Source: a virus. From it: a stretch of 44,001 nucleotides of DNA. Positions 1-44,001 of this stretch are shown here, piece after piece. The stretch's first letter is position 1. Each line of letters opens with the position of its first letter. Where the stretch lies: the IMG/VR virus record IMGVR_UViG_3300023082_000017, positions 1 to 44,001 of that record, one strand, 5' to 3'. A program made the translations under genes and the position numbers. The notes beneath the pieces were generated by a model, which worked only from the letters and a program-made list of their open reading frames with translations, searched no databases and was not told the DNA's origin.

Positions 1-268
1 CGGCCCAACCTCTTAGACGTTGGGGGGCAAGGGATCGTGTGTCCCAACCTGTCGCGCGAGGGGTTGGGCCGGTTGGGCCACCGCCCGAACCTGAATGGAA
101 TTCACGAGGAATTAACAATCCGTTCAGATTCGAAAGGGTCCTCCCCGACCTTGGCCCATTGCGGGTTCCCGGCGCGCGATCTTGCTCCACATTCACTCAC
201 TGAACTTTGGTTCATCGCCACCCGCCTGAGTTCACCCGGGCGGTTCAGTCGTGACGGGAAGGTGCTGC
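1..268. other. Upstream region of the terminase genes
   Basis: No convincing gene lies here. Bases 15-140 repeat the last 126 bases of the window. Bases 1-26 match 43738-43763, so the left edge looks like a shortened form of the repeat region at the right end. GTCCCAACC and GGTTGGGCC repeats continue to about base 80. A direct repeat GGAATT lies at 97-102 and 108-113. An inverted repeat TGAAC-tttg-GTTCA lies at 201-214 and could be a regulatory site for the terminase genes. Bases 141-200 show nothing recognisable. A ribosome binding site (GGAAGG, about 257-262) precedes the ATG at 269. An 80-codon reading frame at 37-276 has no recognisable features and runs through the repeats. Confidence 0.55.
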
Positions 269-850
269 ATGTCTGAGATGACGCAGAAGCAGTACGCCCT
301 GGCGCGCGGCGTGTCCGAATCCTACGTAAGCAAGCTCAAGCGCCAAGGCCGCATGGTGTTCACGGCGTCGGGAATGGTCAACGTCGAGGCGACCGATCGC
401 CTGGTCGCAAACACTGCGGACCCAGCTCGTGGCGGCGACCGCACGGCTGGCGCGAGCCCAGCTGACGCCGGGGCGGCCGAACCGCAGGCTGGCGCGGCGA
501 GCGCTTCGCGGGCCTCCGGCAAGGCCGGCCTTGAGCAGGACGCAGGCTACCGCACCGCCGCCACGCGCGAGCGGCTTGCCAAGGCCCGCATCGCGGAGCT
601 CGAGCTCGCTGAACTAGCGGGCGCACTGGTGCGTCGTGACGATGTCGAGCGCCTTGTCTTCGCGCTAGCGCGCATGGCTATGGACAAGATGCTCGCCATC
701 CCCGAACGACTGGGCGGCCAGCTTGCCGTCGAGACGGATGTGGCGCAGTGCGAGAAGCTGCTCGAAGGTGAGTTGCGCGCCGCGTGCGAGGCTATGACGC
801 GCGTCGACCAGCTGCTCGCGCTGGAAGATGAGCAGGCTGACGCCGCATGA
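269..850 (+). CDS. terS: Terminase small subunit (Nu1-like)
   Basis: DNA-recognition subunit of the packaging motor; it should bind the packaging start site and recruit the large subunit. The 193-residue product opens with a helix-turn-helix-like segment (QYALARGVSESYVSKLKRQG, about residues 6-25), as in Nu1-like proteins. An Ala/Gly-rich linker and a helical C-terminal half with many Arg, Glu and Leu follow, suited to oligomerisation. The gene overlaps the large subunit by 4 bases (ATGA). The ATG at 269 is preferred over the GTG at 251 because GGAAGG lies about 6 bases upstream of it and the product then begins MSEMTQKQYA. The role is inferred from position and the HTH; small terminases are poorly conserved. 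Confidence 0.8.
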   Translation: MSEMTQKQYALARGVSESYVSKLKRQGRMVFTASGMVNVEATDRLVANTADPARGGDRTAGASPADAGAAEPQAGAASASRASGKAGLEQDAGYRTAATRERLAKARIAELELAELAGALVRRDDVERLVFALARMAMDKMLAIPERLGGQLAVETDVAQCEKLLEGELRAACEAMTRVDQLLALEDEQADAA

Positions 851-2847
851 ATGCCGCGCTAGCGATTCCCCACGACGTGACCCTGGCCGATGGCGGGTTC
901 GTTGCTGCGGCCGCGTGGAAGCGCGGTTTCACGCCGCCCCCGATCCTCACGCTGAGCCAGTGGGCGGACGAGCATCGAGTGCTGCCGCAGGAGGGTGCCA
1001 AGGAATACGGCAAATGGCGCACCAGTCGTACGCCTTACCTTCGCCAGATCATGGATGACCTGTCAGTGCATTCGCCGTACACGGAGGTGAGCTTCCTGAA
1101 GTCCACGCAGGTGGGCGGGACGGAGGTGTGCATTAACCTCCTCTCCTACGTGATCGAGCACGCGCCGGGTCCGTTGATGTATGTCCTGCCCACCCTGGAC
1201 ATCGCCCGCAAGTTCAGTAGCCAGCGCCTGCAGCCCGCGTTCGACCTCATGGCCTCAGTTCGTCGCAAGCTCGGCGCCCAGCGCCGGCGAGACGGCGGCA
1301 ACAGCACCCTGACGAAGAAATTCATGGCTGGGTTCATGGTGCTGTCCGGCGCCAACAGCGCGAACTCGCTGGCGTCCATGCCCGTGCGATATCTGATTCT
1401 CGATGAGTCAGGGAAATATCCGCTCGACCTTGACGACCAGGGTACCGCGCAGGAGCAGGCCGAGCGCCGCACCTCGAGCTACACCCGCCGCAAGAAAATC
1501 GCTCGCGTGTCGTCCCCAACGATCGAGGACGCATGCCCCATCAGTGCCGACTACGAACGCGGTCACCAAGCCTGCTACCACGTGCCATGTCCGTACTGTC
1601 AGCAGCTGCAAGAGCTCGTTCCGGAACAGCTCACTGACGATGGCCAGTTTCTGTGCATCCACTGCGGCGAGCTGATCGATGAGAGTCACAAGGCCTGGAT
1701 GCTGCGCGAACGGGGGCACAGCGAGGACGGGCTGGCCGAATGGATCGCCAAGCATCCTGAGCGGCAGGCGCGGAGCTACCGTCTGTGGGCCGCCTATGCC
1801 GCGCCAGGCCTTGGCTACACCTGGGTCGAGATCGCGCAAATGCGCCGGGACGTGAAAGACCATCCCGAAAAAGAGGTCGCCTTCGTCAACACGATTCTCG
1901 GGCGTGCCTACCAGGGCGCAAGCGAACAGGCGGTAGCCAAGGAAATTGCCGAGCGCGCCGGCGGGTGGAAGCGGCGGATGCTTCCGCCTGGGTGTCTGAT
2001 TCTGACCGGCTTCGTGGACGTGCAGGCGAATCGCTTCTCCTGCGGTGTCTGGGGCTGGGGGAGTGGCGATCGCTGCTGGGCGATCGACTGGGTGGAGCTG
2101 CCTGGCGATCCGACGCGCAAGCAGGATTGGCAGCAGGTCGAGGACTACTTCGCGCAACCCATCATCAACAGCTTCGGTGTGCCTGTCACCGTGAGGCTGA
2201 TCGGTGTCGACAGCGGCAACTGGAAGAACGACGTGTACAACTTCGTGCGTCCTCGCCAAGGTAAGGGTTTCGTCGCGACGAAGGGCATGAGCAAACAGGA
2301 TGCGCCCGTTATCTCGCGCCCCGCGAAAGACGACGGAAACACGCGCGGCCAAGCCGACCGAAAGGGAATCCGTCGCTACAACCTCGGCGTGCATGCGATC
2401 AAGACCACGCTGATGCGTCGCCTGATCAAGGACGGCGAGCTCGCGGTGGAGCAACGCCGATTCAACTTCCCGGCCGACCACGACGAGGTGTTTTATGAGC
2501 AGCTCACCGCCGAGCGCCTCGACCTGACCATCAACCGATGGATCTGCCCCAAGAGTAAGCGCAACGAGGTCCTGGACATCCTTGTGGGTGCCTATGCCAT
2601 GGCGTGTTCGCCGACCGTGCGCCTGCATGTGATGCGAGATGCTGACTGGATGGCGCTCGAGGCGAGGGTCGAGCCAGGTACAGCCGACCTGTGGTCGGTG
2701 GCTGCCACTGCACCGCCGCCGGCGGCGGTGGAGGCCACTGAGGCGCCAACGCCAGTGGCCGCCGCCCCACAGCCGTCTCCGCCGCGTGCGCCGGCGACAC
2801 CAGCACGTAATCCTTTCGCATCCTCCGACTGGACGAGCCGCCGATGA
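847..2847 (+). CDS. terL: Terminase large subunit (lambda gpA family)
   Basis: ATP-driven DNA translocase and nuclease that packages DNA into the prohead. The 666-residue length is near that of lambda gpA (641). Visible parts are a Walker A-like segment KSTQVGGTE at residues 85-93, Walker B LILDES at 183-188, and a gpA-type zinc site CPYC...CIHC at 248-273. A C-terminal nuclease domain has acidic residues in GFVDVQ (D391) and LIGVDSG (D455). The last ~50 residues are a Pro/Ala-rich tail. gpA-type enzymes commonly cut at cos sites, so cos ends are plausible, but no cos site was identified. The gene overlaps its neighbours by 4 bases on each side, consistent with coupled translation. Confidence 0.96.
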   Translation: MNAALAIPHDVTLADGGFVAAAAWKRGFTPPPILTLSQWADEHRVLPQEGAKEYGKWRTSRTPYLRQIMDDLSVHSPYTEVSFLKSTQVGGTEVCINLLSYVIEHAPGPLMYVLPTLDIARKFSSQRLQPAFDLMASVRRKLGAQRRRDGGNSTLTKKFMAGFMVLSGANSANSLASMPVRYLILDESGKYPLDLDDQGTAQEQAERRTSSYTRRKKIARVSSPTIEDACPISADYERGHQACYHVPCPYCQQLQELVPEQLTDDGQFLCIHCGELIDESHKAWMLRERGHSEDGLAEWIAKHPERQARSYRLWAAYAAPGLGYTWVEIAQMRRDVKDHPEKEVAFVNTILGRAYQGASEQAVAKEIAERAGGWKRRMLPPGCLILTGFVDVQANRFSCGVWGWGSGDRCWAIDWVELPGDPTRKQDWQQVEDYFAQPIINSFGVPVTVRLIGVDSGNWKNDVYNFVRPRQGKGFVATKGMSKQDAPVISRPAKDDGNTRGQADRKGIRRYNLGVHAIKTTLMRRLIKDGELAVEQRRFNFPADHDEVFYEQLTAERLDLTINRWICPKSKRNEVLDILVGAYAMACSPTVRLHVMRDADWMALEARVEPGTADLWSVAATAPPPAAVEATEAPTPVAAAPQPSPPRAPATPARNPFASSDWTSRR

Positions 2848-3188
2848 ATAACCCGAGGTTAGCTGCATGCGTGCACGGCGCACCCGACGTCGACGCCATC
2901 GAACCCGCCAAGGCCCTGCTGGACGAACTGACGGTGGCGCTGGCGGAGGCACGGGGTATTCCTCATGAAGAGGCATTGCAATACGTGGCGCCTATCGTCA
3001 GGCACCTGCAGCAACAGTACGGCGGCGACGAGGTCTACATCCCGCGACCTGGCCGGTCCCACCCGGTGGCTGACATCATTGCGGCGCGGCGAAGGGGGGA
3101 CGATATACGCGCCATCTGCATCCGGTACAGCATCAGCCGGCGTACGTTTTACAACCTCATGCAGGCGCACGGTCACTACGTCGCCTGA
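2844..3188 (+). CDS. Mor/C-family transcription activator
   Basis: The 114-residue protein has the Mor/C layout: a helical dimerisation half (about residues 15-58), the GG-x-x-x-YIP strand motif (GGDEVYIP, 60-67), then a C-terminal helix-turn-helix (about 86-107, RGDDIRAICIRYSISRRTFY). In phage Mu, Mor activates the middle promoter and its relative C activates late promoters, binding dyad sites that overlap poor -35 regions. Here the gene overlaps terL by 4 bases and ends 2 bases before a 27-bp palindromic promoter element (3191-3217) that recurs at 21834-21860. I infer that it activates those two promoters. It could instead be a minor regulator or packaging accessory. Family assignment is fairly sure; targets are unproven. 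Confidence 0.75.
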   Translation: MNNPRLAACVHGAPDVDAIEPAKALLDELTVALAEARGIPHEEALQYVAPIVRHLQQQYGGDEVYIPRPGRSHPVADIIAARRRGDDIRAICIRYSISRRTFYNLMQAHGHYVA

Positions 3189-3190
3189 GC

Positions 3191-3240
3191 GTGCAGGGTT
3201 TCCGGGAAACATTGCACGCTGAATCCGTGATCGTGGTGGC
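3191..3240 (+). promoter_or_regulatory. Palindromic late promoter 1, leaderless start
   Basis: Bases 3191-3217 form a 27-bp palindrome: outer arms GTGCA and TGCAC, inner arms GTTTCC and GGAAAC around a central G; only the 2-base spacers are unpaired. Exactly 23 bases separate it from the ATG at 3241. A possible -10, GATCGT (3229-3234), ends 6 bases before the ATG, so transcription would begin at the start codon, and no clear ribosome binding site is present. The expected -35 position lies inside the palindrome and does not resemble TTGACA, which suits an activator-dependent promoter. The element at 21834 matches at 23 of 27 positions with identical spacing. Confidence 0.65.
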
Positions 3241-3495
3241 ATGTCCAATGCCACCATCATGCGCGACCGATATCTCGCCGCCGAGCTCGCGATCCTTGAG
3301 GGTCAGAGCATCGACTTCGGCGGGCGTCGTCTCACCATGGCCGACCTCGACGAGGTCCGAAAAGGCCGGGCGGAGTGGGAGCGCCGCTGCAACGCCGAAG
3401 CGCGTGGTGGCAACGGTATGGCGCTCGCCAACTTCTCTGGTACTCCGTCGGGCGGCGAAGGTCGCGAGCGGCACGGCTGGAGTCGCGACCGATGA
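3241..3495 (+). CDS. gpW-like head-tail joining protein
   Basis: Small (84 residues) head-completion protein of the lambda gpW type, which joins the portal vertex to the tail and helps stop DNA leaking out. The N-terminal part has the family pattern: a helix (RDRYLAAELAILEGQS), a beta hairpin with FGGRRLTMADL, then a second helix (EVRKGRAEWERRC). The Gly-rich tail after residue 55 is longer than in lambda gpW (68 residues) and may be disordered. Its position between terminase and portal is as in lambda. It appears to be the first gene of the transcript from the palindromic promoter, with a leaderless ATG. Its stop overlaps the portal start by 4 bases. Confidence 0.85.
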   Translation: MSNATIMRDRYLAAELAILEGQSIDFGGRRLTMADLDEVRKGRAEWERRCNAEARGGNGMALANFSGTPSGGEGRERHGWSRDR

Positions 3496-4976
3496 GCGAC
3501 CTGAAAGCGCCCCTCATCGATCGCGTGATCATGTCGGTGGCCCCCGTCTGGGGAGCCAAGCGTACAGCTGCACGCCTTCGCGCCCTCGCTTACGGGGCCG
3601 CATACGAAGCCGCTGAGCCCGGTCGCCTTCGGAAACGGACACGCGACAAAGGCAACGGCAATGCGGCGGTGAATCCGAGTCAGGCGGCGCTCCGCGACAT
3701 GGCTCGTCAGCTTGACCGCAATCACGATATCAGTCGCGGCATCCTCGACATCCTTGTCCGCAACATTGTCGGCGCGAACGGCATCGGCGTTGAGCCGCAG
3801 CCGCGCGACCGTAACGGCAACGTGGATAACGACCTGGCGACGCAGCTGAGCGAAGCCTATGAGCGTTGGAGCGAGCAGCCCGAGGTGACGGGTGAACTCA
3901 ACAGGGGTCGCAGCGAAGCGCTTGTATGCCGCAGCTGGCTTCGGGACGGCGACTGCTTCTGGCAGTACGTCGCTGGCAACGTCCCAGGCCTGACGCACTG
4001 GTCGCCGGTGCCGTTTTCGCTCGAGCTTCTCGAGTCGGACATGTGCCCCGTAGATTACAACGATCCCGCGAACAACGTGCTGGGCGGCGTGCAGTGCAGC
4101 GCATGGGGGCGGCCGCAGCGCTACGCCATGTACAAGCAGCATCCCGGCGAGCCTTATTCCCCCATGCCGGAACTGAAGTTCCTGGACACCGACATCGTTG
4201 GTCACATCAAGCTGATCGATCGCATAGGGCAGCGGCGCGGGGTGAGCATCTTCGCCAGCGTTCTCACCCGGCTCGACGACCTCAAGGACTACGAAGAGAG
4301 CGAGCGCATTGCTGCGCGGATCGCCGCGTCGATGGCCGCGTTCATTAAGAAGGGCGAGGGTGCCGATTTCCCTGTGGATGGCGCGGCAGGCGAAAAGCGC
4401 GAACTGTTCTTCCAGCCGGGCATTGTGTTTGACGACCTACGTCCGGGCGAGGACATCGGTACCATCGACTCCAATCGTCCGAACCCGAATGCGGCCACCT
4501 GGCGTGACGGTCAGATCAGGGCGATCTCATCCGGAACGAACGTCAGCGCGAGCTCGGCCGGCAAGAACTACAACGGCACCTACAGCGCGCAGCGGCAGGA
4601 GCTCGTCGAGCAGTGGGGCGCCTATGACGCGCTCAGCAAGGCGTTCATCGATCAGCACACCCGCGAAACGTACAAGAAATTCTGCGAAATGGCCGTCCTC
4701 AGCGGCGTCGTGCGCATGCCACGAAACATGACGATGGAAGGCCTGTCCCAAGCCGTGTACGTGCCGCCGTCCATGCCATGGATCGACCCCCTGAAAGAAG
4801 TGACGGCCTACGCGACGGCGGAAGACCGGCGCTACATCAGCGGCCCTGAAGTGCTCCGTAAGCAAGGCCGAAATCCCGCAGAGACCCTGCGCAGCCAGAG
4901 CAAGTGGCAGGAAGACCTGCGCGCTGCTGGCCTCGGTCCTGCTGCCGCGCCCACGAATTCCCCGGAGAACAAATAA
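3492..4976 (+). CDS. Portal protein (lambda gpB family)
   Basis: Forms the 12-fold ring at the head vertex through which DNA enters and leaves and on which the tail assembles. The 494-residue length fits lambda-type portals (lambda gpB is 533). Family segments seen include the early QLDRNHDISRGILDILVRNIVG region, an Arg/Trp-rich core (CRSWLRDGDCFWQYV), and the late AGKNYNGTYSAQRQELVEQW and FIDQHTRETYKKFCEMAV segments typical of this family. The ATG at 3492 is chosen because it overlaps the gpW stop (ATGA); an upstream in-frame ATG at 3375 lies deep inside gpW. The stop codon overlaps the next gene by one base (TAATG). Confidence 0.95.
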   Translation: MSDLKAPLIDRVIMSVAPVWGAKRTAARLRALAYGAAYEAAEPGRLRKRTRDKGNGNAAVNPSQAALRDMARQLDRNHDISRGILDILVRNIVGANGIGVEPQPRDRNGNVDNDLATQLSEAYERWSEQPEVTGELNRGRSEALVCRSWLRDGDCFWQYVAGNVPGLTHWSPVPFSLELLESDMCPVDYNDPANNVLGGVQCSAWGRPQRYAMYKQHPGEPYSPMPELKFLDTDIVGHIKLIDRIGQRRGVSIFASVLTRLDDLKDYEESERIAARIAASMAAFIKKGEGADFPVDGAAGEKRELFFQPGIVFDDLRPGEDIGTIDSNRPNPNAATWRDGQIRAISSGTNVSASSAGKNYNGTYSAQRQELVEQWGAYDALSKAFIDQHTRETYKKFCEMAVLSGVVRMPRNMTMEGLSQAVYVPPSMPWIDPLKEVTAYATAEDRRYISGPEVLRKQGRNPAETLRSQSKWQEDLRAAGLGPAAAPTNSPENK

Positions 4977-7252
4977 TGAAATTCTCTCGCACGCGTCTCG
5001 CGCTTGCCATGGCAGCTGCCGATGGCGGGGCCGACCCTATCCGTCCGGTCATGATGCTACGGCCGGTCGCGCTGACGACCGAGTACGAGCTGATCGTCTA
5101 TGGCGATATCGGTGAAAGCTGGTGGGGCGATTCGATCACAGCGTTGAGCGTCGTGCAGCAGCTGCAGGCGCTGGACGCGTCGGTGACGCAGATCAACGTG
5201 CGCATGAACAGCTACGGTGGCAGCGTGAGCGACGGCCTGGCGATCTACAACGCCCTCCGGAGGCATCCAGCCCGAAAGGAGGGCACGGTGGATGGCGTCG
5301 CGATGTCGAGCGGCAGCCTGATCCTGATGGCCTGCGACACGATCAAGATGCCCGCCACGGCCGTCCTGATGATCCATGCACCCTGGGGCGCGGCTTCGGG
5401 CAACGCCAACGATATGCGTTCGATGGCGGACGTCCTGGACAAGTACGCGGATGCCATGGCGAACGCGTACGCCAGGAAGTCGGGCCATCCGAAAGCAGAG
5501 ATGCAGACGCTCCTCGCCGACGGTCAGGATCACTATTACACCGGTGAGCAGGCAGTCGACGCGGGCTTCGCCGATGCGCTCATTGAAGACGTTCGCCAGA
5601 GCGAAGACGGGGACGCCGCCGCACAGGGCGCCGCCCGCGCTGCGGGCGTGGCGCGCTTCACCGATTCCGCCCCCGCGCACATTCGCCAGGCGGCGCTTGC
5701 CGCCGTGCGGCAGCAACCGCTTGCGCTCCCCGATACACCGAAACCGCGCATGCGCGTGCCCGCAGGCTTCGACCTCGGGCACCTCGAACAAGCCCTCGGG
5801 ACGCCCGAAGGTCAGCAAGCCCTCTTGGGCGCCTTAACGACGGCCGTGTCGGCCGATTCCGGAGATACCGATATGAAGCGACGCAACCTCTACGCCGCGC
5901 TGTTCCGCGCCCCGGCGGGCGCTGATGGTGGCGACCTTGGCGGTGGTGGCAATCCCGCCCCGCCGGCAGGCTCGAATACTGCGGAGACTGTTCTCGCGCA
6001 GATCCGTCAGCGCAATGCTGACATTCGTGCGGCCCTCGAGCCGCACATGGCGCGGGACGGTGTGCAGGCCATCCTCACCGATGCGCTGTGCGATCCTTCC
6101 CATACGGTCGACAGCGTCCGTGCCCGGGTGCTGGATCTGATCGGCGCGGCTGCGAAGCCTGTCGGTAATGTGCGTATCGAGAACGGCCCGGACGAAAGCG
6201 ACAAGTTCCGCGCTGCTGGAGAGAATGCCATTCTGGCGCGCGTCAATATGGCGAAGGCCGACGGCCAGAATCCGCTTCGTGGCATGACCATGCGCGAGAT
6301 CGCGCGTGCCGCCGTCGAGCGCAACGGTCGTAGCACGGCCGGCATGGACGTTCGCGAGATCGTCGCCGCGGCGTTTACCACGACCTCCGACTTTCCCGCG
6401 CTGCTCACCAATACGTCGCGAGCAGCGTTGCTCCGCGGATATGACGAGGCGGAAGAGACGTTCCCGTTGTTCACGCGTCCGGGCACGCTGACCGATTTCC
6501 GCGAGTCCAGCCGCACCGGCTTGGGCCACTTCTCAAGCCTGGGCAAGGTTGCCGAGGGGGGCGAATACAAGTACGGCAAGTTCGGTGCCCAAGGCAACTC
6601 GATCATCCTCGCCACGTACGGCTCGCTGTTCGCCATCAGTCGCCAGGCCATCATCAATGATGACCTGGGCGCTTTCACCGACGTGCCGGCGAAGATGGGT
6701 CGTGCAGCGAAACGCACGATCGGCGACCTGGTATTCGCCGTCCTCACCAACAACCCGAGAATGGCGGACGGTAAGAACCTGTTCGGCGCGGATCACGCCA
6801 ACCTGATCACCCCGGGCGGCGGTATCACGACCGATTCGGTCGATGAAATATCTACGCTGATGGGCACGCAGAAGGTCGACGGCCGGCCCGTCACGATCCC
6901 GCTGAAATACCTTCTGGTGCCGATCGCCCTGAAGAGCCAGGCAAACCTTGTCCGTTCCAACGTGACCAAGGTTGGCGGATCGGACAACTCCACGCAGGCG
7001 AATGTCATGCGGGATCAGTTCGAAGTGATCGCGGATTCGCGTCTGGATGCGGCCAGCAAGAAGGCCTGGTATGCGGCCGCCGATGCGATCCAGAACGACA
7101 CAATCGAAGTGGCGTATCTCGACGGCGTGCAGCAGCCGTTCCTCGATCAGAAGGACGGCTGGAGCGTCGACGGTACCGAGTTCAAGGTCCGCATCGACGC
7201 GGGCGTCGCGCCGACCGACTACCGGGGCCTGGCTAAGAACGCGGGCGGCTAA
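4976..7252 (+). CDS. Fused ClpP-like prohead protease and major capsid protein
   Basis: One 758-residue frame joins a maturation protease to the shell subunit, a known arrangement in some phages. Residues ~33-205 are a ClpP/S14-like domain: a substrate strand (VRMNSYGGSVSDG), the nucleophile segment GVAMSSGS (Ser111), MIHAPWG (His134) and a likely Asp near 185 in GQDHYYTGEQAVDAGFAD. Residues ~206-430 are Ala-rich and may act as scaffold. Residues ~430-758 resemble the Mu gpT-type major head subunit (PFPLFTRPGTLTDF-like region, then GKFGAQGNSIILATYGSLFAISRQAIINDD). An in-frame ATG at 5873 with its own ribosome binding site could release a separate 459-residue scaffold/capsid product. Start ATG 4976 overlaps the portal stop. 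Confidence 0.92.
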   Translation: MKFSRTRLALAMAAADGGADPIRPVMMLRPVALTTEYELIVYGDIGESWWGDSITALSVVQQLQALDASVTQINVRMNSYGGSVSDGLAIYNALRRHPARKEGTVDGVAMSSGSLILMACDTIKMPATAVLMIHAPWGAASGNANDMRSMADVLDKYADAMANAYARKSGHPKAEMQTLLADGQDHYYTGEQAVDAGFADALIEDVRQSEDGDAAAQGAARAAGVARFTDSAPAHIRQAALAAVRQQPLALPDTPKPRMRVPAGFDLGHLEQALGTPEGQQALLGALTTAVSADSGDTDMKRRNLYAALFRAPAGADGGDLGGGGNPAPPAGSNTAETVLAQIRQRNADIRAALEPHMARDGVQAILTDALCDPSHTVDSVRARVLDLIGAAAKPVGNVRIENGPDESDKFRAAGENAILARVNMAKADGQNPLRGMTMREIARAAVERNGRSTAGMDVREIVAAAFTTTSDFPALLTNTSRAALLRGYDEAEETFPLFTRPGTLTDFRESSRTGLGHFSSLGKVAEGGEYKYGKFGAQGNSIILATYGSLFAISRQAIINDDLGAFTDVPAKMGRAAKRTIGDLVFAVLTNNPRMADGKNLFGADHANLITPGGGITTDSVDEISTLMGTQKVDGRPVTIPLKYLLVPIALKSQANLVRSNVTKVGGSDNSTQANVMRDQFEVIADSRLDAASKKAWYAAADAIQNDTIEVAYLDGVQQPFLDQKDGWSVDGTEFKVRIDAGVAPTDYRGLAKNAGG
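5861..5875 (+). promoter_or_regulatory. Internal ribosome binding site and start inside the protease-capsid gene
   Basis: GGAG at 5861-5864 lies 8 bases before an in-frame ATG at 5873 (codon 300). Initiation here would give a 459-residue protein (5873-7252) starting MKRRNLYAAL that carries the capsid domain without the protease. The nested arrangement recalls lambda C/Nu3. The position falls exactly between the protease domain and the rest. It could make unfused capsid subunit in excess over protease fusion. Inferred from sequence only. Confidence 0.55.
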
Positions 7253-7259
7253 GCCGCCC
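7243..7259 (+). terminator. GC hairpin at the end of the capsid gene
   Basis: GGGCGGC (7243-7249) pairs with GCCGCCC (7253-7259); the TAA stop codon of the capsid gene forms the 3-base loop. No long T run follows, so it is at best a weak terminator, or a structure protecting the capsid mRNA end. Confidence 0.35.
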
Positions 7260-7308
7260 CGTTCCCATCGCTCGACCCACTGAAAACCTTTCGATCTGGA
7301 GACATCGC

Positions 7309-7668
7309 ATGACCACCAAGTACGTACAGCGCGGAGAGCTGCTCGATTTCACCGCTACCGCCGACATTTTCAGCAATGACGTCGTTGCCTTCGGTGTCCT
7401 TCTCGCCGTCGCAGTCAGCGACATCCCCACCGGTGAAGTCGGTGCCATCTCCGTCGAGGGTGTGTTCGACCTGCCGAAGAAAGCCGGTGGCGCGATTAGC
7501 GCCGGTCAGCCCGTCACCTGGAGTGTCGCCGACAAGGCGCTGATCGGCGGGACCGGCGTCGCGGGCGATCTTGGCGGCGGTGCTGTCGCGGTCCTTCCCG
7601 CCGCCGCCGGCGATACCACTGTGCGGGTACGTCTGTGCCCGGGCGCTGGCAAGTTGGTCGCGGCGTAA
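7309..7668 (+). CDS. Head decoration protein (DUF2190 family)
   Basis: The 119-residue protein matches the DUF2190 type of capsid decoration or cement proteins, which bind the outside of the expanded shell and stabilise it. The pattern is all beta: KYVQRGELLDFTATADIFSNDVV, then a VEGVFDLPKKAGGAISAGQPV segment and a final strand TVRVRLCP. Genes of this type usually lie directly behind the major capsid gene, as here (56 bases after its stop). GGAG at about 7299 precedes the ATG. It should be one of the most abundant virion proteins. Confidence 0.85.
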   Translation: MTTKYVQRGELLDFTATADIFSNDVVAFGVLLAVAVSDIPTGEVGAISVEGVFDLPKKAGGAISAGQPVTWSVADKALIGGTGVAGDLGGGAVAVLPAAAGDTTVRVRLCPGAGKLVAA

Positions 7669-7677
7669 GGACTGTCC

Positions 7678-8007
7678 GTGACGGACCTCGTCATGCCAGG
7701 GTCGCTCCGCCACCGATTCGATGGTGCAGCACGCCGGCTCCTCGAGCGCACTGGGGAGTCGGCGCGCTACGTGCCCGCCGATGGAACGCCTGCGTTCCCG
7801 ATTCTTGCGGCGCTCGATGAGAGCGCGGCCGAGGTGGGAGATTACGGCGTCACAGTGGCCTCGCGCCCGGCTGTCGATCTCCTGAAAGCCGAAGTTCCGC
7901 GGCCACAGCAGGGTGACTTGATTGTCTTCGGCGATGGCAGCTGGTCGGTGGATCGAAAAGACACGGACGACGGCCATATCATCCGTGTCTGGGTATCCGC
8001 ACCATGA
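7678..8007 (+). CDS. Head-tail connector protein (gpFII-like position)
   Basis: A 109-residue protein with a GTG start 9 bases after the decoration gene. It is rich in beta strands toward the C-terminus (DLIVFGDGSWSVDRKDTDDGHIIRVWV). Its place between the decoration protein and the tail completion protein is that of the lambda gpFII-type head-tail connector, which finishes the neck before tail docking. The assignment comes from synteny, size and predicted beta content, not from a recognised catalytic or binding motif. Its stop overlaps the next start by 4 bases. Confidence 0.6.
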   Translation: MTDLVMPGSLRHRFDGAARRLLERTGESARYVPADGTPAFPILAALDESAAEVGDYGVTVASRPAVDLLKAEVPRPQQGDLIVFGDGSWSVDRKDTDDGHIIRVWVSAP

Positions 8008-8450
8008 TCGGTCTGTCGGTATACATCACCTTCGTCGTCGACCAGCTGAAGCGGATCAGCGTCGATAACGGCTTCCTTACGGAGGCCGGCGCGAATGTAG
8101 TGACGGAGCGGATGTCCGGCAACGGGGATGACAAAAAGCTGATCGTCGGTGTCTTTCTCACCGATCTGGCGCGTGTCGGCAAGAGCGCCTCGCGTCGCGA
8201 TTGGCAGTTTGACCTGCGTGCTGAAGCGCGGGTGCCGACGAAGCTTGCGACCGCGGAGGCCACCAGTGTTGCCTTGTTGGAAGACCTGGTCAGCGCAATT
8301 CCGACGGCGGTGCGTGAGCAGGTCGGCAACCTTCAAACCCTCGAGATCGTTGAGGCGCAGATCGATCGCCCGCCCGACGATGTCCCTTACAGCGTGGTGG
8401 GTGTGACTTTGCGGGGCACCTGCTTCGAATACACCAACGCCCCCGCTTAA
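8004..8450 (+). CDS. Tail completion/terminator protein (gpU-like position)
   Basis: A 148-residue protein just before the major tail protein, where phages encode the factor that caps the tail tube and joins it to the head. The sequence alternates helix and strand: a first helix with VYITFVVDQLKRI, a strand KLIVGVFLTDLARVG, and a last strand pair around VVGVTLRGTCFEY. This pattern is compatible with gpU-like terminators. No signature motif was recognised, so the role is inferred from gene order and size. It is coupled to the gene upstream through ATGA. Confidence 0.6.
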   Translation: MIGLSVYITFVVDQLKRISVDNGFLTEAGANVVTERMSGNGDDKKLIVGVFLTDLARVGKSASRRDWQFDLRAEARVPTKLATAEATSVALLEDLVSAIPTAVREQVGNLQTLEIVEAQIDRPPDDVPYSVVGVTLRGTCFEYTNAPA

Positions 8451-8467
8451 TTCATTCGGAGAACACC

Positions 8468-9220
8468 ATGGCTGGCCTTATTTGCGCAGGCAACGTCCAG
8501 ATCGCCATCCTGAACGAGGATGGCAGCTCGAAGGGCTTCATGCCCGTTAAAAACACTGTGCAGTTGCAGATTGCCAACGGCGATAACAACGAGAAGACGC
8601 GTGTTTCGAAGCAAATCGAAAGCTTCGGTCAGGCGCTGGACACTGTCTACACGCCCGGCGCATCGGTGCTGACGATCGGTGTCGATGAGCATGATGCCGA
8701 TATCGCAGGCATGTCGTTCCGCGGCGAGGTGACGCAGATCACGCGGGCGGCACAGACCGCGGTAAAAGCAACGGTGGCCTTCGCTGCCGCCGGCACCTGG
8801 TTCCCGATTTCGGAAGGCGCCTACAACCTCACGGACGTCGCAGTGAAGGCGCTCGACGACGAGGGTGAGGAAGGTGCTGGGCTCGTCCTCGACAAGGATT
8901 ACAAGCTGGATGCCGAGGGCGGCATGATCATGAAGGTCGTCGGCGGGGCCGCTGGCGACAGTGTGGAAGTGACGTTCAGCGCACCGGCACAGACCGGTGT
9001 ACGCGTAACCCCGGGTACGAAGCCGACGCTGCGTGCTCGTATCTACGGAAAGATGAAGAATCTGGCAACGGGCAAGTTCATCTACGTCAACATTCCCGAA
9101 GCAGCCCTTTATCCGAGCAGCGAGGTCGACTTCCTCGCCGACAGCTTCGCGGTAGCCACCTTCGGCGGTCCCATCAAGTCGGTGGATGGCAAGCCGCCTT
9201 TCACGGTCGATTACCTGTAA
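8468..9220 (+). CDS. Major tail (tube) protein
   Basis: The 250-residue subunit whose hexameric rings should stack to form the tail tube. It is strongly beta-rich with few Cys. The first half carries the tube fold, including a long loop (EKTRVSKQIESFGQALDTVY) and FRGEVTQIT strands. The second half continues as Ig-like strands (GDSVEVTFSAPAQTGVRVTPG) ending in LADSFAVATFGGPI. A good ribosome binding site (GGAGAA, 8458) precedes the ATG. The gene is followed by a strong terminator-like hairpin, which fits a highly expressed gene partly insulated from the tape-measure genes. No sheath gene was found, supporting a non-contractile tail. Confidence 0.85.
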   Translation: MAGLICAGNVQIAILNEDGSSKGFMPVKNTVQLQIANGDNNEKTRVSKQIESFGQALDTVYTPGASVLTIGVDEHDADIAGMSFRGEVTQITRAAQTAVKATVAFAAAGTWFPISEGAYNLTDVAVKALDDEGEEGAGLVLDKDYKLDAEGGMIMKVVGGAAGDSVEVTFSAPAQTGVRVTPGTKPTLRARIYGKMKNLATGKFIYVNIPEAALYPSSEVDFLADSFAVATFGGPIKSVDGKPPFTVDYL

Positions 9221-9225
9221 CACCC

Positions 9226-9263
9226 GGCCGCCGGGCATCTGTCCGGCGGCCCCTCTTTCTTTG
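9226..9263 (+). terminator. Terminator-like hairpin after the major tail gene
   Basis: GGCCGCCGG (9226-9234) pairs perfectly with CCGGCGGCC (9243-9251) around an 8-base loop, followed by a T-rich stretch (cctctttcttt). It begins 5 bases after the major tail protein stop and lies just before the next start at 9279. Read-through must occur for the downstream tail genes, so it probably lowers rather than ends transcription. Confidence 0.65.
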
Positions 9264-9278
9264 GCTGCCGAGAACCAC

Positions 9279-9902
9279 ATGGCCACCCGATTCCGCTCCC
9301 AGGCAGCAAAGCTCACCGTCAACGGCAAAGCGCCGACCGGGTCCAACGCCTTGGGGCGCCGCGTTGCGGAGCGTGTTGCACGTTACTCGACGGCTTCCGG
9401 GCGGGCCCAGGTCAGCACTGCCCGGCGTGTGCAGCCGCTGAGCAAGCGCGAGATCCGCTCCGTCTACAACGTGAAGTCGTCGGCGTTGGGCAAGACCATG
9501 CAGCTGGATTCGACGAAGGCTGACGGTGGATCCATTGTCCTTCGTGCGAGCAAGCGCCGTCTGCCACTGATCGCCTTCGATGGCACGTGGGGCGGGCGTT
9601 CCACGCCAGGTGCGACAGCGTCGATTCTTCTCGGTGCGCGGCGCACCTACAACAGCGCATTCATCGCTACAGCGCGCGGTCAGCGCGCCATCTTCGTTCG
9701 CGAGCGTGGAGCCGGCGGCAAGCGGCCCGACCGCGCCCCGGTCCGTCGCCTTTATGGGCCGAGCGTCTTCGACATGCTCGCGGTGTCGTCCGACGCAGGT
9801 AGCCCCGCGAACCGCATCCGTGGCCGCGTTGTCAGCCAGCTGGAGTCTTTCTACGTGACCGAACTCGCCCGCCAGATTCGCCTGGAGCTCGCCCGTGACT
9901 GA
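9279..9902 (+). CDS. Minor tail protein (lambda gpZ-like)
   Basis: A 207-residue, very basic protein of the gpZ type, needed in lambda for correct tail completion and DNA positioning in the tail. Supporting features are a long run of Arg/Lys-rich helix (LGRRVAERVARYSTASGRAQV), a beta core with IVLRASKRRLPLIAFDGTWGGRSTPGA in segments, and the final helix VTELARQIRLEL. The ATG at 9279 is preferred over the upstream ATG at 9186, which lies inside the major tail gene. The stop overlaps the GTG start of the tape measure by 8 bases. No separate G/GT-type tail chaperone was seen between the major tail and tape-measure genes. Confidence 0.7.
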   Translation: MATRFRSQAAKLTVNGKAPTGSNALGRRVAERVARYSTASGRAQVSTARRVQPLSKREIRSVYNVKSSALGKTMQLDSTKADGGSIVLRASKRRLPLIAFDGTWGGRSTPGATASILLGARRTYNSAFIATARGQRAIFVRERGAGGKRPDRAPVRRLYGPSVFDMLAVSSDAGSPANRIRGRVVSQLESFYVTELARQIRLELARD

Positions 9903-12900
9903 CGCCCGATTCGAAGAGGTCATCCGGCTCGCGTTCGAGACGGGTAACCCCGAGGCCATCAAGGAAGCCGCCCAGCTGATGACGAAGCTGGGGGACGTGT
10001 CCGAGGAGACGCGTGCAGAGGCGGCGGCGGTGCTGGACGCCGTGTCGTCGAAAGAGAAGGCAGCCCAGGCTGCCGATACCTACCGTGCTGTCGGCAAGTC
10101 TCTCGTTGACTACCAGCGGCAGATCACGGAGACCACGGCAAGGGTTCAGCAACTTGCGACGGAGGTCGACGCGGCCGACGCCCCGACGCAGAAGCAGGTC
10201 CGAGCGCTTAGCCAGGCTCGTAACCAGCTGAAGGACCTCGTCGCCGATCAGCAGCGGGAGCTGGTGACGCTTCGCCAGGTCAAGGCCACCCTGGATGCGG
10301 CCGGCGTCAGCACGAGGAGCGCGACCGCGACACAGCGCGATCTCGCCGCGGCAAGCGAGCGTACGGCAACGAGCCTGCGGGACATGGTCACGCGGCTTCA
10401 GGGAGAGAAGTCCGCGCAAGCCGAAGTGGACCGCGTGGCGACGGCTGCTGCCAAGCGACGCGAGAATGAGCAGCGGGCGAACGAGGCCGGATGGCGCCGC
10501 GTTGCGCGTGCGCAGGATGATGCTGCCGAGCATGCCAAGTCAGCGACCGCCGAGACCACGGAAGGGCTCGAGCGCACCACGGGCTTCGTTGACCGCCTGA
10601 AGGGGGCGCTTGCGGGTCTGCTCGTGTACTTTTCCTTCGATGCTCTGCTCGGCGGCATCAAGTCGATTCTGTCGACGGGTGATGAGTTTCAGAAGTTCGA
10701 GAAGCAGCTGACCAGCCTGTATGGCACGCAAGAAAGGGGACAGCAGGCGTTTGACTGGGTGAAGGCGTTCACGAAGACGACGCCTTTGCAGCTGCAGGAC
10801 GTGATGAAGTCATTCATCACCCTGAAAAACTTCGGCATTGATCCCACCAATGGGTCGCTGCGTGCCATCGTGGACCAGAACGCGAAGCTTGGCGGTGAGA
10901 CAGAGCGCCTCGAGCGCATCACGCTGGCCCTAGGCCAGGCGTTTGCCAAGGGCAAGCTGCAGGGCGAGGAGATGATGCAGCTGGTCGAGGCGGGGGTGCC
11001 TGTGTATCAGCTGCTGGGCGAAGTCACGGGCAAGACCGCCGGCGAGCTACAGAAGCTGGGCGCTGCGGGGAAGCTCGGCAGCGACGTGCTGCAGAAGTTC
11101 GTTGCGCAGATGGGAAAGGATGCCCTGGGCGCGGCGGCGGCCCAGGTCGAATCCGCCGGCGGCCAGTTCACCGTTGCGAAGGATAATATCCAGCAGTTCC
11201 AGGACACGATCGCCAAAAGCGGTGTTCTCAACTACTTCCGGGACCAGCTGAAGGCGCTCAACAATACGATCCGGCAGATGTCGTCTGACGGTAGGTTGGC
11301 CGACTATGCCAAGCGCATTTCCGACGCCATCGTGGGCGTGGCGCAGGCCGTGAAAGGGACGGCCGGGTTCCTGCTCGACCATGCGGCCGCCGTCGTCGCT
11401 GTCGGTAAGGCCTACGCGGCTTTCAAGATCGGCTCCATCGTGGGTGAGATTGGCATCGGGGTGGCGCGCTTCGGCCAGTTGGCGGCCAGCGCCATCGGCT
11501 CGCAAACCGCCATCGGCGGCGTGGCGTCCAAGGCCACCATCCTGACGAAGATACTGCGGTCGCTTCCTGCATCGTTGCAGGTCGCCATCGCCGTCACGGG
11601 CTTCGAGCTGCTCGTGCAGGCGGGAAATTACATCGGGACGCTTGCCGGTAAGCACAGCGCGGCGGCGAAGAGCCTCGAGGCCGTGCAGAAGCGCGTGCGA
11701 GATGAGATGGAACGCCAGGCCGACACCTATCGTGTCGTGCAGCAGCAATACATTCAGTACGCCGACACGCAGATTCTGACCGCAAAACAGGTTGCGGCCC
11801 TTAGCGATCAGGAGCGGGCGGCATACCAGACGCGGCTGGAAGGCGTTCAAGCCTATTTGAAAGCGAAGCAGGCAGAGCAGATTCGGCTACAGGCCGTCGG
11901 CCGGGACGTTTCCGAGGAGCTTGGGCAGACACAGGCCGCCTATCAGGCAGCCAACGCCGGTACCGCCGCGCTGGCGGAGGGTGCGCGTCTCGCGTCCGAG
12001 GCGCTGAAAGACCACTTGAGTGTGGGTGCGGAGGAGCTCCGTGCATCATTGGCCGGTATCGGCGCCGACGCAACGACGGCTGGGACCCGCGTGCAGGCTC
12101 TCTTCGCCAGCTTCCAGGCCGACAGCGTGACGCAAGTGGGCGACCTCGCCCTGGCGCTGGCTGCCGCTGCCGACGAATCGCAGCGCGCCGACATCGCGGT
12201 CCGCACCGGGCTGAAGTCGAGCCTGAATGAGCTGAGTTCATCGGACCTGCTGCGGTTCCAGTCGGCATCTACGGCGGCGTTCAATGCCTACCAGGTGTCG
12301 GCGACCCAGGCGGCATCTGTCACGCAGACCGTGCTCGAGGTGGCCCTGGATCGGCTGGGCGTTGCTGCCGACCGCTGGGGTCTTGCGAGCACCGATGCGT
12401 CACGTCAGAACATCGCGGCGTTCGAGACGGTGGCCGAGAACGCGTCGGCAAGTGCATCGACGATTGAAGCCGCCTTCAATAAGGCGCTCGCCAATGCCAC
12501 GACGGCCGATGAGGCGAAGAGCATCGGCGACGCCCTGTACACCGCTGGTGACCGTGGCAGGGTAGGGTTCGAGTCGACCGAGCGGGCGGCGGTAGCCGTA
12601 CAGAATCGTCTTCGGCAGCTGAAGACCGCAGTGGATCCGCTGACGGATTCGTTTGCCGCCCTTGGTATCCAGTCGAAACGCTCGCTCGACGATGCCGCGG
12701 CGGCTGCACGATCCGCCTTTGCCAACATCGTGGAGGCTCAGCGGAATGGCGAAGCGTCCGTCGACGATGTCCGTGCGGCCTACGAGGCCATGGCGCGTGC
12801 GCAGCTGGATGCGGCGGCCAACTCGGAGCCGTGGGAGAAGGCGACGGTACAGGCGGCCCTGAATACGCAGGCAGCCATTCTCAATGTCACCGACGGCCTC

Positions 12901-13731
12901 AATCGCATGGGCGACTCTGGCATCGACGCCGGCGACCGCGTTGCTCGCGGCGCGGGGCACGCGCAGGCGGCGCTCGATGGCACGGCGGGCGCAACGCACC
13001 GTGCGGCGGATGCCACCGACCGGGCGAGCCAGTCATCCGATGACGCAGCAGACAGCGAAACGCACTACAGCAAGGCTGCGGACGAATCGGCTGCGGCCAG
13101 CAAACGCCACGCGAAAGAAACCGAAAGCCTCTCGTATTCCCTAGGCAGCCTATCCGAGGCTCTCATCAAGGACCTTGCGGCCCTGAACGAGTATGCCGCC
13201 ACGCCAGATATCTGGCGGAAGATGTGGAACAGCGTGATGGGACAAGCAACGGCGCAGTTGAACGATTTCAACGCCCGCATGGCTGTGCTCGATAAAGCCA
13301 ATGCGAGGTTCGACGACATGGCGCAGCGCGTCGAGGCGTTGCGAGGCCGATTCAAGTACCTCACGGATGATCAGCTCCGCGCGGAGGCGCAAGCCGAGAA
13401 GACCCTCGAAGACAACCAAAAGGCAGCAAAGGAAGCTGCGGCAAAGAAGAAGGCAGACCAGCTCAATGCGTCCGGCGCCGATGCGCAGGCGATCGCGGAC
13501 GCGAACCGTGCACGGGAAGATGCATGGGCCAACGACGCCAAGGGTGCGCCGGCTGCAGCTACCGAGCCTGCGGCATCGAACCGGGTGGCACTCGACCTCA
13601 CCCTCACCAATGCGCAGACCAGCGGCACGCCGGTGGCCATGACTCCGATCGATCTTCAGAAGATCGCGAACATGATCGTTCCCGCGGTTGTTCGCCAGCT
13701 TTCCGTACGCCGCGCGTCTTCGAACAGGTAA
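9895..13731 (+). CDS. Tape measure protein
   Basis: The longest protein of the genome (1278 residues); it sets tail length and travels in the tail lumen before DNA ejection. At roughly 1.5 Angstrom per residue the tail would be near 190 nm, a rule-of-thumb estimate. Residues ~1-220 are coiled-coil-like and rich in Ala, Glu, Gln and Arg. A hydrophobic segment near residue 245 (LVYFSFDALLGGIKSIL) is followed by the conserved TMP core (KFEKQLTSLYGT, TPLQLQDVMKSFITLKNFGI, GEEMMQLVEAGVPVYQLLGEV). A second hydrophobic region lies near 490-570. The C-terminal half is Ala-rich helix with many Ser/Thr. The GTG start overlaps the gpZ-like gene. Confidence 0.95.
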   Translation: MTDARFEEVIRLAFETGNPEAIKEAAQLMTKLGDVSEETRAEAAAVLDAVSSKEKAAQAADTYRAVGKSLVDYQRQITETTARVQQLATEVDAADAPTQKQVRALSQARNQLKDLVADQQRELVTLRQVKATLDAAGVSTRSATATQRDLAAASERTATSLRDMVTRLQGEKSAQAEVDRVATAAAKRRENEQRANEAGWRRVARAQDDAAEHAKSATAETTEGLERTTGFVDRLKGALAGLLVYFSFDALLGGIKSILSTGDEFQKFEKQLTSLYGTQERGQQAFDWVKAFTKTTPLQLQDVMKSFITLKNFGIDPTNGSLRAIVDQNAKLGGETERLERITLALGQAFAKGKLQGEEMMQLVEAGVPVYQLLGEVTGKTAGELQKLGAAGKLGSDVLQKFVAQMGKDALGAAAAQVESAGGQFTVAKDNIQQFQDTIAKSGVLNYFRDQLKALNNTIRQMSSDGRLADYAKRISDAIVGVAQAVKGTAGFLLDHAAAVVAVGKAYAAFKIGSIVGEIGIGVARFGQLAASAIGSQTAIGGVASKATILTKILRSLPASLQVAIAVTGFELLVQAGNYIGTLAGKHSAAAKSLEAVQKRVRDEMERQADTYRVVQQQYIQYADTQILTAKQVAALSDQERAAYQTRLEGVQAYLKAKQAEQIRLQAVGRDVSEELGQTQAAYQAANAGTAALAEGARLASEALKDHLSVGAEELRASLAGIGADATTAGTRVQALFASFQADSVTQVGDLALALAAAADESQRADIAVRTGLKSSLNELSSSDLLRFQSASTAAFNAYQVSATQAASVTQTVLEVALDRLGVAADRWGLASTDASRQNIAAFETVAENASASASTIEAAFNKALANATTADEAKSIGDALYTAGDRGRVGFESTERAAVAVQNRLRQLKTAVDPLTDSFAALGIQSKRSLDDAAAAARSAFANIVEAQRNGEASVDDVRAAYEAMARAQLDAAANSEPWEKATVQAALNTQAAILNVTDGLNRMGDSGIDAGDRVARGAGHAQAALDGTAGATHRAADATDRASQSSDDAADSETHYSKAADESAAASKRHAKETESLSYSLGSLSEALIKDLAALNEYAATPDIWRKMWNSVMGQATAQLNDFNARMAVLDKANARFDDMAQRVEALRGRFKYLTDDQLRAEAQAEKTLEDNQKAAKEAAAKKKADQLNASGADAQAIADANRAREDAWANDAKGAPAAATEPAASNRVALDLTLTNAQTSGTPVAMTPIDLQKIANMIVPAVVRQLSVRRASSNR

Positions 13732-13734
13732 CCC

Positions 13735-14133
13735 ATGGACCAGATTACGCTCGGCACGCTCGAACTCCCTCCCGACCTTCTCTGGTCGGATGAACACAAG
13801 TGGCTTCCTGTCGGTGCAGCGACGAAGCGCACGCTCACCGGCGCAAAGGTCATCCAGGTTGGCCTGTTGCAGGCTGGTCGGCCAATCACGCTTGAGGCCG
13901 GTACCGACTTCGCGTGGATCACCTACGCCATGGTCGAGCAGCTGCGAACGATGGCAGCCGATGCGGAAACCTATCGCAACCTCGTGTTCCCGGACGGTCG
14001 CACCTTTACCGTTCGGTTTCGCATTGAGGACACAGCCATTGAGGCCGAGCCGGTGGAGCACCGTGCGACGTCCAGTGCTTCCCAGCGTGACCTCCTCCAA
14101 TACATCCCCGTCATCCGACTCGAAACGGTGTAA
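13735..14133 (+). CDS. Small tail-tip protein
   Basis: A 132-residue protein 3 bases after the tape measure. It begins with a strand pair typical of small tail proteins at this position (ITLGTLELPPDLLWSDEHKW) and contains TLTGAKVIQVGLLQAGRPITLEAG in segments, then FRIEDTAIEAEPV. Such proteins are common next to tape-measure genes in temperate phages of beta- and gammaproteobacteria and probably bridge the tube and the tip. The exact function is unknown. The spacing shows that it is part of the tail operon. Confidence 0.6.
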   Translation: MDQITLGTLELPPDLLWSDEHKWLPVGAATKRTLTGAKVIQVGLLQAGRPITLEAGTDFAWITYAMVEQLRTMAADAETYRNLVFPDGRTFTVRFRIEDTAIEAEPVEHRATSSASQRDLLQYIPVIRLETV

Positions 14134-14136
14134 TGC

Positions 14137-17100
14137 ATGTCGATCCAGATCAGCGATATCAAACTCCGCGCCTCTGAGCGCCTTGCAGACACAGACGATG
14201 GCGGCGGCCGCATGACCGGTCAGGTCATCGAGAGCGGCGTGCTGAACAACCTCTTTCCGGATATCAGTCGCCTGGATCGAACGTATGGGCGTCTGTCCTT
14301 GCGGAAGGCTTACATGGCGGTGGCGAGCGACGATACAGACACCTACCTGGGGTCGCATGTCATCGTCACCGACCCGCCCAATGATCCCCGGCTAGCGGTC
14401 ACCATCTTCACGACGGACAGCGTGACGGATGTCAGGTCGAACGCTCAGGACCGTATCGAGTCCTACGTCACCGTGGGGCCGTTATCGGCGTATTTCCTGT
14501 TTGGCACGCAGCCCAAGGGCGCAAAGGCGATCACACTCCTCGGGCGCGTGGAAACGCCACTGCCCGAGGTGGGCGATGTGATAGTTCTGTCTGTGGAATC
14601 TGGCGGCGCGGTCGCTGCGGCGCAGTACGTCCGCATCAGCGATGTAGCGTTCGAGAGCCGGACCTTCACCGACAGCAGCGGCGACTACGTGCGCAAGGTC
14701 GTCACGCTGACACTCACCAACGCGCTCCGGCAAACGTACATCGGCGCCGAAGCCGACCGGCTGACCAACATCGTGCCTCCGACCCGTGTACGGCTTACTA
14801 CCGTCGCTGATGCGAGCACCTACTACGGCGTCAGCCGCATGGCTCTTGCGGCGCCAAAAGACGCTCTCGAGCTGACCGTTGTGAGTATCACGGCCCAGCT
14901 GGTGCCTGCGACAACCCGAGAAACGGCAATTGCAGGCGCATCGCCTGGCTTGTCGCTCAGCTACATCGCGGCGGGGACTTCTCAGCCGCTGGAAAGCGGC
15001 TCGGCACCGCGTTACCAGTGGCGCAGCGTCCTGCCGGGGAGTGTCGCGGCCTCGGTACCGGCGGGATCAGCTACCGACTTGGGCGGCGATCTTCTCGTAA
15101 ACTCAATCGCTGTCGGCACGGTGGACTATGAAGCCGGTCGTTTTGACGGCACGAACCTGAACGGCGGCACCTACACGCCGGCGGCGGCGGTCAGCGGTGC
15201 CTCTCATACCGTCGCCATTGACGTGACCCTGCCAAATCAGGGCACTGTGTACGTGACGACGCTACCGACGGTACCGGCAGTCGGCACCCTTACGGTTGAT
15301 TTCCGCTATCTGGGCAAGTGGTACACGTTGCGCGACACGCTGGGCAACGGGTCGATGGTCGGGTCTTCCAGTGCAGAAGGCGGCGGGACGATCGATTATC
15401 AATCAGGCAACGTCACCCTTACGCTGGGCGCGGTACCGGACGTGGGCAGCAAGATCGTTTATGCCTGGGGCGACCCGACGAGCTACCAGCAGCATGCAGG
15501 CGATCTCGCCGTCGACAATCCCACGGTGACGTTTCAATTGAACAGCTTCCCCATCAAGGCCGGCTCCCTCGCGCTGACCTGGCTAAGCGGTGGGCTGGCG
15601 AAGACCGCGGCCGCCGATGCTTCGGGGAAGATCACTGGCGACGCCACGGGCACGGTCATCTATCTCACCGGGCTGGTCGTTCTGAAGCCCAACGGGAACG
15701 CTTTCCCTGACGCGAACTCCAAGATCGACGCGTCCTTCGTACAGACGGACGGGCAGCAGGGAAATGTCACGGGCGCCTATGCGGCCGGGCATCTCACGTT
15801 CAACGTCCCGGCGAATGCGCTGCCAATGAAGCCTGGCATGTTCTCCGGCACCATCGCGGGCTTTTCTGGCGATCTGAGCGAGAAGTTGTATTTCAAGGAT
15901 GATGGTCTCGGCAACATTGTCACCGCCTACGAACTGGCGCCTAAGACGCCTGGCCTGAAGTTCGAGGATATCGACGATCCCGCGCTGATCCCCACAGTCA
16001 TTGCCGTGAACGCGGGCACCGTGAACTACACGACGGGTCAGGTTGATATCGAGCCGGGAACGATCGCGAGGCGTGAATTCACCATCAAGTCGACGCTGGT
16101 TTCAAAGAAAGTCGTGCTGGGAGACTGGCAGGTGGTTGCCGGTGCAGCAACTTTCGTGCCGTCGCCCATCGTCCAGTTTAGCTCGCAGCGAAACACCGCG
16201 ACCGAAGCCGCGGCAGAGGAGTCGACGACCTTTCCTGGTGTGTCGTTCATTCTCACGCGCAACGTAGTGGACCCGATTCAGCCCGGATCTGTCTGGTTCA
16301 CGTGGGGCGGAAAGACGTACATTGATCGGCAAGGCAAGGTGTTCCGTGACCTGGATACGAAGACCGGTGCTGCGGTCGAAGCGGGCTCTATCGACTACAC
16401 CACGGGTGCGGTTGCGCTGACCAACTACGGGTCAAGCACAGGCGGTAGTGTTTCGCTAAAGTCCCTGCTGACCCGTTTCGGGGATCTTCCGGTGTCCTAC
16501 GTCGCGTTCCGTACGCCAGGTGCGCCGCTTCGCCCTGCGACGTTCAGCGTACAAGCGGTACGCGCTGATGGGCTCGGGGTCGTTACCGCCACCTCGACCA
16601 CAAATGGCGCTATCACAGGGACTTTCATTGGTGGCACGGTCGAGAATGACATGGGCCTGGCAGAGCTGTCGTTCGGCTCTTATGTGCCGGCCGCCGGAAA
16701 CGAGAATGAGCCGTGGTATTCGGCAGGCAACGTTGTCGGTGCAAACGTCTGGAAGCCCATTCTTGTCGATCCGACGACGATCAAATTCAATTGCGTTGTC
16801 CAGACGACGTTGCCCTTGAGCGCCGACGTTCTCGGTATCGATCCCGTCAGGTTGCCGCTCACTGGCAGGGTGCCCATTTTCCGCGACGGTGATGTCATCG
16901 TGGTGCACGAGAGGTTGCCTGCCACATGGCCGAGCGCCGTCTCCGCCGGCCAGGTCGTCACGGTCGCCGGGGCGCCGTTCGGGCAGGTCGATTTTCTCGA
17001 CGCCAACGGCAACGTCGTGGGCGGTCAGTACCTGTCGGTGGACATGGACACCGGTGTTGTGACCATGGCGAGTTCCCTGGCCGGATTGGTCCAGCCGCTG

Positions 17101-17676
17101 ACGCTGACGGTCACCGTCGAGGACATGGTCCTCGTTTCCTCCGTGGACCTGAGCGGTCGGCTCACGTTGGCGGCGCCGCTCTCCCGTAATTATTCGGACG
17201 ACGCACTGGTGTCTTCTGCTCTACTGTTCGGCGACCTGCAAGCGCAAAACCCCGTCTTCTTCAGTCAGTCCACCTGGCAAAACACATGGCTTGACGCTCT
17301 TTCTGGCTCCCCGACGACGGCGCAGTACAACCGGGCGCTGTATCCCCTAAGTATCGTGAACGCGGAAGCGATCAGTGAACGGTGGGCCTTCATCTTTACG
17401 AGTGCCACCGGTGGGAACGTGGTCGGCGAGACCTTAGGTCAGATTGGTACTTTCAGCATCGGCACCGATGCGGCGCCCATCAACCCGATCACAAGCAGGC
17501 CTTATTTTACGCTGCGAAAAGACGGGTGGGGTGCCGGGTGGGGCGTGGGCAACGTCCTTCGGCTGAACACGATCGGACCGAATGCGCCCTTGTGGATCGC
17601 TCGCACCGTGCTCCCTGGGGCCGACGCCACCTCTGGTGACTCATTCCGTATCCAGATGCGAGGCGACGCAGACTGA
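14137..17676 (+). CDS. Large beta-rich tail-tip protein with repeated modules
   Basis: A 1179-residue structural protein of the tail tip; no enzymatic motif was seen. After an N-terminal anchor (MSIQISDIKLRASERL) the body is a series of beta domains marked by a recurring strand-turn-strand motif, roughly G-(S/T)-(I/V)-(D/N)-Y-x-(T/S)-G-x-V-x-L. Instances are GTVDYEAG, GTIDYQSG, GTVIYLTG, GTVNYTTG, GSIDYTTG and a degenerate SVDMDTG. This suggests growth by duplication of an Ig-like module. It lies between the small tail-tip gene and the LamG-like proteins, so it is likely a central tip or tail-fibre scaffold. The stop overlaps the next start by one base. Confidence 0.65.
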   Translation: MSIQISDIKLRASERLADTDDGGGRMTGQVIESGVLNNLFPDISRLDRTYGRLSLRKAYMAVASDDTDTYLGSHVIVTDPPNDPRLAVTIFTTDSVTDVRSNAQDRIESYVTVGPLSAYFLFGTQPKGAKAITLLGRVETPLPEVGDVIVLSVESGGAVAAAQYVRISDVAFESRTFTDSSGDYVRKVVTLTLTNALRQTYIGAEADRLTNIVPPTRVRLTTVADASTYYGVSRMALAAPKDALELTVVSITAQLVPATTRETAIAGASPGLSLSYIAAGTSQPLESGSAPRYQWRSVLPGSVAASVPAGSATDLGGDLLVNSIAVGTVDYEAGRFDGTNLNGGTYTPAAAVSGASHTVAIDVTLPNQGTVYVTTLPTVPAVGTLTVDFRYLGKWYTLRDTLGNGSMVGSSSAEGGGTIDYQSGNVTLTLGAVPDVGSKIVYAWGDPTSYQQHAGDLAVDNPTVTFQLNSFPIKAGSLALTWLSGGLAKTAAADASGKITGDATGTVIYLTGLVVLKPNGNAFPDANSKIDASFVQTDGQQGNVTGAYAAGHLTFNVPANALPMKPGMFSGTIAGFSGDLSEKLYFKDDGLGNIVTAYELAPKTPGLKFEDIDDPALIPTVIAVNAGTVNYTTGQVDIEPGTIARREFTIKSTLVSKKVVLGDWQVVAGAATFVPSPIVQFSSQRNTATEAAAEESTTFPGVSFILTRNVVDPIQPGSVWFTWGGKTYIDRQGKVFRDLDTKTGAAVEAGSIDYTTGAVALTNYGSSTGGSVSLKSLLTRFGDLPVSYVAFRTPGAPLRPATFSVQAVRADGLGVVTATSTTNGAITGTFIGGTVENDMGLAELSFGSYVPAAGNENEPWYSAGNVVGANVWKPILVDPTTIKFNCVVQTTLPLSADVLGIDPVRLPLTGRVPIFRDGDVIVVHERLPATWPSAVSAGQVVTVAGAPFGQVDFLDANGNVVGGQYLSVDMDTGVVTMASSLAGLVQPLTLTVTVEDMVLVSSVDLSGRLTLAAPLSRNYSDDALVSSALLFGDLQAQNPVFFSQSTWQNTWLDALSGSPTTAQYNRALYPLSIVNAEAISERWAFIFTSATGGNVVGETLGQIGTFSIGTDAAPINPITSRPYFTLRKDGWGAGWGVGNVLRLNTIGPNAPLWIARTVLPGADATSGDSFRIQMRGDAD

Positions 17677-17903
17677 TGGCGATTCTCACTGGCAAGGCCC
17701 TGCTTGACACAGGGTACCCGGCGACGCTCGTTCTCGTGCGCGATTGGGAAACCTTCACGCACGTTGCATCTGCAGTACCTGATGCCGATGGATCATGGTC
17801 GGCCATCGTTAACGATGGCCGGACATATGAAGTCACAGTACGTGGGCCACTGGGCTACCGGCCTGTGACCGATGGACCGGTTGCGGAAGGAGATTCGGCA
17901 TGA
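17676..17903 (+). CDS. Stand-alone Ig/carboxypeptidase-regulatory-like tail module
   Basis: A 75-residue protein made of one beta-sandwich-like domain. It matches the C-terminal domains of the next two proteins: an opening G-x-A-x-L-x(2)-G-x-(A/P)-A-(T/S), then P-x(2)-(D/G)-G-x-(Y/W/F)-(S/R), and a closing (T/S/L)-Y-(E/V)-V-x(4)-G-x(2)-GY(R/L)P. Such modules often hold receptor-binding domains on tail tips. It could be the attachment core from which the following two proteins grew, or an adaptor. The GTG/ATG overlaps at both ends indicate translation coupled to its neighbours. Confidence 0.6.
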   Translation: MAILTGKALLDTGYPATLVLVRDWETFTHVASAVPDADGSWSAIVNDGRTYEVTVRGPLGYRPVTDGPVAEGDSA

Positions 17904-18676
17904 CGTTATACGATGGTAGCTCGCTCGCGGGATGGACGTTGTCGTCGCCTTCTGGCGTGACAGTCGACCTATCCACGTCCTCAGACCCGTCGTTTAACGT
18001 CCGAGGCGGAGAATTTGCAAGAATTGAGTACCCCGCTGCGGAGGTCGGGAAAACCGAAGTGCATTTCGACGTACGCATACCTTCGGGAAACAATGGACTG
18101 GTCAACTTCGCCGTGTTCGCGTCCGATGCGGGTGTCGGCACGCTGGTGCACTTGGACACGCGCGCTGAGTATCCATCGGGTCTCGAGAAGCTTAATTCGT
18201 GGACTTCTTGGGATGGCTATCTTGCGCAATTTGTGAATGGCGAGAAGGCCGTTCCTATTCAGGTTTGGTACCGCTACATCGTCCGCACGCGTATGAACGG
18301 CTCGCAAGCGGAGATGCGGATCACCCGCTTCAATTTCACTACGGGACTCGAGATTCTTTGTCTGGACTGGGCGGCGTTTACGCCGTCCGGCCGCTGGTTC
18401 GCGATACACGGCGACGCCAATATCACGACCGGCGGGAACTTCGACAATGTCCTGATCAGTAACCTTGCGGAGGTGTCAGGCGTCGCGAAGCTGTCTTCCG
18501 GTGCGGCAGCGACACAAGTGGTTTTCATCGACGCCTCGACCTATGCGCAGGTAGCAATGGTCAAACCGGCAGCGGATGGCACGTATTCAAGCAACATCTT
18601 CGTTGGTAGCTACGTGGTGGTCGCTATCGGCCCGAATGGTTATCGGCCCAGCGCGCACTTGGTAACCGTGGCATGA
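17900..18676 (+). CDS. LamG-like tail protein with C-terminal Ig-like module, copy 1
   Basis: A 258-residue protein. Residues 1-190 look like a concanavalin/LamG-type jelly roll (GGEFARIEYPAAEVGKTEVHFDVRI, then VNFAVFASDAG, WYRYIVRTRMNGSQAEMRI, FAIHGDANITTGGNFDNVLI, each read as strands). Residues ~193-250 are the Ig-like module shared with the proteins before and after it (VVFIDASTYAQVAM...GPNGYRP). LamG-type folds bind sugars or proteins, so host-surface adsorption is a reasonable guess. Start overlaps the previous stop by 4 bases and the stop overlaps the next start by 4 bases. No close family was recognised. Confidence 0.55.
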   Translation: MTLYDGSSLAGWTLSSPSGVTVDLSTSSDPSFNVRGGEFARIEYPAAEVGKTEVHFDVRIPSGNNGLVNFAVFASDAGVGTLVHLDTRAEYPSGLEKLNSWTSWDGYLAQFVNGEKAVPIQVWYRYIVRTRMNGSQAEMRITRFNFTTGLEILCLDWAAFTPSGRWFAIHGDANITTGGNFDNVLISNLAEVSGVAKLSSGAAATQVVFIDASTYAQVAMVKPAADGTYSSNIFVGSYVVVAIGPNGYRPSAHLVTVA

Positions 18677-19518
18677 ACTGGTCGGCTCTCGAAGAGCTTT
18701 TTCGCATCGAAGGTCAGGGGATGCTGTATCTGCCGTCGGGGTGGGCACCGTCCGGCATCGCCGAGGCTCGCGGCTGGTCCGAATTGCGACTTGACGCCCC
18801 GGGGTCATCGCTCGTGGAGGGAAGTTCTAGCAGCCAGGCCATTGCGCTTCCTGCGGGGGCCGCGGGGAGGTCGGTGTGGGGTCTTCCGCAAGGCACGACG
18901 GCGCGTCGGATTGAGGTCATCCTGACTCTGCCCGATGGCTTGCTGGAGGGTAGTGTGATCGCTGGCTGGGGATCGGGCGCTTCTTCATTCGTGCTCGAGT
19001 GGGCTGCTTCGGGTCGTATGAAGCTACGTGTCGGCGGTTCGGTCGTGGCGAGCATCCCGGTTGGAAGTGCCGGCGAGTTTCACCATCTCGGTGCTGAGAT
19101 CGATGGCGACGGCCACGCCACCGTGTATGCCGACGGCCTGTTCGTCACTGGCGATGTCGCCGGCCTCTTCCCCGAGGATGATTCAGAGGCACGCCTGCAG
19201 GTGCTTGCCAATGTCTCGATGGCTGGGCTCGCGGTCGCACCCAGCGGCTTTGACCGCGGTTCCCTTGCCGAGCGGCTGTCTGTCATCTCAGAGCGATATG
19301 CCGTATCGGGCTACGCCGCACTGAGCGATGGGGCGCCGGCGTCCATCATAGCCATCCGGCGAGTACTGGACCGCCGCTCGATCGCACTGTGCGTGCCTGG
19401 TGATAACGGCGCGTTTCGCGTTGTAGTGCCAGCAGGCCTCTATGAAGTGACCTGTTTCGGTGGCCAGGGGTATCTACCGGAATTGATTGACCAGGTCGCC
19501 GCCGAGGCCATCGCGTGA
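18673..19518 (+). CDS. LamG-like tail protein with C-terminal Ig-like module, copy 2
   Basis: A 281-residue protein with the same two-part plan as its upstream neighbour. Residues ~1-195 are a beta-rich LamG-like domain (RRIEVILTLPDG, FVLEWAASGRMKLRVGGSV, HLGAEIDGDGHATVYADGL typical of concanavalin-like sheets). Residues ~211-269 are the shared Ig-like module (ASIIAIRRVLDRRSIALC...GGQGYLPE). The N-terminal domains of the two copies differ much more than their C-terminal modules, suggesting that the receptor-binding part diverged while the attachment module was kept. The function as an adsorption protein is inferred. Confidence 0.55.
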   Translation: MNWSALEELFRIEGQGMLYLPSGWAPSGIAEARGWSELRLDAPGSSLVEGSSSSQAIALPAGAAGRSVWGLPQGTTARRIEVILTLPDGLLEGSVIAGWGSGASSFVLEWAASGRMKLRVGGSVVASIPVGSAGEFHHLGAEIDGDGHATVYADGLFVTGDVAGLFPEDDSEARLQVLANVSMAGLAVAPSGFDRGSLAERLSVISERYAVSGYAALSDGAPASIIAIRRVLDRRSIALCVPGDNGAFRVVVPAGLYEVTCFGGQGYLPELIDQVAAEAIA

Positions 19519-21602
19519 CGCAGGTAGTACCCGATCTTTTACTATCGTCGGGCTATACGTCGCCAGCAATCAGCCATGTCGACTTCGTGGTTTATCGGGT
19601 TGGGGAAGATCCCGGGACACCCGAGCAGCCTGCGGGTACTGTCAACGTCGCTGTTTCGCTGTCGTTCCAGTCCGCGCGCGCACGCACGGCGCGCCGCCTG
19701 GACACGGGCTGGTCGCCGCCGCCACGGAAGGACGGGGGCTTATCGATGCGCTGGCAGCCGGGCGTGGCGTCTGAGCGCTCAGAGGCCTCTGCGTGGGGCC
19801 GAGTGGCGGGCGCCGACGCTGGGGCAGGGAGTGGCTGGCAGGCAGCTGTAGCGCACGCAACGCTAGTCTCATCGTTATGGGGTGGGGTACTCCCCGCCGA
19901 CGCCGCTGCAGCTTCTCCATTTCTCCCAGCGACGCCCGTCCCACCGACCGGCCAATCATTTAGCTGGAACAGGGTCTATCCGAAAGACGTTGCCCGTCTC
20001 ACCCCCTGGACGAAGGCGAAGCTGCCAGTTTCAGACCCTGGCACGAAGGGAGTAGTCGTTCCTGTCGAGCCGACGTTCGACCAACGCGTGCCACGCGGCG
20101 ACCGCCTCGTCTTCGCGCTCAGGGAGGGGGCGCGAGATAGCGTGGCGTTCCTGCTACAGCGCAGGGTGCTCTACGGGCCTGTGCCGGCCGGCCATATCGA
20201 TTTCATCCTCGAGGAAGACGACGGACCGGATGAACTCTTGCTCACCGGTGCCAGCCCCTACGTCCCGACGCTGTCGGTCGTGCTTTCAGCGGGCTATGTG
20301 CGAAGCGGCGATCCGGTGGTGCTTGGAACGACGCCGGCCGCCAAAATCGCGGCACGGGCGCCAGTGGCGCCCACATACCGCGACCCGTCGCCGTTCCACG
20401 CACGATGGGCGGTGATTCGACTTGCTGACAAACAGCACCTGGTGCGATGGGGTCATGGTCCGCAGGTGGGCCCGCGCGAGCCGCCACCGTATGAATTTCC
20501 ACATGGCAGCACGAGCGAGCCGCCGCCAATTCCTGATTCGCAGAGGGTGTATATCGTTATGAACAGCGTCGAGGTCGTGGTACTGCCCGATCGCATTCCA
20601 TTGAACGTCGACTCAGTCGATGTCGAGGCATCGGTAGACTCGTGGTGCTGGACGGTAAGGATGGATCTGGCCGATCCCGGGCAGGTCGCGCTATTGAAGC
20701 CGAGTGCGACCGGACCGAAGTCCGTCGAGATCACGATGAACGGCTATCAGTGGGTGGCGATAATCGAAGGTCGCGACTCATCGCGTGCCCACGTATCCAA
20801 CGGCGGGCGCACCGCATCAGTAAGCGGCCGTAGCCAAACGGCGTTGCTGTCTGACTCATACACAGCGCGGCGGTCACTATCCGTCAGCGAGGCAAAGACG
20901 GCGCAGCAGATTGCCCTCGCCGAGGTTTCTGATCGCGCGCTTCCCTTCGTGATCGAATGGGACGGCATCGACTGGGTCGTGCCGGGGGGTGTCTTCAGCT
21001 ATCAGGACCAGGCGCCCATCGACGTCATCTCCCAGATCGCAGCTGCCCGCGGTGCGGTGGTTCAATCCACACCCGACGGTGTAGGCCTCTTGATCCGTGC
21101 ACGATATCCTGCGAGTCCCTGGAACTGGTCCGCTGACACCTCAGATATCGCGCTCCCGCTTGACTGGGTGGGGTCAGAATCCGCACAACAGCAGAGCAAG
21201 CCGCTGTACGACGCGGTGTTCGTCATGGGCCAGCAGCAGGGAGTCATTTGCAAGGTGGTAAGAGATGGCGCCGCCGGCGAGACATTTGCTGCACAAGTCG
21301 TCGATAGCCTCATTGTCACGTCCGATGTGGGGCGCGAGCGGGGTCGCAACGTCCTGGGCGATCGCGGTATGCAGGACCTCGTCAGCGTCGAAATACCGCT
21401 GTTTCCGGCGGGTACCATTACCGCCGGATCGACCGGTCTCTACGTCCCGTTGATGCTGGTCGATGTGGTTGACCCGGCCGACCCGTACCAAGCCCTTGCC
21501 GTCGGCGTCTCTATCTCCGCTCGCCGCAGCGACGACGAGGGCGGTGGACTCGAGATATGGCAAACCGTCTCCCTTGAAAGGCACATGACCGATGCTAATT
21601 GA
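19515..21602 (+). CDS. Tail hub/baseplate-like protein
   Basis: A 695-residue protein, GTG start overlapping the previous stop. The central and C-terminal parts resemble tail hub proteins: strands YIVMNSVEVVVLPDRIPLNVDSVDVEAS, then the WTVRMDLADPGQVALLKPSATGPKSVEITMNGYQWVAIIEG segment (read in pieces), and a late domain with QIALAEVSDRALPFVIEW and DVISQIAAARGAVVQSTPDGVGLLIRAR, typical of the phage late-control/hub fold that initiates the tube. The N-terminal ~200 residues have no recognised relationship and may be a phage-specific extension. It is placed after the LamG-like pair and immediately before a small beta protein. Confidence 0.6.
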   Translation: MTQVVPDLLLSSGYTSPAISHVDFVVYRVGEDPGTPEQPAGTVNVAVSLSFQSARARTARRLDTGWSPPPRKDGGLSMRWQPGVASERSEASAWGRVAGADAGAGSGWQAAVAHATLVSSLWGGVLPADAAAASPFLPATPVPPTGQSFSWNRVYPKDVARLTPWTKAKLPVSDPGTKGVVVPVEPTFDQRVPRGDRLVFALREGARDSVAFLLQRRVLYGPVPAGHIDFILEEDDGPDELLLTGASPYVPTLSVVLSAGYVRSGDPVVLGTTPAAKIAARAPVAPTYRDPSPFHARWAVIRLADKQHLVRWGHGPQVGPREPPPYEFPHGSTSEPPPIPDSQRVYIVMNSVEVVVLPDRIPLNVDSVDVEASVDSWCWTVRMDLADPGQVALLKPSATGPKSVEITMNGYQWVAIIEGRDSSRAHVSNGGRTASVSGRSQTALLSDSYTARRSLSVSEAKTAQQIALAEVSDRALPFVIEWDGIDWVVPGGVFSYQDQAPIDVISQIAAARGAVVQSTPDGVGLLIRARYPASPWNWSADTSDIALPLDWVGSESAQQQSKPLYDAVFVMGQQQGVICKVVRDGAAGETFAAQVVDSLIVTSDVGRERGRNVLGDRGMQDLVSVEIPLFPAGTITAGSTGLYVPLMLVDVVDPADPYQALAVGVSISARRSDDEGGGLEIWQTVSLERHMTDAN

Positions 21603-21822
21603 CGTCTGGAAACAATTTAGCGGCTTACTCCCTTCGCAAGCGATCACTGTGGCACGCGTAGTGGCCTTAAACGGCGACGGGACAAGCAGCCTCGTAACCC
21701 CTGAGGGCGGGACGCTTATTGTCCAGGGGGCTACCGTGGGCGTGGGCGCCAACGTATATGTTCAGGATGGCCGGATAACCGGGCCGGCACCGGATTTGCC
21801 CAGCTACACGTTGACGGTTTAA
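21592..21822 (+). CDS. Small beta-strand tail protein
   Basis: A 76-residue protein overlapping the hub gene by 11 bases. The sequence alternates short strands and Gly turns (ARVVALNGDGTSSLVTPEGG, then ATVGVGANVYVQDGRI), compatible with an OB-like or SH3-like small fold seen in tail-spike or hub accessory proteins. No motif identifies it. It is the last gene of the tail block, directly before the second palindromic promoter. Confidence 0.5.
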   Translation: MLIDVWKQFSGLLPSQAITVARVVALNGDGTSSLVTPEGGTLIVQGATVGVGANVYVQDGRITGPAPDLPSYTLTV

Positions 21823-21833
21823 GCCACCTCGCA

Positions 21834-21883
21834 GTGCAAGCTTTCCGGGAGAAATTGCACTCGGTAGCGGTGACGATCATCGA
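21834..21883 (+). promoter_or_regulatory. Palindromic late promoter 2, leaderless start
   Basis: Bases 21834-21860 are a second copy of the 27-bp element, identical to 3191-3217 at 23 of 27 positions, including the outer GTGCA and ATTGCAC ends and the shared core TTTCCGGGA. The distance to the start codon (ATG 21884) is again 23 bases. The possible -10, GACGAT (21872-21877), ends 6 bases before the ATG. No -35 consensus or ribosome binding site is seen. It would drive the lysis cassette, as a C-dependent promoter does in Mu. Confidence 0.65.
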
Positions 21884-22525
21884 ATGGTCACCGCCTCCAC
21901 TACGCCCGATCGTTTCCCGCTGTGCCTGCCGCTGACGCTCGCCTACGAGGGTGGCTGGGCAAACCATCCACTCGACCCTGGCAAGGCCACCATGCGTGGT
22001 GTGACGCAGGCGGTCTACGATGACTATCGGTCCATGCACGGGGTGGGGGTTCAGTCCGTAAGGCACATCAGCGACAGCGAACTCACTTCCATTTACCGTT
22101 GGCGATATTGGGATGCGATCCGCGCGGGATCGCTGCCTATCGGTGTCGATTACGCCATGTTCGACTTTGCTGTGAACAGCGGCGTACGGCGGTCGGTACT
22201 CGAGCTACAGGCAGTTCTGGACGTTCGTGCTGATGGCTCGATCGGGCCACTGACACTCGCCGCAGTCGCTTCATTCTGCCGCGGCCATGGCAACGCGTCG
22301 CTAAGCGATGCCGTCTGCGCGAGGCGCTTGCGTTTCATTCGCGGGCTTTCCACTTACGAGACATTCGGCCGAGGCTGGACGGCACGTATCGTCGGCTCGC
22401 GCTCCGGCAGCCAGGTGGACGATACCGGTGTGGCTGATCGCGCGCTGCGAATGATTGTCGGCGACGTTGCCACTGTGCCGGCAGCCCCGGCGAATACACC
22501 GAAGACGTTTGCTGCAGCGGCCTGA
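21884..22525 (+). CDS. Endolysin, glycoside hydrolase family 108
   Basis: Cell-wall lysozyme that should release progeny by cutting peptidoglycan glycan strands. The 213-residue protein begins with the GH108 signature: LTLAYEGGWANHPLDPGKATMRGVTQ, read in two parts, with the catalytic Glu22 in the EGG motif. The DYAMFDFAVNSGV segment and a C-terminal peptidoglycan-binding-type segment (LQAVLDVRADGSIGPLTLAAV) follow. No signal peptide or membrane segment is seen, so it needs a holin. First gene of the lysis cassette, leaderless start 23 bases after the palindromic element. Confidence 0.9.
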   Translation: MVTASTTPDRFPLCLPLTLAYEGGWANHPLDPGKATMRGVTQAVYDDYRSMHGVGVQSVRHISDSELTSIYRWRYWDAIRAGSLPIGVDYAMFDFAVNSGVRRSVLELQAVLDVRADGSIGPLTLAAVASFCRGHGNASLSDAVCARRLRFIRGLSTYETFGRGWTARIVGSRSGSQVDDTGVADRALRMIVGDVATVPAAPANTPKTFAAAA

Positions 22526-22528
22526 CCT

Positions 22529-23035
22529 ATGGAAGACCCGTTCATCGCTGAAGCCGTCGAGCGAGAGGAGGAGGCCATGCGCCTCGCAGGTCATCACATT
22601 GGTCGATTCGAGCCGTTGAGTAAACTTCCCGTTGAAGTTCCCTTGCGCTTAATCAGCGACTACCGCCATCTACTTTCGACGCGCAAATTCACACGTGAGG
22701 AAATGGGCACGATCGTGCAGCGCGACCTTCGCATCGCGATCCAGAAATTGCGGGGCTTCACCCTCAATATGGACCACCTGAATTCGGTTCGGCATGCGGT
22801 CCTGCTCCACGTTGCGGTCATGATCGGTACGGATGAGCTCGGCGCCATGAAGTCGCTGTGGAAGGCGGTGCAGGAGAAGCGCTACGAAGATGCTGCAACC
22901 GAACTGCTGCTCAGTAAATGGCCGGCCGTCGTCGCGAGTGATCCGTCGACCGATGACAAACAGCGTGTCGTGGAACTTCACCGCATGATGTGGACAGGGA
23001 CACTCCCCGCCGAGTCCATCGCGAGGCCGCACTGA
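22529..23035 (+). CDS. T4-lysozyme C-lobe-like protein without catalytic lobe
   Basis: A 168-residue protein 3 bases after the endolysin gene. Residues ~54-160 line up with the C-terminal lobe of T4-type lysozymes: FTREEMGTIVQRDLRIAIQ (T4 TKDEAEKLFNQDV), SVRHAVLLHVAVMIGTDELGAM, WKAVQEKRYEDAATELLLSKW (T4 LQQKRWDEAAVNLAKSRW) and ELHRMMWTGTL (T4 FRTGTW). The first 53 residues do not contain the catalytic Glu...Asp...Thr lobe; no EG-x(7)-Y-x-D-x(2)-G-x(2)-T-x-G-x-GH pattern is visible. It is probably not a muramidase. It might modulate the endolysin, bind wall fragments, or be a structural protein. The alignment is by eye. Confidence 0.55.
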   Translation: MEDPFIAEAVEREEEAMRLAGHHIGRFEPLSKLPVEVPLRLISDYRHLLSTRKFTREEMGTIVQRDLRIAIQKLRGFTLNMDHLNSVRHAVLLHVAVMIGTDELGAMKSLWKAVQEKRYEDAATELLLSKWPAVVASDPSTDDKQRVVELHRMMWTGTLPAESIARPH

Positions 23036-23340
23036 TGAAGCGGGGCACCTTTGTTCATTTCCTTGGGCTCGTGATCATCCTTTGCGCCTTCTACATGGAC
23101 GCGAGGACCGTGGAGAAGATCCTTTCCACCCCCGATTTCAAGATCGCCGAGAGCACGCTCCTGGGGACGATTCTCGGTGTCTGCAACAGCGCGGCGTTCG
23201 GCGTGGTGGTGGGTTTCTATTTTGGCAGGTCGAGCGACAGCGACCGAAAGACCGAGCTGCTGGCAAGCGCGACGCCGGCGCAGCAGCCGAATGCGGCGGG
23301 CGTGGTGTCCAATGGAGAGGCGAATGAACGTACGAGCTGA
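23035..23340 (+). CDS. Holin candidate with two membrane segments
   Basis: A 101-residue protein starting at the ATG that overlaps the previous stop (TGATG). Two hydrophobic segments are visible: residues ~6-20 (FVHFLGLVIILCAFY) and ~41-63 (TLLGTILGVCNSAAFGVVVGFYF). A charged, Ser/Asp/Asn-rich C-terminal tail follows. Two membrane segments, small size and a position right after the lysozyme-type genes fit a class II holin, which would form inner-membrane lesions. The next small membrane protein could share this role or act as antiholin. Confidence 0.7.
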   Translation: MKRGTFVHFLGLVIILCAFYMDARTVEKILSTPDFKIAESTLLGTILGVCNSAAFGVVVGFYFGRSSDSDRKTELLASATPAQQPNAAGVVSNGEANERTS

Positions 23341-23584
23341 TCGCACCGGCCGCCGCATAACCGATCGCCTGGGCAAGGCCGCGCCTGGTTACGTCCTCTC
23401 GCTGCTGGCCATGACCGGGGTGGGTGGCGGCTACGTCGTGAAAACGGCGGCCGCTGCCGTCGACCAAGCATCGGTGACGCAGCGAGAGGTCGATAAAGCA
23501 GTCGTGCAGCGCAATCGTTACGAGGATCTGCTCGAGCGGTGCACAAACAGGCGTATCGACGATATGGCGGGGCGCAAGCCATGA
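23324..23584 (+). CDS. Small single-membrane-segment lysis protein
   Basis: An 86-residue protein whose ATG lies 10 bases after GGAGAGG and inside the end of the holin gene (17-base overlap). It has a basic N-terminus (NVRADRTGRRITDRLGK), one membrane segment (residues ~21-38) and a helical hydrophilic tail (VDKAVVQRNRYEDLLERC). It lies between the holin candidate and the spanin genes. It may be an antiholin or an additional holin component, inferred from topology and location alone. A longer frame upstream (from 23177) was not used because it overlaps the holin completely. Confidence 0.6.
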   Translation: MNVRADRTGRRITDRLGKAAPGYVLSLLAMTGVGGGYVVKTAAAAVDQASVTQREVDKAVVQRNRYEDLLERCTNRRIDDMAGRKP

Positions 23585-24018
23585 CGACCGTAAGGTGGGC
23601 CCTACTGAGTGCTTGTCTGGCGATCGCCGTGGCCGTCGGGGGCGCCTTTGCCGTGCATCACTACGGCGCCGAGCGCTACACAGCTGGCCGTAACGACCTG
23701 CTCGGCGAGCAAGCCGCCGCCGATGCCAAAGCGCGTGCGGTTCAGGACGCGAAGACGGCCCAAGGGGCAGCGGGTGCCGAGGCGGCGAGGCATGACGGCG
23801 CCGTGGCCGTGGTCGCCTCAGGTGACGCCCAGCAGCGCAGTACACAGATCATCACGAGGATTATTCATGATTCGCCGGCTCCTGCTGTGTGCACTATCGC
23901 TGACAATGATCCCGTCCTGCAGGAACTCGCCGCCTCCGCGGCCCGTGCAGACGCCGCCGCCGACGATCTCGTGCGGGGAAAGGGAGCCCCGGGAGAAGGT
24001 GCCGCCCATGTTCCATAG
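23581..24018 (+). CDS. Inner-membrane spanin (Rz-like)
   Basis: A 145-residue type II inner-membrane protein. Residues ~5-21 (RWALLSACLAIAVAVGG) form the anchor. A periplasmic helical region rich in Ala, Asp, Glu and Gln follows (AADAKARAVQDAKTAQGAAG), as in i-spanins that disrupt the outer membrane after peptidoglycan is cut. The second spanin gene is nested out of frame in its 3' half, the classical Rz/Rz1 arrangement. The ATG at 23581 overlaps the previous stop; an upstream ATG at 23539 lies inside the preceding gene. Confidence 0.8.
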   Translation: MTTVRWALLSACLAIAVAVGGAFAVHHYGAERYTAGRNDLLGEQAAADAKARAVQDAKTAQGAAGAEAARHDGAVAVVASGDAQQRSTQIITRIIHDSPAPAVCTIADNDPVLQELAASAARADAAADDLVRGKGAPGEGAAHVP

Positions 24019-24139
24019 CTTCGACGAGGCCAAGCTGTGGGCGGTTGCCATGATGGGCATCTACGAGCGGGCGAACCGCAAGTCGGAGACGACTGCGAAC
24101 TGCATGGATGCGCACCGGGCGGCTGGCGAAATACGTTAG
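23867..24139 (+). CDS. Outer-membrane lipoprotein spanin (Rz1-like), nested in Rz
   Basis: A 90-residue protein in another frame, starting inside the Rz gene and running 121 bases past its end. It has a lipoprotein signal (MIRRLLLCALSLTMIPSC; lipidated Cys18) followed by the Pro-rich segment typical of Rz1 (SPPPRPVQTPPP). The last ~40 residues (FHSFDEAKLWAVAMMGIYERANRK) are longer than in most Rz1 proteins. A ribosome binding site (GAGGA, about 23855-23859) precedes the ATG. It should pair with Rz across the periplasm to fuse the membranes in the last lysis step. Confidence 0.82.
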   Translation: MIRRLLLCALSLTMIPSCRNSPPPRPVQTPPPTISCGEREPREKVPPMFHSFDEAKLWAVAMMGIYERANRKSETTANCMDAHRAAGEIR

Positions 24140-24181
24140 CCGGCCGGGAAGGCTGTCCGGGTTCGTGAGACGCGCTGTCGC

Positions 24182-24193
24182 TACGATGCGCGC
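24182..24193 (+). promoter_or_regulatory. Promoter -10 element of a leaderless accessory gene
   Basis: TACGAT at 24182-24187 ends exactly 6 bases before the ATG at 24194, the same -10 to start-codon distance as at 3241, 21884 and 39658. No ribosome binding site lies between. A -35 hexamer is not clear. Probably a separate promoter, active apart from the late operon. Confidence 0.45.
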
Positions 24194-24538
24194 ATGATCA
24201 TCTGGAGCTCTACCGCCAATCGATTCGACGCAAGCTCGCCCAATCAGGGTGGCTGCTTTGCTTCCGTCCTACGCGAGGAAGGGCAATGGTTTGTCGTCTG
24301 GTGGGTCAAGCCCAAGGGCCGCACGCCCGTTTCCAGCGTCGAGAAGGGTAGGGCATGGGTCGAACGGTTCGCCAGCGGTCGCCTTGAGGCGTTGGCGCGC
24401 CTATCGGCAGCGCCAGGCAGCGGCCCGTCCGGCGTCGGCATGCCCTATGCCGAGCCCACCCCGGAAGAAAAGGCACGCTTCGACGCCTTCCATGCGTCCT
24501 ACGTGCCGCCAAAGCGACGCCGGAAAGCGAGGCGGTAA
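24194..24538 (+). CDS. Small accessory protein between lysis and integrase genes
   Basis: A 114-residue soluble protein not recognised as a known family. A beta-rich N-terminal half (GGCFASVLREEGQWFVVWWVKP) contains many Trp residues and is followed by a helix (VEKGRAWVERFASGRLEALARL). The C-terminus is basic and ends KRRRKARR. It has its own leaderless promoter and stops 6 bases before the end of the oppositely oriented integrase gene. Its location between lysis genes and integrase is a common site for morons expressed from the prophage. The basic tail could bind nucleic acid; this is a guess. Confidence 0.6.
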   Translation: MIIWSSTANRFDASSPNQGGCFASVLREEGQWFVVWWVKPKGRTPVSSVEKGRAWVERFASGRLEALARLSAAPGSGPSGVGMPYAEPTPEEKARFDAFHASYVPPKRRRKARR

Positions 24539-24544
24539 CGAGTG

Positions 24545-26167
24545 TCAGGGCGTCGGGTCGGTGTCCTCGGCCGCGATCCATGCACCGGTCTTCCTATCAA
24601 TGCGCAGGACGCGGGAAGTGCCCCCATGAGGGATCATCACCATGTCGAGGATACTGCCCGTGGCGCCATCGAGCTCGATACCTTCCCGATACACGATGAT
24701 TTTCGCGAAAGTGTCCGCCACCAGCTGTCGAGCTTTCAACCTGGCGTCGTAATCCTGCGCCTTCACGGACTCGACCAATCCGGCCCATGACGACGCTGCG
24801 GCTGGGACTTTACGCGACAGCGTGGAGAGCTCAGCCTCGGCGGCTGCGATCACCGCGCGTGCCTCCTCGAGATCTGATTCCAACTCGCGGGCTTTGCGTA
24901 ACAGGGTCGCCGGCAGGACGCCGCCGTCCTCGAGGAGAGCAGTGGTCAGGCGCTGCAATTGCGCCTCTCGCTCCGCCGCCGTGGCCTTCGCAGCCGCCAG
25001 ACGCTGCTTCGCGGGGCCGTCCTGTGCGCTGTCGTCCAGGAGCGCGTTCAGGTTGATCTGATCGGCACAGTACGTCAGAAGGGCGTGCTCGATAGGCGCG
25101 ATGCTCGTGCTTCCTCGGACCGGGCACCGCCGGTTCGTCTGGTCCGCGGCGCAGGATAGGCGGCGGTGACCGTCTGTCACCTTGCCATGGGCGTCCCGGG
25201 GGCGTCCGGTGAGATTCTGCGCGACCATGGCCGACCCGCAGTAGCCGCAATAGGTGAGGCGCATGCCTGTGATGATGCCCGGTATTTCGCCCTTGCCCTT
25301 GCGCCTCCCGCGCTGGCTCAGCGCGACCTGCAGCTCGTCGAACTCTGCCTGGGAAAGCACGGGCGGGTAGTAGCCCTCTAGCGTGTAGGGAGTCTCGTCG
25401 ACCTCAATCAGCTTCACTCCGACAAGCGCACGCAGCCGGAACAGCTTGTATAGGTTCGACCCGGTCGTCCCTCGCGCGGAGACGGACAGCCCTTCCGCAT
25501 TGAGCCTGTCGACGATGGCCAGCGAACCATGACCATCCTTGAAGAGCCGCACGGCGGTCCGAACAGCCTCGGCGCGCGATTCGACGAGTCGCATCTCGCC
25601 GGCGACCCGCTCCACCCACTGGGGGTCCTTCCCATTTTGAACAGGCCCCCGATAGGTGCCTGCGACCCACGCCTCGCACAGGCGCCGAATGGAGGCGCGG
25701 ACGCGCTTGCTCTTCGTGTCGCTCTCCTCATGGGCCCGGATCATGACGAGGAGGTTGTAGACCAGGTCCATCGGGTTCGCCTTGAGGCTCTCCCGGTTGT
25801 ACTCCCGGTTATCGCTGGCTGTCACCACTGTGATGCCGGCATTGATCATCTGAGCCAGCTGGGCCTGAGCCTGAATGGGTTCGGCGCGGCTGAGGCGGTC
25901 GAGCCCCTCCACCACCAGGACCGAGCCGGCGGCAATCTTTCCATCATCGATCGCGCGGAGGAACACGCCCAGGGCGCCTTGCTTCACGTGCCGCTGGTGG
26001 AAGGCGCTTAGCCCCTCGTCACGCATGGACAGCGCCTGATCCAGCACGAGTCCACGGTCGGCGGCCCACTTGACGGCATACTGCGCTTGCCGATCCGCGC
26101 TGCTGCCCGCCGACTGGCGCGCATCGCTGAATCGTAAATAGCTGTATACTTTCGCGTTTTTAGACAT
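24545..26167 (-). CDS. int: Large serine recombinase (phage integrase)
   Basis: Catalyses integration at attP x attB and, with a directionality factor, excision. The 540 residues contain a resolvase N-terminal domain with YLRFSDARQ (nucleophile Ser14), EGLDRLSR and EESDTKSKRVRASI. A recombinase domain (VRTAVRLFKDGHGSLAIVDRLN) and a zinc ribbon (YCGYCGSAM...CP) follow. A coiled coil (AKQRLAAAKATAAEREAQLQ and onward) lies near residues 380-450, the usual synapsis-control element. The ATG at 26167 gives MSKNAKVYSYLRFSD, which matches family N-termini better than the ATG at 26185. The gene has its own upstream AT-rich region and is separated from the left operon by a terminator. No directionality factor was recognised. 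Confidence 0.95.
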   Translation of the reverse strand: MSKNAKVYSYLRFSDARQSAGSSADRQAQYAVKWAADRGLVLDQALSMRDEGLSAFHQRHVKQGALGVFLRAIDDGKIAAGSVLVVEGLDRLSRAEPIQAQAQLAQMINAGITVVTASDNREYNRESLKANPMDLVYNLLVMIRAHEESDTKSKRVRASIRRLCEAWVAGTYRGPVQNGKDPQWVERVAGEMRLVESRAEAVRTAVRLFKDGHGSLAIVDRLNAEGLSVSARGTTGSNLYKLFRLRALVGVKLIEVDETPYTLEGYYPPVLSQAEFDELQVALSQRGRRKGKGEIPGIITGMRLTYCGYCGSAMVAQNLTGRPRDAHGKVTDGHRRLSCAADQTNRRCPVRGSTSIAPIEHALLTYCADQINLNALLDDSAQDGPAKQRLAAAKATAAEREAQLQRLTTALLEDGGVLPATLLRKARELESDLEEARAVIAAAEAELSTLSRKVPAAASSWAGLVESVKAQDYDARLKARQLVADTFAKIIVYREGIELDGATGSILDMVMIPHGGTSRVLRIDRKTGAWIAAEDTDPTP

Positions 26168-26207
26168 GCCGATTAGCCCTTCCATGAATGTCGCAGTTCG
26201 CGCACCG

Positions 26208-26259
26208 CGTATAGGTATAGTATCCCTCGGCTGTCCGAAGGATAGTTAATATATATACG
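26208..26259. other. Candidate attP site upstream of the serine integrase
   Basis: A 52-bp stretch of imperfect dyad symmetry, the size of serine-integrase attachment sites. Outer arms are CGTATA (26208-26213) and TATACG (26254-26259). Inner arms are AGTATCC-CTCGG (26219-26230) and CCGAA-GGATAGT (26235-26246), 10 of 12 pairing. The centre is CTGT (26231-26234), which could hold the crossover dinucleotide. It lies 41 bases before the integrase start, a usual place for attP. The integrase promoter may overlap it. Confidence 0.5.
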
Positions 26260-26273
26260 TGAAGGGTGGCAAA

Positions 26274-26298
26274 AAAAAGCGGCATCAAGCCGCTTTTT
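26274..26298. terminator. Strong bidirectional terminator
   Basis: AAAAAGCGGC (26274-26283) pairs perfectly with GCCGCTTTTT (26289-26298) around a 5-base loop. T runs on either strand make it a two-way intrinsic terminator. It closes the left operon; the stop codon of the last gene lies in its loop. It also insulates the attP/integrase segment. Confidence 0.9.
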
Positions 26299-26560
26299 CG
26301 TGGGAGGGGGTCGGTCCGGAAGGTGGGCCCGAATGCACCCGAAGGTGCCCCTGGCCTGCAAGGAAATTTTTGTAGCACGCCATCATGACGTTCCACGCCT
26401 CCTTCGCGACTGCGGGGCCCGCTTCGATGACGTTGCCATCCTCATCCACGATCGCCAAGGATGCGCGCTTGCCATCGTGCGTAGCCGCGTTCAGCCCTTC
26501 GAAGATGACCGCGCTGAGGTCGGCGTGCTCGAGGCCTCCGGTTTTCGGTATGCCGATCAT
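26285..26560 (-). CDS. Small protein, last gene of the left operon
   Basis: A 91-residue protein of unknown function. It begins MIGIPKTGG and has a beta-hairpin-like region (ASLAIVDEDGNVIEAGPAV) and a helix (KEAWNVMMACYKNFL). Its ATG at 26560 overlaps the upstream stop (ATGA), which decides the start against an ATG at 26593. The stop codon lies within the loop of the terminator at 26274-26298, so this is the end of the operon. Confidence 0.6.
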   Translation of the reverse strand: MIGIPKTGGLEHADLSAVIFEGLNAATHDGKRASLAIVDEDGNVIEAGPAVAKEAWNVMMACYKNFLAGQGHLRVHSGPPSGPTPSHEKAA

Positions 26561-26814
26561 GGTGCCTCCATCGATGTGCGGTGCCCAGGGCATCCCGTCT
26601 CATAGCTCCAGCCTTCGCAAGGCTCCCCCACGGGAAGCAGTTTTCGACCCTTCATTTGCTGTATGCGAAGCCACTGCCGGGCTTGGTGTCCGGTTGCCTC
26701 TGTGCCGTCGTCGAGAGTCACAAGCCCGGCAAGCTCACTGTCTGTCTGGCGCAACGATCCGGCCACACTCACGGCGATATGGAATGTGGTCCCGCTCTGC
26801 AGTTGCTTGCTCAT
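26557..26814 (-). CDS. Small early-left protein
   Basis: An 85-residue protein of unknown function with an N-terminal beta segment (SGTTFHIAVSVAGSLRQTDS) and a helix LVTLDDGTEATGHQARQWLRI. The ATG at 26814 overlaps the preceding stop by one base, and its own stop overlaps the next start by 4 bases, so it is translated as part of a chain. Upstream in-frame codons at 26871 lie inside the neighbour and were not used. Confidence 0.6.
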   Translation of the reverse strand: MSKQLQSGTTFHIAVSVAGSLRQTDSELAGLVTLDDGTEATGHQARQWLRIQQMKGRKLLPVGEPCEGWSYETGCPGHRTSMEAP

Positions 26815-27119
26815 CAGCGTCGCACCTCCACGGTAGTGAGCACCTGATCGCCTTCTGCATTCGCTACCCATTCGATCAGGGAAACTGATTCCACCGGCAC
26901 GGGTGGGTGATCTTCTGTGTAGAACACTTCCCCGTCCCGCACGTCGGTCACGTAGAAGATGTTTCGGCCATTTGTCAGAACATCGCCAGGCGCCGGCGTC
27001 TTGCGCGGGTCGCGAACCACGGTGCCGCCTTTGGGCGGGCTCGGCGGGGTCGGGGGGCGCAAGTGCTGTGGTGGCGGATTAGTGTTGGCGCATCGGCTGG
27101 TGAATTTGGTATCAGCCAC
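26814..27119 (-). CDS. Small early-left protein, Pro-rich N-terminus
   Basis: A 101-residue protein of unknown function. The first ~35 residues are Pro-rich and likely flexible; the rest looks like a small beta fold (GDVLTNGRNIFYVTDVRDGEVFYTEDH) similar in layout to small phage proteins that sit on nucleic acid, though no family was recognised. A GTG at 27119 is taken as the start because it overlaps the upstream stop by 8 bases; the ATG at 27161 lies inside the neighbour. Confidence 0.5.
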   Translation of the reverse strand: MADTKFTSRCANTNPPPQHLRPPTPPSPPKGGTVVRDPRKTPAPGDVLTNGRNIFYVTDVRDGEVFYTEDHPPVPVESVSLIEWVANAEGDQVLTTVEVRR

Positions 27120-27549
27120 GGTCCACCTCCACGCCGGGCGAGGCGGCGAGGTTTTCATCAACCCATGCGCGCATGCGGAGCCAGCGCTGCTCGTCGCTCT
27201 CGTGCTCGTTGTAGGGGAGTGCGTATTCCCCGTACTCGTCGTTCATGAACTCGATCTCTGCTGCCATGGCCCGCGAGATGCCGAAGACCCTGCCAACGAC
27301 CTCGGCGCACCCGTAATCGACCTTCGACATGTCGATGCCCCGCGCCGCGCCGACGACGCCGAGGGTGCAGAAGCAGCCATCGGCGACCAGGGCATCCTTG
27401 ATCAGCTTCTTTTCCGGCATCGCGTCCATGGCTTCGGCCAGCTCGCGGAGGAACGCCTGACCGCGCTTGCCTTCGATGGCGCGCTTCACCGCGCCCCGCC
27501 ACAGGCCAATGCCCTCATCGCAATCGTCGCTGTATCCGGACCGGCTCAT
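27112..27549 (-). CDS. Conserved-looking phage protein of unknown function
   Basis: A 145-residue acidic protein. It reads as mainly helical (WRGAVKRAIEGKRGQAFLRELAEAMDAM), then a Cys-containing segment (VADGCFCTLGVVGAARGI) and a C-terminal helix with EQRWLRMRAWVDENLA. Similar proteins with a D-G-x-x-C-x-x-G motif occur in phage early regions, where their function is unknown. Start at 27549 overlaps the upstream stop (ATGA). Confidence 0.65.
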   Translation of the reverse strand: MSRSGYSDDCDEGIGLWRGAVKRAIEGKRGQAFLRELAEAMDAMPEKKLIKDALVADGCFCTLGVVGAARGIDMSKVDYGCAEVVGRVFGISRAMAAEIEFMNDEYGEYALPYNEHESDEQRWLRMRAWVDENLAASPGVEVDRG

Positions 27550-28439
27550 GCCTCACCACCCTTGCCCGGAGCGGGCGCTGCGGCGAGCAGGGCTTCCCAT
27601 AGTTCAGGGATGAGAAGCGGCGGTTTGCCTTCCCGATCCTCGTATTTCTTGCGGGTATATGCGCGATGCATCTCGTCGGTCGATTTGAGCGGCACGAGCT
27701 TCCACCCATCCGGCACGCCCATAGGGCGCGGCTGGGCAAGGTGGAGTTCCATCGAGCCGTCATCGGGCGTCGGCAGTCCGCCGATGGTGTAGAGCACCTC
27801 GCCAACCTCTAGCGCCGCTTCCGCGCCTTCGACCAGGAACGACAGCTCGTTCTGGCCGTCATCGCCACGCACCACTTCGGCCACGACCTCGGCGGTGTAC
27901 GGCACCACCTCCCCAGCCTGCTCACCAGTGGGGGCGGGATCGCGCCCTGTTGCGATCGCACCCAGTTGGTACTCGATCGCCTGGTCCAGCGTGTAGTGGC
28001 CGTCCCTCGCGTTCCGCATGAGCCAAACGCTGTTTTTGGCGATGGCCTCCCACAGATCAACAGGAAGATGCGTGTACCTCGGGACGTCACCCGTGGGGCG
28101 GGGGTGGGCGAGGGCGGCGCGGAGCGCAGCGCGCATCCCTTCAAAAACGGGTGGATGCACTGGAACGCCCGAGTTGTAGTAAGCGCGGCAAGCCTGCTCG
28201 ACTATCTCATCAGTCACGCCTGCCGCTACCAAGGGGTGGGGCCGTGCATACGCGCACTGGATCCACTCTCCTTCAGCCAGGCAGTCCGCGACACCGGCTG
28301 GCGGCGCACCGTCGACCCACATGTACGGAGCTCGGCCACCATTGATACGGAAGGCGAGCACGTCGTCCGATTTCGATGATGCATCGGCCACGTTGGTCGT
28401 ATTCGGACGGTTCTGTCCGCTTTCGACGATCTTGGTCAT
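27546..28439 (-). CDS. Early-left protein of unknown function, 297 residues
   Basis: A modular-looking protein. Residues ~20-60 contain a small beta domain (DVLAFRINGGRAPYMWVDG), then a helix-rich centre (TDEIVEQACRAYYNSG and MRAALRAALAHPRP). Residues ~125-150 resemble a common small phage domain (YTHLPVDLWEAIAKNSVWLM). The last third is acidic and Pro/Gly-containing, ending in a helix (ELWEALLAAAPAPGKGGEA). The mixture suggests several short phage domains joined together. The ATG at 28439 overlaps the upstream stop (ATGA); the long upstream extension in the same frame is Arg-rich out-of-frame shadow. Confidence 0.6.
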   Translation of the reverse strand: MTKIVESGQNRPNTTNVADASSKSDDVLAFRINGGRAPYMWVDGAPPAGVADCLAEGEWIQCAYARPHPLVAAGVTDEIVEQACRAYYNSGVPVHPPVFEGMRAALRAALAHPRPTGDVPRYTHLPVDLWEAIAKNSVWLMRNARDGHYTLDQAIEYQLGAIATGRDPAPTGEQAGEVVPYTAEVVAEVVRGDDGQNELSFLVEGAEAALEVGEVLYTIGGLPTPDDGSMELHLAQPRPMGVPDGWKLVPLKSTDEMHRAYTRKKYEDREGKPPLLIPELWEALLAAAPAPGKGGEA

Positions 28440-28609
28440 GACTTCAGGCCCTCGCTGGAGTAGGCTTTCGCTTGGGCGATGGCTTCGGAAATCTTGTTGT
28501 GAAGGGATTCGGCGGCGGCCACGGTCATCACCTGGTGGTAGCCACCGACGAAGACGTGGACCTTGTCGCCGATGGCGCAGGCCTCGGGTCGCTCGGTGTT
28601 CGGCTTCAT
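28436..28609 (-). CDS. Very small early-left protein
   Basis: A 57-residue protein beginning MKPNTERPEACAIGDKVHVF, then a strand and a C-terminal helix (AESLHNKISEAIAQAKAYSS). Both ends overlap neighbours by 4 bases. The overlaps and normal codon use support it; function unknown. An N-terminal extension to 28795 would cover the upstream gene. Confidence 0.55.
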   Translation of the reverse strand: MKPNTERPEACAIGDKVHVFVGGYHQVMTVAAAESLHNKISEAIAQAKAYSSEGLKS

Positions 28610-28965
28610 GCGGGTGCCACTTCGCGTACGTAGAACGCAATCGGGCCATCCTCGGCATCCCAGATGCCGGCGAGCATCCATCCCTCGCCATGAGGAGCGG
28701 ATGGCGTCCACGAACTCAGGTCGTCGTCGCCATCCTCGAACCACGTCTTGCTCTGCTCTTCGGTCGAGTCGTATTCGAACTCGACAGTGGTGCATTCGAA
28801 GCCCTCGCGCGCGAGTGCCTTAGCGTCGATGAAACCCTCGTCGTCCGCGTTGAACGGCTTGTCATAGAACTGCGGGAGATCCGGGTGCTCGGTGAAGCCG
28901 CGGTCGTCTCGCGGCGGGAGTCGGGCCGGGTCGAAAAGGCGGATGGTCTGGATGGGAGTATCCAT
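28606..28965 (-). CDS. Acidic early-left protein
   Basis: A 119-residue, strongly acidic protein (many Asp/Glu, e.g. EYDSTEEQSKTWFEDGDDD) of unknown function. AGGAG lies about 9 bases before the ATG at 28965, which decides the start. Its charge pattern is like that of DNA-mimic or other inhibitor proteins found next to phage methylases, but no family was recognised and this is only a thought. The stop overlaps the next start by 4 bases. Confidence 0.55.
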   Translation of the reverse strand: MDTPIQTIRLFDPARLPPRDDRGFTEHPDLPQFYDKPFNADDEGFIDAKALAREGFECTTVEFEYDSTEEQSKTWFEDGDDDLSSWTPSAPHGEGWMLAGIWDAEDGPIAFYVREVAPA

Positions 28966-28967
28966 GT

Positions 28968-29897
28968 TCAGGACTCCTTGCCCGCTGGCGAAATCGTTAG
29001 GGGATGCCCGTAGGGCACACGGAAGCCCGAAGCATTGCGGTGGCCACCACCGCCGTATTGCGTAGCAACCTCGGCAACGTCCACGCCCTCGTCGCTGCTG
29101 CGCAAGCTGAACGTGCGGCCCTTTTCGGTGTCCCAGTAACAGGCGGCGAAGGGCTCTCCCTGGCACATCAAGTGGCCCGCATCGCTGGTGAGCGTGTAGG
29201 GCAGATTCGCCACCGGCACGTCGTAACCGCCGATTACGAGCCGCCGCTTTGTCACGCTCACAAGCTCCGCGACATCCTTGTGGTGCTTGCGCTCGATCGC
29301 GGCACCGTCATGGCGGAGAGCCTCCACCGCGGCGTCGTTCATCAGCAGGTCCCACACCGCGAAGTCATACGGGTAGCTGAAGAGCGCCGCCTGTACCTCG
29401 CGCGTGCCGGGAAGCTCAAACCGCCAAAGGTCGCGATCCTCGATGTGCTGCAGGAGTCGGGGCGGTTCGATGCCAGGGTTGAAGTGATCCCATGCCAGCC
29501 TGGCGCCGCTGCGGTCCATGTCGAAGCATGTGGCGACGTTAGGGCCGCCCTGCATGGTGGAATCGACCAGTGCGGCCTTCCAGTGCGCATTGAACGTGCC
29601 GTCGTCGGGAGCGTCGGTGCGAAACTGCGCGAATCGAGACAGCTCGTCCCGCGCAGACTTGTGATGGTCCAGCACGAGAACGCGGTGCGCTTTGCGTCCC
29701 ATGTCGCTGAGCACGTCATACGAGTAGCTGAAATCGACGATGATCACATCGCGCCCGGTTACATCCGGCGGCGGGTTGCCATGCGTGGCAGCGAAGCCTT
29801 CGAAGTTATCCACGCCGACGGCATTGCGCACGGCCCAGGCAGCGCCAAAGCCGTCGGCGCAGTTCGCGTGGTAAACGCATAGAATTGGCTTGTCCAT
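28968..29897 (-). CDS. DHH/DHHA1 family phosphoesterase
   Basis: Metal-dependent hydrolase of short phosphodiester substrates; relatives cut nanoRNA, pAp or cyclic di-AMP in the cytoplasm. The 309 residues contain the DHH motifs: YHANCADGFGAA (Asp15), IIVDFSY (Asp55), LDHHKSA (77-79) and an EDRDLW segment (153-158). They end with the DHHA1 substrate-binding motif GGGGHRNASGF (282-292). All expected metal ligands appear present, so it should be active. The ATG at 29897 has GGAG about 5 bases upstream; an alternative ATG at 29987 overlaps the methylase stop (ATGA) and cannot be excluded. The substrate cannot be told from sequence. Confidence 0.88.
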   Translation of the reverse strand: MDKPILCVYHANCADGFGAAWAVRNAVGVDNFEGFAATHGNPPPDVTGRDVIIVDFSYSYDVLSDMGRKAHRVLVLDHHKSARDELSRFAQFRTDAPDDGTFNAHWKAALVDSTMQGGPNVATCFDMDRSGARLAWDHFNPGIEPPRLLQHIEDRDLWRFELPGTREVQAALFSYPYDFAVWDLLMNDAAVEALRHDGAAIERKHHKDVAELVSVTKRRLVIGGYDVPVANLPYTLTSDAGHLMCQGEPFAACYWDTEKGRTFSLRSSDEGVDVAEVATQYGGGGHRNASGFRVPYGHPLTISPAGKES

Positions 29898-29983
29898 CAT
29901 CACTCCCGAATCCGGTTTCTGTGTGTGCGAGTGCTTTTCAGCCTCACTGCGCAAAGGGTGTTTTATGTGGTGAGGAGGGGTGA

Positions 29984-30820
29984 TCATGCGATCAACCTCT
30001 TCTGCTGCTGTCCGTCGAATGCGGCCTCATTGAGCCACAAGCTTTCGACTCGCTCCCGCGCACCATCGGCATGCGCGCTTCGGTCGATACGGTGCCATCC
30101 CTGATAGAGACTCTCGTAAAGGCTCGACGGATAGCCGGACAACACGACCATGCCCCGAAGTCCACGCAATCCGCTGGCCAGCGCTTCGTGCATTTCGTCG
30201 GTCAGTTCGTGCTTGTAGGACTTGCGGGCGAGGTCGTGGTTGACCTTCACCGAGCGTGTGGAATGCACATATGGGGGGTCGACGTAATGGAGTGTTTCGC
30301 TGCTGTCCTGGTGAACCATGACCGCCATGGCATCACGCTGCTCGATCACCACGCCCCGTAGGCGCTCGACCAGTGCTTCTGTTGCGCCCGCGTAATTCGC
30401 CCAGTCGTGCGCCGGCGTGGTACCGGATCGGTTGCTGTTCGCGCGGAAGCCAGACAGCTCGCCGCAAGCGGCGGCTGATCCGAAGCCTTGGAAGCTACGA
30501 AGGATGGTGCGCCGGGCCTGCTCGATGGGATCATCTGACGGCAGATATGCGCCGGCGAATTCCTCCCGACTGAACGGCGTCAGGCGAATAGCCTCGCGTA
30601 TCTCCGGGCCGTGATCGCGCATCACGCGGAACACGTTGACGATCTCGCCGTCCAGGTCGTTATAGATTTCGGCGTAACTGCGTGGCTTGCGGAGAAGCAC
30701 AGAGGCGCCGCCGCCGAACGGCTCGACATAGGTACGGTGCGGCGGAAGATGTCCGATGATCCACGGGGCAAGCTTCCACTTGCCACCGTGGTAGCGAACC
30801 ATTGGGCGGGTCGGTGTCAT
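29984..30820 (-). CDS. DNA adenine methylase (D12/Dam class)
   Basis: N6-adenine DNA methyltransferase of 278 residues. The SAM-binding motif VEPFGGGAS (35-38 FGGG) and the catalytic DPPY (181-184) are intact. The early YHGGKWKLAPWI segment is typical of the family and the region between the motifs carries the target recognition part. No restriction enzyme gene is nearby, so this is a solitary methylase that may protect phage DNA from host restriction or act in regulation. The recognised sequence is unknown. Overlaps the cytosine methylase stop by 4 bases. Confidence 0.93.
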   Translation of the reverse strand: MTPTRPMVRYHGGKWKLAPWIIGHLPPHRTYVEPFGGGASVLLRKPRSYAEIYNDLDGEIVNVFRVMRDHGPEIREAIRLTPFSREEFAGAYLPSDDPIEQARRTILRSFQGFGSAAACGELSGFRANSNRSGTTPAHDWANYAGATEALVERLRGVVIEQRDAMAVMVHQDSSETLHYVDPPYVHSTRSVKVNHDLARKSYKHELTDEMHEALASGLRGLRGMVVLSGYPSSLYESLYQGWHRIDRSAHADGARERVESLWLNEAAFDGQQQKRLIA

Positions 30821-32847
30821 GCCGCCACCGCCAGGTCTTCCGGCAAGCGGTCGAGATTCTCTTCGGCGATCGCCCTCAGGGGCGGCGGGCTGACCGAGTT
30901 TCCCACCATGTGCACGCTCTTGCTGATGCTCAGCGGGCGGCCGTCTGCCGTGCGGTCGATGATGTAGCCGGCCGGGAAACCCTGCGCGCGGAACAGTTCC
31001 TCACGGCGGAGCATGCGCAGGCCGATATCGACGATGACGTATGGGCTGCCCTTCAGCCAGACCGTGACGAGTGCCAGGCGATCGCGAGTCGTAACAGTGT
31101 CCAACGGCTCCGCGATATCGACGCCGAGAGCCGTGCCGTAATATTTCACCAGGAACGCGGCAACACGCAGCGCGCCTTCCTCGTGCTCCGGACTGAGCGT
31201 GCATTCGACGACGGCATGGTGTTCGCCGCCGGCGCTGACGGTGGCAAGCGGATCCTGAGCGTCAGCGGCCGAACTGGTGCCACGAAGCTTCGCGAGGTTT
31301 ACCGCCGCGAGGCGCTGCTGGCTCCCGGTGCCGGTGATGGCTGACATGGGCGCATCGGCTGCGTTGCCGTCGCCATCATAGAAGCCGCCGTTAGCCTGCT
31401 CGAGGAAGGCGGACACCACGCCGTAGCGGGTCGCTCCGGCCAGCGCTGTCTGCATGGGCTCATCGACACCGGACCCCTTGGCATTCTGCCCGAAAGCGGT
31501 GAGGTGGGCCGTTGCCACGGCGTGCTTGACGCCCCCGGCCGGGGCCACGCCGAGGGGGGCCTCGATGTCGAGAGCGCGCGGCGCCTGCCCCTCGCGTTCA
31601 CCGTAGCCGGTCTGCACCAGCGTGGGGGCGCATACCGCGAAGTGCCCGCCCTTCACCTCGGCGCACATCGTGTTGAGCGGTGTCGTCACGGGCTTATTCG
31701 TGTCGACAGATGACTGAGCATGCTGGGCAACGAAGGGTGCGAGCGTCGGAACGGCCAGGCAGGCGTCGGCCTTCGACGTCGTCGTTGGGGCCGGCTCATT
31801 CACGGACCGCTCGGCCGTCTGGCCCATGCGTCCGCCCACGCCGACGATGAACGGCTCGGCGGCATCGATCACGTATCGCTTCACGCCCCGCGCAATGCGG
31901 CGCAGCGTGGCGTCGGCGAGGGGGCGCTTCACGCGGACCTTCCGCGCGTCTTCCTTCGACAGGAAGATCGACGGGCAGGGCACGGTGAAGTCGATGCAGT
32001 CGGCGGCCGTGACGAAAGGCTTAAGCCCGGCACCGGGACCATGGGACGGCTTCGGCCACACGATGGGCATGCCATCACGGCGGGCGACGAGGAACAGGCG
32101 CTTGCGGCTCGTGCCGGCGCCGTAGTCGCAGGCGGACAGCTTCCGCCACTCCACGGTGTAGCCCAGCGCGCGGAACGCGGCCACGAAGTGATCCCACGTC
32201 CGACCCGCATACCTCTTATCGGGAACGAGCGCCTGGTTCCAGACGGAAACCTGCTCTCCCTTATTTGCGACTCGCTCGACCATGACGACTTTGCCGCGAA
32301 AGCGAACGACTTCACCGGTCTGCGGGTCGAGCTTGGGGACCTTCTCAAGCGTGACGACGCGGCCCGTCGCTTTGTCGCGCTTCGCGATCAGCGGCCCCCA
32401 TTTCAGAATCTGTTCGACGTTCTCCAGGCTGATGATTCGCGGCGCTAGGCCGGCGCTCGCCAGCGTGCCTGCGACCTTCAGCACGACCCACGATAGGGAG
32501 CGCGTCGCCTTGCTGCGCGGCTGGCCGCCCTTGGCTTGGCTGAAATGCGTGCAGTCCGGGGAGGCGTGGAACCAGCCGACAGACCGGCCAGCTACCTCGC
32601 GGAGAATGTCCACCGTCCACACGTCGGCAGGCAGGTGGCGGGTGAACGGGTGATTCGCCGCGTGCATGCCGAGCGCATCAGGGTCGTGGTTTACAGCCAC
32701 GTCCGGATCGCGGCCAAGGGCCTGTTTCAGGGCCTCACTGGCGCCACCGCCACCTGCGAAGAAGTCCACTACGATCTCGCCCGGACGGAGCAGGGAAATT
32801 TTGGCCGCCGGGAAGTTGAAGCCAGATTGCGAGCCGCCGTCAGCCAT
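30817..32847 (-). CDS. DNA cytosine-5 methyltransferase with repeated insert
   Basis: A 676-residue C5 methylase. Motif I is VDFFAGGGGAS (28-35), the nucleophile motif IV is SPDCTHFS (Cys99), motif VI is LENV (141-144), a motif VIII-like GAGTSRKRLFLVAR lies near 243-256, and the C-terminal motifs X include MVGNSVSPP (648-656). Between ~349 and 595 lies a long region of about seven related units of ~25-45 residues, each opening with a (D/E/K)-x-P-(x)2-T pattern (EPAPTTT, KPVTTPL, APLGVA, EPMQTAL, APMSAIT, DPLATVS, EPLDTVT). Such an insert could hold several target-recognition elements. Likely protects phage DNA against host restriction. Confidence 0.93.
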   Translation of the reverse strand: MADGGSQSGFNFPAAKISLLRPGEIVVDFFAGGGGASEALKQALGRDPDVAVNHDPDALGMHAANHPFTRHLPADVWTVDILREVAGRSVGWFHASPDCTHFSQAKGGQPRSKATRSLSWVVLKVAGTLASAGLAPRIISLENVEQILKWGPLIAKRDKATGRVVTLEKVPKLDPQTGEVVRFRGKVVMVERVANKGEQVSVWNQALVPDKRYAGRTWDHFVAAFRALGYTVEWRKLSACDYGAGTSRKRLFLVARRDGMPIVWPKPSHGPGAGLKPFVTAADCIDFTVPCPSIFLSKEDARKVRVKRPLADATLRRIARGVKRYVIDAAEPFIVGVGGRMGQTAERSVNEPAPTTTSKADACLAVPTLAPFVAQHAQSSVDTNKPVTTPLNTMCAEVKGGHFAVCAPTLVQTGYGEREGQAPRALDIEAPLGVAPAGGVKHAVATAHLTAFGQNAKGSGVDEPMQTALAGATRYGVVSAFLEQANGGFYDGDGNAADAPMSAITGTGSQQRLAAVNLAKLRGTSSAADAQDPLATVSAGGEHHAVVECTLSPEHEEGALRVAAFLVKYYGTALGVDIAEPLDTVTTRDRLALVTVWLKGSPYVIVDIGLRMLRREELFRAQGFPAGYIIDRTADGRPLSISKSVHMVGNSVSPPPLRAIAEENLDRLPEDLAVAA

Positions 32848-33037
32848 TGAAGGTAGCCTCGGCACGTGCGACATCGACGACCCAGTTCGTGCCGTCGAAT
32901 GTGGCCTCCAGCGGGATAGGCTGAGTGTGGCCGAAGCACGCCGGTGCTTGGTAATAAGCCGGAAAACCCTGCGCCTCGCGAAGTTCGGAAGCGCTGAGCA
33001 CAGGTTGTTCAAAGTCAGAGCGGAGGTCGTTAACCAT
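32840..33037 (-). CDS. Small early-left protein upstream of the methylases
   Basis: A 65-residue protein beginning MVNDLRSDFEQPVLSASELR and ending in a short beta segment (FDGTNWVVDVARAEATF). Function unknown. ELREAQGFPAYY resembles the C-terminal EELFRAQGFPAGYII segment of the neighbouring C5 methylase (its residues ~616-630), so it may be a displaced fragment of such an enzyme. The overlap of 8 bases on each side supports translation. Confidence 0.55.
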   Translation of the reverse strand: MVNDLRSDFEQPVLSASELREAQGFPAYYQAPACFGHTQPIPLEATFDGTNWVVDVARAEATFNG

Positions 33038-33347
33038 GGATTGGCTCTCCCTCGGCCGCCTGCAGCGAACGGCGTGCGAACGCCTGGCGCGCTTCAGCCA
33101 AGTCATCAAGAATTTCGGGGCGGCCGAAGCCGGGGATTTTGCGGTACCGCTGGAACACCTGGTCAGGTGCATGGGTTTGGACCGCGCGGGCGTCGCGGGC
33201 AGAGGCATTGGCCATGAACACGCAGCCGTCGTCGGTTATCCAGCTGACGAGCACCTCGCGTTCACCTGCGCGCTTCAATCGCGCATGCATGCCCACGGAC
33301 AGGACCTCGAGGTTCGCAGCGATGTGACCGCAGGGACGGATGCTCAT
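33030..33347 (-). CDS. Early-left protein of unknown function
   Basis: A 105-residue protein beginning MSIRPCGHIAANLEVLSVGM. A beta-rich N-terminal half (EREVLVSWITDDGCVFMANA) is followed by helix (RPEILDDLAEARQAFARRSL). The ATG at 33347 is preceded by GGAG. No family was recognised. It overlaps the next gene by 8 bases. Confidence 0.55.
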   Translation of the reverse strand: MSIRPCGHIAANLEVLSVGMHARLKRAGEREVLVSWITDDGCVFMANASARDARAVQTHAPDQVFQRYRKIPGFGRPEILDDLAEARQAFARRSLQAAEGEPIHG

Positions 33348-33390
33348 CAGAATCTCCTGCCGACGGCATGCGCCGGCGGCGTGTCGTGGG

Positions 33391-34215
33391 TTAAACGGAG
33401 AAGGTGCCGAGGGACAGGTTTGCCGTGTCGCCGAGTCCGTCGCGGAGAACCTTTTCGAAGTCCTGGGCGATCTTCTCGTCGATGCTCTCGGCCTGCTGAA
33501 TGCGAAGCGTGAGCACGATCTTGTCGTCGCTGGACTGCGAGCCCAGCCGAAGGGTGAATGTGCGCTTGGGCAGACCTGCGTACGGCTCGGTTTCGAAGAG
33601 AAAACCTTCGGGAAGGACGTGTTTGCTCTGCGCGTCGATGCTTGCCATGGCGCTGGTCGTGGTGCCCAGGTCGCGTTCGACATTCGTCACTTCACGCGCC
33701 GTCTTGACGGTGATATCGCGCACGGCAGCGATGACCTTTGCGATCGTGTCGCCGTTGGGCTGCCCGTCTGTGACCGGCGTCAGAAACTCGCGCCAGTCCT
33801 CGATCCACTCAGCCAGGCTGCGCTGGGTGTGAGGCCGCGATACGGCGGTCAGCAGCGATGCAAAGGCGGCCGTCTTTTTCAGCGTCAACGTTGACCGGTG
33901 ATCGCCATGGCCCGGCGATACGGCCGTGCCCAGGTTGAAAAACACCACGGCCTGCATCTTCTCGGGCTCGATGAACCCATCGACCTTGCCACGGCCATCG
34001 ACGTTGGCGAGTACCTGGGCGATGAACGACGGCAGGCTGCCCGTGGCGTATGTACCACGGAAACGGGTGCGACCGGCTCCGTACGGCTCCAGCGAGACGA
34101 TCCTCTCGCCTTCGTTGGTGTGCAGTATGACGGTGGGGGTCAAGGTGTCGAGGGAGCGAGTGCCATCGGCGCGAAGAGCGAGTTCAACAATGGCATCAAT
34201 TGCGGAGCGATCCAT
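33391..34215 (-). CDS. DUF2303 (YfdQ-like) protein
   Basis: A 274-residue protein matching the DUF2303/YfdQ type common in early operons of temperate gammaproteobacterial phages. Function is not established. The middle carries the typical RSLAEWIEDWREFL helix and TAREVTNVERDLGTTTSAMASID segment; the C-terminal half is beta-rich (TFTLRLGSQSSDDKIVLTLRI). It lies beside a second conserved small protein often found with it. A 43-base gap separates it from the next gene. Confidence 0.85.
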   Translation of the reverse strand: MDRSAIDAIVELALRADGTRSLDTLTPTVILHTNEGERIVSLEPYGAGRTRFRGTYATGSLPSFIAQVLANVDGRGKVDGFIEPEKMQAVVFFNLGTAVSPGHGDHRSTLTLKKTAAFASLLTAVSRPHTQRSLAEWIEDWREFLTPVTDGQPNGDTIAKVIAAVRDITVKTAREVTNVERDLGTTTSAMASIDAQSKHVLPEGFLFETEPYAGLPKRTFTLRLGSQSSDDKIVLTLRIQQAESIDEKIAQDFEKVLRDGLGDTANLSLGTFSV

Positions 34216-34249
34216 ATTGCTTTCCTTGGGCTACGAGGTGAGGGGGAAA

Positions 34250-34600
34250 TCAGTCCTGCGTGATCGACGCGTCGCCGTTGCGAACGAGGTTCAGCAGGTC
34301 GAGCTGGGTCTCGGGATAAAGCGACATGCGGCCACCCTTGCCGACGTGCAGCAGGGTGCTGGTGGTCGCGTCTTCGACGACGGAGCCCTTTGCCGTGGGC
34401 TTCGTGTACTTGATCGAGTGCTGGCAGTTGACCTGGCTGCTGTCGTTGATCGGCTTGATCTTCAGCCGGATTACGATCTCGCCCGTGCGGCGCTCGTTCG
34501 TTACGCCGGACGCGACCTCGCGAAATGCCATGTCCAGACGCTGGGCAAAGATGCCAGCGTCAAGGTCGTCGATGAGCGTCGTTGCGTTCTTCTCTTTCAT
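34250..34600 (-). CDS. Conserved partner of the DUF2303 protein
   Basis: A 116-residue protein. It has an N-terminal helix (FAQRLDMAFREVASGV) and a strand-rich middle (GEIVIRLKIKPINDSSQVNC), then TLLHVGKGGRMSLYPETQ. Proteins of this size and layout are often found directly upstream of DUF2303 genes in phages. Function unknown. It may form a complex with the neighbour. Bounded by 34-base and 15-base gaps. Confidence 0.65.
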   Translation of the reverse strand: MKEKNATTLIDDLDAGIFAQRLDMAFREVASGVTNERRTGEIVIRLKIKPINDSSQVNCQHSIKYTKPTAKGSVVEDATTSTLLHVGKGGRMSLYPETQLDLLNLVRNGDASITQD

Positions 34601-34615
34601 TGCGGCGTTGCTCCG

Positions 34616-34843
34616 TTAGCCCAGCAGGGCGGTGCTGTGGGGGAATGCGCGGCGGTGCCGCAGGTGGACCTCAATGTCGGTGGCATTGAGGTTGGTCAGG
34701 TACAGCACGCCCTCGTCTTCGAAGCGCTTGCCGTTCCAGTCGTCGACGACGCGGTCGAGCCCGAAATGCGCACGGAGCTTTTCCGAGTTCCGCGTCTTTC
34801 CGCACATCGGCGGCCCATAAACAACGATGCTTTTCTTTGCCAT
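34616..34843 (-). CDS. Miniature P-loop protein
   Basis: A 75-residue protein with a perfect Walker A motif, YGPPMCGKT (residues 9-17), after a first strand KSIVV. Then come only a short helix, DRVVDDWNGKRF and a strand VLYLTNL. Full P-loop NTPases are at least twice this size, so a complete ATPase is unlikely without a partner chain; it may be a nucleotide-binding remnant or subunit. A good in-frame start at 34843 and normal codon use support it. No frame continues it downstream. Confidence 0.6.
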   Translation of the reverse strand: MAKKSIVVYGPPMCGKTRNSEKLRAHFGLDRVVDDWNGKRFEDEGVLYLTNLNATDIEVHLRHRRAFPHSTALLG

Positions 34844-34970
34844 GAACGTCTCCTGGTGAAGCGGTACAAGAAAGCCGTCTGCCTACTGGGTGCCTGCGAA
34901 CCCTTGGCCGTCTATGACTTAGCGGGGTTCGTCTCATTTTTCAGTTGGCCTCGGCAGGCGGCTTACCTGT

Positions 34971-34992
34971 GCCCCGTGCTCCTCCACGGGGC
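34971..34992 (-). other. GC hairpin behind a small early-left gene
   Basis: GCCCCGTG (34971-34978) pairs perfectly with CACGGGGC (34985-34992) with a 6-base loop. It lies directly downstream (minus strand) of the gene ending at 35002. No T run follows, so it looks like an RNA-stability or partial-termination structure. The rest of the 158-base gap 34844-35001 shows no gene. Confidence 0.45.
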
Positions 34993-35001
34993 GGGGAGCT
35001 A

Positions 35002-35211
35002 TCAGCCTTCGCTCGCGAGCTCGACGCCCGAGTCCACGAACTCAAGCTGGGGTTCGTTGATGTATTCGAGGACCGGCTTTTCGCCGTCCTTGGACGGGCC
35101 CTGAAGGCCGTAGGACCAGCTGCCGTCGAGGTATTCCGTACGGGAAACAGCGATGCCGCTGAAGCCGCTGATCTTGTCGCGCAGTCGGTTGCCGAGAACG
35201 AGTTTGCTCAT
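35002..35211 (-). CDS. Small conserved phage protein
   Basis: A 69-residue protein beginning MSKLVLGNRLRDKISGFSGI. The first half looks like a small SH3-like beta barrel (IAVSRTEYLDGSWSYGLQG). Short proteins with an (L/V)GDK-like start and GF-x-GIA motif are widespread in phage genomes; they are uncharacterised. ATG at 35211 is chosen because this protein type starts there; the extension upstream to 35277 overlaps a neighbouring small gene. Confidence 0.65.
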   Translation of the reverse strand: MSKLVLGNRLRDKISGFSGIAVSRTEYLDGSWSYGLQGPSKDGEKPVLEYINEPQLEFVDSGVELASEG

Positions 35212-35230
35212 GGATGAATCTCTCTGTGGG

Positions 35231-35356
35231 TCAATGGGCCCCGATGGCGGGCATCGAGACGAGGACGGCGACGGCAAGCCATGCGCCGAGAACGAAAGCG
35301 GTAGCGCGGCGGCCGGACATCGGCGCAGACAGCCACCAGCGAAGGGAGCGGGTCAT
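35231..35356 (-). CDS. Tiny membrane protein, 41 residues
   Basis: A frame of 41 codons starting MTRSLRWWLS, with one membrane segment (ATAFVLGAWLAVAVLVSMPAI). It is basic before the segment, suggesting an inside N-terminus. The start overlaps the stop of the 40-residue frame upstream (ATGA). Size, coupling and topology support a real small protein; function unknown. Confidence 0.5.
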   Translation of the reverse strand: MTRSLRWWLSAPMSGRRATAFVLGAWLAVAVLVSMPAIGAH

Positions 35357-35475
35357 GCCGGCGACACCAGGTCAGCGGCGAAGGCAAGCACGGTGATGCC
35401 GACGAACAGGCCCGCGTACACGCCGTAGCGTTCGAACCATGCCTGGAGACTTGGAGCCGACGATGCTGGTGTCAT
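35353..35475 (-). CDS. Tiny membrane protein, 40 residues
   Basis: A frame of 40 codons starting MTPASSAPSL, with a membrane segment (YGVYAGLFVGITVLAFAADL). GGAG lies 8 bases upstream of the ATG. The stop overlaps the next tiny gene by 4 bases. The pair could form a small membrane complex, for example in superinfection exclusion; that is inference. Confidence 0.55.
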   Translation of the reverse strand: MTPASSAPSLQAWFERYGVYAGLFVGITVLAFAADLVSPA

Positions 35476-35497
35476 GGCACTACTCCGGTAGAAGGTG

Positions 35498-35574
35498 TCT
35501 GGTCAGCGCCCTGCGAAGTCGAGCCAGGGATACTCGAGGGGCGGCAGGGGGTCCGTCGCAGGACGCTGACCAGA
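35498..35574 (-). ncRNA. Long stem-loop in the left operon transcript
   Basis: Two 19-base arms, 35498-35516 and 35556-35574, pair at 18 of 19 positions on DNA. The single mismatch becomes a G-U pair only in RNA made from the minus strand, which is the direction of this operon, so the whole stem can form in the transcript. The loop is 39 bases. It lies between the stop at 35581 and the ribosome binding site of the tiny membrane protein at 35475. A role in termination control, processing or mRNA stability is possible. It resembles no known RNA family. Confidence 0.6.
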
Positions 35575-35580
35575 GCCGCG

Positions 35581-35886
35581 TTAGATCGACGCGGCGGCGG
35601 TTGGGAAGTGGGTGATCGGAATGCGCTCGTCTTCGCGTGGAGCGAAGAAAAGGCGTCCGTTCCAAACGGTCACGTCGTAAATGGGTGTCGTAACGCCCTC
35701 GGGAACTTCCTTGAACGAAGGGTTCCAAACCAGATACGTCACGCGATTGCGAGCCAGGTCGGCATCCGTACGAAGGACGGCCATCAGATCGACGATTTCG
35801 CCGTAGCGGCTTGGGCGCACGAGCATGTCGACGAGCGGGAACTCGACGATGCCGAGGAGGCGCGGCTGTGAGATCGGCGTCTTCAT
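35581..35886 (-). CDS. Early-left protein of unknown function
   Basis: A 101-residue protein beginning MKTPISQPRLLGIVEFPLVD. A strand-rich chain (VTYLVWNPSFKEVPEG, YDVTVWNGRLFFAPRED) follows a helix (IVDLMAVLRTDADLARN). No family was recognised. ATG 35886 overlaps the preceding 23-codon frame (ATGA). Its stop is 7 bases before the long stem-loop. Confidence 0.6.
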   Translation of the reverse strand: MKTPISQPRLLGIVEFPLVDMLVRPSRYGEIVDLMAVLRTDADLARNRVTYLVWNPSFKEVPEGVTTPIYDVTVWNGRLFFAPREDERIPITHFPTAAASI

Positions 35887-35954
35887 ACAAGGCCCGCGAT
35901 TCGGCCGAGCACGCACACAGCGCATAGAGCAGCGACAATGCGCGTGGTGTTCAT
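35883..35954 (-). CDS. Possible 23-residue hydrophobic peptide
   Basis: A 23-codon frame, MNTTRIVAALCAVCVLGRIAGLV, listed here as MNTTRIVAAL plus a hydrophobic remainder. It overlaps both neighbours by ATGA, so translation can pass through it. It could be a small membrane peptide or simply the coupling bridge between two genes. Evidence is positional. Confidence 0.35.
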   Translation of the reverse strand: MNTTRIVAALCAVCVLGRIAGLV

Positions 35955-36229
35955 GCCGTGGCTTCCACGGTGCATGCTTCTGGCTCGTCAAAGTGCGCAA
36001 TCGCGTGCGACCGATAGTGATGTGCCGCCCTGATCAGGGCATCGCCAAGTTCGATCGCCTCGGCCGCTGTCAGGCCCATGAAAACCGGGCCAAAGCCGAT
36101 GACGACTGCGTTTGCAAACCTGTCGAGGTTTTCCTGCGCGCTCGGAGGAACCGAGCTGGTGTGGACATGCACTTCCACGCCCTGCACATCGATGCGCTGG
36201 TGACTGACTTCGAGATATTTGAAGTCCAT
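35951..36229 (-). CDS. Early-left protein of unknown function
   Basis: A 92-residue protein beginning MDFKYLEVSHQRIDVQGVEV. A strand segment (VEVHVHTSSVPPSAQENL), a hydrophobic centre (FANAVVIGFGPVFMGL) and a helix (AAEAIELGDALIRAAHHY) follow. No family recognised. The ATG at 36229 overlaps the upstream stop by one base. Confidence 0.6.
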   Translation of the reverse strand: MDFKYLEVSHQRIDVQGVEVHVHTSSVPPSAQENLDRFANAVVIGFGPVFMGLTAAEAIELGDALIRAAHHYRSHAIAHFDEPEACTVEATA

Positions 36230-36513
36230 CAGCCTGCCTTCCGGCGGCGCACGCGAGGGGAGGGAAGGGAAAGCTGTGCATAGTCGCTGCCCCACTGTGC
36301 TTCAGCGACCTCGAGCGTGTTGTGGCGGGCCGTGACGGCACCGCACGAGCACTCAAGCCGGTGGCGGGTCGTGCCCTGAAGGGAGCGGGCTTCAGCCAGG
36401 CTGATGATCGGCTCGCGGCTGCTGCGTCCGGTCGAGCGCACGTGCCGCGGTTGCTTACCGCAGCGGCAACGCCGGAAGCGTCCAACGAAATGGGGGATTT
36501 CACGTTCGAGCAT
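36229..36513 (-). CDS. Zinc-ribbon-like protein, first gene of the left operon
   Basis: A 94-residue basic protein. Two Cys pairs (CRCG near residue 16 and CSCG near residue 55) are placed like a zinc ribbon. Basic stretches suggest nucleic-acid binding. ATG at 36513 is taken because AGGAG lies 9 bases upstream; a GTG at 36519 is possible. As first gene after the presumed leftward promoter it may be an early regulator, but it is not a recognised antiterminator. Confidence 0.6.
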   Translation of the reverse strand: MLEREIPHFVGRFRRCRCGKQPRHVRSTGRSSREPIISLAEARSLQGTTRHRLECSCGAVTARHNTLEVAEAQWGSDYAQLSLPSPRVRRRKAG

Positions 36514-36749
36514 GGGCACGAGCTCCTATGTGATCGGCAGTGACGACCGGTTCCCCAGCGTCTATTTGTGAAATTTGCGTCAGCACCGGGGCATGGCAGA
36601 CTTGTCCCGCGCTCAGGGGCGCATCGCCAGTTCCTCAGGATGCGTGGCAAAGTTAATCACGAAACGTGATAAAAAGAAACCACAAGATGTGAGCCTGTCC
36701 GGGACTGGCGTTTATCGTTCGTTCACAAAACGCTAAGGAGAGGATTTAC
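36514..36749. other. Left operon promoter region
   Basis: A 236-base gap between divergent genes. It holds a perfect 15-bp operator (36656-36670). No gene is seen. Leftward promoter elements are weak by eye; a TTTCTT/TTAACT pair with a 17-base spacer overlaps the operator. The ribosome binding site AAGGAGAGG (about 36735-36743) serves the rightward gene at 36750. Confidence 0.5.
36656..36670. promoter_or_regulatory. Repressor operator, left
   Basis: ATCACG-AAA-CGTGAT is a perfect palindrome with the same half-sites as the operator at 39634-39648 beside the repressor gene. It lies about 143 bases upstream of the first left-operon gene and 80 bases upstream of the secreted-protein gene, so it can control one or both. 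Confidence 0.7.
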
Positions 36750-37190
36750 ATGACCAAAGTCATTCGAATGATCACAGGGATGTCCCTGGCGATCGGCGCT
36801 CTGGTTTCTTCGGCATCGGCCGAACAGGTGCAGCCATGCTGTGCTTCCGGGGATAACGGTAAGCCCCATGCCACAACGCTGGCGTTGACGGATCTCGGGA
36901 AGTCGAGCCCATCGGCGGTGAATTACAGCCGCTCCCCGGACTACCAGGTGTTTCTGTTCAGTCGGGATGCGCACACTTACATCGAGGTTACGGACCTCGC
37001 AGGCGCGCCGCGCGCTGCGTTCGCCGTAATCAATGGCGGTGTTCTGGCACTACCTGTTGGCAGCGATGCCGTTCACCAGGTAGCCGTAGCGGCGCCTGTG
37101 AGCGATGTCGTATACGAGGATGCCAGCACGGTGGTTGGCTTTGCCGTAGGTGAGAACGGTTCGACCACGTGGCAGTTGTATGTAAAGTAG
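36750..37190 (+). CDS. Secreted accessory protein
   Basis: A 146-residue protein with a clear Sec signal peptide (basic MTKVIR, hydrophobic core, SASA before the likely cleavage after residue 24). The mature part starts EQVQPCC, with vicinal Cys residues, and continues as a beta-rich domain (YQVFLFSRDAHTYIEVTDL, AFAVINGGVLALPVG). No family was recognised. It is placed between the immunity genes and the left operon, has a strong ribosome binding site, and is closed by its own terminator, the usual layout of a lysogenic-conversion gene. Confidence 0.65.
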   Translation: MTKVIRMITGMSLAIGALVSSASAEQVQPCCASGDNGKPHATTLALTDLGKSSPSAVNYSRSPDYQVFLFSRDAHTYIEVTDLAGAPRAAFAVINGGVLALPVGSDAVHQVAVAAPVSDVVYEDASTVVGFAVGENGSTTWQLYVK

Positions 37191-37208
37191 CGTCGCTGAC
37201 TGAAGGCG

Positions 37209-37234
37209 GAAGAGGCCTCCATCGGGGCCTCTTC
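37209..37234. terminator. Bidirectional terminator between converging genes
   Basis: GAAGAGGCC (37209-37217) pairs perfectly with GGCCTCTTC (37226-37234) around an 8-base loop. It separates the secreted-protein gene (ends 37190) from the MASE1 gene (ends 37236, minus strand). Confidence 0.75.
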
Positions 37235-37235
37235 T

Positions 37236-38861
37236 CTACTCGGCAGTGACGTTCCGGCAGTGGTCGTTGCTGCCCGATGAGGTCGCAGATATTGCATCCG
37301 GCGCCGCATTTACATCGTCGAGGAGGATGGTGCGCAGCCTCAACGGTCGGCTGTGAAACGAGCCGTCGTATGCACCGACCCGAGTGCGTAGCTGGGCCAG
37401 GCGCGCCGTGTCGATCGCGGCACGCGAGGTGATCCCTGGCCGGTACGCGGCAAGTGCGATGCTGATGTGTCCGCGGTTCTGGTATGTGGAGCAACGTACG
37501 CGCAGCGTGATCCTCTCGGGCCGGAAGGTTGCCAAGTACTCCATTCCTTCGCCGATGACACGGTATGCGGCCAGCTGCGTCGAAAGGGAAAGGTGCCGGT
37601 GAGGGCCGGTGAGATCAAGCTCGCATGCAACGCGGTCAAACTGGGCTCGAAACGCTTCCGAGTGCAGGGCTGCAAAGAGGCCCGACCGCTCAAGCGTGAG
37701 AGGGTAAATGCCGTCTACAACGATGCTGCGGAATTGCGAGGACTGCATGTGCGCCATGCCTATAACGCGCATCGCGGCTTCCGAATTTCCGCTCTTTCGG
37801 AGCCAGGCTATTACCGGTGCGATACTGCCGCGCGATTGCTCCTGCATCTCCTCCGCGTGCAGCGCCTTTGTACGCATCTGCGACTCCATGGAGTCAAAAT
37901 TAGCTTTGGCTTGTTTTCGGGCGTCTCGAGCAGCGGTCACAGAGTCACATGCCTGTAGGCGGCGTTCAGAATCGCGAGCTCCGAGCACAAGGAGTGCGCA
38001 AGAGAGAAAGGAAAATGCTTCCTGCATCAGCAAGCCCGTTGCATCACTGTAGCCAGCTTCCTGATGCGGGATCGTAATGAATAAAGCGACATTCGAAGCA
38101 ATTGAACCGAAGGCCGCGCCTCGCCATCCGTGCCGAACGGCCAATGTGACAGCGGGGGCGAGCAGGAGTAAGCGGGCAAGCATTAGTGCAGAAGGGTCGG
38201 CGGTTGCGTTTAACGCCGTCGCGCTCGCGATACCCAGGCATATGAGTGCGGAACAGGCCGCATCGATCAGAAATGCAGCCTTCTTCGTGTGTTCGCGCAC
38301 CCGGCCGGAGGCGAGTAGAGCCACAAACGTTGCCAGCAATATCCCTTGCACATGACCAAGCGAGTAAACGATGAGGTCGCCATATTTCATGGTGCCTCCA
38401 CCCGCTTTTAGGAACGCCGAAGAGGCCTTGTTGATCAGGCTAGCCAGTTCGGCGGAGAGCACGCCTGCAATGACGATGGCAAAAGCGTCGGCCGACCTTC
38501 TAATCAGCGGAGCTGCTGTGTGCTCGCGGAGTTGCCTCACAATTGCCGCCACGACCGGCCACACAGGGAGCGCGCTCCCCAGGTAGTACAGCCAACCATA
38601 CTGAGCGAGCATCGGGTAGCGGAACAGCGCTGTAGCCGCTATGTCGCCGGCGTAGAGTGCTGGCCAGCGACGGTAGGGCGTCATAAGTAGGCACGCAAAC
38701 CGCAGGCCGGCAGGGAGGTACCATTGATCGTTCGATGCCTGACGCAAGATCAGGTAGGCCACCATGTATGCGGTGGCGGTTACAACATGGCTAGCGACTC
38801 GAGCATTTTTTCCTGCGAGCTGGCGAATAGCGCCCCAAGCATCCGTTGCATGGTATGTCAT
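37236..38861 (-). CDS. MASE1 membrane sensor with degenerate UhpB-type kinase half
   Basis: A 541-residue protein. Residues ~1-295 are multi-spanning membrane sequence of MASE1 type (QWYLPAGLRFACLLMTPYRRWPAL, LIVYSLGHVQGILLATFVALL, VRHGWRGAAFGSIASNVALF read in parts). A short coiled coil leads to a region aligning by eye with the UhpB kinase core: ALHAEEMQ (His335 matches UhpB ELHDEIGQ), RSIVVDGIYP, and YRVIGEGM (434-440) at the N-box. The Asp after His and the N-box Asn are missing, and no DxGxG box is seen, so kinase activity is unlikely. It lies 46 bases behind the repressor gene on the same strand, so it should be made in lysogens. Confidence 0.8.
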   Translation of the reverse strand: MTYHATDAWGAIRQLAGKNARVASHVVTATAYMVAYLILRQASNDQWYLPAGLRFACLLMTPYRRWPALYAGDIAATALFRYPMLAQYGWLYYLGSALPVWPVVAAIVRQLREHTAAPLIRRSADAFAIVIAGVLSAELASLINKASSAFLKAGGGTMKYGDLIVYSLGHVQGILLATFVALLASGRVREHTKKAAFLIDAACSALICLGIASATALNATADPSALMLARLLLLAPAVTLAVRHGWRGAAFGSIASNVALFITIPHQEAGYSDATGLLMQEAFSFLSCALLVLGARDSERRLQACDSVTAARDARKQAKANFDSMESQMRTKALHAEEMQEQSRGSIAPVIAWLRKSGNSEAAMRVIGMAHMQSSQFRSIVVDGIYPLTLERSGLFAALHSEAFRAQFDRVACELDLTGPHRHLSLSTQLAAYRVIGEGMEYLATFRPERITLRVRCSTYQNRGHISIALAAYRPGITSRAAIDTARLAQLRTRVGAYDGSFHSRPLRLRTILLDDVNAAPDAISATSSGSNDHCRNVTAE

Positions 38862-38907
38862 TGATTGGTCTTAGCTGTGATTCCCCAGTCGGACCGTACC
38901 ATTCGCA

Positions 38908-39552
38908 TTAGATTGCGTCTATCACTCGGCCACCGATGGCAAGTTCTTTGTAGTCGTCGCCCGTCAGATCGAGCCTGCGCGCGGTTTCCGAATCGCCAGT
39001 GAGGCGGAATTCGTTATTGCCGATCTTGAATATTCTGCGGACGTCCGGGCGGCCGCCCCAGAATCTAACAACGTAGACCTCGCCGTCGAGAATGTCCTCA
39101 AGCGCTGCCTGGCTACTGTCGACGAGGATCAGGGCGCCCTTCGCTATCTTCGGTGCGAGGGCATCCGACGGGTTCACAAGCCATTTGACCACTCCGAGAT
39201 CGGTACCGTGCGGGACGCGCTGCCTCACCAAGAATTCCGGCAGAAAGACCTCCTGCATGTCCGGCTCAGTGGAGAAGGCGGTCAGGCGCCCGAGCGCTAC
39301 GTGCCCTGGAAGGTCGGGCTGCACGCGCGACTGAATGCCAGGCGTCTCCCACATGAGGATTTCGTTCGGCGTTGAGCCCAGTGCTACCGCCATATCGCGA
39401 ATCTCTGCCGCCGGCAGCCAGTTCACACCCGCTTCGTAATTGCCGAGACGGCTAGTGCTTTGATAGCCCATCTTCACGGCAAGCTTGTCCTGCGTGAGGC
39501 CAGCGGCTTTTCGGAGGCCGGCTATGTGCGTGCCGAGTGTCTTCTTATCCAT
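38908..39552 (-). CDS. cI: CI-like repressor with inactive S24 domain
   Basis: A 214-residue lysogeny repressor. Residues ~13-42 are a helix-turn-helix (LRKAAGLTQDKLAVKMGYQ...). Residues ~105-214 follow the S24/LexA fold (KIAKGALILVD, ILDGEVYVVRFWGG, VRRIF, GDSETARRLDL). At the position of the catalytic Ser in (G/D)-S-M-x-P, the sequence is D-A-L-A-P (Ala131); the catalytic Lys in VKRL is Arg (Arg172 in VRRI). No Ala-Gly or Cys-Gly cleavage pair is seen before the domain. Self-cleavage is therefore unlikely. ATG at 39552 gives the standard MDKKTLGTHIAGLR start; the longer frame to 40026 overlaps the divergent cro-like gene. Confidence 0.88.
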   Translation of the reverse strand: MDKKTLGTHIAGLRKAAGLTQDKLAVKMGYQSTSRLGNYEAGVNWLPAAEIRDMAVALGSTPNEILMWETPGIQSRVQPDLPGHVALGRLTAFSTEPDMQEVFLPEFLVRQRVPHGTDLGVVKWLVNPSDALAPKIAKGALILVDSSQAALEDILDGEVYVVRFWGGRPDVRRIFKIGNNEFRLTGDSETARRLDLTGDDYKELAIGGRVIDAI

Positions 39553-39564
39553 GGGGACGAATAG

Positions 39565-39579
39565 TTCACGTTCTGTGAT
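39565..39579. promoter_or_regulatory. Repressor operator, imperfect copy
   Basis: TTCACG-TTC-TGTGAT matches the ATCACG-N3-CGTGAT pattern at the inner half-site bases. It lies 13 bases upstream of the repressor start on its own promoter side, as expected for autoregulation. Weaker than the two perfect copies. Confidence 0.45.
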
Positions 39580-39622
39580 AACCGCGCCACCAGCGCCCCC
39601 AACGTCATTGACACGAAATCTG

Positions 39623-39657
39623 TTGACTGGAACATCACGTATCGTGATACTCCGCCC
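39623..39657 (+). promoter_or_regulatory. Rightward early promoter with operator and leaderless start
   Basis: TTGACT (39623-39628), a 17-base spacer and GATACT (39646-39651) form a good sigma70-type promoter; 6 bases later comes the ATG at 39658, so the mRNA should be leaderless. The perfect operator ATCACG-TAT-CGTGAT (39634-39648) covers the spacer and overlaps the -10, so repressor binding must block polymerase. Confidence 0.85.
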
Positions 39658-39876
39658 ATGACCTCTACTGCGCTTGATTTCGCAATTCAGCATGTCGGCG
39701 GCGTCTCGAAGATGGCGCGGCGGTTGGGCGTGCGCCCGAATGTCGTCAGCAATTGGCGGAAGCGCGGTGTGCCCCCTGGCTGGGTGGTACGGGTTTCGAG
39801 GGCAACGGGCGGCACCGTTTCGTGTGACGCGCTCGACCCGGTTGCTTTCCCGCCTGCTGATGAACAGGCGGCTTGA
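39658..39876 (+). CDS. cro: Cro-like regulator
   Basis: A 72-residue DNA-binding protein of the YdaS/Cro type. The helix-turn-helix (VSKMARRLGVRPNVVSNWRK) fills residues ~16-35, followed by VPPGWVVRVSRATGG, typical of YdaS-like proteins. First gene of the divergent rightward transcript with a leaderless start on a repressor-controlled promoter. It should bind the same operators to favour lytic growth. Confidence 0.85.
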   Translation: MTSTALDFAIQHVGGVSKMARRLGVRPNVVSNWRKRGVPPGWVVRVSRATGGTVSCDALDPVAFPPADEQAA

Positions 39877-40004
39877 CGCAGATTTTCCAGACGTGCGGCT
39901 GGACGTGTGACTCGCACAGCGCCGCTCCGTGATGATCCGCAGGTTTTGTTTTTGTTGTCCCTGATGTCCATAGCCGCAGTGTTGCAGCCCACGAGATTCC
40001 CCGC
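39877..40004 (+). other. Gap between cro-like and CII-like genes
   Basis: A 128-base gap. It includes a T-rich stretch (tttgtttttgttg, about 39945-39957) but no clear hairpin, gene or promoter was identified. It is where nut-like or CII-response sites would be expected; none was recognised. Confidence 0.4.
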
Positions 40005-40586
40005 ATGAAGTCCAATCCTCAGCCATCCCGCTCAGCCGCCCTCATGGAGCTGACGGCGCGCGCCGTCCGAGACACCCGCGATGGGGTCGTGGGCTTCGCC
40101 GACCGCGTCGCTGATCATTACCTGGAGAACACAGCGGAAGAGCATCGCCGGGTGCCGCTTAAGCCGCTACTGGGCGATATCAACCAGATCAGCGCCGCGC
40201 AGAAGGCAAATCGCCAGACGGTGGACCGGTATATCAAGGGCGAAGTGAAAACCTTCCCCTGCGATCTTGAGGAAGCCTGGGTTGCCGCATTGCAGCCACC
40301 GTTCCGGGACGAGGCATTGAGTCTCCTTTCCGGTCGGCATGGTCTGCTTGCCGCGAAAGCGCGTAGCCCGCGCGAGGCTTTGGAAAGCCTTTCGGATGCC
40401 ACGCACGCGTTCAGTGATTTCCTTGGCCGTATGGCCCCGATTGTTGCCGATGGTGTTATCGACGAACGCGATCAGCCTTATTTGAAGCCCGCCCTGGCCG
40501 AGCTCGCGGAGTTGCAGGCGGCGATGGCGAGCATTCAGGCGCAGCTGACCGCAGCGCTCCCCGGCTCTCCTGGCGAGAGGAAGTGA
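40005..40586 (+). CDS. Phage regulatory protein, CII/CP76-like position
   Basis: A 193-residue protein. The first ~100 residues resemble regulatory proteins following cro in related phages: LKPLLGDINQISAAQKANRQTVDRYIKGEVKTF contains a possible recognition helix, read in parts. The second half is long helix (LESLSDATHAFSDFLG, PALAELAELQAAMASIQAQL). Phage CII-type regulators of this class set the lysis-lysogeny choice and activate repressor synthesis. The family assignment is by position and layout. Confidence 0.5.
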   Translation: MKSNPQPSRSAALMELTARAVRDTRDGVVGFADRVADHYLENTAEEHRRVPLKPLLGDINQISAAQKANRQTVDRYIKGEVKTFPCDLEEAWVAALQPPFRDEALSLLSGRHGLLAAKARSPREALESLSDATHAFSDFLGRMAPIVADGVIDERDQPYLKPALAELAELQAAMASIQAQLTAALPGSPGERK

Positions 40587-40587
40587 C

Positions 40588-40821
40588 GTGGACCCCATCG
40601 ACCGCGCGCAGGCGCGACAAATGGAAGAGATTGAACAAGCGCTCGCCGGACGACCGGTGCGTGCTCCCGGCCCACGCGAATGCACGCGGCCCGACTGCGA
40701 CGAAGTCATCAGTGATATTCGACGGGGCATGGGCGCGCAGCTCTGCCTCCATCACCAGCGTTTGCTCGAACGGGGGGCGAAACCATGGCAAGTCAGCACC
40801 GCCGGGCGTACCGGCCGATAA
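40588..40821 (+). CDS. TraR/DksA-like zinc-finger protein
   Basis: A 77-residue protein, GTG start one base after the previous stop. After a helix with RAQARQMEEIEQAL comes a zinc-finger segment (CTRPDCDEVISDIRRGMGAQ then LCLHHQ), with Cys and His spaced like the DksA/TraR finger, but with one Cys replaced by His. Phage TraR-like proteins bind RNA polymerase at the secondary channel and change host promoter use. Overlaps the next gene by 37 bases. Confidence 0.6.
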   Translation: MDPIDRAQARQMEEIEQALAGRPVRAPGPRECTRPDCDEVISDIRRGMGAQLCLHHQRLLERGAKPWQVSTAGRTGR

Positions 40822-40979
40822 ATGAACGTGAGCGTGCCGCCATGGAGCGGGCGAAGTCGGCGATCGCCTATTTCCAGCAGCACGGACACATCCCAGAGCA
40901 AAAGGCGGAGCACGCCTCGGTGCTAAAGACGCCACCCGGTGACCTACAGGGTCGCCTCGAATTGAAGGTAGTTCCGTGA
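40785..40979 (+). CDS. Small early-right protein
   Basis: A 64-residue basic protein (MASQHRRAYRPINERERAAM start; helix ERAKSAIAYFQQH). Function unknown. It overlaps neighbours on both sides (37 bases and 4 bases), consistent with an early operon of coupled small genes. Confidence 0.5.
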   Translation: MASQHRRAYRPINERERAAMERAKSAIAYFQQHGHIPEQKAEHASVLKTPPGDLQGRLELKVVP

Positions 40980-41275
40980 GCAACAAGAAGTGGGTGAGCC
41001 CTGTCCCAGCCGGCATCGGCCGTGGAGCGCGAGTATTTCGCCCAGGCCGCGACATCGTCGTTGTGACCGATTACATCCTCGAGCGCGCAAGCCTGGGACT
41101 CGGTGTTCGTGCCTACCGCTGGCCGGACGGCACCGTCGCCGTGGTGACTCGGGATGGCCGCGAAGATGCCATGCTCGAGTCCGCTTCACCGCGAGCTCTC
41201 ATGGGGACGTATGCCCGCGGATGTACCTTCGCCGATGTTCGCGGCGACCTTCAGTATGAGGGCGTTGCGGCATGA
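40976..41275 (+). CDS. Small early-right protein
   Basis: A 99-residue protein with a GTG start overlapping the previous stop (GTGA). Predicted beta content (DIVVVTDYILERASLGLGVR, TVAVVTRDG). Function unknown; it lies directly before the primase and is coupled to it by ATGA, suggesting a replication accessory role. Confidence 0.55.
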   Translation: MSNKKWVSPVPAGIGRGARVFRPGRDIVVVTDYILERASLGLGVRAYRWPDGTVAVVTRDGREDAMLESASPRALMGTYARGCTFADVRGDLQYEGVAA

Positions 41276-42318
41276 TCAACGTGGCGTCTCTCCTTGACCG
41301 TATCGACCTGGTCGACGTTATCGAGCGCAACGGCGTCGTCCTACGCAAGGCTGGCTCCGAATGGGTCGGTCTATGTCCCTTTCATGACGAGTCGTCGCCG
41401 TCGTTCTACGTCACTCCAGTGAAGGGCTTCGCTCACTGCTTTGGCTGTGGCTGGAACGGGAACGCCATCAGCTTCCTCATGCTGCGAAACGAGTACACGT
41501 TTATCGAGGCGTGCCACAAGCTGGGCGGCCACGATTCGGGCGCCGATGCGAAGCGTGCGACGTTCACCGCACCGCGTCGGCTTGATCGCCCTGTGGGTGA
41601 TGTGTGGGTGCCGATTTATCCGGTACCGCATGATGTCGCGCCGCCTTGGCTTGTCGGTGTCCCGGGGCGCGTCTGGAATATCAAAAAGTCACGATGGTGG
41701 GAACGCCTGGTGCCCGAGCGTGTGGATGCCTACAGGTCGGCGGAGGGCGCGATCATGGGCTACGTGCTTCGGACGTCCATCAAGGACGAGAAGATCACGC
41801 CGACAGTGACGTGGTGCATTGGCCCCAATGGCGAGGCGCAGTGGTGCCTCCAACCGTTTCCCGGCCCGCGGCCGTTGTGCGGGCTCGACGAGCTTGCCGC
41901 CCGGCCGAATGCGCCGGTGTTGGTCGTCGAGGGCGAGAAGTGCAAGTACGTCGCCGCCGAGGTGCTGCCTCAGTACGTCGTGATCACATGGCCTGGCGGC
42001 AGCCATGGTATTCGACACGCTGACTGGTCAGCACTATCCGGACGTGATGTCGTGCTGTGGCGCGACGCCGACGAGCCGGGCGTGCAAGCCATGCTGGGTT
42101 ACGAAGATCGCAGCGGCGCGCTCCATGAAGGCGTGGCGCAGCATGCGTTCCGCGCCGGTTGCGCGAGCCTGCGGATGGTGGACCCGACCGGAATGCCGAA
42201 GGGCTGGGATATCGCTGATGCGGTCCGTGACAGATGGACACCGAGGCAGATCGCGGCATGGGCGAAGTCGCGCGTTTGTCCGATCGAGATCGAGAAAACG
42301 GAGAGCATCGCCGTATGA
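41272..42318 (+). CDS. Replication primase, CHC2 zinc finger plus TOPRIM
   Basis: A 348-residue primase-type protein. The zinc ribbon is CPFHDE (Cys35, His38) and CFGCGWNGN (Cys56, Cys59), and the TOPRIM domain has VVEGEK (219-223) and WRDADEPG (263-270). The core RNA polymerase domain between them is short, so it may work with the helicase next door as a divided primase-helicase. It makes the RNA primers for phage DNA replication. The stop overlaps the helicase start by 4 bases. Confidence 0.92.
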   Translation: MINVASLLDRIDLVDVIERNGVVLRKAGSEWVGLCPFHDESSPSFYVTPVKGFAHCFGCGWNGNAISFLMLRNEYTFIEACHKLGGHDSGADAKRATFTAPRRLDRPVGDVWVPIYPVPHDVAPPWLVGVPGRVWNIKKSRWWERLVPERVDAYRSAEGAIMGYVLRTSIKDEKITPTVTWCIGPNGEAQWCLQPFPGPRPLCGLDELAARPNAPVLVVEGEKCKYVAAEVLPQYVVITWPGGSHGIRHADWSALSGRDVVLWRDADEPGVQAMLGYEDRSGALHEGVAQHAFRAGCASLRMVDPTGMPKGWDIADAVRDRWTPRQIAAWAKSRVCPIEIEKTESIAV

Positions 42319-43703
42319 ACGATCCCGCAAAGGTTGTAGTCCGACTCGGCGACAGGCGAGGGAAGGGCGGCGGAAACGGCGGCGGTCGCATGGGCAGCGG
42401 TGGCTCGGGCGGCGGTGACCGTGCGGGTGGTGATTGGCGACAGCGATTGCTGCGATCGCGTGAGGGTGATTGCAAAGCGACACTGCACAACCTGATGCTG
42501 ATCCTTGAGCATGACGACGACCTCACCGGGCTGTTTGCGCTCGATGAGTTCGCCAACCAGGTGACCATTACGCGTGCGCCGCCCTGGCGCGGTGGCAAGG
42601 CCGGCGAATGGCTGGAAACCGGCGCGACACAGCTGGCCGCATGGATCGGTCAGCCTGAAACCTATCAGTTGAGCGCCAAGTCCAGCATGGTGATGGAGGC
42701 CGTCGAGGCGACTGCCAATATCAACCGCCACCACCCTGTGCGCGAGTATCTCGACGGGTTGTCCTGGGACGGTGTCGAACGCATACCCACGCTCTTCCCG
42801 GCCTATTTCGGTACCGAGGACACACCCTATACGCGCGGCGTCGGTCTCATCTTCATGATCAGTGCGGTAGCGCGCATCCTGCAGCCAGGCTGCAAGGTCG
42901 ACACCATGCTTGTGCTCGAAGGCAAGCAGGGCGCTGGCAAAACACGCGTCACGCAGATGCTCTTCGGTGGCGACCGCTGGTATATGGATGCGCAACGCAG
43001 TCCCACCGAGAAGGATTTCTATCAGGACCTTCAGGGCAAATGGGGCGTTGAGATTGGCGAGCTGGTGTCTTTCACGAAGTCCGAAGCCAACAAGGTGAAG
43101 CAGACGCTGTCGGCCACATCAGATACGTACAGGCCGAGCTATGGCCGCTATTCGCGCACGTTCGCGCGCCAGTGCGTGTTCGTGGGCACGACCAACGAGG
43201 ATCAGCCGCTTCGTGATGCCACCGGCGCAAGGCGCTTCCTGCCTGTGCGCGTCGGCGTCGTTAACGTGGAAGAGATCCGCGTGCACCGCGATCAGCTATG
43301 GGCAGAGGCGGTGACGCGTTACCGACGGCATGAGTCCTGGTGGGACCTGCCCGAAGGCTCAGATGAGCAGCAGGAGGACAGGTATGCTGCTGACGCATGG
43401 GAAGAGCCGGTGGCACGCTGGCTGTGCGGCGGTCCTCGGGATCACTACGCCTGGCGTATCAAGTGCGAGAAGGGTGAAGACCCGATGGAGCGCGGCCAAG
43501 TGCTCGAGGTCAGTACGGCTGATATCCTCCTGTACGCACTGCACGTAGACCTTGGTCGGCAGGATCGCCAGATGCAGATGCGGGTAGCTGCTGTGATGAC
43601 CCGCTTCGGCTGGCCGAAGTTTCGCACGCGCGTTGGCGGACAACGGATGCACCTGTGGTACAGGCCCGATGATGAGCCTGATGACAGGGGAGGTCCGCCA
43701 TGA
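42315..43703 (+). CDS. VapE-type replication helicase
   Basis: A 462-residue SF3-like ATPase of the virulence-associated protein E family. After a Gly-rich, basic N-terminus (residues ~15-38), the core has Walker A LEGKQGAGKT (201-210), a Walker B-like WGVEIGEL (~243-250), sensor segment VGTTNED (~290-296) and an Arg finger TGARRFLPV. It should open the origin together with the primase. ATG 42315 overlaps the primase stop; the upstream in-frame ATG at 42234 lies inside the primase. It is the last gene before the repeat-rich, origin-like region. Confidence 0.92.
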   Translation: MNDPAKVVVRLGDRRGKGGGNGGGRMGSGGSGGGDRAGGDWRQRLLRSREGDCKATLHNLMLILEHDDDLTGLFALDEFANQVTITRAPPWRGGKAGEWLETGATQLAAWIGQPETYQLSAKSSMVMEAVEATANINRHHPVREYLDGLSWDGVERIPTLFPAYFGTEDTPYTRGVGLIFMISAVARILQPGCKVDTMLVLEGKQGAGKTRVTQMLFGGDRWYMDAQRSPTEKDFYQDLQGKWGVEIGELVSFTKSEANKVKQTLSATSDTYRPSYGRYSRTFARQCVFVGTTNEDQPLRDATGARRFLPVRVGVVNVEEIRVHRDQLWAEAVTRYRRHESWWDLPEGSDEQQEDRYAADAWEEPVARWLCGGPRDHYAWRIKCEKGEDPMERGQVLEVSTADILLYALHVDLGRQDRQMQMRVAAVMTRFGWPKFRTRVGGQRMHLWYRPDDEPDDRGGPP

Positions 43704-43706
43704 ATG

Positions 43707-43960
43707 GCCCAACCGTCCCAACCTTGGCCCAACCCCCGGCCCAACCTCTTAGACGTTGGGGGCCAACGGCTGTCCCAACCGTCCCAACCTTTCTCGCATG
43801 CGTACACACTACAGCCACAGCCTTTACCACTACACATATACGTAAACAGGTTAGGCAGGTTAGGCCGGTTGGGACAGACGTTGGGGGGCAAGGGATCGTG
43901 TGTCCCAACCTGTCGCGCGAGGGGTTGGGCCGGTTGGGCCACCGCCCGAACCTGAATGGA
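43707..43960. repeat. Repeat-rich region, candidate replication origin
   Basis: Nine-base units GTCCCAACC or GGCCCAACC occur five or more times in direct orientation before ~43790, and inverted forms (GGTTGGGAC, GGTTGGGCC, GGTTAGGC) recur after ~43848. Between them is an AT-richer stretch without repeats (about 43800-43845). A 12-base unit AGACGTTGGGGG occurs at 43751-43762 and 43876-43887. Iterons around an AT-rich core behind primase and helicase genes fit a replication origin, but the packaging region could also lie here. An 83-codon frame (43704-43955) through it is low-complexity and doubtful. Confidence 0.6.
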
Positions 43961-44001
43961 ATTCACGAGGAATTAACAATCCGTTCAGATTCGAAAGGGT
44001 C
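43876..44001. repeat. Terminal direct repeat joining the window ends
   Basis: These 126 bases are identical to bases 15-140, which shows that the two ends are the same locus of a circular or terminally redundant molecule, length about 43.86 kb. Base 14 differs from 43875, so the identity stops sharply at the AGACGTTGGGGG unit. Confidence 0.9.

Follow-up and report, generated by a model that had tools for sequence, protein, structure and literature searches.

A Mor-type protein encoded between terminase and gpW as the probable activator of putatively leaderless late promoters in lambda-like phages

In the virus record IMGVR_UViG_3300023082_000017, of which the stretch from position 1 to 44,001 was analysed (hereafter the window), a small gene is placed between the large terminase subunit (TerL) and a gpW-like head-tail adaptor gene, and is followed directly by a 27-bp palindrome that recurs before the endolysin gene. 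The question raised by this locus is what the encoded protein does and whether the two palindromes are its sites. Our analysis, made by sequence comparison, suggests with a probability of about 0.8 that the gene at 2844-3188 encodes a late activator, that it is the last gene of the early/terminase operon and that its product would drive leaderless head, tail and lysis transcripts. The features concerned are the following.

251..850, + strand: terminase small subunit (TerS), PHROG 57, E 2.9e-29
847..2847, + strand: TerL, PHROG 15, E 2.5e-186
2844..3188, + strand: Mor/C-type activator gene, 114 aa, with GGDEVYIP at residues 60-67
residues 99-108 of the activator protein: predicted recognition helix, with Asn104 as the specificity position by comparison with relatives
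3191..3217, strandless: dyad 1, GTGCA-N17-TGCAC, 27 bp, proposed activator site, at -50 to -24 counted with the A of the gpW start codon as +1
3229..3234, + strand: proposed -10 hexamer GATCGT, 11 nt past dyad 1, with A2 and T6 conserved across relatives
3241..3495, + strand: gpW-like head-tail adaptor gene, PHROG 118, E 3.6e-21, proposed leaderless start at 3241
21834..21860, strandless: dyad 2, GTGCA-N17-TGCAC, 27 bp, proposed activator site, found as a pattern match
21872..21877, + strand: proposed -10 hexamer GACGAT, 11 nt past dyad 2, of the form nAnnnT
21884..22525, + strand: endolysin gene, PHROG 315, E 4.3e-38, proposed leaderless start at 21884

The stop codon of TerL, which we take to be of the lambda gpA type, overlaps the start codon of the activator gene (ATGA). 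Family searches also placed portal, protease/major head fusion, decoration and major tail genes in the window, along with a weakly matching spanin and genes for a CI-like repressor, a CII-like activator, a primase and a helicase, the last two lying at the opposite end of the linear record from the activator gene. The initial annotation had stated that no transposase is present. This agrees with our scan of 40 window ORFs (a subset of the ORFs) against PHROGs, in which a serine integrase gene was found (PHROG 95, E 3.1e-65; invertase PHROG 125) and no Mu-type transposase. On the minus strand, the region 28971-33012 carries a DHH phosphoesterase gene and two DNA methyltransferase genes consecutively.

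Judged by profile, the window protein belongs with the Mor/C family, and it appears Mor/C-like by every comparison made. The Pfam Mor model (PF08765) scores 23.0 bits against it (E 8.5e-5), 1.9 bits short of the curated cut-off of 24.9, while PHROG families 836 and 532 (‘late transcriptional activator’) match with E values of 3.4e-5 and 5.6e-5. Alignment of the family profile to that of Mu Mor and C by hhalign gives a probability of 93.6% (E 2.1e-7) over 72 columns covering the YIP loop and the helix-turn-helix (HTH). Pfam Mor is matched at E<=0.01 by 14 of 20 aligned relatives, the window protein among them. When six relatives were scanned singly, L037 (49.6 bits) and L177 (55.3 bits) passed the cut-off and L022 (24.3), L011 (21.7) and L009 (16.9) fell below it; the sixth, gp5 of Stenotrophomonas phage S1, gave no match at E<=0.01. 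The AlphaFold monomer of the window protein (pLDDT 79.1, pTM 0.40) retrieves Mu Mor (1rr7) at rank 1 in Foldseek as a weak match (E 0.095). VIA comparison of the same predicted monomer gives a Z of 4.0 with 1rr7 (rmsd 10.3 over 86 residues) and of 4.6 with Mu C (9l0x; rmsd 8.7 over 88), most of the higher rows being HTH-only matches. For the Mor and C entries of Mu, 9l0y and 9l0x, our literature search gave no accompanying publication. The presence of a Mor/C-type protein with GGDEVYIP at 2844-3188, as first proposed, is borne out by the ORF and by the PHROG and Mu Mor and C profile matches, the Pfam match lying just under its cut-off.

Both palindromes are real as well, and they occur nowhere else in the window, since a pattern built from the two sites and allowed up to 3 mismatches finds only 3191-3217 and 21834-21860 (0.00 expected from shuffles). 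A scan blind to the arm sequence, which demanded inverted arms of 5 bp separated by 17 bp, A and T at their places in the -10, and an ATG 22-25 nt further on, on both strands, again returned only the two known sites from the 44-kb window. The same scan of 40 dinucleotide shuffles gave a mean of 0.275 and a maximum of 2 matches, and 0 when T11 and A17 of the core were also demanded. The distance from dyad to ATG is exactly 23 nt at both gpW and endolysin, and neither ATG is preceded by a Shine-Dalgarno core or a clear -35. With the A of ATG as +1, each dyad spans -50 to -24 (centre about -37) and the hexamer -12 to -7. As far as such spacing can tell, this is how a promoter would be laid out that depends on an activator and starts its transcript at the AUG. 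The position of the dyads on a proposed -10 and 5'-terminal AUG had been overlooked in the first reading.

The window protein alone, used as query, retrieved no relative from IMG/VR or from 50,697 phage records, and relatives were reached by way of a dyad pattern search followed by alignments. The dyad search led to IMGVR_UViG_3300015265_000208, which has sites before gpW and endolysin and a gene 54% identical to that of the window; the alignment search then yielded 30 IMG/VR loci and another in Rhodanobacter thiooxydans. Of the 21 virus records that encode a Mor-like gene, the window among them, 19 contain the general site pattern with at most 1 mismatch, and 0/21 contain a reversed control pattern; the two records in which it was not found, L033 and L038, are both fragments. 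Across the phages, the genes following the sites are gpW, neck/tail completion, head protease/major head and endolysin.

There is a second form of the site, GTGCCA...TGGCAC (class II), for which we scanned with no condition on -10 or ATG. The scan returned 48 stretches in 38 IMG/VR contigs, and the same pattern, sought in all collected loci except L004-L007, gave 30 distinct sites (distinct as 67-mers, some of them near copies). Base 2 of the -10 is A in 30/30 of these and base 6 is T in 29/30, and the ATG follows the dyad by 22 nt in one, 23 nt in 14 and 24 nt in 15. It had been proposed to test whether gene and palindrome co-occur across phages, palindromes in phages lacking the gene being the refuting outcome. 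For class II they largely do: by a tally made by hand, the gene is present in 27 of the 38 contigs, and 10 of the other 11 are fragments shorter than 11 kb. In the eleventh (G422, 36 kb), the gene next to TerL on its downstream side is a diverged Mor-like ORF (E 1.9e-5). This ORF (L167:15034-15429, and L168) carries YIA in place of YIP. The site at the endolysin of the same contig is of class II, and it may be that the lysis cassette travelled together with its promoter. For the GTGCA type the bare pattern occurs in 13 contigs, one of them 68 kb long, with no relative where searched. These contigs comprise L004-L007 and the nine loci L102-L110 (seven distinct sequences). Ten of the 13 records were searched, and no relative was found in them or in the L102-L110 loci. 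By eye, none of the 13 has an ATG 22-25 nt after the dyad. Because the ATG is not at the right distance, we set these matches aside as chance, which is a matter of judgement, and they do not enter our counts.

A set of 47 promoters was assembled from the 30 class II sites and 8 class I sites, found regardless of the -10, together with 9 obtained by a filter demanding its A and T; arm pairing in this set is built into its selection. The core of the 27-bp dyad has T11 in 46/47 and A17 in 47/47 promoters, with variable neighbouring positions, and it is possible that T11 and A17 are contacted by the YIP loop or by sigma. The distance to the ATG ranges from 21 to 25 nt across the set: the ATG moves by a base or two while the -10 stays put relative to the dyad.

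Distant Mor-like genes were found in 9 of 398 genomes of the order of Rhodanobacter, Rhodanobacter included, and own dyads with different arms. In seven bacterial regions of 35-40 kb around distant relatives, the strict layout adjoins the gene in five and is not found next to it in G087 and G228, the dyad of G228 being imperfect. A class-wide search found Mor-like genes in 5/369 genomes, and no layout was seen by eye in L176, L178 and L179 from this search. Two further scans yielded 92 loci, of which L191 and L269 were dropped for want of a stop codon, and the remaining 90 form 30 clusters at 80% identity. The full layout is present within -40 to +260 nt of the gene end in 20 of the 30 clusters, compared with 2 of 600 shuffled regions, in which mononucleotide shuffling kept base composition alone. 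A gpW-like ORF of 68-83 aa (so named, in the distant relatives, from reading ORF starts) begins at the ATG itself in 16 of the 20, and in three the ATG opens a minicistron directly before such an ORF. In the remaining cluster, L232, which was kept in the 20, the ATG scored at 21 nt belongs to another frame than the gpW-like ORF, whose start codon is a GTG at 23 nt. The strict layout fails in 10/30 clusters, most of which have imperfect arms on a relaxed look by eye; L207 (3 members) and L212 retain the dyad with gpW starting about 60 nt past it, and are perhaps a leadered variant of the same promoter, while no dyad was seen in L230 and L270 even on the relaxed look. Since the rows are related phages, which inflates counts, the numbers of loci overstate independence and the 30 clusters are the better measure.

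One subclade (G270, G404, G274 and G412; loci L152-L153, L158-L159 and L162-L165) has an additional dyad, its arms similar to those of the promoter dyad, in the interval from the Mor-like gene to gpW. It is placed 72-74 bp upstream from the promoter dyad and has no -10 or ATG of its own. It is possible that this is the site of a second activator dimer or of a loop.

Phage S1 (NC_011589) is a named phage with a relative of this gene. Its genes for primase, a small protein, TerS, TerL and gp5 stand in a row, and gp5 (L173:5357-5677), annotated as ‘putative peptidase a’, is Mor-like. As in the window, TerL and gpW flank this relative of the activator, and a dyad, a -10 and an ATG come after it. 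Unlike in the window, the arms are longer, and the frame opened by the ATG is a minicistron, MISRMPH, with a stop that overlaps the start of gpW. The S1 clade differs from the rest in arm length and in the distance to the -10.

Such minicistrons bear directly on where transcription might begin. In class II, the ATG opens only a minicistron of 10-19 codons in 8/30 sites, and in S1 and two further clusters (3/20) only one of 7-10 codons. The start of the next gene overlaps the minicistron stop in L064, L065, L069, L072, L073, L146 and S1, and follows it by one base in G137 and G228 (the sequence of L136 ends too soon to be read). As the ATG stays in place whatever gene follows, which is otherwise hard to explain, initiation at the 5' end is suggested. 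A 4-nt Shine-Dalgarno core is present before 0/38 targets, compared with 19/47 genes of S1, and together with the spacing this leads us to infer leaderless transcripts.

The link between protein and site can be followed in the predicted recognition helix. Arg at helix position 7 (Asn104 in the window) is paired with C as the fifth base of the arm in 17 proteins, and N, W, Y, E or Q at this position with A in 14, with no exceptions among the 31 parsed of 32 proteins. On the tree, position 7 changes 3 times, at least 2 of the changes being forced by well-supported branches, compared with about 10.6 for shuffled labels. The pairing has not been inherited just once, because the tree forces at least two changes, although independent changes are few. 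For helix position 3, the arm has G where the protein has Arg (20), C where it has Ser or Ala (10), and T in the one case of Thr. This weaker rule is broken by L035, the unparsed 32nd protein (helix SRSTFYRA), which has Ser with G; its Arg at position 7 with a GTGCC site agrees with the position-7 rule. In this test the arm labels were entered by hand, the helix columns were left in the tree alignment, the register of L177, L236 and L268, which have imperfect arms, was set from the -10, the long branches of L037, L094 and L177 make their placement unsure, and the S1 clade with its other geometry was kept outside. As read from these alignments, the covariation is the trace that direct recognition of the arms would leave.

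The same dyads could in principle serve other ends. That the promoters are real and Mor-dependent but start elsewhere, with a short leader, the fixed ATG spacing being mere compaction, we regard as unlikely, though it is the strongest of the alternatives: L207 and L212 retain the dyad at a distance from gpW, and the spacing does vary among the 47 promoters. However, the ATG lies at 22-24 nt in all 30 sites that were not selected for it, the Shine-Dalgarno core is absent from every target, and the ATG is kept there even when it opens only a minicistron. Slightly less probable still is a repressor or autoregulator that sits on the dyads and keeps the late promoters blocked until it is removed. 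The site does overlap the would-be -35 region, where occlusion would be possible. The best -35 match averages 2.68 of 6 over the 47 promoters, slightly above the 2.28 of shuffled sequences, with 4/47 reaching 4 of 6, and the -10 hexamers match TATAAT at only 2-3 of 6 positions, from which little unaided firing is expected. Mu Mor and C, moreover, are described as activators in PMC4390567, PMC4287176 and PMC4461284.

An RNA hairpin in a read-through transcript, controlling translation of gpW and endolysin or termination, appears the least probable of all, in spite of complementary arms a short way ahead of the start codon. Between dyad and ATG the A and T of a -10 are retained, position 12 of the core is unpaired in 40/47 sites, the ATG shifts by a base or two with the -10 fixed, and base 5 of the arm tracks the recognition helix of the protein.

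Activation by the Mor-type protein from both dyads remains our preferred reading. Gene, dyads, near-invariant spacing, -10 pattern, absence of a Shine-Dalgarno sequence, recurrence and arm/helix covariation are read from the sequences. Dimer, operon, binding, activation, transcription start and leaderless translation are what we infer from them. The early operon would read through the terminase genes into the activator gene, probably its last. The activator, presumably as a dimer, would then bind both 27-bp dyads at about -50 to -24. Each promoter combines a weak -10 (nAnnnT) with the lack of a clear -35, and the bound protein would recruit or activate the host RNA polymerase there. The transcripts of the head/tail operon and of the lysis operon would begin on the AUG of gpW and of endolysin, respectively, or no more than about two bases away from it, and both late mRNAs would therefore be leaderless. 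Depending on the phage, the late promoters opened in this way may be those of gpW, neck/tail completion, head protease/major head and endolysin.

The initial interpretation, in which the protein acts on both palindromic promoters and connects terminase, structural and lysis expression, stands by comparison on three counts, namely a protein of the Mor/C type, dyads that most probably serve as its sites, and structural and lysis genes as targets. Its adoption of a Mu part by one phage gives way to a wide family with a fixed place in lambda-like phages, and a direction of transfer is supported neither way. It is likely that a widespread class of lambda-like phages runs its late programme via a Mor-type activator acting on a fixed unit of dyad, -10 and AUG, with leaderless head, tail and lysis mRNAs, with minicistrons of 7-19 codons at the 5' AUG that load ribosomes by coupling where the first real gene lies further on, and with a readable helix-to-base code.

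If true, this would identify the late-gene switch of many lambda-like phages in which the gene has gone unnoticed, as under the peptidase label in S1. Structural and lysis operons could then be expressed as leaderless mRNAs under one activator, the natural pairs of protein and site could be used for working out DNA recognition by Mor-type proteins, and leaderless initiation becomes testable on phage late genes. A literature search by title and the beginning of the abstract, with subscription papers and preprints outside its scope, brought up no description of leaderless late promoters under a Mor-type activator in lambda-like phages.

In Mu, C is made from the middle operon that Mor turns on. 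Unlike this succession from Mor to C, here there is one activator, encoded after TerL. The Mu Mor dimer, as described in PMC4390567 and PMC4287176, recognizes 5-bp repeats in a 16-bp element with a 6-bp spacer, centred at -43.5 and replacing the -35 at the middle promoter Pm. The two systems share a related protein and a dyad of 5-bp inverted arms in the place of the -35 of a promoter with a -10. However, the element is 27 bp long here, with a 17-bp spacer and a centre at about -37. This sets the two arms eleven bases, about one turn of the helix, farther from each other and leaves the upstream one close to its position in Mu. Also unlike Mu, the start codon lies at the proposed transcript start, and the genome is lambda-like with a serine integrase. 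Mu C is a late activator of several separate promoters (Plys, PI, PP and Pmom), lys included, according to PMC4461284, and the activator proposed here would resemble it in serving several separate late promoters including that of lysis. By eye, Mu lys has a Shine-Dalgarno-like AGGGA before its start. Leaderless phage mRNAs are known from lambda cI and from PY54 cI and cro, whose transcripts begin at the AUG (PMC4488713). The leaderless genes of lambda and PY54 described there are immunity genes, whereas here the head, tail and lysis operons of the proposed regulon of one activator would be concerned. Compared with Mu Mor and C, the layout of dyad, -10 and AUG, its spread, the helix-to-base code and the minicistrons are new.

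Follow-up and report, generated by a model that had tools for sequence, protein, structure and literature searches.

The two matched palindromes that stand upstream of late genes in this temperate phage are best read as the operators of a small late regulon under the phage's own Mor/C-family activator, with activator-dependent promoters and late mRNAs that are leaderless or nearly so. We put the probability of this reading at roughly 0.83. The element, its spacing, the accompanying hexamer, its linkage to and co-variation with Mor, and its conservation before unrelated late genes are all read from sequence comparison, while binding, activation, the start site and the dependence on leaderless translation are inferred. 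The term window is used here for the whole stretch of viral DNA that was analysed, 44,001 nucleotides in length, and the features under discussion are collected in Table 1.

Table 1 Operators, promoter hexamers and genes of the putative late regulon in the window.
Feature	Position	Strand	Remarks
Mor/C-family transcription activator gene, 114 aa	2844-3188	+	Last gene before late genes
gpW-promoter operator, 27-bp palindrome GTGCAGGGTTTCCGGGAAACATTGCAC	3191-3217	+	A-type: GTGCA...TGCAC, TCCGG core
-10 hexamer GATCGT (A2, T6) of gpW promoter	3229-3234	+	11 bp past operator
gpW head-tail adaptor gene, first of late operon	3241-3495	+	PHROG 118 head-tail adaptor, 3.6e-21
Endolysin-promoter operator, 27-bp palindrome GTGCAAGCTTTCCGGGAGAAATTGCAC	21834-21860	+	
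-10 hexamer GACGAT (A2, T6) of endolysin promoter	21872-21877	+	11 bp past operator
Endolysin (glycosyl hydrolase 108 + peptidoglycan-binding domain)	21884-22525	+	Pfam PF05838 2.3e-23, PHROG 315 endolysin

Two matched elements in the window

Both sites share one layout, consisting of the 27-bp element, 11 bp, a hexamer, 6 bp and the ATG, and both elements point in the same direction as the downstream gene. The original prediction had placed a 27-bp palindrome exactly 23 nt before the gpW ATG and an element identical at 23 of 27 positions exactly 23 nt before the endolysin ATG, each followed by a -10-like hexamer that ends 6 nt before the ATG; these coordinates and counts are correct. The arms match at 11 of 13 pairs in the first element, which begins 3 bp after the mor stop codon, and at 10 of 13 in the second. 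No third copy was found in the 44-kb window, and the repressor/CII region of the window is without the element.

It had also been argued that such an arrangement is hard to explain by chance. Across 300 dinucleotide shuffles, the best match between any two palindromic 27-mers was 21/27, compared with 23 in the real sequence. A matrix built from the sites of other phages only ranks 21834 first (31.1 bits) and 3191 second (24.3 bits) in the window, while the best score in 100 shuffles was 7.6 bits. The argument holds on these two counts but not for the 23/27 direct repeat by itself, which is unremarkable in 44 kb (about one pair expected by chance, by our own rough estimate). The weight rests on finding repeat, palindrome, spacing, hexamer and ATG together.

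An intrinsic terminator was considered as a candidate and rejected, as no T-run follows either element. Elsewhere in the window, the sequence AAAAAAGCGGCATCAAGCCGCTTTTTC at 26273-26299, upstream of a serine integrase-like gene, looks like a two-way intrinsic terminator.

The adjacent, probable activator gene

The gene at 2844-3188 sits between terL (847-2847) and gpW. Its product matches Pfam Mor (PF08765) with 23.0 bits (E 8.5e-5), just below the curated cut-off of 24.9, and also matches the late transcriptional activators of PHROG 836/532. Among 13 aligned homologues, the window protein included, 10 match Pfam Mor at E<=1e-3, and the proteins of contigs L158 (55.4 bits) and G021 (31.6 bits) lie above the cut-off. 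The GGDExYIP (GG-DE-YIP) motif is present in the window protein, its helices occur in the right order and the helix-turn-helix appears to be in place. Its top fold matches among 350,542 PDB chains were Mu Mor 1rr7 (E 0.05) and 9l0y (E 0.28), both weak, and a PDB sequence search with the Mor profile reached Mu Mor only at E 0.28. Judged by its sequence, the gene encodes a divergent activator of the Mor/C family of phage Mu, although the window protein, taken by itself, narrowly misses the strict cut-off.

This Mor very probably binds both elements, although binding is inferred and no footprint data are available. The original prediction of one activator-controlled late regulon is supported, and the activator, which had been left unnamed, can be identified as the product of the adjacent upstream Mor/C-family gene. 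Searches of the phage collection with the mor region, as DNA or as protein, returned no matches, and single-protein scans were also empty.

Conservation of the putative promoter in related phages

Relatives were reached through the long tail protein encoded at 14137-17676 (1179 aa), which led to related IMG/VR contigs. Three full-length contigs each carry a Mor homologue and 2-4 elements, all 22-24 nt before an ATG. A profile made from four Mor proteins found 34 loci in IMG/VR, 33 of them of the window-type subfamily. The same collection was scanned independently at the DNA level for the element pattern GTGCMNNNNNTCCGGKANNNNNKGCAC alone, with no demand on the downstream sequence. The protein and DNA scans returned largely the same contigs, and the contigs with an element and no Mor were mostly short fragments.

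With one variant pattern added, the set contains 57 distinct elements. An ATG lies 22, 23 or 24 nt past the element at 1, 21 and 17 sites, respectively (39/57), and at these group-1 sites the hexamer columns behind the 11-bp spacer show A2 in 39/39 and T6 in 38/39. In the remaining 18 elements, which were taken as chance matches, the hexamer columns are random and no ATG falls at 22-25 nt. Of the 33 Mor contigs, all but two (31 of 33) have a complete promoter downstream of mor, and the sequence of these two runs out within 320 bp. The search of related phages for the element at a fixed distance from an ATG, proposed along with the original prediction, is therefore positive, with conservation in many phages and before late genes. 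Care must be taken with these numbers, as the sites share descent and cannot be counted as separate events. Co-variation and the reappearance of the element before unrelated genes carry the argument, rather than raw counts.

Two further observations concern the wider set. Element-like matches (GTGCATTTTGTCCGGTAAGRCCTGCAC) in L109, L110, L126 and L127 have AACACT at the right offset and no ATG at 22-25 nt, and are possibly due to chance. A homologous long tail protein is present in L007/L008 (G004, G005), L010 (G007) and L012 (G009), in which no Mor of the window subfamily could be detected; late control may differ in these phages.

Co-variation of operator and activator

Positions 5 and 23 of the element form an A-T pair at 6 sites and a C-G pair at the other 33; mixed combinations, though permitted by the scan, do not occur. 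A-type sites (GTGCA...TGCAC) are paired with a Mor that has YIPRPGR[ST]xP...[YF][NW]L in its DNA-binding part, and C-type sites (GTGCC...GGCAC) with one that has YIPQ...YR in this part. In L031, the N-terminal part of Mor is near the C-type proteins (69% vs 56% mean identity), as is gpW, and the DNA-binding part and the operator are both A-type. Changes are also shared between the elements of one genome. For example, both elements of L057 carry the identical central change TCTGATAAA, and both operator copies of L183, which belong to the second subfamily described below, read CGAAACG/CGTTTCG, with the outermost bases swapped in a compensating way. Since the elements change together within a genome and track Mor residues, they point to a shared DNA-binding protein, and to Mor rather than CI or CII.

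Predicted target genes and gene order

The order primase, helicase, terS, terL, mor, promoter, gpW, portal and capsid is kept in the full records, as is the wider order in which a promoter precedes the tail completion and tape measure genes and another precedes the lysis genes. C-type phages have an extra promoter before the tail-completion gene (PHROG 27), beside the tape measure gene, and most of them have a promoter near the lysis genes. The lysis-side targets belong to differing families and include GH108 endolysins as well as an unrelated 190-aa protein.

Other features were noted elsewhere in the window. A ClpP-like head maturation protease and a major capsid domain are fused in one 782-aa reading frame (4904-7252). 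On the minus strand, 28968-33012 holds two DNA methyltransferase genes and a DHH phosphoesterase-like gene (PHROG 4771), possibly modification or defence cargo. The immunity region (38908-40586) is mosaic, with a CII-like protein 94% identical to that of G006 and an adjacent repressor only 36% identical.

A second Mor subfamily

G021 has a C-type element before its endolysin gene and at first appeared to be without Mor. A different Mor, the one scoring 31.6 bits above, is found at the same place after terL. In relatives of G021, an unrelated 26-bp operator, GGAAACGCTTTGCCTTANNCRTTTCC, lies at the end of mor and is followed after 11 bp by xAxxxT, with an ATG a few bases on. This group-2 operator recurs upstream of endolysins and of a second gene some 2 kb further along, and A2 and T6 occur at exactly 11 bp in 16/19 distinct sites. 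Two sites, L182:3281 and L183:2834, have 10 and 9 nt, respectively, from hexamer to ATG, which could reflect either a short leader or a shifted start. A sample of 369 gammaproteobacterial genomes yielded one distant Mor. It also precedes gpW, with GTTCC...GGGAC, 11 bp, CATTCT, 6 nt and an ATG, but as a single site this is weaker evidence.

On balance, we favour the generalization, with some reserve, that Mor-family phages share a promoter class in which the operator sequence is free and the geometry is fixed (a 26-27-bp dyad, 11 bp, xAxxxT, about 6 nt and AUG). The whole late regulon would then be leaderless, and short leaderless adaptor ORFs would link the start, by stop-start overlap, to genes unable to begin there.

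Inferred leaderless initiation and alternative readings

The distance from hexamer to ATG is 5-7 nt at 39/39 group-1 sites. If the hexamer is placed at -12 to -7, an interval of 6 nt puts the A of the ATG at +1 and one of 7 nt puts it at +2. Predicted Shine-Dalgarno pairing at the 39 ATGs is weak (mean -2.6 kcal/mol), and most, though not all, of the other window genes checked reach about -4 to -8 kcal/mol. The window endolysin site is an exception, with an upstream GGTGA at -6.0 kcal/mol if transcribed. The earlier statement that a ribosome binding site is absent must be qualified by this motif, although it remains the case that a convincing Shine-Dalgarno sequence is lacking at both window ATGs.

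At 8 group-1 sites, the promoter ATG opens an ORF of 10-19 codons and not the main gene. Such sites, found before an endolysin or tail gene, include L006:19229, L032:17658, L090, L097, L099, L144 and L147. The stop of the short ORF either overlaps the main-gene start or directly abuts it in 7/7 checkable cases (ATGA, GTGA, TGATG and similar), and these ORFs are possible adaptors for translation by termination-reinitiation. Where the gene begins some 30-60 nt further on, the retention of an ATG at the promoter would be difficult to account for if this ATG were not used. The gpW and endolysin mRNAs are predicted to start at the ATG or within 1 nt of it. The leaderless arrangement first proposed for the two window genes is supported by promoter geometry and by the overlapping short ORFs, with the start site itself inferred from that geometry.

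The most serious competing reading, though an unlikely one, is that the promoters are controlled by Mor but are not leaderless. Transcription would start elsewhere or leave a short leader, and the distance to the ATG would reflect compact packing. Starts 6-9 nt past the -10 would permit leaders of 0-2 nt, mapped starts are lacking, the ATG lies 9-10 nt past the hexamer at a few group-2 sites, and the endolysin GGTGA could act as a weak Shine-Dalgarno sequence if transcription began further upstream. This does not easily account for the constant position of the ATG across group 1, for the weak Shine-Dalgarno pairing at promoter ATGs, or for the ATG that is retained ahead of a more distant main gene and joined to it through a short overlapping ORF. 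The palindromes could also be operators at which a repressor, either the CI-like protein (38908-40026) or another regulator, silences late genes in the lysogen, and here the evidence leaves little room. Palindromes over the -35 region are typical of operators, and the phage encodes both a CI-like repressor and a CII-like protein. However, no -35 consensus is left for unaided polymerase, the element is missing from the window's own repressor/CII region, and the sites follow the Mor gene and its DNA-binding residues. The element is also shared by G006, whose repressor has just 36% identity.

It is more doubtful still that the palindrome acts as RNA, for instance as a terminator, processing site or stabiliser in read-through transcripts. 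A stem of 5-6 bp can form, but conservation extends beyond pairing to the core TCCGGKA and to the 11-bp spacing between element and hexamer; at positions 7-10, only 9-13 of the 39 sites are paired, and the second subfamily replaces the whole sequence yet retains the promoter geometry. As for a chance repeat in a GC-rich genome, the direct repeat alone would not be rare by the estimate given above, but conservation across phages, the ranking by the matrix and the geometry of the second subfamily rule this out for practical purposes.

Proposed circuit and comparison with known systems

In the circuit of Mor-activated leaderless promoters that we prefer, the activator would probably be made from the replication-terS-terL-mor transcript. 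It would bind the palindrome at about -50 to -24, in place of a -35 element, and would bring host RNA polymerase to a weak hexamer lying exactly 11 bp past the palindrome (-10 consensus GATGCT, in which A is at -11 and T is at -7). The transcript would begin at the A of the ATG or no more than a nucleotide away, and leaderless mRNA would serve for translation of the endolysin and of gpW together with the head-tail operon. It is possible that the oriented core TCCGGTAAA, which spans about -40 to -32, provides sigma contacts as well. The arms, two turns apart, might be spanned by a single Mor dimer or occupied by two, and the mode of contact cannot be copied from Mu, given the differences in operator length and centre.

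Mor of phage Mu binds a 16-bp dyad (two 5-bp repeats with a 6-bp spacer) centred at -43.5 and replacing the -35 (PMC4287176, PMC4390567). The present system resembles Mu Mor at Pm in having a probable Mor-domain activator with a predicted C-terminal helix-turn-helix, a putative dyad operator in place of the -35, a recognisable -10 and a requirement, predicted here, for the activator. It does not match the Pm architecture, as the element is 26-27 bp long, its centre lies at about -37 if +1 is the ATG, its arms are two helical turns apart, 11 bp separate operator and -10, and the ATG is at about +1. By analogy with Mu, the assigned function is well founded, and the promoter would be a variant of that type rather than a copy of it. 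Mu C acts at four late promoters (Plys, PI, PP and Pmom) through a related dyad (PMC4461284, PMC4287176). Here too, a single Mor/C-family activator is proposed to act on several late promoters, in each case at a dyad that adjoins or covers the -35, and the activator gene precedes the late genes. Unlike in Mu C, the operator is different, the gene order is that of a siphophage with a gpA-type terminase, and the start is predicted at the ATG.

Lambda Q is an antiterminator that acts at one late promoter, where a pause and a terminator are involved. As in lambda, the putative late regulator gene closes the early/replication operon and directly precedes the late genes; unlike Q, it is a Mor-type gene whose DNA-binding product would act at two to four dispersed operators. 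Leaderless phage mRNAs of the lambda cI class have the start codon at the 5' end and no Shine-Dalgarno sequence, two properties that the present mRNAs are predicted to share. The difference is that leaderless initiation is here predicted at every promoter of a regulon of late structural and lysis genes, is linked to the promoter geometry of the activator and is accompanied by adaptor short ORFs. Phage transcripts are often leaderless (PMC5312081). No earlier description of such a system was found in the literature on Mor and leaderless or late promoters, but coverage was partial and novelty is unproven.

Implications

These results outline a late-regulation circuit for a group of temperate phages, with the activator, operators, -10 and predicted start site named at base resolution. 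The activator previously had no match among 50,697 phage records. With at least three operator types, this family offers a natural experiment on Mor recognition through co-variation. If the proposed circuit is true, essential head and lysis genes depend on leaderless initiation, and late phage development would be sensitive to conditions that favour or block leaderless translation.
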